A DNA stretch of 34,543 nucleotides from contig JADGNO010000248.1 in the NCBI GenBank assembly GCA_017883405.1, forward strand, positions 1-34,543. The letters run 5' to 3'. Source of the stretch: Occallatibacter sp. Its GTDB lineage: Bacteria; Acidobacteriota; Terriglobia; Terriglobales; Acidobacteriaceae. The translations under genes were made by a program, and so were the position numbers. Positions within the stretch are counted from its first letter, which is position 1. Each line of letters starts with the position of its first letter. The notes beneath the pieces are model-generated. The model saw only the letters and a program-made list of their open reading frames with translations, was not told the DNA's origin and searched no databases. Shown one piece after another: positions 1-34,543 of this stretch.

Positions 1-745
1 AGTGAGTGCAACGTCGAAGCCAGAATCTCGCCAGTGGGAAGAGGACGTGCTCATACAGATTGGCGTGGGGAAATTCTTTGCTGCAAAACTACGCAGCGGC
101 CTGCTCTATGAAATTTACCGGAAGACCGGGCATCCAAAGGCTGGGCAGTTGGCGGTCTCGAGGTACTCTGAGGCGCGCGAAGCATGGGCCGCAATGGCGC
201 AGCGAGCGAAAGGCGTTTACAGATCGGACATCAGCTACGGCAGAACGCCTGGCAGACGCGGCCATTGGGCAGATCGTTTGCCAGGCATCGATCTCGATCT
301 TGACGCCATGCGAAAGGCCGTAGCTGTTGCGCAGACTCCGCTAGACCAGGCGCAACTCGCGAAAGCGGAACTTGCCGTTAAATTAATTTCCGAGCCCGCT
401 CACCATCCGGCCTACGATTGTTCCCACACGCCTGCCCACAGCTTTGCGCCCGGCAAGCCTCTCAGCGTGGAACTGGAAGCCAGACCCGCAAATGGAAATC
501 ATGGAAAGCTGTCGGCGGATCTTTACTACCGGCATGTGAACCAGGGCGAACGTTGGCACACAGTCTCAATGCACGAGGCAGGCGGAAAATTCGCCGGCGC
601 CATTCCAGGGGACTACACAAATTCGCTCTATCCGGTGCAGTACTACTTCGTTCTTAACAGCGACGACTCTGCGACGCTCTATCCGGGCTTCAATTCCACC
701 CTGTCGAATCAACCGTATTATGCGGTGTGGAAGAGGAGTTCTTAA
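1..745 (+). CDS. C-terminal part of a glycosidase-like exported protein (5' end outside window)
   Basis: Open from the window edge, so the visible ~247 residues are only the C-terminus of a longer protein; the GTG at base 2 is not a convincing start. Seen: it aligns by eye along its length with the last ~250 residues of the 899-aa protein on the minus strand at 9932-12631. Both have a helical segment ending in a YG/FG...HW...LP(G/A) pattern, followed by a beta-rich domain with YRHVNQ, IPG and (L)YP. That terminal domain looks like an Ig-like or carbohydrate-binding beta sandwich. Inferred: the missing N-terminus carries a signal peptide and a TIM-barrel glycosidase-like domain, as in the paralogue. 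The function is otherwise unknown. The gene ends with TAA 860 bp before the TonB-dependent receptor; no convincing U-tract terminator follows. Confidence 0.75.
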   Translation, partial: VSATSKPESRQWEEDVLIQIGVGKFFAAKLRSGLLYEIYRKTGHPKAGQLAVSRYSEAREAWAAMAQRAKGVYRSDISYGRTPGRRGHWADRLPGIDLDLDAMRKAVAVAQTPLDQAQLAKAELAVKLISEPAHHPAYDCSHTPAHSFAPGKPLSVELEARPANGNHGKLSADLYYRHVNQGERWHTVSMHEAGGKFAGAIPGDYTNSLYPVQYYFVLNSDDSATLYPGFNSTLSNQPYYAVWKRSS

Positions 746-883
746 GAGGGCCGCTGTTAGTCCACCGCTGGCGCCGCAAGCCATTGATGCGTCGCCCGGC
801 GGGCGGCCCGCAAGACCATCGGATAGGCTTTCAACTTCATTCCGGCCTCGGCAACCCAGAGCTCATCGACCACGCCGAGGTGC

Positions 884-906
884 TTTGACCTGCTTGGAAG
901 GTCAAA
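884..906. repeat. Inverted repeat TTTGACCT-N7-AGGTCAAA
   Basis: Perfect 8-bp arms around a 7-base spacer. The inner GACCT/AGGTC half-sites are the same as in the inverted repeat at 1160-1174. No U-tract follows on either strand, so an operator is more likely than a terminator. Function is inferred only. Confidence 0.45.
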
Positions 907-1043
907 AAGCTTGCCAAATTAGCAGCAGATCGCTCCTACGTAATTCTGGAGGCGGCGGGTATGGTTTCGTCAAAATCGCCCGCTGCCCGCTGAGTCTTCA
1001 ATAGAGATATCGCTTCGCGAATAAAATCAAATCCTTTGGAATG

Positions 1044-1059
1044 TGTGATACAGCTCACA
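1044..1059. promoter_or_regulatory. CRP/FNR-type binding site, TGTGA-N6-TCACA
   Basis: Seen: TGTGA, six bases, TCACA, a perfect match to the two half-sites of the classical CRP consensus, in an AT-rich setting. Known: Crp/Fnr-family regulators with similar recognition helices use this palindrome in many phyla. Inferred: a cAMP- or other effector-responsive regulator controls the TonB-dependent receptor that starts at 1606. The distance to the best promoter candidate (about 130 bp to its -35) is larger than for a standard class I or II CRP promoter, so either the real start site is nearer or the site acts at a distance. Confidence 0.5.
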
Positions 1060-1159
1060 ATTAAGCGCCTATTTTCGACCCCGAAACGATCACCGGGCAG
1101 TAAACAGATTTCCATAGGGACGGACTATCTATCTATGAGAAATCAAAAGAGATAACACT

Positions 1160-1174
1160 GGACCTAAAAGGTCC
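1160..1174. repeat. Perfect inverted repeat GGACCT-AAA-AGGTCC
   Basis: Six-base arms around AAA, eight bases upstream of a TTGACA box. The position just upstream of a -35 element suggests an operator or activator site. No cognate regulator can be named. Confidence 0.4.
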
Positions 1175-1182
1175 AAAATAGA

Positions 1183-1211
1183 TTGACAATCGATTTATTG
1201 GGGCGTAACAA
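1183..1211 (+). promoter_or_regulatory. Putative sigma-70 promoter for the TonB-dependent receptor
   Basis: TTGACA at 1183-1188 is a perfect -35 box. After 17 bases comes TAACAA (1206-1211), a mediocre -10. The gene starts almost 390 nt downstream, which makes this uncertain as the only promoter. Confidence 0.35.
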
Positions 1212-1605
1212 TGGCGAGCGTTGTTAAAAATGTCTTCGGACTTCGTTTGAGGGTCGAAAGTTAGAAAGGTCCTTCAAATGAATTCATTCCTCCGAAGGCG
1301 TCATAAAAGTCATATGAAGACGGTGGTCGGCCGTTGATTAGAAATCTATTCGGGCATCATACTTTGGCCAATTTGTGTTGAGTATCTGGGCTCCGCAGTG
1401 CGGAGGTCAGTTTTTACGGAAGCTGAGACTGGCGCGAGACATGAAAAGGCTTGGCAATTGCTGCTTGTAGTTTTTCCGGATTGAATCGATCGACTCAAAG
1501 ATTCGCAACCGAAGTTGTTCCTGACGTGGAGATCAAAAGGTCGTTGGAAAACGGCTACGCCACGAGGAACTTTCAAACAGAACGAATTTGGAATAGGAGA
1601 TAACC

Positions 1606-4600
1606 ATGACTCAAACCTGTTCACTCGAACAGAGACGCATTAAGACAAGTGGATTGGCGGTGCTTTGGATGGCACTTGCCATTATGCTCGTCGTTCTTAC
1701 CCCCCGCGCATGGGCGCAGGATAACGCGAGCATCGACGGAACTGTAGCAGATGCCAGCGGAGCGGTTGTTGCCAACGGCACCGTAACGCTTACCGCCAAC
1801 GGAACTGGCGTAAAGAGGGAAGCGACGGCGAACTCCGTGGGCGCATTCCACTTTGGCAATATCGGTGCCGGCACCTACACCTTGTCGGCGACTGCCAATG
1901 GTTTCCAGAAATACACCAAGTCTGGAATCGAAGTACACGTTGCTCAACACCTGGAAGAGAATGCTGCTCTGTCAGTCGGTAGCGAATCGCAGACTGTGTC
2001 GGTGCAAGCAGACGCTTTGTCAGTGCAGACGGAAACCAGCGAAGTCAGCACGCTGATCAGCGGTGAGCAGATTCGTCAGCTCGCCACCAACGGTCGTAAC
2101 GTTGTACAACTTGCGGCACTCGGTCTGGGCGTTTCGAACAACCTGCCTTCATTCGGCGGTATCGACGCTTTGACTTCGGCCAACGGCATCAGCTTTAACG
2201 GCCAGCGCAATACCCACAACGTCTACTTGCTTGACGGCGCAGAGCAGAACGATCGCGGTTGCGGCGGCTGCTTCATGAATCTTCCTTCACAGGACGCCAT
2301 CGGCGAATTCCAGACGCTTGGTTCGAACTACTCGGCCGATTACGGTCTGGGTTCCGGCGGCACCATCGTCATGATGATCAAGTCTGGTCAGCGGCAGTAT
2401 CACGGGACTCTGTATGAGTTCAACCGCAACACCGACTACAACGCCAACGATTACTTCCTGAAGCAGGCCAATCCTCCGAAGGCTCGCTCGACATTCCAGT
2501 TGAATGAGCCCGGCGGCAACATCGGCGGACCGCTCTACATTCCTCACGTGTACGACCAAGCCAAGAACCGCACATTCTTCTTCTGGAACGAGGAATGGCG
2601 CAAGCTGATTCAGGGCAGTTCTCCATCGGTCTCGAACGAATTATGGTCGAACAACATGCCGAAACTTGGGCAGGATTACAACTATTTCCCACAGGGGACC
2701 AACGTACCGGTCGTTCCGAACATCTCTGCCAACACATCATTGACCGCCACTGAAGTCGCTGCCGGTTTGACACCCGGTTCGCCCTTCCCGTTCAACGCGG
2801 CCACCGGAACTTACCGGATTCCGCTCCCCCTGGTCGACCAGAACATCGTTCGTGAGTTGAATTCGGGAGTATTTCCGACACCGAATACCACTTGCACGGG
2901 CCCTGGCGGCGCTTGCAAACAGTACGTCATTTCAATCAATCAGCCCGAGAACATCCGCGAAGACGTGGTCCGTATTGACCACTCCATCAACAGCAAGTTC
3001 CAGTTGATGGGCCACTACCTCCACGACGCAATGCAGAAGACCTTCTTCCCGCCGCTGTGGGCCGGTGGTCAGCCCTCTGTTGGCACTGTGATGCTCAACC
3101 CCTCGTACACGGCAGCCATCAAACTGACGCAGACTTATTCGTCGTCGGTACTGAACGAAACTGGTGTCTTCTATAGCGGCAACAAGATCCACCTGACGCC
3201 GATTGCCGGTGCAGGTGTCTCAATCTCGCAGCCGTCAGGTTGGAACGCCAGCAGCCTGTTCCCGACGAGCGATCAGGCGGCTCTCACGCACGGATTGGCA
3301 GCGCCGCTAATGCCCGCTATTGCGCTGGGTGGCACGCCGCTGTCAGCAACCTACACTCCCTCGTATTATCCATGGAAGAACGGATATGAAGGCTTCCAGT
3401 ATCGCGATGACCTGTCCTGGACCAAGGGCCACCACCAGTTCAAGTTTGGCGTGAGCTGGCTGCATGACTACAAGAACCAGGAACTGCAGGCCGAAACCAT
3501 GGGGCGTGCCACCTTCAACAACAACGCGTTCTCAGGCGACGGCATTGCCAACATGATGCTGGGCATGACGGATAACTTTAACCAGCTCGAGCACCTGTAC
3601 GGTAAAAACTGGGTCAACAACAACTACAGTGGTTATGCGATCGACAACTTCCACGTCACGCCACGGTTGACCTTGAACCTTGGAGTTCGTTACGACGGAA
3701 TGCCGCACGCATTTGAGCGCTACAGCAAGTTCGCCAACTTCGTGGTAGGGGCTTACAGCCAGTCGCTCCCGAACCCGATTGCGGATAGCGGCACTCTCTC
3801 TCCTTCGCAGCTCAGCACGTACGCTACCACCGGCACAGAGAAGTTCTATCTGAACGGAATCCAGGAAGCAGGCGTGAACGGCTTCCCCAAGGGCAACGTC
3901 GAGAACCGTTACTTCACATGGCAACCTCGCCTGGGCTTTACCTACGATCTGACGGGAGCTGGCAAGACCGTTCTTCGCGGAGGCATTGGCGTGTTCTACG
4001 AGCGCGTTCAAGGCAACGACGTTTATAACGCCGCTTTGAATCCGCCGTTCGCCTATCAGCCTAACCCGACGAGCGTGTTCTTCTCGAACCCGAATACGAG
4101 CATTCTCACTGGGGCGACGGGCACAGCTCTGTATCCCTCTAACTTGACGAACATCAAATACAACTATCCGCCTCCGGGCACCATGGACTGGAGCCTGGGT
4201 ATTCAGCACCAGGTTGCACCTTCTGTGATCGCGCAGTTGCAATATGTTGGATCGTCGGGCTGGGATCAGAACAACGATCGCCAGATCAACACTCTGCCGT
4301 TGACGAACAATGGGAATAACCTTTGGTCGACTGCAAACGCCAGTCCTCAAACTTCTACGGGCCTCGTAATCGCTGCGATCAATGCACCTTTAGGGCCAGC
4401 GAGCAACCCCAATTGGACGCCTATCTATTCGGATCGCTATGCCGTTTCTGGCAGCAAAATCCTTGCGAATAAGCTGCGCCAGTTCCCGGGATTTGCCAAC
4501 ATCAACCAGGAAGAAAACGAAACCAACTCGCATTATCACTCGCTGCAGGCTGGTGTTCGCTTTGAGAACAGATTTGGCCTAACCTCTCAAGTGGCGTACA

Positions 4601-5250
4601 CCTACTCACACGAGATTGATACTGCGTCCAACGATTTGAACGGCCTTCCCAATCCATTCGTAACCTCGTACAACAAGGGTTCGGGTACATTGGATCGCCG
4701 TCACATCTTCAACGTAAGCTATGTCTATACGCTTCCGTTCGCCCAGCACACGTCAAACTATGCCGAAAAGGCGATCATTGGCGGGTGGGGAATTGCGGGA
4801 GCCACGGTTTGGAATACCGGCACTCCGCTAAACATCACCTACAGCGGCGCCGACGTACTCGGCCTGGGCGGTGGCACCACCAATCGTCCGAACCTTATCG
4901 CACCGATCACCTACACCAAGACGCAAGCCAAGTGGTTCAGCACCAGCTCTTATGCTGATCCGGTTGCACCGTGGTTTGGCGGCCCCAACCAGGGCTTTGG
5001 CGCCGCAGGCAAGGACAACGTTCGTAGTCCTGGCCTGTTCAATACCAACCTGACGTTGACCAAGAACATCGCACTCAACGGCAAGGACAACGGCCCCGGA
5101 ATTGAATTGCGTTTTGAATCGTTCAACACTTTCAACCACACAGAGTTCAGCGGTGTTGATACGGCCAACCACGATAGCAATTTCGGACAGGTAACCTCAG
5201 TTAACGCCAGCAACCGTGTACTGGAATTGGGCGGTAGATTCCACTTCTAG
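1606..5250 (+). CDS. Oar-like TonB-dependent outer-membrane receptor
   Basis: Outer-membrane active-transport receptor, 1214 aa, of the Oar/carboxypeptidase-regulatory type abundant in Acidobacteriota. Residues 1-38 form a signal peptide with a long N-region, an AIMLVVL core and an AWA-Q cleavage site. A carboxypeptidase-regulatory-like beta-sandwich follows at about 41-120. A plug-like region (about 130-270) has SFNGQRNTHNVYLLDG and SADYGLGSGGTIVMMIKSG. The remainder is a long beta-barrel region rich in aromatic/Asn/Gly strands, ending in GGRFHF with the C-terminal Phe expected for Bam-dependent insertion. AGGAG lies 7 bases before the ATG. It is transcribed alone and closed by the hairpin at 5271-5306. 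The substrate cannot be told from sequence; oligosaccharides or other large nutrients are usual guesses for this group. No SusD-like partner is next to it. Confidence 0.9.
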   Translation: MTQTCSLEQRRIKTSGLAVLWMALAIMLVVLTPRAWAQDNASIDGTVADASGAVVANGTVTLTANGTGVKREATANSVGAFHFGNIGAGTYTLSATANGFQKYTKSGIEVHVAQHLEENAALSVGSESQTVSVQADALSVQTETSEVSTLISGEQIRQLATNGRNVVQLAALGLGVSNNLPSFGGIDALTSANGISFNGQRNTHNVYLLDGAEQNDRGCGGCFMNLPSQDAIGEFQTLGSNYSADYGLGSGGTIVMMIKSGQRQYHGTLYEFNRNTDYNANDYFLKQANPPKARSTFQLNEPGGNIGGPLYIPHVYDQAKNRTFFFWNEEWRKLIQGSSPSVSNELWSNNMPKLGQDYNYFPQGTNVPVVPNISANTSLTATEVAAGLTPGSPFPFNAATGTYRIPLPLVDQNIVRELNSGVFPTPNTTCTGPGGACKQYVISINQPENIREDVVRIDHSINSKFQLMGHYLHDAMQKTFFPPLWAGGQPSVGTVMLNPSYTAAIKLTQTYSSSVLNETGVFYSGNKIHLTPIAGAGVSISQPSGWNASSLFPTSDQAALTHGLAAPLMPAIALGGTPLSATYTPSYYPWKNGYEGFQYRDDLSWTKGHHQFKFGVSWLHDYKNQELQAETMGRATFNNNAFSGDGIANMMLGMTDNFNQLEHLYGKNWVNNNYSGYAIDNFHVTPRLTLNLGVRYDGMPHAFERYSKFANFVVGAYSQSLPNPIADSGTLSPSQLSTYATTGTEKFYLNGIQEAGVNGFPKGNVENRYFTWQPRLGFTYDLTGAGKTVLRGGIGVFYERVQGNDVYNAALNPPFAYQPNPTSVFFSNPNTSILTGATGTALYPSNLTNIKYNYPPPGTMDWSLGIQHQVAPSVIAQLQYVGSSGWDQNNDRQINTLPLTNNGNNLWSTANASPQTSTGLVIAAINAPLGPASNPNWTPIYSDRYAVSGSKILANKLRQFPGFANINQEENETNSHYHSLQAGVRFENRFGLTSQVAYTYSHEIDTASNDLNGLPNPFVTSYNKGSGTLDRRHIFNVSYVYTLPFAQHTSNYAEKAIIGGWGIAGATVWNTGTPLNITYSGADVLGLGGGTTNRPNLIAPITYTKTQAKWFSTSSYADPVAPWFGGPNQGFGAAGKDNVRSPGLFNTNLTLTKNIALNGKDNGPGIELRFESFNTFNHTEFSGVDTANHDSNFGQVTSVNASNRVLELGGRFHF

Positions 5251-5270
5251 TCAGCGGGCTGTAACTAACT

Positions 5271-5306
5271 AAAACGTGCGACAGCTTCGGCTGTCGCACG
5301 TTTTTT
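5271..5306 (+). terminator. Strong intrinsic terminator with TTCG tetraloop
   Basis: A 15-bp stem (5271-5285 with 5290-5304) around a TTCG loop closed by C-G, followed by T residues. The A-run on the other side could let it work in both directions. It ends the receptor transcript. Confidence 0.9.
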
Positions 5307-5341
5307 CTTGGTGCGCACTTCTCCGCGCAAAACCAGCGACG

Positions 5342-5408
5342 TGCTATCCTTTTTTTGCTGTGTGCGTTTGCCGCGGCATCGCAACTTCCTCGCAGATTGA
5401 GCCCAAGT
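5342..5408 (+). promoter_or_regulatory. Shared leader element, copy 1 (extended -10 plus conserved leader)
   Basis: Begins with TGCTATCCT, an extended -10-like motif, and ends in GAGCCCAAGT. It matches the element at 8075-8140 over its whole length with roughly 78% identity and a single 1-base gap by eye. The similarity stops about 85 bp before the TPR start codon. Inferred: a promoter with a conserved 5' leader, or a small transcribed element shared by two nearby genes. Confidence 0.45.
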
Positions 5409-5492
5409 AAGCCTGCGGCGTTGTTCTTCCTTGTTACTTTTTCGCAGCCGTGTGAGTCCATAATAGAAGTTGTCGATTAACTCGTTCACTTT

Positions 5493-6692
5493 ATGAAATC
5501 CGTTCTACTCAAATGCAGTTTGGCCGCTGTGGTACTGGTGGCAGCGGTGGTTCCATCGAGCGCTCAGACGCCATCCATCAACCAGCAGCGCGCGACGGCG
5601 CTCCAGCTTGAGGAGAACGGGCAAGTTGCCGAGGCTGAAGCCGCCTGGCATGCGGTCCTAGGGATCCATCCTGCCGATGCCGAAGCTTACGCGCATTTAG
5701 GTTTGCTTGAAGCGCACCAGGAGCACTTCGACGCGGCTGTGCCTTTTTATCGAAAGGCGCTGGCGCTCAATCCCGCAATGCCCGGCGTACGCCTTGACCT
5801 TGGCCTGGCGCTTTTCAAATCGGGCGCGTTGAAGGCCGCAATCGAAATGTGGACTCCGTTGCTGAAAGGGCCGGCTCCTTCATCGGCAGAGGCGAACCGC
5901 CTGAACATACTGATGGGGATGGCTCACTATGGCCTAGGTGAATATGCCGCCGCCGTTCCTTACCTGCGTAAGGTGACAACCGCCGATCCGCAAAATCTTC
6001 CTTATCGTCTCTTGCTCGGGCAGAGTTGCTTGTGGTCAGAGCAATATCAATGTGTCCTCGACACCTATCACCAGATTCTGGATTTAAATGCCGAGTCCGC
6101 CGAGGCGGATATTCTGGCTGGTGAAGCGCTCGACGGGATGCAGAATCACCAGGGGGCGCTCGATGAATTTCGCGCAGCAGTAAAAGCAGACCCCAAGGCA
6201 CCGAACGCACATTTGTCTCTCGGCTATATGTTATGGACTGACAATGAATTCGAGGAAGCGGCGCAGGAGTTCCAGGCAGAATTGGTGAACGTGCCTGATA
6301 GTGCGCTGGCGCTCGCATTTCTGGCCGACGCTGATATCCATTTGGGTAAACAGGATGAGGCACTGCCATTGGCCGAGAAGGCAGTTCAGATTGATCACAG
6401 TGTTGCCAAAGCTCACGTCGATCTGGGCATCCTGTATGCCGGTAGCGGCCGCCAGGAAGATGCTGTGAAGGAGTTCAAGACAGCCATCAAGTTGTCGCCG
6501 AATGACCAGGACCCTCACTGGAGACTGGCGCGTCTTTACCAGGCGATGGGAAAAACGGAAGAGGCGAAAGCTGAGTTTGAGAAGACGAAGACCCTTCACG
6601 CCGCGCAACAAGAATCAATCTTTAGCAATTTGAAGGCCGCCCAGGCTAAGGAAGCAACTACAGGCCAGGGCAGTCCGTCCGCCGAAAAGTAG
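5493..6692 (+). CDS. Exported tetratricopeptide-repeat protein
   Basis: A 399-aa periplasmic or outer-membrane-associated scaffold. It has a Sec signal peptide at residues 1-25 (hydrophobic VVLVAAVVP, cleavage SSA-Q), then consecutive TPR helices with typical A-x-LGL, P-x-A and FYRKALALNP-type signatures from about 30 to 375. The tail (about 380-399) is Ala/Glu/Gly-rich and looks disordered. No catalytic motif is visible, so a protein-protein interaction role is all that can be supported. The ATG has no clear Shine-Dalgarno sequence. The cytochrome gene 93 bp downstream is on the same strand, and TPR proteins beside multiheme cytochromes are common in Acidobacteriota. That suggests, but does not prove, that it helps assemble or tether the cytochrome. 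Confidence 0.85.
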   Translation: MKSVLLKCSLAAVVLVAAVVPSSAQTPSINQQRATALQLEENGQVAEAEAAWHAVLGIHPADAEAYAHLGLLEAHQEHFDAAVPFYRKALALNPAMPGVRLDLGLALFKSGALKAAIEMWTPLLKGPAPSSAEANRLNILMGMAHYGLGEYAAAVPYLRKVTTADPQNLPYRLLLGQSCLWSEQYQCVLDTYHQILDLNAESAEADILAGEALDGMQNHQGALDEFRAAVKADPKAPNAHLSLGYMLWTDNEFEEAAQEFQAELVNVPDSALALAFLADADIHLGKQDEALPLAEKAVQIDHSVAKAHVDLGILYAGSGRQEDAVKEFKTAIKLSPNDQDPHWRLARLYQAMGKTEEAKAEFEKTKTLHAAQQESIFSNLKAAQAKEATTGQGSPSAEK

Positions 6693-6785
6693 ACCTTCTG
6701 AAACGGGTTCCTGCGCCGCCCACGCGAAAGTTAATAACAGGCTCTAGGATTCGGTGGAGATTCTGACGTAAACTTAGACATCGAT

Positions 6786-7994
6786 TTGAGAACACTGAGA
6801 TTCACAACGTTGTCAGGGATTCGGGTGGCAGTAGCGGGTTTGTTGTGTTTCACCGCTCTATTTGTCCCGGCCGCCCAGCAGAACTCGCCCTCGAACGAGT
6901 TGCCGGACACCACGGTTGACCGCGTTACAGGCCCAGGTTGGTGGCCTACCAAGTCCCTGGCGTCCACCAAGGGCTATGTTGGCAGCGACGCCTGCGTGAA
7001 ATGCCATTCCGATATTGGCTCTACTCAATCCGCTAGCGAAATGGCCAAGGCGGCTTACCAGCTCTCGGGTGGTGCGGCCGGGGAGCCTGCGCCCGGAGAT
7101 TTTGTAAGCGGATCCTACACCTACAGGTTCATTCCCAATAACACGCTTCCTGGACATTCGCTTGAAGTGACGTCCAATGGCCGCTCAGTTTCCTCACCGA
7201 TAGTTTGGACGATGGGCGCCGGCGATCACGGCCAGACATATGTGTTGGACGAGAACGGCGGATTGTATGAGAGCCAGGCCAGCAGTTTCTCTTTCATCCA
7301 TGGCGTGGGTTTGACTCCAGGACATAAGGCTGCGCAGGAGGGCTCACTTGAGAATGCGCTGGGCACTCCGCTCAAAGGTGCCGACGCAGTACGCTGTTTC
7401 GCTTGCCACACAACGGCATCATCGGCGAATTCTAAGCTGAATCTGGCCGACGCGGTTCCCGGTGTGCATTGCGAGGCCTGTCATGGTCCAGGGCGTGATC
7501 ATGTGGATGCAGTCATGGCCGGCCAAGTTTTGCAAGCTCGCAGGGCCATCTTTAATCCGGCCTCGCTCACGCCAACAAGCTCGATCGATTTTTGTGGATC
7601 ATGTCATCGAACCATGATGGATGTCGTGATGAGAGAGCCCGAGCCCGGCGCCTTAACTGTCCGATTCCAACCTTATCGTCTGGAGGAGAGCCGTTGTTGG
7701 AAAACCACCAAAGATGCGCGGCTGGCCTGTACGCAATGCCATGACCCGCACGCGCCGTTGGTCAGGGATACAAAGTTTTACGATCAGAAGTGTCTGAGCT
7801 GCCATAGCTCGGGTAAAGATGCAAAGCATAACGCTTCCGGCGGCGCATGGACCGCCACTGCGAAAATTTGCCCGAAGGCAACAGCGGATTGCGTGAGTTG
7901 CCATATGCCCAAGACCGACGTCCCGGAGATGCATTCAAAATTCTTCGACCATTTCATCCGAATTGTGCGTCCCGGCCAACCAGTTCCAAACTAA
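6786..7994 (+). CDS. Heptaheme cytochrome c family protein
   Basis: A 402-aa exported electron-transfer protein. Residues 1-31 look like a signal peptide (VAVAGLLCFTALFVPAAQ). Seven CxxCH haem c motifs are visible: CVKCH 70-74, CFACH 204-208, CEACH 229-233, CGSCH 270-274, CTQCH 315-319, CLSCH 336-340 and CVSCH 369-373. A 130-residue haem-free beta-rich insert separates the first from the second, while the other six are clustered, as in cytochrome c554/nitrite-reductase-like multihaem folds. Scattered His residues could be distal ligands. The start is TTG with no good ribosome binding site; an upstream in-frame start is not available. The electron donor and acceptor are unknown. The preceding TPR gene is the likely functional partner. 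Confidence 0.88.
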   Translation: MRTLRFTTLSGIRVAVAGLLCFTALFVPAAQQNSPSNELPDTTVDRVTGPGWWPTKSLASTKGYVGSDACVKCHSDIGSTQSASEMAKAAYQLSGGAAGEPAPGDFVSGSYTYRFIPNNTLPGHSLEVTSNGRSVSSPIVWTMGAGDHGQTYVLDENGGLYESQASSFSFIHGVGLTPGHKAAQEGSLENALGTPLKGADAVRCFACHTTASSANSKLNLADAVPGVHCEACHGPGRDHVDAVMAGQVLQARRAIFNPASLTPTSSIDFCGSCHRTMMDVVMREPEPGALTVRFQPYRLEESRCWKTTKDARLACTQCHDPHAPLVRDTKFYDQKCLSCHSSGKDAKHNASGGAWTATAKICPKATADCVSCHMPKTDVPEMHSKFFDHFIRIVRPGQPVPN

Positions 7995-8074
7995 CTATCC
8001 TCTGAAGCCGGAACGAGAAATGCGTCATCGCGCTCTTCCTCTGCGATTAGAAAACCCGAGCCAAAGTGATGCCA

Positions 8075-8140
8075 TGCTATCCTTTCCTTGCCCGTGCATG
8101 TGCCGCAGCTTCCTAACTTCCTCTGCGATCGAGCCCAAGT
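8075..8140 (+). promoter_or_regulatory. Shared leader element, copy 2 (extended -10 plus conserved leader)
   Basis: Starts TGCTATCCT and ends GAGCCCAAGT, like the copy at 5342-5408. If the TGnTAT motif is a true -10, transcription begins near 8090. That argues against translation from the TTG at 8088 and for the GTG at 8139. Confidence 0.45.
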
Positions 8141-9194
8141 GAGTCCGGACACCAGCGCAATTGAAGCCATCAATGATGCCGCTTTAAAGCGGCCCGATTG
8201 GCTAACCCCCTTCGTGCCCCGGCGCGGGCTCTCGAACGGACACGCTCAAACAATTGTTGGGAATTTCCTGCCGCGGCCCGCTTTGAATTTTGAAAGCATT
8301 GAAGAAGAGATCGAGGTGGATCCGCTCGACGGAAGCCGCGTGCTCTGTCACTGTCATTGGCAACCGGAACAGGTCCGTGCCGAGCGACTGACCGCCGTGC
8401 TCGTGCATGGCCTTGAGGGGTCGTCCAACTCACGTTACATCCAGGGTGTGGCCGCGCGTGCGTGGGCTGCCGGTTTCAATGTTGTGCGGATGAACATGCG
8501 CAACTGCAGCGACACCGACAGGCTTACTCCCACGCTCTATCACTCCGGACTGTCCGGCGACGTGGGTGCGGTGATTAACCATTTCACCGCCCTTTATAAA
8601 CTCGAGCATGTCGCGCTGGTTGGGTACTCCATGGGTGGGAACCTGGTGCTTAAACTCGCCGGAGAGTGGGGAAGCAGGCCTCCTCTTGCCGCGGTGGCCA
8701 CTGTTTGTCCGGCCATAGATTTAGCTGCGGGGTCAGACGCTTTGCACAAGCCGGCCAATCGATTGTATGAATACCGCTTCCTGCGCGGGCTGATGCGCCG
8801 ATATCGCCGCAAGGCAGCACTGTTTCCTGACCGCTACCATCCCGAAGTACAAGGGCCAGTGCGCTCGCTGCGCGAGTTTGACGACAAAATTGTGGCCCGC
8901 TACTGCGGCTTTCGAGACGCTGACGACTACTACTACCGTGCCGCCGCGGCCCGCGTCGTTCATCGGATCGCCGTGCCCACGCTGGTTCTTGTCGCCAAGG
9001 ACGATCCCTTCATCCGCCTGCTGCCCGAAACGCGTGCGCGCCTGCAAGCGAATCCACACATCAGCTTTGTAGAGACAGAACACGGCGGCCACTGTGCCTT
9101 TTTGTCACGTGATCCGGGCGACGAGATTCACTGGGCAGAAGCAACACTGATTCGATACCTGCAGTCAGTAACAAAGGCGGAACGTGGAAGCTGA
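8139..9194 (+). CDS. YheT-family alpha/beta hydrolase
   Basis: Cytoplasmic alpha/beta-fold hydrolase resembling E. coli YheT. It shares RGLSNGHAQT near the N-terminus, the VHGLEGSSNS oxyanion-hole loop and MNMRNCS after beta-strand 5. The nucleophile elbow is GYSMGG (Ser near residue 164), REFDD...AR..G..DADDYY matches the family, KDDPF supplies the probable acid and EHGGHCAF the catalytic His. No signal peptide is present. The natural substrate of this family is not established; carboxyl esters are assumed. The reading frame also stays open to a TTG at 8088, but that would fall at the predicted transcription start of the shared leader, so I prefer GTG 8139. The next gene overlaps its stop by 11 bp, indicating co-transcription. 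Confidence 0.85.
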   Translation: MSPDTSAIEAINDAALKRPDWLTPFVPRRGLSNGHAQTIVGNFLPRPALNFESIEEEIEVDPLDGSRVLCHCHWQPEQVRAERLTAVLVHGLEGSSNSRYIQGVAARAWAAGFNVVRMNMRNCSDTDRLTPTLYHSGLSGDVGAVINHFTALYKLEHVALVGYSMGGNLVLKLAGEWGSRPPLAAVATVCPAIDLAAGSDALHKPANRLYEYRFLRGLMRRYRRKAALFPDRYHPEVQGPVRSLREFDDKIVARYCGFRDADDYYYRAAAARVVHRIAVPTLVLVAKDDPFIRLLPETRARLQANPHISFVETEHGGHCAFLSRDPGDEIHWAEATLIRYLQSVTKAERGS

Positions 9195-9765
9195 TTGGGA
9201 AGTGGAGATAGGCGGCGACGCACCAGTAATTGATGCGCAATGGCCAGGGTTTGTCGACTTGCGCGCAACCCCGGAGCGCATGGCCGAAATAGCGGAGGCC
9301 AGGGTGTTGCCGCCGTTGGCCGATTTGCTGCTTGCCTTGAATTCAGAGCAGTCGCTGGTGCGTACATCCAAGTGCGACGTGTGGCAGCCCGGCCCCGGGG
9401 CACATGCCTGCTACGTGGACCTTCTTCCGGTTAGGGGCGGCTTTTTTGCAGAGTGGGAGCGCGCTGAAGCATTTTGCCGCGTTCTCGTAAAGCGGATTAC
9501 GCCACGCGCCGTGTTGTCCGCAACCATGCAGCCCGGCAGGCATCCAATCCTGGTTGCAGGCAATGAATCAGAAGTGGGAGCGACCATCTTGTTGGTGGTT
9601 CGCCGCGCAGTAACCGGGCAATCTGAGGGGTTCGGCGTGACCGCATATTTCAGTGCCGAAGCGGAAAGCTCGCCCATCGCGGTGGAGGCGATTGCCGACG
9701 CCATGGTTGCCTTTTCAAATGCGCTTGCGCCGGCGGCTTCACACGCAGGCCCGGATCAAAGCTAA
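9184..9765 (+). CDS. Conserved-looking hypothetical protein
   Basis: A 193-aa protein I cannot assign. It begins with GTG inside the last codons of the hydrolase gene (11-bp overlap, AGGCGG just upstream), so the two are translationally linked. There is no signal peptide or membrane segment. The first 130 residues hold PPLADLLLALN, a Cys-containing WQPG motif and a YVDLLPVRGGFF strand. The second half (about 110-180) alternates hydrophobic strands and an amphipathic helix (AVEAIADAMVAFSNAL), suggesting a small alpha/beta domain. The Ala/Pro/Ser tail looks disordered. A function connected with the hydrolase is an inference from context only. Confidence 0.65.
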   Translation: MEADWEVEIGGDAPVIDAQWPGFVDLRATPERMAEIAEARVLPPLADLLLALNSEQSLVRTSKCDVWQPGPGAHACYVDLLPVRGGFFAEWERAEAFCRVLVKRITPRAVLSATMQPGRHPILVAGNESEVGATILLVVRRAVTGQSEGFGVTAYFSAEAESSPIAVEAIADAMVAFSNALAPAASHAGPDQS

Positions 9766-9777
9766 AATAGAAAGTAC

Positions 9778-9854
9778 GGGCGAGTAGCTCAACTGGATAG
9801 AGCACCGGCCTTCTAAGCCGGGGGTTGTGGGTTCAAGCCCCGCCTCGCCTACCA
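9778..9854 (+). tRNA. tRNA-Arg (anticodon TCT)
   Basis: A full cloverleaf can be drawn: 7-bp acceptor stem (GGGCGAG with CTCGCCT), 4-bp D stem (GCTC/GAGC), 5-bp anticodon stem (CCGGC/GCCGG) with loop CTTCTAA, 5-base variable loop, and T stem GTGGG/CCCGC with loop TTCAAGC. The anticodon TCT is at 9812-9814 and reads AGA. Discriminator A and an encoded CCA follow. A TAAAAT -10-like box overlaps the stop codon of the preceding gene. Confidence 0.97.
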
Positions 9855-9931
9855 CCCCTCTGAAGTCCTCCCGCGTCGGAAAACTCCCGTGTATCACGAC
9901 CGTATCGAACTGGTGGCTTCACCATTACCGT

Positions 9932-12631
9932 TTAGTGCACAACGGACTGAATGACATACGGCGTATCGTGTTCAAGATCGGGATAGATCTTGCCTGTGCC
10001 ATGTCCATCCACAATTTCCACATAGTACATCAAGTCCCATTGCGCCGTGATGAACGCTCCAGGAATGCTTGCGCTGTAGATACCGCTGGTTCCTTCTTCG
10101 GTCATCGGCAGCGTCTCGTAGTCTTCCTTCTGATTCACATGCCGATAGCGAAGGCGGATCCAGCGAACACCCGCCGGCGCGGTCACTTTGGCGCGCACCT
10201 TAAAGTCAACACTTACGGGAGCGCCGCTTGAAGACCCCGGAATGAGAGCGACAACGGGTGCCACGGCATTCACATCCGCGGGAGGCAAAACGGCCTTTGC
10301 GCCGGGCTTTGACTGGGCTGCTTGCCGCTCTTCGACGAGTTCAGCGAATTCCTTTTCCAATGCCGGTAGTTCGTCCTTCCAGTGGTGAGGGAATCCCCGC
10401 AGGCTCGTCCCAAAATACATGTTGTCAATGTATTGATCGCCCGCAGTCTTGACGATTTCGCGCCATGCCTCGACCGCTTTGCGTTGGTATTCAACTGCCT
10501 GGTCAAATGCCGGCAGGCTTCCTGATAATTTGTAGAGGTTGTAGGCAACGGCTCCGAGTTGCAGCGCGGCATGATATCGGGCAAGTCCCGCCAGGATTCG
10601 CGCATCGGTGAGTGTTGCTTTCAACTCCTTGCTGGGAGTTCCGTGCGAGGCCTGTTCTGCCGCTGTCGCCTCGCGAAGAATTCCCTCAGAGGTCTGCGAA
10701 AACCAACGGCTGATATCCTCCGGGCGCTGCATGGCCGTGTCGCCACCGGCAAGAATGCGCTTGGCTTCATCGCGCACATTTTCAAATTGCGCAATGTCGC
10801 TGCCTTCTTCACGCGCCGCGTAAATGGGCAGACTGCCAATGTGCATCATCTCAGTCCAGCCCATTGTGGTAGGGAACATAGAGTACGGAATGCTTGCAGC
10901 AACAACTCGCGGGAGCACGCGGCTGGAGAGTTCGAGCGCGCGCATTGCATGCGGGCCCGCGTCGGGGCCAAATCTTTGCACGTACTCTTGCTCCCACACG
11001 TCCGTTGGCGTATCGGGATTGTAAGCGAGCCGCCCCATGACTCGATAAAAAGCCCAGTAGCGCTCAAACTCGTAGTCGAAGTACTTGTAACGGTCGTTCA
11101 GGAAATTGCGCGGCGGATCGTCCGGCGGATCGCTCAACATTTTGGTCGCTTCCATTTCAGTGAAGGCGAATCCGTGGCCATCGTACAGCCGGGCACTTTG
11201 CGCAATGCGACGCGCATAATCCGGATCGGACCATTCAAGCAGTCGCTGCGTACCGCCATTCCAGAGTGACCAATTCACCCAGTACGTCTTCGGGTATTCC
11301 AGCAGATCCGCGTAACTGTGGCGTGAATTGCCCTGGTCCTGTCTATTGATGTGCGTCGGGTGATAGGGAAGTCCCATCTGCTCCATCCATATCTTTGTAT
11401 CGATATGTACATGAACGCCCTGTGCCTGCGCGTCGCGAATAACGGATTTAGCCAGGCCCTTGGCACGAAGTTCAAGTTCAATCTCCGGTCGGCGCGTGCT
11501 GTAGAAGTGAAAAATGTCGTGCCAGAATCCATCGATTTCCGAGTCGAAGAGGCCGGACTCATTGTGCATACGAAATTGCGTTTCTTTGATCTCAGGAAAA
11601 AGTGAATAGAATTTATCGAGCGCGGCAACAGTGTAAGGCACCAGGTTGTCAGCGTTCAAACCCCAGACCAACCCAGGCGTGGGATGTGTTCCGTCCGATG
11701 CCCATTCAATCTTCCCATCCTGTCCTGCGCCGCGCGCACCGCGATAAATGTGCTCCCAGATGCCTGGCTTTATACGTATGCCGCGTTCGCCAGCCAGTCG
11801 AATCATGGTCCGGAATGAGTCGAAGTTCTGCTTCTGCTGTTCGGGCGTCAGGCCCACGACTTTTACGTCAGGAAATCCGTCGACATTGAAGAAGTAAGGA
11901 TAGAGCGGAGCCATGTAGCCGCCATCTTCATAGCCGAAAGTCAGCACCAGTTCGTTGATGCGATCTTCGGCGAGCATGTCGAAATAGCGCTCCCAGTAAT
12001 GTGGATCGTGCAGATGGCTTTCAAAATATGCGCGGTTCATTGTAAAGATAACAACGCCGCGATCACGGAGAAACGGTCTCTCATCCGTGCTGCGCGCAAA
12101 TGTAAATGGATCGCTGCCTGGTTTTGTCCACGAGACGCGCTGCGCAAGATCGAGTGCGGCATACATCAGCCCAGCTCCATCACCGCCGCACAATACAATC
12201 GCCGGCTTCTTCTGGTAGCTCGTGCCCACGCGAACCGCAAGAGATTCAGCGCCGCTGGGCGATGCCTCATTTCCGAGTGCGGTGGCGGCGGGACCATTGC
12301 CGCCGGAGATTCCTGCAAGAACCACCGCGTCGGCATTGCTGACATCGGCGGCGCTCTCAGAGACGGTAATTCCTCGCGCTCGCAACGTGTCTTCCAATTT
12401 TGAAACACCGTGCCGAGCAGTCGCGGAATTCCCAGCATCGCTGAGCACAACAATCTTGTGAATCGATCCGGCGCTCTTTGTTGTTTGAGCTTTTGCAAAT
12501 TGAATTGGCGGCATGAAGCACAGCCAAAGCAATGCCACGATCCATTTCGCGGCATTCACCGCGCGCGGCTTTGTCCCGGATTTAACTTGCAGGCGGATGT
12601 CGAGTTTCCTGAGCTTAGAGGAAATAATCAA
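9932..12631 (-). CDS. Putative exported glycoside hydrolase, TIM-barrel type
   Basis: An 899-aa secreted protein. A signal peptide lies at about residues 26-49 (WIVALLWLCFMPP, cleavage AKA-Q). Residues ~55-170 form an alpha/beta domain of the kind preceding the barrel in GH20/GH67 enzymes, ending in GLMYAALDLAQR. The central region (~185-640) has TIM-barrel features: RDRGVV, YFDMLAEDRINELVLTFG, GIRIKPGIWEH, MHNESGLF and WVNWSLWNGG, with several Glu/Asp that could be catalytic. A helical segment (~640-780) and a terminal beta-sandwich domain (~790-899, RYRHVNQ) follow. I could not fix a CAZy family, and the substrate is unknown. The start is TTG with GGAG 8 bases upstream. The fragment at 1-745 is a paralogue. 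It follows the TAXI gene but is separated from it by a terminator. Confidence 0.7.
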   Translation of the reverse strand: MIISSKLRKLDIRLQVKSGTKPRAVNAAKWIVALLWLCFMPPIQFAKAQTTKSAGSIHKIVVLSDAGNSATARHGVSKLEDTLRARGITVSESAADVSNADAVVLAGISGGNGPAATALGNEASPSGAESLAVRVGTSYQKKPAIVLCGGDGAGLMYAALDLAQRVSWTKPGSDPFTFARSTDERPFLRDRGVVIFTMNRAYFESHLHDPHYWERYFDMLAEDRINELVLTFGYEDGGYMAPLYPYFFNVDGFPDVKVVGLTPEQQKQNFDSFRTMIRLAGERGIRIKPGIWEHIYRGARGAGQDGKIEWASDGTHPTPGLVWGLNADNLVPYTVAALDKFYSLFPEIKETQFRMHNESGLFDSEIDGFWHDIFHFYSTRRPEIELELRAKGLAKSVIRDAQAQGVHVHIDTKIWMEQMGLPYHPTHINRQDQGNSRHSYADLLEYPKTYWVNWSLWNGGTQRLLEWSDPDYARRIAQSARLYDGHGFAFTEMEATKMLSDPPDDPPRNFLNDRYKYFDYEFERYWAFYRVMGRLAYNPDTPTDVWEQEYVQRFGPDAGPHAMRALELSSRVLPRVVAASIPYSMFPTTMGWTEMMHIGSLPIYAAREEGSDIAQFENVRDEAKRILAGGDTAMQRPEDISRWFSQTSEGILREATAAEQASHGTPSKELKATLTDARILAGLARYHAALQLGAVAYNLYKLSGSLPAFDQAVEYQRKAVEAWREIVKTAGDQYIDNMYFGTSLRGFPHHWKDELPALEKEFAELVEERQAAQSKPGAKAVLPPADVNAVAPVVALIPGSSSGAPVSVDFKVRAKVTAPAGVRWIRLRYRHVNQKEDYETLPMTEEGTSGIYSASIPGAFITAQWDLMYYVEIVDGHGTGKIYPDLEHDTPYVIQSVVH

Positions 12632-12736
12632 GGGGGTTTCTCCACTGGCTAACCAGATTACACGGTCCCGGGCACCCCGCGCTTCAAGGTTTTGTGGGGG
12701 CAGTTAAGTGTGCGCCTGCCAAGAAGAACCTTCTGC

Positions 12737-12781
12737 AAAAAACGAGGAGCGAGGAAGCCAGATTGGCGGTCTCCTCGCTCG
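12737..12781 (-). terminator. Intrinsic terminator after the TAXI gene
   Basis: Read on the minus strand, a GC-rich hairpin with alternative registers (CGAGGAG/CTCCTCG outside, or GAGCGAGGA/TCCTCGCTC inside, with a GCC/GGC inner stem) runs directly into six T residues. It would end the esterase-TAXI transcription unit before the glycosidase gene. Confidence 0.7.
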
Positions 12782-12832
12782 ATTCAGCGCTTGCTGATTT
12801 GACGTTCCAGCGCATAAATTTGCGCAGCCGGG

Positions 12833-13888
12833 TTATTTCATATAGCCCATCTGTTTGTAATAGCGCGCGGCACCTGGATGCAGCGGCACGTCGCAAACTT
12901 TCCAAACGTTGTGCACGTTGTACGAAAAGTTTTGGTTGGTCCACTGCAACTCGTCCTGGTGCTCGTCCATTGCCTTCGCCACGTCGTATGCAAAGCTGTC
13001 GGGAACATCGTTGCGCGTATACACCACGGTTCCATTGCGCACGATCGTGGGAATCTCGCGCTCAACGCCGCGCAGCATCCCATTGGGAATATAGCCGCGA
13101 TACATCAGCGGATCTTTCGTGAACGTCGCAATCACCGGCTCAGGAATATCAAGATAGTTCAGGTCGAATTTCTGGCTCACTTCGTACAGCACATTCCACT
13201 CCGGCGCTGACGAAAGCGCACCGCCATGCATGATGATGTCAAAGTTAGTGCGATCTTCAAGGGAGCTTCCTACATATCCACCGGCGGCGGTGATGGACTC
13301 AACCGATAGCCCGTAATAGGCAAGAATCTCTTTCACCATCCGGTCGTTCGGCGACGCGTTGATCCTTACGGGCCACTTCTTTTCCTTCACCTGCGACAGG
13401 TCTGTAATGCCCGTCTCAGCCTTTGCGGCGACAACGAACCACCACGGCGATTGTATATTCGCAATCAGGCGAAGATTGTCCATCGGCTTGTCTTTCGCAT
13501 ACGCACCTCGACCGTGATAGGCGTCGCAAAGAAACTGTTCCGCCGTGGAGCCAAAGTCTACCGGACCAAGCCCAGGCGCGTTCGGCGGCGCCATGGCAAC
13601 CGATACGGCCGGATCCTTCTTATACGAAGGCGGAACCTCGGCATGTGCAACAATGCGCGTTGATGCAGCCGCATTGCAGTTGAAGCATGTTTGCACATCG
13701 TAACCGTAGTACTTCATGGCCTTCTTTACTACTTGCCCCATGGCGCCCCATGGGCACAGCTTGCAGGCTCCGCCGAAGACCGGCTTCTTGATCGCGATTC
13801 CCGTGTTGTAAACTTCGCCGCTCTGCGCGCCAATCAGGCCAATGCTTGCCAGCAATAGTACGGCTACGCCAAGAGATTTCTTCGACAT
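12833..13888 (-). CDS. TAXI-type periplasmic solute-binding protein with two CxxC motifs
   Basis: A 351-aa exported binding protein. The signal peptide is at residues 1-21 (VAVLLLASIGLIGA-Q). The body resembles the TAXI/NMT1 superfamily used by TRAP transporters: GxxxGA-like WGAMGQVV, a DLSQVKEKKWPVRI hinge strand, a GGYVGSSLEDRTNFDIIM ligand-domain region and a C-terminal HPGAARYYKQMGY. Unusual for such proteins, the N-terminal lobe carries CKLC (42-45) and CFNC (68-71). No CxxCH is present, so these suggest disulfides or metal binding rather than haem. No TRAP membrane subunits (DctQ/DctM-like) are in the window. GAGGTAAC precedes the ATG. It is last in the esterase cluster, 96 bp after esterase 1, and might capture a product released by these exported hydrolases (inference). 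Confidence 0.75.
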   Translation of the reverse strand: MSKKSLGVAVLLLASIGLIGAQSGEVYNTGIAIKKPVFGGACKLCPWGAMGQVVKKAMKYYGYDVQTCFNCNAAASTRIVAHAEVPPSYKKDPAVSVAMAPPNAPGLGPVDFGSTAEQFLCDAYHGRGAYAKDKPMDNLRLIANIQSPWWFVVAAKAETGITDLSQVKEKKWPVRINASPNDRMVKEILAYYGLSVESITAAGGYVGSSLEDRTNFDIIMHGGALSSAPEWNVLYEVSQKFDLNYLDIPEPVIATFTKDPLMYRGYIPNGMLRGVEREIPTIVRNGTVVYTRNDVPDSFAYDVAKAMDEHQDELQWTNQNFSYNVHNVWKVCDVPLHPGAARYYKQMGYMK

Positions 13889-13930
13889 CGTGTTACCTCG
13901 TTATTTACAAAGAATTTATTCGTTGAACAA

Positions 13931-13962
13931 ACAACTGCCTGCGCCAGGGCGCAAGCAGTTGT
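13931..13962 (-). terminator. Hairpin between esterase 1 and the TAXI gene (attenuator-like)
   Basis: A 13-bp stem around a 6-base loop. The single imperfect pair is a G-U wobble only in the minus-strand transcript. A T-rich but interrupted stretch follows. It could partially terminate or stabilise the esterase mRNA and set a different level for the TAXI gene. Confidence 0.5.
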
Positions 13963-13984
13963 CCCTTGTAGGTTGCGGGTATGA

Positions 13985-15676
13985 TCAGCTCTCGATCAGT
14001 TTCCGCACTTCGCCTTCTGGATCATTCACCACGCGGCATTCCTTGTCGAACACCATCGTCTGGCCGTGATCTGGTTCGGCAGCGGGCCAAGCCAGGCCTG
14101 GCTGACTTGGATCTCCCGTGCGTGCAAAGTTCGACCACGCGGTCGCCATCTTTTTTGCAATCGCCTGCGCCTCCGGCGTGTTGCCGGTTCCTTGCTCGCA
14201 GCGCTTTGTGTTGTCAAAGCAGAAAGCGAGCTCGGCCGTGTGCCAGGCGCCCGCACCTTCCAGCATGGGCGACTGCCAGCTGAAGTAATACTGATAAGCC
14301 TTCGCGCCACCTTGCTCATGCTTCAGTTTCGCCATCCGTTGCACCTTGTTGCGCGCGCTTAGGCCGCCAACGCCGAATGAAAGAGTCTTGATGCTCTTTT
14401 CCGGATGCACCTTCTTCATTGCGGCAATCAGCTCAGTCGCCTTCCCGTCGCCGATCACTTTGGCAAGACTGGCATGCCACTCCGCCTCGGTGGGATTGGA
14501 TAGGTAGCGCATGGATTCTTCGCTGACGGAGCCGAACAGGATTGGCACATCCTTCGCCGTCTCTGGCGCAACATCTTCAAACGACTTGCACACGACATTC
14601 TTTCCGTCAATGCACGGCGTCCATCCGACCATCGGAACACTGCCCGGCCCAGATGGCGGCCCGAACACCAGGTCATGTCGCGGAGGATTCATCTTCGCGG
14701 CCACCGTTCGTCCCGCCGCGATCATTCTGGCCCATTCCATCTTCTGCAATGCGGCCATGTCCCCAGCCCCGACGCCTAGTTCCTTGATCACTCGCGTTGA
14801 GAATTCTTTCTGTTGCTCTGCAGTAGGAATCTGTCCGCCGCCTCCCGATTGTGCCGAAGCGCGATGGATCAGTCCTTTCGCAGCAGGCATGCCCAGCAAC
14901 GTGGTCACTTTCGATCCACCGCCGGACTGCCCATAGATCATTACCTTGTTCGGGTCGCCGCCGAAATTGGCGATGTTCTCCTGCACCCATCGCAGAGCGA
15001 AAACCAAATCGGTGAAGCTCAGGTTCCGCGAGTCCTCGTAAGCCGAGCCACCGATTTCAGAAACATCCAGGAAGCCAAGTGCGTTCAGCCGGTGGTTGAC
15101 TGAGACCTGCACCACGTCGTGATGACGCGCCATCTGTGCGCCTTCATGCGAGGGCAGTTCGTACGACGATCCAAACTCGAACCCGCCGCCGTGTATGTAA
15201 AACATCACCGCACGGCTGCCGCTCAGGCTCGGCGTCCAGATGTTCAGCTTCAGCATGTCCTCGCTTTGCCAGCCGTCATCCCAGTCTTGTAGAAACGTTT
15301 GCTCATTGCCCGTCCAGTCATGCAGATGTTGTGGGCAATTAGCTCCGTACACCAGGGCAGGGAATTCATCTTTCCACGGGGCCGGCACCTTTGGCGGAAG
15401 AAAGCGATTTTCGCCGCCGGTGTTCTGTCCGTACGGAATTCCCTTGAATGTGAAAACATCGCCATCCAAGTAGCCCCGCACAGGGCCGTACTGCGTCTTC
15501 GCGACGGCGCTGCGCGGCGTGCTGCATCCTCCAGGTTGCTGGTGTGCAGCCGTTTTGATGCTGTCTGAAGCGCGTGCGGGCCGGCCCAGCGCAATGCCCA
15601 TGCCCGCGGTTGCCGACATCAAAAGTGCTTCACGACGATTGAGAATGATGCCATCTTTCGAACTTGCCTTCGACAT
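13985..15676 (-). CDS. Carboxylesterase type B, Tat-type signal (esterase 1, subtype A)
   Basis: A 563-aa exported carboxylesterase/lipase of the type-B (pNB-esterase/cholinesterase) family, hydrolysing carboxylic esters. NRREALLMSA (twin Arg 14-15) and the hydrophobic stretch to ARA indicate Tat export. Visible landmarks are FKGIPYGQ (78-84), the oxyanion motif HGGG (162-165), SVNHRLNALGF, and the nucleophile elbow GQSGG with Ser251 (most relatives have GESAGG). The probable acid is Glu387 in GSVSEE and the probable catalytic His is His479 in AWHTAEL. The triad is thus complete. GGAGAGG precedes the ATG. It is the last of five tandem paralogues on this strand and is subtype A by its GQSGGGSKVT and MNPP signatures. 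Here SEES replaces the SEEG of its neighbours. The substrate is unknown. Confidence 0.9.
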   Translation of the reverse strand: MSKASSKDGIILNRREALLMSATAGMGIALGRPARASDSIKTAAHQQPGGCSTPRSAVAKTQYGPVRGYLDGDVFTFKGIPYGQNTGGENRFLPPKVPAPWKDEFPALVYGANCPQHLHDWTGNEQTFLQDWDDGWQSEDMLKLNIWTPSLSGSRAVMFYIHGGGFEFGSSYELPSHEGAQMARHHDVVQVSVNHRLNALGFLDVSEIGGSAYEDSRNLSFTDLVFALRWVQENIANFGGDPNKVMIYGQSGGGSKVTTLLGMPAAKGLIHRASAQSGGGGQIPTAEQQKEFSTRVIKELGVGAGDMAALQKMEWARMIAAGRTVAAKMNPPRHDLVFGPPSGPGSVPMVGWTPCIDGKNVVCKSFEDVAPETAKDVPILFGSVSEESMRYLSNPTEAEWHASLAKVIGDGKATELIAAMKKVHPEKSIKTLSFGVGGLSARNKVQRMAKLKHEQGGAKAYQYYFSWQSPMLEGAGAWHTAELAFCFDNTKRCEQGTGNTPEAQAIAKKMATAWSNFARTGDPSQPGLAWPAAEPDHGQTMVFDKECRVVNDPEGEVRKLIES

Positions 15677-15730
15677 TTCCTCTCCTTACTTTTGCTGCAG
15701 GTCGTTATTGCGCTCGTGCGCAGCCGTTAG

Positions 15731-17425
15731 TTAGCTCAGAATGATCTTGCGAATTTCACTTTCCGGATCGTCGACAACACGGCAATCGTTATCCCACACC
15801 ATTGTCTGGTTATGCTCGGGGTCAGACGGCGTCCACGTCAGTCCCGGCTGACTGGGATTTCCCGTGCGTGCAAAGTTTGCCCAGGCCGTGGCCATCTTTT
15901 TCGCCAGTGCCTGCGCCTCTGGCGTGTTGCCGGTGCCTTGCTCGCAGCGCTTGGTGTTGTCGAAACAGAATGCGAGATCGGCTGTATGCCACGCGCCGGC
16001 ATCCTCCAGCATGGGCGACTGCCAGCTAAAGTAATACGTGTACACCGGCGCTGCCTTCAGATCATGTTTCAACTTTGCTATGTGAACGACGCTGTTGCGA
16101 ATGGAAACTGCGTTCAGAATGCCGCCGCCGCCGCACATGTAAGAGAGCGTGCGTATGCTCTTTTCCGGATGCGCCTTTCTCAATGCATCGGCCAGCACTT
16201 TACCTCTGTCTTCGCCATAAGCCCTGGCAAGATTGGCACGCCATTGAGCCTCAGTCGGGCGCGAGCGCATACTGTTGCCCTCTTCGCTAACCGAGCCGAT
16301 GATCAATGGCACGTCCTTTGAAATCTCCGGTGCCGACGTTTGGAATGTGTTCTCAGTAATCACGCGGCCGTCCACTGTAGGCATCCAGAAACGCGCCGGT
16401 GGTCCCGGCATTGCCCCAAACGGACCAGGCCGCGGCGGCATCTTGCCTTGCGCTGCATTGGTTGCGGCATTCAGCGAGGCCCAGTCAAGCTTTTGCAGTG
16501 CACCAATATCATTGGCCCCGATGCCAAGCTGCTTCACCAGCATCCGCGCAAATTCTTTCGCTTCGTCTTTGTCGCCCGCAAAGCTACCGCCAGACTGAAT
16601 CGCCGCGCGTTGGAACAATCCTTTAGCCGAAGGCATTCCCATTAGGGTTGCTACTTTGCCGCCGCCGCCGGATTGGCCATAGATCATTACTTTGTTCGGA
16701 TCGCCGCCGAAGTTGGCGATGTTTTCCTGCACCCACTTGAGCGCAGCCACAAGATCCGACATGCCAACACTGACGGAGTCTTCATATCCCGCGCCGCCAA
16801 TTTCCGAAACATCCATAAATCCAAGCGAGTTCAAGCGGTGGTTCACTGAAATCTGCACCACGTCATGGTGCCTGGCCATCTGCGCGCCTTCATGCGAGGG
16901 CAATTCATACGAGGAGCCAAACTGGAATCCGCCGCCGTGAATGTAGAACATCACAGCGCGGCTACCGCTGAGGCTCGGCGTCCAGATGTTCAGCTTCAGC
17001 ATGTCCTCGCTCTGCCAGCCGTCGTCCCAGTCCTGCAGAAATGTTTGCTCATTACCTGTCCAGTCATGGAGAGTCTGCGGGCAGTTAGCGCCATAAACCA
17101 GCGCGGGATACTCGTCCTTCCACGGCACGGGTGGCTTGGCAGGCAGCCAGCGATTTTCGCCGCCCGTGTTCTGTCCGTAAGGAACGCCTTTGAACGTGAA
17201 CACTCCACCATCGAGGTAGCCGCGAACTTTGCCATATCGCGTATTGGCAATCGCGCTGCGCGGTGTCGAACAGGTTCCCGGCTCTTGCTGGTGCACGCCG
17301 GTCTTGATGCTGTCTGACGCTGCGGCCTTGCGCCCCAACGCGATTCCCAGGCCTGCTGTTGCCGACATCAAAAGTGCTTCACGACGATTGAGAACAATTC
17401 CGCTATCCGATTTCGCTTTCGACAT
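15731..17425 (-). CDS. Carboxylesterase type B, Tat-type signal (esterase 2, subtype B)
   Basis: A 564-aa paralogue of its neighbours with the same Tat-like NRREALLMSATAG leader. HGGG is at 163-166 and Ser252 lies in GQSGGGGKVAT. GSVSEEG supplies the acid and AWHTADL the His, so the protein should be active. It groups with esterase 4 rather than with the adjacent esterases 1 and 3: both share GVPYGQ, FQFGSS, GKVATLMGMPSAKGLF, a Pro/Gly-rich loop (MPPRPG...) ending in FW.PT, and EISKDVPL. A short insertion (YMCGGGGILNAVS) precedes the late RNSV segment, unlike all others. GGAGAGGGA lies just before the ATG. The gap to the next gene is 54 bp. Confidence 0.9.
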   Translation of the reverse strand: MSKAKSDSGIVLNRREALLMSATAGLGIALGRKAAASDSIKTGVHQQEPGTCSTPRSAIANTRYGKVRGYLDGGVFTFKGVPYGQNTGGENRWLPAKPPVPWKDEYPALVYGANCPQTLHDWTGNEQTFLQDWDDGWQSEDMLKLNIWTPSLSGSRAVMFYIHGGGFQFGSSYELPSHEGAQMARHHDVVQISVNHRLNSLGFMDVSEIGGAGYEDSVSVGMSDLVAALKWVQENIANFGGDPNKVMIYGQSGGGGKVATLMGMPSAKGLFQRAAIQSGGSFAGDKDEAKEFARMLVKQLGIGANDIGALQKLDWASLNAATNAAQGKMPPRPGPFGAMPGPPARFWMPTVDGRVITENTFQTSAPEISKDVPLIIGSVSEEGNSMRSRPTEAQWRANLARAYGEDRGKVLADALRKAHPEKSIRTLSYMCGGGGILNAVSIRNSVVHIAKLKHDLKAAPVYTYYFSWQSPMLEDAGAWHTADLAFCFDNTKRCEQGTGNTPEAQALAKKMATAWANFARTGNPSQPGLTWTPSDPEHNQTMVWDNDCRVVDDPESEIRKIILS

Positions 17426-17479
17426 TCCCTCTCCTTATTTGTTACCCGGTTGAATTCGCGCAAACGCATTTTAATCGCG

Positions 17480-19168
17480 TTAGCTCAGCAGGATCTTGCG
17501 CACATCGTTTTCAGGATCGTTGACCATGCGGCATTCATTGTCGAACACCATCGTCTGCCCATGCTCGGGATCAGCCGGCGTCCACGCCAGGCCGGGCTGG
17601 CTCGGATCGCCGGTCTTGGCAAAGTTCGACCAGGCCGTGGCCATCTTCTTTGCCAGCGCCTGCGCCTCCGGTGTGTTGCCGGTTCCTTGCTCGCAACGTT
17701 TAGTGTTGTCAAAGCAGAAGGCAAGCTCAGCCGTATGCCACGCGCCCGCATCCTCCAGCATGGGAGATTGCCACGTAAAGTAATACTGATAGGCGGGTGC
17801 AGCATGCAGACCATGTTTCAATTTCGCCATGCGCAGCACGTTGTTGCGCGCCGTCATTCCATTCACGCCGTATGACAAAGTGCGAATGCTCTTCTCCGGA
17901 TGCGCCTTCTTCATAGCCGCTATCAGCGCGGTCGCCTTCTCGCTTCCAATCTGTTTTGTGAGCGTGGCGTGCCACTCATCCTCAGTGGGACGCGAGGCCA
18001 TCTTGTTGCCTTCTTCGCTCACTGAGCCAATCAGCATTGGCACGTCTTTCGATACCTCCGGCCCTTCATCGAAGAACGGCCGCAGGCTTAGAATTTTTCC
18101 GTCCACCGAAGGCGAATAGCCAACGCGAGGCGATGATGGAGGCGAAGACCCCGGTCCACTTGGCCCTTGCACGGGCGGATTCATCTTGTCTGCGACAGCA
18201 TTGCCCGCGTCGTTCAGCTTGGCCCAATCCATCTTCTGCAGTGCGGCAATGTCGTTCGGCGCAATTCCAAGAGCCTTGATAACCTGCCGTGCAAATTCGC
18301 GCGACTGCTCGGCAGTGGGCAAGTTGGCGCCACCGCCGGATTGAACCGACGCACGATGAATCAACCCTTTGGCCAATGGCATGCCCAACAGCGTTGTCAC
18401 CTTAGATCCGCCGCCAGACTGCCCGTAGATCATCACCCGGTCCGGATCGCCGCCAAAATTCGCAATGTTTTCCTGCACCCATTTGAGCGCGGCAACCAGA
18501 TCGGTCATGCCTACGTTTCTTGAGTCTTCGTAGGCCGATCCGCCCACCTCTGATACATCGAAGAATCCCAGCACGTTCAGCCGGTGATTCACTGAGACCT
18601 GCACCACGTCGTGATGACGCGCCATCTGCGCGCCCTCGTGCGAAGGCAATTCATACGACGAACCGAAATCGAATCGGCCTCCGTGGAAATACACCATCAC
18701 GGCGCGTTTACCGCTCAGGCCCGGTGTCCATAGGTTCAGCTTCAGCATGTCTTCGCTGATGTAGCCATCGTCCCAGTCCTGCAGGAACGTTTGCTCAATG
18801 GCGGTAAAGTCGTGCAGCTTCTGCATGCAGTTCGCGCCGTAAATCAGGGCAGGGTACTCGTCTTTCCATGGCGCGGGTGCTTTCGCAGGCAGCCAGCGAT
18901 TTTCGCCGCCCGTGTTCTGCCCATAAGGAATGCCCTTAAAGGTAAACACGCCTCCATCCACAAAACCGCGCACCTTGCCGTACCGCGTGTTGGCGACGGC
19001 GGTGCGCGGCGTTGTGCAACTGCCCGGTTCCTGATGCGCTGAAGTTTTCCGGTTGTCCATGGCGCGCGCGGACCTTCCAAAAGCAAGGCCCACGCCCGCC
19101 GTTGCCGAAAGCAGCAGCGCCTCACGACGATTCAGAACGATGTCTTTCTCAGCATTTGTATTCGACAT
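17480..19168 (-). CDS. Carboxylesterase type B with HGGR oxyanion-hole variant (esterase 3, subtype A)
   Basis: A 562-aa paralogue with Tat-like NRREALLLSATAG. The triad residues are kept: Ser251 in GQSGGGSKVT, the Glu of GSVSEEG and the His of AWHTAEL. The oxyanion-hole motif reads HGGR (162-165) instead of HGGG; the codon is CGA at 18674-18676, one base from GGA. This column corresponds to Gly117 of human butyrylcholinesterase and Gly137 of blowfly esterase E3, where substitutions alter ester and organophosphate chemistry. Other positions also depart from the four siblings: GANCM for GANCP, DFTA for DWTG, and GYISED for G(W)xSED. It may be specialised or losing normal esterase activity. GAGGGAATAAC precedes the ATG. 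The gap to esterase 2 is 54 bp. Confidence 0.9.
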   Translation of the reverse strand: MSNTNAEKDIVLNRREALLLSATAGVGLAFGRSARAMDNRKTSAHQEPGSCTTPRTAVANTRYGKVRGFVDGGVFTFKGIPYGQNTGGENRWLPAKAPAPWKDEYPALIYGANCMQKLHDFTAIEQTFLQDWDDGYISEDMLKLNLWTPGLSGKRAVMVYFHGGRFDFGSSYELPSHEGAQMARHHDVVQVSVNHRLNVLGFFDVSEVGGSAYEDSRNVGMTDLVAALKWVQENIANFGGDPDRVMIYGQSGGGSKVTTLLGMPLAKGLIHRASVQSGGGANLPTAEQSREFARQVIKALGIAPNDIAALQKMDWAKLNDAGNAVADKMNPPVQGPSGPGSSPPSSPRVGYSPSVDGKILSLRPFFDEGPEVSKDVPMLIGSVSEEGNKMASRPTEDEWHATLTKQIGSEKATALIAAMKKAHPEKSIRTLSYGVNGMTARNNVLRMAKLKHGLHAAPAYQYYFTWQSPMLEDAGAWHTAELAFCFDNTKRCEQGTGNTPEAQALAKKMATAWSNFAKTGDPSQPGLAWTPADPEHGQTMVFDNECRMVNDPENDVRKILLS

Positions 19169-19222
19169 GTTATTCCCTCATCTGTTCTTTCCGTTTGTGA
19201 TTTGCTGCTGCTGTTTGTTCCC

Positions 19223-20899
19223 TTAGCTCAGAATTATCTTTCGCACTTCGCCTTCGGGATCGTCGACCATGCGGCATTCGTTGTCCCACACCATGGTCTG
19301 GTTGCGCTCCGGATCAGACGGCGTCCACGTCAGTCCCGGCTGGCTCGGATTGCCGGTGCGCGCAAAGTTCGCCCACGCGTTCGCCATCTTCTTTGCCAGT
19401 GCCTGCGCCTCAGGCGTGTTGCCGGTGCCCTGCTCGCAGCGCTTGGTGTTGTCAAAGCAGAAGGCCAGTTCAGAAGTATGCCAAGCACCCGCATCCTCCA
19501 GCATGGGCGACTGCCAGGTAAAGTAGTACGTGTAAACCGGCGCAGCCTTCAGATCGTGCTTCAGCTTTGCCATGCGAGCTACGTTGTTGCGTCCACCCAC
19601 GCCGCCAACACCGTACGACAGAGTGCGAATGCTCTTTTCCGGATGCGCCTTCTTCATGGCGTCTGCAAGCGCGTTTGCCTTGGCTTCTCCGTACTGCCTG
19701 GCCATGGTCGCGCGCCATTCCGCTTCGGTCGGCCGCGAGAGCATTCTGTTGCCCTCTTCGCTCACTGAGCCAACCATCAGAGGCACATCCTTTGAGATTT
19801 CGGGAGCGCCGTCCTGCATCGATCTCACGTTGATGACCTTGCTATCCAGCGTCGGTCCCCAGAAGCGGCGCGGCGGACCGGGCCGATTCGGCATACCCGG
19901 CAAGCCCGCGCGCGGCGGCATCTTGGCCTGCGCAGCATCAGCGGCAGTATTCAGCGTTTGCCAATCCACCTTCTGCAGCCCTGCAATGTCAGTCACGCCA
20001 AGCACCTTCACCAGTTGCCGCGTAAATTCCTTCGCTTCTTCCTTGGGTGCTGCGCTTCCGCCGCCCGACTGAATTGCGGCACGATGGAACAAGCCCTTCG
20101 CTGAAGGCATACCCATCAACGTCGCAACCTTGCCGCCACCACCGGACTGGCCATAGATCATCACGTTATCCGGGTCGCCGCCGAAGTTGGCGATGTTGTC
20201 ATGAACCCACTGCAACGCGGCCACCAGATCGGTCATGCCCACGTTCACTGAGTCCGCATAGGCATCACCACCAATTTCCGAAACATCCAGGAATCCCAGT
20301 CCATTCAACCGGTGATTCACTGAGATCTGCACTATGTCGTGATGACGCGCCATCTGCGCGCCTTCATGCGAGGGCAGTTCATATGAGGAACCAAACTGGA
20401 ATCCGCCACCATGGATGTAGAACATGACGGCCCGCTTGCCGGTCAGGCTCGGCGTCCAGATGTTCAGCTTCAACATGTCTTCGCTCTGCCAGCCGTCATC
20501 CCAGTCCTGGATGAAAGTCTGCTCATTGCCCGTCCAGTCGTGCAGAGTCTGCGGGCAATTCGCACCATAAACAAGAGCCGGATACTCATCCTTCCAAGGC
20601 ACGGGAGGCTTCGCCGGAAGCCAGCGATTTTCGCCGCCCGTGTTCTGTCCGTAGGGAACGCCCTTGAAGGTCAACACGCCTCCATCCAGGTACCCGCGAA
20701 TTTTTCCATACTGCGTGTTGGCAACTGCACTGCGTGGAGTGGAACAAGTTCCCGGCTCCTGCTGGTGCACTCCGGTCTTAATGCTGTCTGAAGCGTGAAC
20801 CTTTTTGCCGATGGCCAGGCCCATGCCCACGCTCGCCGAAAGGAACATGGCCTCGCGACGATTCAACAGCATGCGGTTTTCAGAATCTGACTTTGACAT
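19223..20899 (-). CDS. Carboxylesterase type B, Tat-type signal (esterase 4, subtype B)
   Basis: A 558-aa paralogue. The frame stays open upstream to 21004, but that would overlap esterase 5. I place the start at the ATG at 20899 because GGGAGA lies just before it and the protein then begins MSKSDSEN...LLNRREAMFLSAS, like the siblings. HGGG, GQSGGGGKVAT (Ser252), GSVSEEG and AWHTSEL are present, so the triad is intact. It is closest to esterase 2 (shared QQEPGTCSTPRSA, FQFGSS, GKVATLMGMPSAKGLF and a Pro/Gly-rich loop ending FWGPT). The twin-arginine stretch is followed by a more polar GKKVHASDS than in the others. The gap to esterase 3 is 54 bp. Confidence 0.9.
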   Translation of the reverse strand: MSKSDSENRMLLNRREAMFLSASVGMGLAIGKKVHASDSIKTGVHQQEPGTCSTPRSAVANTQYGKIRGYLDGGVLTFKGVPYGQNTGGENRWLPAKPPVPWKDEYPALVYGANCPQTLHDWTGNEQTFIQDWDDGWQSEDMLKLNIWTPSLTGKRAVMFYIHGGGFQFGSSYELPSHEGAQMARHHDIVQISVNHRLNGLGFLDVSEIGGDAYADSVNVGMTDLVAALQWVHDNIANFGGDPDNVMIYGQSGGGGKVATLMGMPSAKGLFHRAAIQSGGGSAAPKEEAKEFTRQLVKVLGVTDIAGLQKVDWQTLNTAADAAQAKMPPRAGLPGMPNRPGPPRRFWGPTLDSKVINVRSMQDGAPEISKDVPLMVGSVSEEGNRMLSRPTEAEWRATMARQYGEAKANALADAMKKAHPEKSIRTLSYGVGGVGGRNNVARMAKLKHDLKAAPVYTYYFTWQSPMLEDAGAWHTSELAFCFDNTKRCEQGTGNTPEAQALAKKMANAWANFARTGNPSQPGLTWTPSDPERNQTMVWDNECRMVDDPEGEVRKIILS

Positions 20900-20949
20900 T
20901 GCTTCTCCCTTTATTTGTTGTCTTGCTTGTTTTGACATGCTGCTGTGCA

Positions 20950-22635
20950 TCAACCCAGCAGAATCTTCCGTGCTTCGCCTTCCGGATCGTCCACCATTCG
21001 GCATTCGTTATCGAAGACCATTGTTTGGCAGCGGGCCGGATCTGCCGGTTCCCAGGTCAGTCCAGGCTGATTCGGATTGCCTGTCTTGGCAAAGTTCGAC
21101 CATGCCGTCGCCATCTTTCTCGCCACTGCCTGCGCTTCATGCGTATTGCCTGTACCCTGCTCGCAACGTTTGGTGTTGTCAAAGCAGAATGCAAGTTCGG
21201 CGGTATGCCACGCGCCTGAGTCTTCCAGCATCGGAGACTGCCAGGTAAAGTGATACGCGTAGACCGGCGCACCCTTCTGCTCGTGTTTCAGCTTCACAAT
21301 GCGCTGTACGCTGTTGCGCATGGCTACGCCACCCACGCCGTACGACAACGTGCGAATGCTCTTCTCCGGATGCGCCTTCTTCATGGCGGCAATCAGCGCG
21401 GTCGCTTTGGCATCGCCATATTGGCGAGCAAGAGTCGCGTGCCACTCAGCCTCGGTCGGCTTTGACAAGTAGCGCATGCCTTCTTCACTGACCGAACCAA
21501 CCAGCAACGGCACATTCTTTGAAAGGTCCGACACAGCATCGGCAAACGAGCGGCACATCAGCACGCGTCCGTCCACCGTTGCGGTCCAGTCGGCGCCGCG
21601 TCTCGGCACTCCACCCGGTCCAGGCACTGTGCCGGGATTGAGCTTGATAGCCGCTGCATTGCTGGCCGCTGTCAGCTTGGACCACTCCACCTTCTGCAGT
21701 GCGCCAACATCATTGGGCCCAAACCCCAGCTCAATCATCATCTGCTTTGCCAGCTCTCGTGACTGGAACGGGCGGTCAGCAGGTGGATAGTGAATGCCGC
21801 CGCCAGATTGCGCTGAGGCGCGATGGAACAAGCCTGCTGCCGAAGGCATCGCCATCAGGCAAGTCACCTTTGAGCCACCGCCGGACTGTCCATAAATCAT
21901 CACGCGGTCCGGGTCGCCGCCAAAGTTGGCAATGTTTTCATGAACCCATCGCAGCGACGCCACCAGGTCCGTCAGTCCTACGTTCGCCGATTCGGCATAC
22001 GGTTCTCCGCCCACTTCAGACAAATCGAGGAAGCCCAGCACATTCAGCCGGTGATTCACTGAAACCTGCACAACATCGTGGTGCCGCGCCATTTGCGCGC
22101 CTTCATGCGAGGGCAACTCATACGCTGATCCGAATTCAAACCCGCCGCCGTGAAAATAGACCATCACCGCGCGCTTGCCGGTCAGGCTCGGCGTCCACAC
22201 GTTCAGCTTCAGCATGTCCTCGCTCAGCCAGCCGTCATCCCAGTCCTGCAGAAACGTCTGCTCAATGCCGGTCCAGTCGTGCAGGCGCTGTGGGCAATTC
22301 GCACCATAAACCAGTGCAGGGTATTCGTCTTGCCACGGCACAGGAGGCTTCGCCGGCAGCCAGCGATTTTCTCCGGCCGTAGTCTGTCCATAGGGAATCC
22401 CCTTGAAGGTGAAAACCCCTCCATCCACAAATCCGCGCACCGGCCCATACTGGGTTTTTGCCACCGCTGTCCGCGGCGTAGAGCAGCCTCCAGCTTCCTG
22501 GTGAGCAGCGGTCTTGGTGTTATCCATGGCACGCGCCGGACTGGCCAGCGCAGCTCCCAATCCTGCCGTCGCCGAAAGCATTAATGCCTCACGACGATTG
22601 AAAACTATACCTTTTTGAGAATTCGATTGCGGCAC
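20950..22635 (-). CDS. Carboxylesterase type B, Tat-type signal (esterase 5, first of the array, subtype A)
   Basis: A 561-aa paralogue and the promoter-proximal member of the array. The frame extends to 22719, but the GTG at 22635 has GGAGGAG 5-6 bases upstream and yields a leader of sibling length (MPQSNSQKGIVFNRREALMLSATAG), so I choose it. HGGG, GQSGGGSKVT, GSVSEEG and AWHTAEL are all present. It differs from the others at PYGQTTAGEN (normally NTGGEN) and has a longer segment after QSGGG (HYPPADRPFQSRE). Signatures place it with esterases 1 and 3. Downstream, esterase 4 starts after a 50-bp gap. A putative promoter and a LacI-type operator lie upstream. Confidence 0.9.
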   Translation of the reverse strand: MPQSNSQKGIVFNRREALMLSATAGLGAALASPARAMDNTKTAAHQEAGGCSTPRTAVAKTQYGPVRGFVDGGVFTFKGIPYGQTTAGENRWLPAKPPVPWQDEYPALVYGANCPQRLHDWTGIEQTFLQDWDDGWLSEDMLKLNVWTPSLTGKRAVMVYFHGGGFEFGSAYELPSHEGAQMARHHDVVQVSVNHRLNVLGFLDLSEVGGEPYAESANVGLTDLVASLRWVHENIANFGGDPDRVMIYGQSGGGSKVTCLMAMPSAAGLFHRASAQSGGGIHYPPADRPFQSRELAKQMMIELGFGPNDVGALQKVEWSKLTAASNAAAIKLNPGTVPGPGGVPRRGADWTATVDGRVLMCRSFADAVSDLSKNVPLLVGSVSEEGMRYLSKPTEAEWHATLARQYGDAKATALIAAMKKAHPEKSIRTLSYGVGGVAMRNSVQRIVKLKHEQKGAPVYAYHFTWQSPMLEDSGAWHTAELAFCFDNTKRCEQGTGNTHEAQAVARKMATAWSNFAKTGNPNQPGLTWEPADPARCQTMVFDNECRMVDDPEGEARKILLG

Positions 22636-22690
22636 TGCTTCTCCTCCGTGCTTTTCTCTGCCACTAACTGATGGGATTACGTTGACCCGG

Positions 22691-22719
22691 CTGATATTGA
22701 AGTGGTCTGCCCCGATCAA
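22691..22719 (-). promoter_or_regulatory. Putative promoter of the esterase array
   Basis: On the minus strand, TTGATC (22719-22714), 17 bases, then TATCAG (22696-22691), about 55 bases before the GTG start of esterase 5. The boxes are imperfect but the spacing is optimal. Confidence 0.35.
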
Positions 22720-22752
22720 TACTCTTGGGAATCGGCGCGTTTGTTGCTTCTG

Positions 22753-22764
22753 GTAAACGTTTGC
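22753..22764. promoter_or_regulatory. LacI-family operator GTAAACGTTTGC
   Basis: An AAACGTTT palindrome with a central CG, the hallmark of LacI/GalR-family operators (compare TGTAAACGTTTACA-type sites). It sits between the LacI-family gene and esterase 5, about 118 bp upstream of the esterase start and upstream of the proposed -35, so repression might need looping or a different promoter. Confidence 0.5.
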
Positions 22765-23076
22765 TCAATGACACTGAACCTACGCGACGCAAAGCTGCAC
22801 AACCTCGGAACGAGGGCATCCTACGCTGGCGGATTCTTAGCGAACAAGTTGCATTTTTCGAGATCAGCAATCGAATAGTTCGATACGAATTGGCACCGTC
22901 GCAGGGAGCCGATTGAGCGCGGAAATCCACAGTATTTACGCGTCTTTTGAGCCATTCTGCGCGTCGAAAAAGTTAAGGCGGAGTGGGCCCCGGGCACAAA
23001 ATAATCTATTGCGCAAATTCTGCGCGACGCGAAGTTTCTCAATCGCTGATTTTTCTCGTGTAGTTGCCGGGCGCGT

Positions 23077-24093
23077 CTACTTGCGCATTGAGGATTCGCG
23101 GGCAACCAGCGACGGCTCCAGAACGATCGATCGTGGTCGGGTTGGCGGCGTCTTTTCCAGCAGCGTCGATATCATTCTCGCAGCGCGCTCGCCGATCCCG
23201 CCGGCATGCTGATCCACACTTGAAAGAGGAACGCGCAGCTTGCTGCTGTAGTGGAAATTGCCGCTGCCCACAATGGCGATATCTTTCGGAATCTTCAATC
23301 CCGCATCGAAGGCCTGCACCATCGCGCCCACGGCAATCGTGTCGTTAAAGCAGAACACGGCATCCGGCCGGGGCTTCAGAGCCAGCATGGCGCTCATCGC
23401 CTTCTTCCCGCGCGTCTCGCCGTCAGAGTCGGCTGCCTCACCAGATTCAACTACGTAGCTGCCAGGCACTTTCAATCCCTGCTTCTTCAAAGCATCCAGG
23501 TAGCCCTCGGCACGGCGGTTTCCACCGTTAGTGTGCGGTCCGCGAATATGCGCGATTCGCTTGTAGCCTTGTGCGATCAGGTGCTCAGTCGCCAGCTTGC
23601 CGATTGCGTAATCGTTCACGCCCACAAAATTGGCAGTACAATCCTCAAAGCTCCGATCGAGCAGAATCAACGGCACCCCTGCTTCGCCAATCTTCTTCAG
23701 GCCGTCGAAATTTTTCTGGCAAGATGCCACCACAAAGCAGTCAAGCCGATGCGCAAGCATGTGCTCGATCTCATCCTGCTCAAGGCTTGGATCGCTCTCT
23801 GATGAGGACACCAGCAGAAAATAATTTTTCTTGCGCAGGCTGGCAGCCAGCGATTTGGCAATCTCTGAAAAGAAGGGATGAATCAGGTCGGGGACCACCA
23901 GCCCGACCAGCGAACTGCGGCCCGTAACCAGGCTGCGTGCGGCCAGGTTGGGGCGATAGTTGTAGTGCTTCACCCGCTCCAGAATTCTTGCACGCGTCTC
24001 CTTGGCAACGTCCGGCCGATCGCCGAGCGCCTTCGACACCGTAACGATGGAGACGCCAAGTTCCTCGGCAATATCCTTTAATCGGACGACCAT
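23077..24093 (-). CDS. LacI-family transcriptional regulator
   Basis: A 338-aa DNA-binding regulator. Residues 3-22 (RLKDIAEELGVSIVTVSKAL) are a canonical LacI helix-turn-helix, followed by the hinge helix YRPNLAARSL. The periplasmic-binding-protein-like effector domain runs from GLVVPDL (about 63) to the end, with FCFNDTIAVGAM and DIAIVGSG typical of the second lobe. I chose the ATG at 24093 because the domain starts immediately after it; the frame is open further upstream but without family similarity. No ribosome binding site is seen, and a TATACA-like -10 lies only about 10 bases upstream, so a leaderless mRNA is possible. The likely target is the esterase array directly downstream on the same strand; the effector (a sugar or ester product) is unknown. 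Confidence 0.92.
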   Translation of the reverse strand: MVVRLKDIAEELGVSIVTVSKALGDRPDVAKETRARILERVKHYNYRPNLAARSLVTGRSSLVGLVVPDLIHPFFSEIAKSLAASLRKKNYFLLVSSSESDPSLEQDEIEHMLAHRLDCFVVASCQKNFDGLKKIGEAGVPLILLDRSFEDCTANFVGVNDYAIGKLATEHLIAQGYKRIAHIRGPHTNGGNRRAEGYLDALKKQGLKVPGSYVVESGEAADSDGETRGKKAMSAMLALKPRPDAVFCFNDTIAVGAMVQAFDAGLKIPKDIAIVGSGNFHYSSKLRVPLSSVDQHAGGIGERAARMISTLLEKTPPTRPRSIVLEPSLVARESSMRK

Positions 24094-24256
24094 ATGGAGA
24101 GTGTATACAACGGGTTCGAGTTTCAGTCCCTTACTCAACCTTGCCCAAAAAACCGTGGAAAGGCCGATGACAACGAACTTTGATAAAGTCAGCTTCATCG
24201 GCGCGCCGCACAAGGCTCTCGCCGATGGCAGCTACCCATCCCCCGAGGAGGTCCTA

Positions 24257-24808
24257 ATGATGTCTCAATGCTCGTCCAAATCCAAGGCCGCGTTGGCAGC
24301 GATGCTCCTGATCTCAGCCGCAATGGCGGCGCAAGACAGAACCCCTCCAGCGCAGGCGAACCCTACTCCCGGATGCTCGGCCAAGCCAGAACAGATTGAA
24401 GCAAACAGAAAACTGGTATTGGATTTCTTCCGGCTCTCGGGAGAAGCAAGAATCGCACTGCTTGACCCTGCCTACAAGCAGCACAATCCCGTCGCGGTTC
24501 GACGTGCACAGCAGGAGCACCTGTCTGATTACGAAGAAGCGAGGAATGGGTTTCTCGCACAGGCCACCGGCCCCGTACATGGCCTCGGACTTGGCCCGAC
24601 GCCCCCCGGGAACCGTTTTGAAATTGTTACTGCGGAGTGTGACATAGTAACTGTCGTCCATCAGAACTTCAGGCACGATCCTACCGGCCAAGAAAAATTC
24701 TACGAGGCGTTCACCTTCGATACATTTCGAGTAAAGAGAGGCAAGCTCGTGGAACACTGGGATGGGGCCTCCATCAGCGCCCCCGAACCGACCCCGGCTA
24801 AGCCCTAA
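24257..24808 (+). CDS. Exported SnoaL-like (NTF2-fold) protein
   Basis: 183 aa. The start is the ATG 6 bases after GAGGAG (24245-24250); the open frame further upstream overlaps the regulator gene and is not used. Residues 1-24 form a signal peptide (AALAAMLLISAAMAA-Q). The rest matches the SnoaL-like aldol-condensation-type family: KLVLDFFRLSG, Y.QHNPVA, then DTFRVKRGKLVEHWDG near the C-terminus. NTF2-fold proteins bind small hydrophobic molecules in a cone-shaped pocket, and this subgroup has no defined reaction. It is divergent from the LacI-family gene, so both may be controlled from the 24094-24256 spacer, which includes the 8-bp palindrome TGTATACA (24102-24109). Confidence 0.8.
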   Translation: MMSQCSSKSKAALAAMLLISAAMAAQDRTPPAQANPTPGCSAKPEQIEANRKLVLDFFRLSGEARIALLDPAYKQHNPVAVRRAQQEHLSDYEEARNGFLAQATGPVHGLGLGPTPPGNRFEIVTAECDIVTVVHQNFRHDPTGQEKFYEAFTFDTFRVKRGKLVEHWDGASISAPEPTPAKP

Positions 24809-24863
24809 TAGTCGAAGAATTTCATCTTCAGTGAACTATTATGCTGTAACCAGAGGACTGCCA

Positions 24864-25316
24864 ATGAACCGTGCGGAATACGACAAGATGCTTGAGGTTG
24901 CCCTCGACGAAGCGCGCCATGGCCGTGTCGAAGGCGGCATCCCCATCGGTGCAGCCATCTTTACGCGTGCGGGCGAACTCGTCAGCCGCGGTCACAACCG
25001 CCGCGTACAGCAGGGCGATCCAAGCATTCACGGCGAAACGGATGCATTTCGGCGCGCTGGCCGCCAGCGCAGTTATCGCGACCTCATCATGGTCACCACG
25101 CTCGCCCCCTGCTGGTATTGCAGCGGACTCGTGCGCCAGTTCAGGTTTGGCACCGTGGTCGTGGGCGAAAGCCGCACCTTTGCCGGCGGCCTCGACTGGC
25201 TTCGCGCCAATGGCGTTGAAGTCATCGACCTCGATAATCAGGACTGCCGTCAATTGCTCGAAGGCTACATCGCCGAGCACCCTGAAATCTGGAATGAAGA
25301 CATCGGAGAAGAATAG
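24864..25316 (+). CDS. Cytosine deaminase, yeast (zinc, CDA-fold) type
   Basis: A 150-aa cytoplasmic zinc deaminase that probably converts cytosine to uracil and ammonia. Zinc and catalytic motifs are HGE (His56, Glu58) and PCWYC (Cys83, Cys86). Similarity to the small yeast cytosine deaminase, from memory, extends beyond these: EGG(I/V)PIG near residue 25, RGHN.R at 42-47, GE...F around 101, and the C-terminus PEIWNEDIGE matching the yeast ending W.EDIGE. This distinguishes it from tRNA adenosine deaminases and from the large amidohydrolase CodA. The start is the ATG at 24864 with AGAGGA upstream; 55 bp separate it from the SnoaL-like gene. Salvage of nucleobases fits the purine-degradation operon a few kb away. 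Other nucleobase substrates cannot be excluded. Confidence 0.85.
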   Translation: MNRAEYDKMLEVALDEARHGRVEGGIPIGAAIFTRAGELVSRGHNRRVQQGDPSIHGETDAFRRAGRQRSYRDLIMVTTLAPCWYCSGLVRQFRFGTVVVGESRTFAGGLDWLRANGVEVIDLDNQDCRQLLEGYIAEHPEIWNEDIGEE

Positions 25317-25333
25317 TACGTGCTAAGAGACAT

Positions 25334-25366
25334 AAAAGGGCGGCTCCTTACGGAGCCGCCCTTTTT
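25334..25366. terminator. Bidirectional intrinsic terminator between convergent genes
   Basis: A perfect 14-bp stem (25334-25347 with 25352-25365), loop TTAC, with an A-run on one side and a T-run on the other. It ends the deaminase gene and, read in reverse, the second TonB-dependent receptor gene. Confidence 0.92.
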
Positions 25367-25388
25367 ATCATTGCGAGTGAACCGGGCA

Positions 25389-28300
25389 TCAGAAGTTCAA
25401 GTGCAGCGACATCTGGATCTGACGTGGCGATCCAATCGTGTGCGTCACAATTCCCAGTCCCGCCGGCTGAGAATACAAACCACCGGGGCCTGAAACAGGC
25501 TGCCCCGACTGCGGGAATGCATTGTAGAACGCGTTCTGCGAGACATCATTCCCAGGAATGTCAAAGCTGGTTGTGTTTGTCAGGTTATATACGTCGAACG
25601 TGTACTTAAGGTCGTAACGTTCGGTGATTTTCGTGTTCTTTACAATCGATGCATCCGCGCGCTTTTGGAACGACTGCCGGAAAATATTTCGTTGTCCGGT
25701 TGTGAAGCCGGTTTCGTAAGGATCGTCCGCTGGAATTGCACCATTGAGCCCGCCCGCCGGAAGCAGTGGAAGCGTGAAGCAAGCTGAATTCACGGCCGGC
25801 TGACCACCGCTCGGAGTCCACGCGCCCGACCCGCCGGTAAGAGCCTGTTTGGGCGTGCATCCCGGTGCCAGCGGCACAATTGGATTGGTGATGCCGTCGG
25901 CCGTGGAGTAATAAATGCTGCCGATGGCCCCGGAGTAATCGATGATGCTGTACGGCTGACCGCTCTGCAGCACCGCAAGCCCAATCAGCGACCATCCATT
26001 GATGAACTTGCCTTCCAGCGAGTTGACGTGAGCAATATTAGGTTCCTGAAATACATAGTTGATGTTGAAGACGTGCGTACGGTCAAAGTCCGATGAACCA
26101 TAAGCGCTGCGCAAATTCAAAGGATTGTTACCGTTGTAGAAAAGGCCCAATCCGCTCTGTTCGTCCAGTGCATGAGACCAGGTATATGAAGCGCCGAACT
26201 GGATTCCGCGGCTCATGCGTTTGTCCACATGAATCTGCAGCGCGTTGTAGTCGTCAACTCCCGCGGCCTTGTAATCGATCGATTCCGCGGCGTATCCAAT
26301 ATAAGGAACGCGCATGTCGACATTGCCGCCCTCGTACGTTGCAAGGTAGCTTGCCGGCGCGCCGAAACAGGACGGTGTCCCCGCTGGCAGATCGTTAAAG
26401 CCGACGTTGTATCCGTAGGTATACCGTTGCGGACATCCGCTGCTGCTTAGCATCGGGCTCGATGGCGATGCGATACCCGGCTGATTGAACGGCACCGGAA
26501 TCACCTGGTGGCGTCCGAGATTGCCCACGTAGCCAATTTCAACTGCTACGTCGTTGCGTGGCTGCCACTGGATGTCCAGCGTGTAGTTCATTGTGTAAGG
26601 CAGCTTGTTGGCGCGGTCATACACGCCAAGCGAAATTGGCTGGCCGTTGTTGATAATCTGCCCGCCGTTCGGCGTGTTTTGGCAGATGCCCGGGATTCCG
26701 GCAAGTCCGGTGTTGGCAATGCTGCAGGCGTTCGGCAGGTGACTGCTCAGATCCGATGCCTTCGGGCTTGTTGGCGCAGCGTACTGCAGCGTAGAGCCGT
26801 ACGGATTCTCCAGGTTTCCTGTATCTGCTGTTGGCGGTCCAGTGGGAGGATCGAAACGTCCGTTTCCGCCGCAGGTCGGAATGTAAAACTCATACAGCGA
26901 TTGTGTTCCCGTAGGACACGTTGAAGCATTCACGAATGGAAGCTGCTGATTTACGCCGAACGGTCCTCCCGTGACAGTGCCGATGGCGTAGCCGGGTGAG
27001 AAATAGCTGAACAGCTCTCCGCGGTCGTAATACATACCGGCCCCAGCGCGAACAACGAGTTTGTCGTGAAACATTGAAGGCTGCCACGCGGCGCCGATTC
27101 TTGGACCGATGCCCCATTGACGACCGGTGAGCGTCGTCGGGCTTACACCTGAAGTCCCATTGGCGTTATTGCCCGCGATGATCAATCCTGGGTTCACAAT
27201 CGTGTCGCTCGTCGCGTCGTACTTGTAGACCTTTGGATCGAAGTTGAAGATGCGGCCGTATTTCTCCGTCAGGCCCCCATCCCAGTCATAACGCACGCCC
27301 AGTGTGAGCGAGAGGGACGGCAGAATCTGGAACTTGTCCTGCACGTAAGTGCCGAGCTGGTTGGAGCGATAGTAGCGATTGGCATTGCCTTGCAGAAACG
27401 AGGTCACGTAGAAGCCCGTCGCCGAACTGCCCGGTGTTACAAATCCCTGCAGGAACTGGCTGAAGTCGTCTGTAGCCACCGTGCCCGTGCCGGTGCGCTT
27501 GTCGATGGTGTTGAGCTGCGTGTAGGTATAGTTGGCCCCGAATGCGAGCGTGTGTTTGCCCAGTATCCAAATGGCGTTCGAGGATGGCGCAAGCCGGTTC
27601 TGGAACATTCCAGTCATCGTGGACTGCGACTCCGCATTCGGCCCGACATTCAAATATGCGGAGCTAACGCCAGAGGGCTGGCTGCTGCCGAGGACGTTGT
27701 AAATTGAAACGCCAGGGAAATATTTCGACCCGAACATGTTGATCGATCCCGTGCCGGCTGCTCCACCGGGAATCGAACTCGGCCCAAACGGCTGTTCATT
27801 ATCCGCCCAGTTCTTTTCGCGGATGATGCCCATTGTTTGTGTCGTGCTCAGGTTGGGCCGGATCACCCACGAGTTGATGATTGAGGCCACCTGTGCTCCG
27901 GAATCAAGGTGCTCGGTAAATCCCGGCACGCTCGAGTATGCGAAAGGAGCCATCGTGGGATCGTGCTGGTAGTAGTACTTCAGGCTCAGTGTATCTTTCG
28001 AAGTCGCATCCCAATCCACGTCGGCAACACCCAGATTTGCGTTGAATCGCCCGGTACCTGGGATAAACGCATTGTCGAGGTGCTGAACCGTTGGTGACAC
28101 GCCTTTGAGCGCGTCGTTAGGGATCAGCCATTTGCCCGGCTCCCCAGGCAATGCAGGCGAGTTGAACAGCACCCGTGCCAACGGGTCCACCTGCGCTGCG
28201 GTAATGCTTGTGCCGAATGATGCGTTCGTGATTGCCGCAAGTCCAGCGGCCGAGCGATCGTCCGACAGACCCACCGGCACATCAAGAAATGAGTCGCCAA

Positions 28301-29396
28301 TTTCCTGGTCTGATACGTGCAAGTGTTGATAGCCAAGGAAGAAATAAACCTTATCCTTCAGAACCGGTCCGCCTACAGTGGCGCCAAGAATGTAGCGGTG
28401 CAACTGCGGCACTTTCATGTTCGCCGGAACGTCGGGATCCTGATTAAAGAAAAATGGAGCGGAATTGATCCAGCTAGTTCCGCGATGTCCATACACGGTG
28501 CCGTGAAATTGATTAGTGCCCGCGCTGGTGCTCATGTCGATGTGCGCTCCGGACGTTGAGCCCTGCTGCGCATCGTACATCGAGGCATTCACGCGTACTT
28601 CCTGCAGAAATTCGGGCGCGGGCGTGGGCAGCGCATTGCCGATTGAGAGATAAATCGACGCGGCTGACACAATTACGCCTCCACCTCCACCCGGGCTGGT
28701 CTGCACGCCGGTGCTGTTGATTACGCGCGCTGAAGGAACCTGGCTGGTGCTCTTGCCGTTGAACAAATTGCTGGCGTCAACACCGTTCAGTGAAAAGCTG
28801 TTGCTGGTGTCTCGCTGTCCGTTTGCCCAGATAGGTTGATTGCCCAAACCTGAATTTGCGCCGGTCCCGCTCGGCAGTTCGGCGCTTACTCCTGCTGACT
28901 GCGTGGCCAGACCCGTAAAGCTCCCCGTCGGCAGCGGAGCTGCATCAATCTGCGCCCTGTCCATTACGTATCCGTTGGTCGTGTCCGTCGCGTTCATCAG
29001 CGGCGTCGCTTCCACTTCCACCGTAGTCGTTGCCTCGCCCACCTTCAGTGCCGCGTTCACAGTCGCCGTTCGATATGCCTGCACCGCGATGTGCTGGGTC
29101 TTCTGCGCGTCGAATCCCTCTGCGGAATATGTCAGCGTGTAGGCGCCGATGGGAAGATTGACAAACGTGTACACGCCGGTTCCGTCCGTCTTGGTGGCGC
29201 GCGTCATAGCCGTTTGCTCTGCGAGCACAGTGACTGTGGCATTTTGAATTGCGCCACCCGTTGGATCAGTCACCTGACCGGTAATTCCACCCAGCGTTTG
29301 CTGTGCTATCAGCGCGTACGAACACAGCACGATGACTGCTGCAACCGCCAGCAGCCTAGGGAAGTGGGAGGAAAACAAACGCTTCGAAAACGTCAT
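25389..29396 (-). CDS. Oar-like TonB-dependent outer-membrane receptor (second)
   Basis: A 1335-aa outer-membrane receptor. The signal peptide is at residues 1-32 (LLAVAAVIVLCSYALIA-Q), and the carboxypeptidase-regulatory-like domain is at about 34-118 (ITGQVTDPTGGAIQNATV, GVYTFVNLPIGAYTL). The plug-like region (~120-310) has NGQRDTSNSFSLNGVDASNLFNG, a PGGGGG turn and SGAHIDMSTSAGTNQFHGTVYG. A long barrel follows, ending LHLNF. It resembles the receptor at 1606-5250 in architecture but is clearly diverged. GAGGTC precedes the ATG. It stands alone, ending at the shared terminator. Cys pairs in the late extracellular-loop region (for example CPTGTQ...PTCGGN) suggest disulfide-stabilised loops. 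The ligand is unknown. Nearby hydrolases and nucleobase genes do not identify it. Confidence 0.9.
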   Translation of the reverse strand: MTFSKRLFSSHFPRLLAVAAVIVLCSYALIAQQTLGGITGQVTDPTGGAIQNATVTVLAEQTAMTRATKTDGTGVYTFVNLPIGAYTLTYSAEGFDAQKTQHIAVQAYRTATVNAALKVGEATTTVEVEATPLMNATDTTNGYVMDRAQIDAAPLPTGSFTGLATQSAGVSAELPSGTGANSGLGNQPIWANGQRDTSNSFSLNGVDASNLFNGKSTSQVPSARVINSTGVQTSPGGGGGVIVSAASIYLSIGNALPTPAPEFLQEVRVNASMYDAQQGSTSGAHIDMSTSAGTNQFHGTVYGHRGTSWINSAPFFFNQDPDVPANMKVPQLHRYILGATVGGPVLKDKVYFFLGYQHLHVSDQEIGDSFLDVPVGLSDDRSAAGLAAITNASFGTSITAAQVDPLARVLFNSPALPGEPGKWLIPNDALKGVSPTVQHLDNAFIPGTGRFNANLGVADVDWDATSKDTLSLKYYYQHDPTMAPFAYSSVPGFTEHLDSGAQVASIINSWVIRPNLSTTQTMGIIREKNWADNEQPFGPSSIPGGAAGTGSINMFGSKYFPGVSIYNVLGSSQPSGVSSAYLNVGPNAESQSTMTGMFQNRLAPSSNAIWILGKHTLAFGANYTYTQLNTIDKRTGTGTVATDDFSQFLQGFVTPGSSATGFYVTSFLQGNANRYYRSNQLGTYVQDKFQILPSLSLTLGVRYDWDGGLTEKYGRIFNFDPKVYKYDATSDTIVNPGLIIAGNNANGTSGVSPTTLTGRQWGIGPRIGAAWQPSMFHDKLVVRAGAGMYYDRGELFSYFSPGYAIGTVTGGPFGVNQQLPFVNASTCPTGTQSLYEFYIPTCGGNGRFDPPTGPPTADTGNLENPYGSTLQYAAPTSPKASDLSSHLPNACSIANTGLAGIPGICQNTPNGGQIINNGQPISLGVYDRANKLPYTMNYTLDIQWQPRNDVAVEIGYVGNLGRHQVIPVPFNQPGIASPSSPMLSSSGCPQRYTYGYNVGFNDLPAGTPSCFGAPASYLATYEGGNVDMRVPYIGYAAESIDYKAAGVDDYNALQIHVDKRMSRGIQFGASYTWSHALDEQSGLGLFYNGNNPLNLRSAYGSSDFDRTHVFNINYVFQEPNIAHVNSLEGKFINGWSLIGLAVLQSGQPYSIIDYSGAIGSIYYSTADGITNPIVPLAPGCTPKQALTGGSGAWTPSGGQPAVNSACFTLPLLPAGGLNGAIPADDPYETGFTTGQRNIFRQSFQKRADASIVKNTKITERYDLKYTFDVYNLTNTTSFDIPGNDVSQNAFYNAFPQSGQPVSGPGGLYSQPAGLGIVTHTIGSPRQIQMSLHLNF

Positions 29397-29719
29397 GTGC
29401 CTGACCTCAAGGTAGAGAATTCCCGTACTTTTTATTGTTCATCTGGTGTCTTGTAGTTGAGAAAATCCAGCTTTGTTTTCGGGCCCTCCTAAAAGAAATT
29501 TGGGCAAGCCCAGTGCCAAGTGATGCACAAGCCGTGGCCGGCTCGGTTGAGAACTGCATTCGAAGGTAGAATAGCCACATTGCCGTAAGGAACATCTAAA
29601 GATTCTCTTGTGAGAAGCGGCCCATTGATGTGGATAATCTGCTCATTTCATACGCTGTTTGACCGGCAGTAAGCGCGCCACAATCGGCCTGAACCTTCTG
29701 TAGCTGAGGAACTGCAAAA
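29397..29719. other. Divergent intergenic region, receptor / DUF2165 gene
   Basis: 323 bases without a convincing gene. It must hold promoters for both flanking genes, but none stands out. Small perfect inverted repeats are TGGGC/GCCCA (29501-29512) and TTCTC/GAGAA (29603-29616). A possible 11-codon leader ORF (MNNKKYGNSLP) ends inside the receptor ribosome binding site on the minus strand, but nothing supports its translation. Confidence 0.5.
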
Positions 29720-30217
29720 ATGATCACCCGGATGGCCAAAACGCTGCTTCTGGCGGGCATCGGTCTCTTCTATGCACTCGTGGTCTTCAACAATCTCACC
29801 GATTTCGGATCGAACTACCAGTTCGTTCAACATGTTCTTTCCATGGACAGCACCTTTCCGGGCAATCACGGCATGTACCGCGCGCTGCCATCACCCACCT
29901 GGTACCTGGCCTTCTATTTCTCCATCATTGCGTGGGAAATCGCGAGCACCGTTCTGCTCTGGTGGGGCTTCGTAAAGCTGATGCGCGCGCTCCAGCTCTC
30001 CGCTTCGAAATTCAACGCGGCCAAGCGAATTCCGATTATGGCGCTCACGCTTTCATTGCTGATGTGGCTGGTGGCGTTCCTGTCGGTTGGCGGCGAGTGG
30101 TTTCTAATGTGGCAGTCGCGCGAATGGAACGGACAGGAAGCTGCGTTCCGAAACTTCGCAGTTGTGGCACTTGTACTCTTAGTGCTACTGCAGCCGGACA
30201 CCGATCTCCAACCCTGA
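29720..30217 (+). CDS. DUF2165-family small integral membrane protein
   Basis: 165 aa with about four transmembrane segments: residues ~7-25 (LLLAGIGLFYALVVFNNLTD), ~61-83 (YLAFYFSIIAWEIASTVLLWW), ~104-126 (IPIMALTLSLLMWLVAFLSVGG) and ~143-160 (NFAVVALVLLVLLQP). NNLTDFGSNYQFVQHVLSMD after the first helix and WEIA in the second fit DUF2165. The function of the family is unknown. TGAGGA precedes the ATG. It converges on the permease gene with only 20 bp between the stops and no clear terminator. Confidence 0.85.
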   Translation: MITRMAKTLLLAGIGLFYALVVFNNLTDFGSNYQFVQHVLSMDSTFPGNHGMYRALPSPTWYLAFYFSIIAWEIASTVLLWWGFVKLMRALQLSASKFNAAKRIPIMALTLSLLMWLVAFLSVGGEWFLMWQSREWNGQEAAFRNFAVVALVLLVLLQPDTDLQP

Positions 30218-30237
30218 TCCGTTGCCCCGGCCCAATG

Positions 30238-31641
30238 TTATGCAATTGAGGCCGCATGCTTCCGCCGCAGGCCGTACCACGCAAGCCCCGCCACAATGTA
30301 AGCGAGATAAATAAACGGAATGCGGGAGTGAGCCGCATCGGCCGCAGATCGAATGTCGAACGCTGCAACCATCGCCATGACCAGCGCGGTAAAGATGCTC
30401 ACTGCAGCCACAGTCTGCGAATGTTGTCCAACCGCCTTGCGGCCGAATGGCAGCGCGATCGCAACCAGCGCGTAGATGGTCAGAAATCCAAACACTGCCA
30501 GCGATCCTGACAAGTCGTATATCTCCGATCCCGTAAACCCGAATGCCGCCATTGAAGCTGTGCCCACCAGCACGAGAGCCGCGCACAGAAGAATCGCAGC
30601 AACAGGTGTCTTATGGCGCGGATTGGTTCGCTCCAGCCGCGCCGGAAGAATACCGCCATGCGCCATCCGCATCAACACGCGCGCCGCCGCTGTAATGCAT
30701 GCCAGCGCGCAGGCAAACATGCTTACCATCGCGCCAAAATCAATTGCCACGCCAAGCGGCGAAAATCCAGCCTTGCCTGCCAGCATGTGCAGCGGGCTCG
30801 TCGAGTCGCTCAGCCGCGTTGTTTCAACGCGAAAGCCGACCACCTCGGCATACGAGCACATCATAAAGAACACACCCGCGAGCACGCCGCATTGAATGAC
30901 CGCGCGCGGAATCGTCCGCAGCGGCTCCCGCGCTTCTCCACCAAGCGTTGTTGCGGCTTCAAATCCTGCAAAGCTGAAGATAGACAAAACCAGCGCCGGG
31001 CCAAGAGACGAAAACGAAACACCCTTGAAACGGAACTGATCCATGTCAACATGAAAGCCGATGCGGAACGGCAGCATCAGCAACACCAGAACAACCAGGC
31101 TCACAGAAACAACTTCGATCCATAACATTAATTCCGCTGAAAGTTTGATATCCCGATATGCGATCATTCCTGCTGCAACGCACACCGCCGCAAGGCAGGG
31201 AATTGCCGGTGGCGTCGCGTGAAAAAGCTGTTGCGAAAATAGATCCGCATAATAAAGTGCTCCGCCTGCAACTGATGCGCCTGTTCCCAGGTACGCCAGC
31301 AGCAGCGCCCAGGCCGCCGTCACGCCAAATAACGGTGGCAGCGTGCTCGCTGTGTATGTGTAGAGCGAACCCGGTGAGGCTGACAACTTTGCAAAGCGGC
31401 TCACACAAAAACCCACCAGCAGAATCGCTCCCGTAGCCAGCAGGTAAACAAACCACGTTGCATTACCTGCCAGCGCAAACACCAGCGGGATGGTGAGCGA
31501 TGCCGACGTGCTGGGCGCCATGGCCGACACGGATTGCGCGAGCGTTTCAACCGGCCCCAGCGCACCAGCATGCAGGCCATACTCCTCGACCTCAACTTCC
31601 GCTGCATACACTCCGGCTGTCGACTTGGAAATATCGCTCAC
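30238..31641 (-). CDS. APC-superfamily permease at the end of the purine-degradation operon
   Basis: A 467-aa inner-membrane transporter with about 12 hydrophobic helices. The first helices carry AQSVSAMAPSTSASLTIP and SPGSLYTYTAS, and SFAGFEAATTLGGEAREP (about 220-240) is the APC-family signature loop. The start is GTG at 31641, 24 bp after the uricase stop, with AGGCAG upstream, so it belongs to the operon. APC proteins normally move amino acids. Operon position suggests uptake of a purine-derived or nitrogen compound, or export of a product, but this is inference. Classical urate/xanthine carriers are NCS2 proteins, which this is not. Confidence 0.85.
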   Translation of the reverse strand: MSDISKSTAGVYAAEVEVEEYGLHAGALGPVETLAQSVSAMAPSTSASLTIPLVFALAGNATWFVYLLATGAILLVGFCVSRFAKLSASPGSLYTYTASTLPPLFGVTAAWALLLAYLGTGASVAGGALYYADLFSQQLFHATPPAIPCLAAVCVAAGMIAYRDIKLSAELMLWIEVVSVSLVVLVLLMLPFRIGFHVDMDQFRFKGVSFSSLGPALVLSIFSFAGFEAATTLGGEAREPLRTIPRAVIQCGVLAGVFFMMCSYAEVVGFRVETTRLSDSTSPLHMLAGKAGFSPLGVAIDFGAMVSMFACALACITAAARVLMRMAHGGILPARLERTNPRHKTPVAAILLCAALVLVGTASMAAFGFTGSEIYDLSGSLAVFGFLTIYALVAIALPFGRKAVGQHSQTVAAVSIFTALVMAMVAAFDIRSAADAAHSRIPFIYLAYIVAGLAWYGLRRKHAASIA

Positions 31642-31665
31642 CAGTCTGCCTTTCGCAATCAGTCG

Positions 31666-32508
31666 TTATCGCTCTACGGTTGCTTCAATGTAGCCGTGTG
31701 GCTCGTCAATGGGCACAAAGATATGGTTGGGATTGTCAAGCCCGAATGGGCTCAGGTCAGCCAGCAGGTGATGCAGATTCGGCATCGTGAGTTTGATTCG
31801 TTCGATCTCAGGCGCGGCATCCAGCGCGGCCTTCCCCATGTCGAACAACGTATGTTGCACGCTCAGGCTGTCATGCCCGGCAAACTCTTTCAGCAGCGCC
31901 GCAACAATGCGAGCGCGGACTTTCGCAAATTCCTGCGTCGGCAAAGCATAGTCCCACGTCACCTTCGCGCAAGTTCCGAAAATGCGGTCGGTCGCCGGCT
32001 TGAGTGTCGTCAACTTGTCTTTGATGTAGCCGGTGAACGCCGACTTCGTCGTTTTCAGAATCGTCAATCCGTCAACGCCGGAGCGAATTGACCATTCGCG
32101 GCCTTTGTCGCGAACAGCGCGAACAGTATGCACCTCAGGTCCGCAGAGTTTGAAGGTCGTGGCTTCCGCAGTGCCGTCTAACAGCATTCGTTCCCACGCG
32201 CGTTCCTTGATCTCCACCTTCACGCCGGAGACCTGCGCGTTATTCGCAAGCAGATAATCGCCAAGCTCCATCGCGAATTCTTCAATCGTCCTCGCCTTCG
32301 AGCCCCGGGCCACATAGTAGACGGTGTTCTTCATCGTGTCCGTGGGCAGCACTTTGCTGTTGTCGGCCTCGGTAAAGCTGGTTTCAAAATCGCCTTCGAG
32401 CAGCACGTTCACGCTCCACTCGTTAAAATCGTGCCGGTCCTCATGGCGGGTGATCCGCGACAAACGTACGCGGTGCTTCCCATAGCGATTACTGCCCAGT
32501 TTTGCCAT
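31666..32508 (-). CDS. pucL: Urate oxidase (uricase)
   Basis: A 280-aa cofactor-free oxidase that oxidises urate with O2 to 5-hydroxyisourate and H2O2 in the cytoplasm. It shows the two T-fold halves with the known landmarks: YGKHRVRL with the catalytic Lys (residue 11), VLPTDTMKNTVY with the catalytic Thr (around 57), the FTGY/DRIFGT strand region, and PNLHHLL with the third catalytic His near 250. Length is as usual for a single-domain uricase. Its ATG is 3 bases after the stop of the hydroxyisourate hydrolase gene and its Shine-Dalgarno sequence lies inside that gene's last codons, so translation is coupled. Confidence 0.96.
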   Translation of the reverse strand: MAKLGSNRYGKHRVRLSRITRHEDRHDFNEWSVNVLLEGDFETSFTEADNSKVLPTDTMKNTVYYVARGSKARTIEEFAMELGDYLLANNAQVSGVKVEIKERAWERMLLDGTAEATTFKLCGPEVHTVRAVRDKGREWSIRSGVDGLTILKTTKSAFTGYIKDKLTTLKPATDRIFGTCAKVTWDYALPTQEFAKVRARIVAALLKEFAGHDSLSVQHTLFDMGKAALDAAPEIERIKLTMPNLHHLLADLSPFGLDNPNHIFVPIDEPHGYIEATVER

Positions 32509-32511
32509 ATC

Positions 32512-32841
32512 TCAGCTTCCTCGATAGGTTGTGTAACTGTTGTCGCTCAGCAGCAGCGGCAGGTGATAGTGCCCGTCACCACTGCAATGGAAAGTAATGG
32601 ATATCTCTGGATAGATGGTTGCGCGGCCACGTTGCTTCACATATTCACCCGTAGCAAACGTGAGCCGATAAATTCCTTCACTCGCATCCGGAGCCAGATC
32701 ACGGCAGCGTCCGTCGCCGTCGGTCACACCAGCTGACAAAGCAAGAAATCCAGCGCCCTGCTGTTTTTCAAGCCGCACCGCGACACCAGCGGCCGGCTTG
32801 CCCAGCACTGTATCCAGAACATGGGTCGTAATCGTGCTCAT
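32512..32841 (-). CDS. uraH: 5-hydroxyisourate hydrolase (transthyretin-like)
   Basis: 109 aa. It hydrolyses the uricase product 5-hydroxyisourate to OHCU. It has the family start THVLDTVLGKPAAGV, a central YVKQRGRATIYPEISITF and the diagnostic C-terminal YRGS tetrapeptide. The conserved His residues (THVL; HYHLPLL) and Arg are present. The start is the ATG at 32841, which overlaps the stop of the upstream decarboxylase gene by 4 bp (ATGA); a longer frame upstream is not needed. Sits between uraD and the uricase gene, in the order expected for a co-translated urate pathway. Confidence 0.96.
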   Translation of the reverse strand: MSTITTHVLDTVLGKPAAGVAVRLEKQQGAGFLALSAGVTDGDGRCRDLAPDASEGIYRLTFATGEYVKQRGRATIYPEISITFHCSGDGHYHLPLLLSDNSYTTYRGS

Positions 32842-33347
32842 TCCACCAGCCACTTTCCCAGCCGAATCTGCGTAATCTGTCTCTGCTGCTCCGCCGCCTC
32901 GCGCCATTCGGTTGCGCGATCGTTTGCCAGTCGCCGCTTCAAAATCGCCAGCATCTCATCCGCCGACTTTCCTGTCGCGCACACAATGTAGGTAAAACCG
33001 AACTTCTGTTCATATTCCGCATTACCATCTGCAAGCTCAGCCAGTAACGTCAACTCAGCGGTCGCTACGGAAGACTGTTCCTGCCTCGACCACGCCACGG
33101 ATTTAGCCGCTGCCGACGCGGCCTTGCGCTCGCCAATGCGCGGATGACACGCGAACGCTTCCATCCAATCGTCCTCGGACATCATGGCCCACACCCGATC
33201 CGCCGCTTCACTCAGCTCAAACACATTCTCAATCGGGCGCAATGCAACCATCGCGGATGCCCAGTTCTGCGCCTCGCAGCACGACAGCATCGTATCTATG
33301 GCGGTAGCCTCGTCAGCGCAATTCCACGCATTCAGCGTTTCGTTCAT
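32838..33347 (-). CDS. uraD: OHCU decarboxylase
   Basis: 169 aa. It decarboxylates 2-oxo-4-hydroxy-4-carboxy-5-ureidoimidazoline stereoselectively to (S)-allantoin. The helical protein carries the signature FACHPRIGE with the catalytic His near residue 68, and FGFTYIVCATGKSADEML in the last third. I prefer the ATG at 33347, which overlaps the FAD-subunit stop as TGATG; a GTG one codon upstream is an alternative. With uricase and uraH it completes urate to allantoin. Allantoinase and later steps are not in the window. Confidence 0.95.
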   Translation of the reverse strand: MNETLNAWNCADEATAIDTMLSCCEAQNWASAMVALRPIENVFELSEAADRVWAMMSEDDWMEAFACHPRIGERKAASAAAKSVAWSRQEQSSVATAELTLLAELADGNAEYEQKFGFTYIVCATGKSADEMLAILKRRLANDRATEWREAAEQQRQITQIRLGKWLVE

Positions 33348-34222
33348 CACGCCGCTTCTCCACGCGAAAGTTCAATTAGAAACTCTTCAAGCAGATTGGC
33401 TCCAACCTGCTGTCTGTATTCGGCGGTGGAGCGAATATCGTCAATCGGCTTTGCTTCAGATAACAGCGCCGCCCGTGCCGCCTTAATTGTGTCTCTTGAA
33501 ATCTTCTTTCTTGCAAGTACGTGTTCCGTTTCGTACAAACGTGCCGGGAAGGGCGCCAGGCTCGCCGCGGCAATTCGAATCTCATCGACCACCCCGGCCT
33601 TGAGCAGCGCGGTTCCAGCCAGTGCAACTTTAGAAATCGCCATCGCGCGTCGCGTGCCCACTTTGCGCAGGTATTGGCGATGCCGCTCAAATCTTCGCGG
33701 CACATGAATCGCGAAGATCAATTCGTCGGCCGTCATCGTGTTGCTTTTGTAGCCGGTGTGAAATTCAGAATAGGCAACCCGCCTGCGGCCCTTTTTCGAA
33801 ATCAGCTCAATCTCCGCATCGTAAACAAGCAGCGCCGGGGAAGAGTCCGCAGCCGGCGAACCATTCACCAGGTTGCCGCCAACCGTGGCGCGGCTTTGGT
33901 TGGCGACCGATCCAATCCAACTCGACGCTTTAGCTATCAGCGGTAACGCCTTCGCCAGTTCCTCATGTGCACGAAGTTCGAGAAACGTTGTACATGCGCC
34001 GATGGAAAAACTCTCGGGAGTCGTTTCAATAAATCGAAGGTCTGGAATGCCCCACAGGTTGACCAGCTTTCGCGCGCTCAACCTGCCGGCAGAAAATGCC
34101 ACCATCAATTCCGTGCCACCTGCGATGGGTGTCCATTCGCCCGGCGCAGACGCAAGCACATCCAGCACTCCGGCAAGGTTGCCGGGCGTCGCCATCTCGT
34201 GTGCTGCCGCATCACCGCGCAT
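33347..34222 (-). CDS. Xanthine dehydrogenase FAD-binding subunit
   Basis: A 291-aa FAD subunit of a three-subunit molybdenum hydroxylase, probably xanthine dehydrogenase given its operon, relaying electrons from the Fe-S clusters to NAD+. It shows PIAGGTELMV (FAD pyrophosphate loop, about 31-40), SVANQSRATVGGNLVNGSPAADS (second FAD contact, ~120-142) and a C-terminal CO-dehydrogenase flavoprotein-like domain. The ATG at 34222 lies inside the last codons of the Fe-S gene (11-bp overlap) with an AAGAAGG site upstream; the longer frame to 34282 gives a basic extension not typical of the family. The molybdopterin subunit gene is not in the window. Confidence 0.9.
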   Translation of the reverse strand: MRGDAAAHEMATPGNLAGVLDVLASAPGEWTPIAGGTELMVAFSAGRLSARKLVNLWGIPDLRFIETTPESFSIGACTTFLELRAHEELAKALPLIAKASSWIGSVANQSRATVGGNLVNGSPAADSSPALLVYDAEIELISKKGRRRVAYSEFHTGYKSNTMTADELIFAIHVPRRFERHRQYLRKVGTRRAMAISKVALAGTALLKAGVVDEIRIAAASLAPFPARLYETEHVLARKKISRDTIKAARAALLSEAKPIDDIRSTAEYRQQVGANLLEEFLIELSRGEAA

Positions 34223-34543
34223 GTTCAACCTTCTTCGGCTCGGCGATACTCTGGTTCGTCGCGGCCGCAAGCACCGACTCAAATATGCGCATAAATCCAG
34301 TGCAACGGCACAGATTGCCCGCCAGCCCTTCGCGAATTTCCGCCAAGCTGGGGTGGGGATTGCGCTCGATCAGTTGCACCGCAGCCATCAGCATACCGGG
34401 CGTACAAATGCCGCATTGCGCGCCACCGCATTGCAGAAATGCCTGCTGTACCCGATGCAGCGCGCCATCGTGCGCGAGCCCTTCAACCGTCTGGATCTCC
34501 GCTCCTTCAGCCTGAATCGCAGGCACCAGGCAGCTATTCACCA
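34212..34543 (-). CDS. Xanthine dehydrogenase [2Fe-2S] subunit, 3' part (cut by window edge)
   Basis: About 110 C-terminal residues of the small iron-sulfur subunit of the same molybdenum hydroxylase. The GTG near the edge encodes the Val of an AVNSCLVP-type motif inside the plant-ferredoxin-like domain, so the gene continues beyond the window. The helical second-cluster domain is complete: CGGAQCGICTPGM and LCRCTGF supply four Cys ligands. The short tail overlaps the FAD-subunit start. Confidence 0.93.
   Translation of the reverse strand, partial: VNSCLVPAIQAEGAEIQTVEGLAHDGALHRVQQAFLQCGGAQCGICTPGMLMAAVQLIERNPHPSLAEIREGLAGNLCRCTGFMRIFESVLAAATNQSIAEPKKVEHAR

Follow-up and report, generated by a model that had tools for sequence, protein, structure and literature searches.

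Type-B carboxylesterases of family PF00135 are promiscuous enzymes whose usual nucleophile elbow reads GESAG; described members include Geobacillus Est55 and Est50, the Bacillus pNB esterase and the Thermobifida fusca carboxylesterase. As a functional analogy for a locus in which esterases lie beside a glycosidase-like gene, Gram-negative bacteria offer the polysaccharide utilisation gene clusters. Acidobacteria are abundant in soil, and to our knowledge their plant-polymer enzymes are poorly known. In the acidobacterium Candidatus Solibacter usitatus Ellin6076 a paralogue group of type-B carboxylesterases has been described, some of them with signs of positive selection (PMC3174227); this parallels the locus analyzed here, and the accessible part of that report makes no mention of a five-gene array. 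Titles and abstract openings in the literature yielded nothing on such an array or its clade.

We analyzed a window of 34,543 nucleotides from Occallatibacter sp. (contig JADGNO010000248.1 of assembly GCA_017883405.1), which belongs to a draft genome of 340 contigs that is 78% complete, with an estimated contamination of 4.5%. On its minus strand, between positions 13985 and 22635, lie five type-B carboxylesterase genes, all intact and arranged head to tail, with products of 558-564 aa (Table 1). They resemble the PF00135 enzymes named above in fold, in full-length family match and in the motif Ser, Glu and His, and differ from them by a GQSGG elbow, by Tat-type leaders and by the presence of five paralogues together; identity to the bacterial structures listed is 29-33%. 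As in polysaccharide utilisation clusters, a LacI-family regulator, a glycosidase-like gene and esterases adjoin, and an outer-membrane barrel gene lies near by. In contrast to those clusters, no SusD family was found among the 19 scanned window ORFs, a terminator-like hairpin belonging to the barrel gene precedes the LacI gene, and the locus has five esterases of one family and a TAXI protein for which no permease was found. We slightly favour the reading that the array forms the leading part of an operon for exported enzymes, which would de-esterify plant-wall polysaccharide with five variants of one clade.

Table 1. Features of the esterase locus, with positions in the window.
Feature	Position	Strand	Remarks
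GH138-like glycoside hydrolase, distant	9932..12631	-	899-aa ORF, start not certain
TAXI-family (NMT1_3) solute-binding-like protein	12833..13888	-	351 aa, signal-like N-terminus by eye
Strong RNA hairpin, E1-TAXI spacer	13931..13962	-	from fold of 13885-13990
E1 esterase	13985..15676	-	sublineage A, 563 aa, changed at W92, L318, Y433
E2 esterase	15731..17425	-	sublineage B, 564 aa
E3 esterase	17480..19168	-	sublineage A, 562 aa, Arg165 and Met115
E4 esterase	19223..20899	-	sublineage B, 558 aa
E5, first esterase of the array	20950..22635	-	sublineage C, 561 aa, GTG start
GTAAACGTTTGC palindrome, operator-like	22753..22764		118 bp upstream of E5; weak
LacI-family transcriptional regulator	23077..24213	-	PF00356 HTH and PF00532 periplasmic-binding-like domain; 441 bp upstream of E5

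Layout and residues of the five esterases

Reading 5' to 3' from E5 to E1, the spacers measure 50, 54, 54 and 54 nt, and 96 nt separate E1 from the TAXI gene. All five proteins match PF00135 over their full length (266.6-279.9 bits, curated cut-off 27). A preliminary description of this DNA had listed five complete head-to-tail esterase genes with these gaps, flanked by a LacI-family regulator and a TAXI gene; coordinates and PF00135 matches agree with the former and profile matches with the latter. The same-strand packing of array and TAXI gene, with spacers of 50-96 nt, counts for the operon reading. For the esterases, no NCBIfam family scored above its own cut-off, and between 9000 and 25500 a tRNA alone matched Rfam at the gathering score. 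A gene remnant upstream of E5 was considered and rejected, as only short esterase matches were seen there, the longest exact one being 15 nt with E3 (E 0.010), which we judged to be chance.

The twin-arginine leader that had been proposed for these proteins is matched by an NRREA(L/M) motif in all five, which also share GQSGG, a SEE motif and WHT. For comparison 93 rows were gathered, of which 11 were dropped (four outgroups, L006_503 and six fragments) to give an 82-row alignment; three further fragments (L076, L079, L080) lay outside the 93. The motif Ser, Glu and His, which we take to be the catalytic triad of the array esterases, are kept in 5/5 of these and in 82/82 aligned members. The GQSGG elbow had been called unusual. 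This holds against PF00135 generally but not within the clade itself, where GQSGG is invariant (82/82), and several relatives more distant than the clade carry it as well. GESAG occurs in none of the five array esterases and none of the 82 aligned members, and the family profile does not require it.

The oxyanion-hole motif HGGG is present in E1, E2, E4 and E5, whereas E3 reads HGGRF against HGGG in the other 81 of 81 aligned sequences. In E3, Arg165 (codon CGA, window 18674-18676) replaces the oxyanion-hole Gly and Met115 replaces a Pro, both at positions invariant in 76 members from other genomes. Changes at residues invariant in these 76 are in fact found in every copy: W92F, L318M and Y433F in E1, N218S in E2, P115M and G165R in E3, L403M in E4 and P353A in E5. 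Among themselves, the five diverge most at residues ~288-387. These departures speak for the copies being a matter of dosage, or being partly redundant or decaying, instead of dividing substrates between them, and G165R, which strikes the oxyanion hole, could inactivate E3. We hold this for a possible but clearly less probable explanation, since all five reading frames are intact with the motif Ser, Glu and His in place, and since the amino-acid identity among E1-E5 (69-81%) is far above the identity at third codon positions (48-53%), as is expected under long purifying selection.

TAXI protein, GH138-like gene and regulator

The TAXI gene product scores 92.7 bits against TIGR02122 (curated cut-off 84.35), and a sequence search with it retrieves TAXI structures, in line with TRAP-TAXI proteins. 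It differs from these in its N-terminal ~100 residues, including a GACKLCPWG segment, which neither the profile match nor the structure matches cover, and in the lack of a detectable permease across four genomes encoding such a protein: PF06808 was found neither in the source genome (0/1) nor in three relatives whose TAXI protein is similar (0/3), and TIGR02123 in none of the four, the source genome being a 78%-complete draft and the relatives 93-100% complete. The protein thus looks orphaned, without a TRAP partner. Because no TRAP permease was found in these genomes, the earlier idea of a capture step, understood as transport or uptake, is unsupported. TAXI proteins where no TRAP permease was found raise the question of non-transport roles. 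One rather speculative reading, to which we give little weight, is that old, separately evolved esterase types were gathered in one operon, that the TAXI protein, no longer serving TRAP, would act in the periplasm as a partner or by sensing the product that is released, and that the Arg of E3 would provide altered chemistry, for example by binding a carboxylate-bearing uronic ester.

Beyond the TAXI gene the same strand runs on into the GH138-like gene. For its product, GH138 gives the top fold match (Foldseek, E 3e-27), over most of the length, and among profiles it alone matches strongly (E 2.5e-17). The likeness to BP0997 (GH138, pectin rhamnogalacturonan II) is distant, with 13-14% identity in the fold alignment and a model that is partly of low confidence. 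The alignment of the catalytic Glu is uncertain, as one invariant Glu sits one column off a BP0997 Glu, at the edge of the aligned stretch, and E361, which is changed in one PDB entry, falls outside that stretch.

The palindrome GTAAACGTTTGC upstream of E5 resembles, as we take it, LacI-family operators. The pattern AAACGTTT occurs within 450 nt upstream of 4/85 clade genes, E5 among the four, against 0.68 expected; it was derived from the E5 site itself, so the exact match there is no test. Genome-wide, 5 palindromes were counted versus 3 in the control reading. Regulation by the LacI-family protein, the sensing part of the preliminary description, is thereby weakly suggested, from gene position and one operator-like palindrome. 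The hairpin of the E1-TAXI spacer is a strong one (z -4.3, with 0 of 200 shuffles as good), and possibly acts as a partial terminator or mRNA stabiliser. Promoter-like sites (3, versus 4.8 in shuffles) and terminator-like sites (12 versus 14.4) showed no excess.

Neighbourhoods of relatives and the proposed role

Among 80 relative loci, a GH51-cluster gene was found in 35, GH3 in 18, a PF00756 esterase in 13, GH43 in 10 and 7 (two clusters), GH9 and SASA in 8 each and GH10 in 4, each neighbour cluster being named after scanning one to three representatives. At least one of the listed carbohydrate-active or esterase clusters was present in 55/80 loci, and in 32/37 of those with full flanks; the 25 loci with none of them include short contigs. 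A separate Pfam tally of 93 neighbours likewise had GH51 and PF00756 as the commonest (8 each), with GH3 next (6). Elsewhere in the source genome there is a second group of the same esterase clade; its neighbours are two PF00756 esterases plus three GH51-type genes on contig C106, and GH3 plus an OprB porin on contig C98. The sole background for these counts is that of GH51: 34 PF22848 matches in 11 genomes (about 50 Mb) give ~1 expected in the 1.35 Mb of loci, and the upper bound, from all 167 first-look candidates, is about 4.5. In sensitivity this background falls short of the cluster count: of the three GH51-type genes on C106 it caught one. The 19 scanned window ORFs yielded neither a GH51 nor a GH3 gene, so for such context the argument draws on relatives and on other contigs.

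Taken together, ester removal from plant polysaccharides is the likely role of the esterase row, because its relatives often adjoin GH51, GH3, GH43 and carbohydrate-esterase genes. The earlier proposal that the esterases are exported and attack an ester-decorated polymer gains support by inference from these plant-polysaccharide neighbourhoods. The operon would be transcribed in the order E5-E4-E3-E2-E1-TAXI-GH138-like, probably under control of the adjacent LacI-family regulator. Through their Tat-type leaders, five esterase versions would be secreted, and these may remove acetyl, methyl or feruloyl decorations from a plant-wall polysaccharide rich in arabinose and uronic acid. The de-esterified polymer would then be accessible to glycosidases, for example the GH138-like enzyme of the locus or those of GH51 and GH3 encoded near the second esterase group. 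Several copies, perhaps with a division of labour, would widen the range of esters accepted. A role in detoxifying or using aromatic or xenobiotic esters instead is improbable. The nearest solved structures do include polyurethane- and polyester-hydrolysing and p-nitrobenzyl esterases, but the bacterial ones, at 29-33% identity, share only a family likeness, and in 55/80 loci the clade has carbohydrate-active or carbohydrate-esterase clusters in its vicinity. As a GQSGG/Tat-leader clade beside arabinofuranosidase and xylosidase-type genes, these proteins are a good candidate for a group of carbohydrate esterases yet to be characterised, and the array provides five natural variants for side-by-side comparison.

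Origin and number of the copies

The array had been attributed to repeated local duplication followed by divergence. Head-to-tail order, near-equal gaps and the amino-acid identity are in agreement with this, as are the E2/E4 pair, the closest at 81%, and the pairing of E1 with E3 (89/89). In a 54-row tree (six rows from the source genome plus 48 of the 76 that come from other genomes), the sublineages run C-B-A-B-A from E5 to E1, and a single origin of E1-E5 was rejected by the AU test (delta lnL 108, p-AU 8.6e-7). E2 and E4 fall in a 100/99 clade together with genes of other genomes, within which E2 joins other-genome genes rather than E4 (98/94); E2 and E4 as sisters were still not rejected (p-AU 0.056). 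The array spacers have no mutual similarity except at the ribosome-binding end. A recent duplication of the array is thus contradicted by the AU test, by the identity at third positions and by the comparison of spacers, and a simple recent tandem amplification of one ancestral esterase, with later divergence, is hardly credible. The copies stem from at least three sublineages that predate the species; within the array a two-gene B-A unit may have been duplicated once, long ago, which the E2/E4 and E1/E3 pairings would allow.

E1 and E2 share a tract over the leader in which 14 polymorphic sites agree, and none of 1000 shuffles gave one as long. Some exchange between copies has therefore probably taken place, a point that the amplification reading can claim. 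Pervasive gene conversion was rejected, as E1-E2 was the one pair of ten to beat the 1000 shuffles, and E3-E2 (0.033) and E3-E1 (0.051) fail a correction for ten comparisons.

The full arrangement of LacI gene, esterases and TAXI gene, for which a search in relatives had been suggested, was seen in 0/80 relative loci; an esterase lies in proximity to a TAXI gene in 3/80, and a LacI homologue above 60 bits is present in 10/80. Plasmid records with at least 60% identity were 3 of the 50 matching, all from Novosphingobium, and in the one inspected the stretch was without annotation. The clade is present in 20 of 80 genomes of the genus, 15 of which have one gene and four have two; the source genome stands out with six in that count and at least seven in all.

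Gene content of the array and its surroundings

The tandem array of five type-B carboxylesterase genes, put forward in the preliminary description, was borne out down to its coordinates: E1 to E5 (E5 being the first, at the 5' end) are complete minus-strand genes with full-length PF00135 matches (266.6-279.9 bits against a cut-off of 27), and all five carry an NRREA(L/M) twin-arginine leader together with GQSGG, SEE and WHT motifs. The spacers within the array are 50, 54, 54 and 54 nt, and a gap of 96 nt separates E1 from the gene for a TAXI-family solute-binding-like protein. A predicted model of E3 (mean pLDDT 86) had solved bacterial carboxylesterases as its best matches. The source genome, GCA_017883405.1, is a 340-contig draft with 78% completeness and an estimated contamination of 4.5%.

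Features of the array and the adjoining locus
Feature	Position	Strand	Remarks
Outer-membrane beta-barrel gene	25389-29396	minus	past the cytidine-deaminase-like gene
Terminator-like hairpin	25334-25365		14 pairs; directly after the barrel gene
Cytidine-deaminase-like gene		plus	between the LacI-family regulator and the barrel gene
LacI-family regulator	23077-24213	minus	upstream of E5
Palindrome GTAAACGTTTGC	118 bp upstream of E5		support weak
E5	20950-22635	minus	561 residues, complete
E4	19223-20899	minus	558 residues, complete
E3	17480-19168	minus	562 residues, complete
E2	15731-17425	minus	564 residues, complete
E1	13985-15676	minus	563 residues, complete
Strong hairpin	13931-13962		between E1 and TAXI; fold z -4.3
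TAXI-family protein	12833-13888		downstream of array; TIGR02122, 92.7 bits vs 84.35
GH138-like ORF	9932-12631		899 residues; downstream of TAXI

The reading with most support is an operon of exported plant-polysaccharide esterases. The predicted exported enzymes of this putative operon would remove ester groups from plant-wall polysaccharide and in this way let glycosidases act on it; co-transcription, regulation and secretion of the array are predictions from gene order and leaders only. The terminator-like hairpin following the outer-membrane barrel gene has 14 pairs, and this gene is therefore probably transcribed separately from the LacI gene and the array. The hairpin between E1 and TAXI may set differing expression of TAXI and the esterases. 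Elsewhere in the window, an amino-acid-permease-type gene followed by uricase, OHCU decarboxylase and FAD-binding dehydrogenase genes (30238-34282) apparently forms a purine-breakdown cluster, and genes for an outer-membrane barrel, a TPR protein, a multihaem-cytochrome-like protein and an alpha/beta hydrolase lie consecutively on the plus strand (1606-9194).

Active-site residues and copy number

The GQSGG elbow, noted earlier as unusual, is indeed present in all five copies, but within the clade of esterases to which they belong it is the rule. All 82 aligned members (76 from other genomes and six from the source genome) have it, making it a feature of the whole clade, and the alignment shows no variation at the motif Ser, Glu and His. 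Outside the clade several relatives also have GQSGG, others GFSAG, GYSGG, GCSGG, GFSGG or GESGG. The oxyanion hole is HGGG in 81 of the 82 members, the sole exception being E3 with HGGRF. Its Arg codon is CGA (18674-18676) where the other four window copies have GGA or GGG; CGA and GGA differ by one first base, and a consensus error is excludable from reads only. Further departures fall at sites where the 76 members from other genomes do not vary: P115M in E3, W92F, L318M and Y433F in E1, N218S in E2, L403M in E4 and P353A in E5. Divergence among the five is greatest over residues 288-387.

Among 80 genomes of the genus the clade was found in 20 at E<=1e-150, with one gene in 15, two in four and six counted in the source genome. 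It was found in 31 of 249 genomes of the order at E<=1e-180 (25 with one gene, five with two, the source genome with at least five). In a phylum-wide set of 396 it occurred in 11 (nine with one, one with two, the source genome with at least three). Outside the array, source-genome contig C106 holds one complete clade gene and one contig-end fragment, and contig C98 holds another contig-end fragment. These fragments span residues 1-234 and 430-560 and, lying on unjoined contigs, could be one gene, so that the source-genome total is at least seven. The two genes of the four two-gene genus genomes lie on separate contigs in G026, G215 and G645 and at a single locus in G035; locus L001, a clade pair with TAXI between, has a contig arrangement identical to that of G035. 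Other adjacent or near pairs, each a gene plus a fragment, occur at L017 and L034.

Origin of the five copies

Repeated local duplication, proposed earlier as the origin of the array, did not hold up as a simple account. The five proteins are 69-81% identical and their third codon positions 48-53%, and the spacers showed no ungapped similarity past the ribosome-binding end. Forcing all five copies into a single clade cost 108 log-likelihood units and was rejected (p-AU 8.6e-7). In the main tree (54 rows, LG+C20) E4 and E2 fell within a 100/99 clade shared with three genes from other genomes (L029, L045 and L059), E2 being closer to these than to E4 (98/94); constraining E2 and E4 together was not rejected (p 0.056). 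E1 and E3 paired (89/89) and E5 stood apart from the other four, and in a wider quick tree E5 was partnered with a second-group fragment of the source genome (SH-aLRT 89). From 5' to 3' the sublineages run C-B-A-B-A, with E5 as C, E4 and E2 as B, and E3 and E1 as A, an order that would be consistent with a B-A pair having been duplicated long ago inside an already mixed-type cluster. One tract over the leader points to conversion between E1 and E2.

Neighbourhoods of relatives and the predicted target

We sampled 80 clade loci (1.35 Mb; 37 with full flanks) and named neighbour clusters after scanning one to three representatives each. GH51 was found in 35 loci, GH3 in 18, PF00756 esterases in 13, two GH43 clusters in 10 and 7, GH9 and SASA in 8 each and GH10 in 4; at least one of these was present in 55 of the 80 loci and in 32 of the 37 with full flanks. 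Of the three GH51 representatives, one lacked a Pfam match at 1e-8 and took its name from a below-cut-off NCBIfam match. The GH51 background was about 0.7 per Mb, or roughly one per 1.35 Mb (34 PF22848 matches in 11 genomes), a count less sensitive than the cluster count because only one of three GH51-type genes on C106 was listed; all 167 first-look candidates give about 4.5 per 1.35 Mb. In a Pfam tally of 93 neighbour proteins GH51 and PF00756 were commonest (8 each), followed by GH3 (6) and GH115 and GH10 (two each). On C106, two PF00756 esterases and three consecutive GH51-type arabinofuranosidase genes (L111 5855-12523) adjoin the clade genes of the source genome's second esterase group, and C98 carries a GH3 gene together with an OprB porin.

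Since the relatives associate with arabinofuranosidases, esters on arabinose side chains are favoured as the predicted target. Feruloyl groups are an ester type found on such side chains.

The LacI-esterase-TAXI arrangement suggested earlier recurs only in part, as a LacI homologue (over 60 bits) was found in the flanks of 10 of the 80 loci and a TAXI relative near the clade esterase in three. At E<=1e-40, four of 249 order genomes, the source genome among them, have TAXI relatives. TAXI adjoins clade esterases in the source genome and G035; at L006 its neighbours are a more distant esterase on one side and, on the other, a PF00756 gene with the clade esterase next, and at L019 the order is TAXI, a further PF00135 esterase, GH10 and the clade esterase. 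In G004 it adjoins a GH43 gene, and in G247 esterases of the clade kind were not found beside either of two TAXI relatives. A capture step had been proposed for the TAXI protein; no DctM or fused TRAP permease was found in the four TAXI-bearing genomes, three of them at least 93% complete, and a role in TRAP uptake is therefore unlikely. The TAXI-family proteins of the window (12833-13888) and of L153, L154, L155, L156 and L157, from genomes without a detected TRAP permease, share a CPWGA segment.

Pfam gave nothing at E 0.001 for the 899-residue ORF beyond TAXI, and in NCBIfam the ORF weakly matched an alpha-galacturonidase family (38 bits, cut-off 1300). Its predicted structure (mean pLDDT 71) matched GH138 BP0997 best (E 3e-27), with GH115, GH84 and GH67 enzymes ranking lower, and a 22-member profile recovered GH138 entries (E 2.5e-17 for the best) along with a single weak O-GlcNAcase match (E 0.0057). 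The ORF is best described as a glycosidase distantly resembling GH138, and it points to uronic-acid chains with methyl or acetyl esters as a candidate target. Relatives of this ORF (L163-L192) occur in 30 of 200 order genomes, the source genome included, and the source genome has at least four GH138-like proteins at E<=1e-30.
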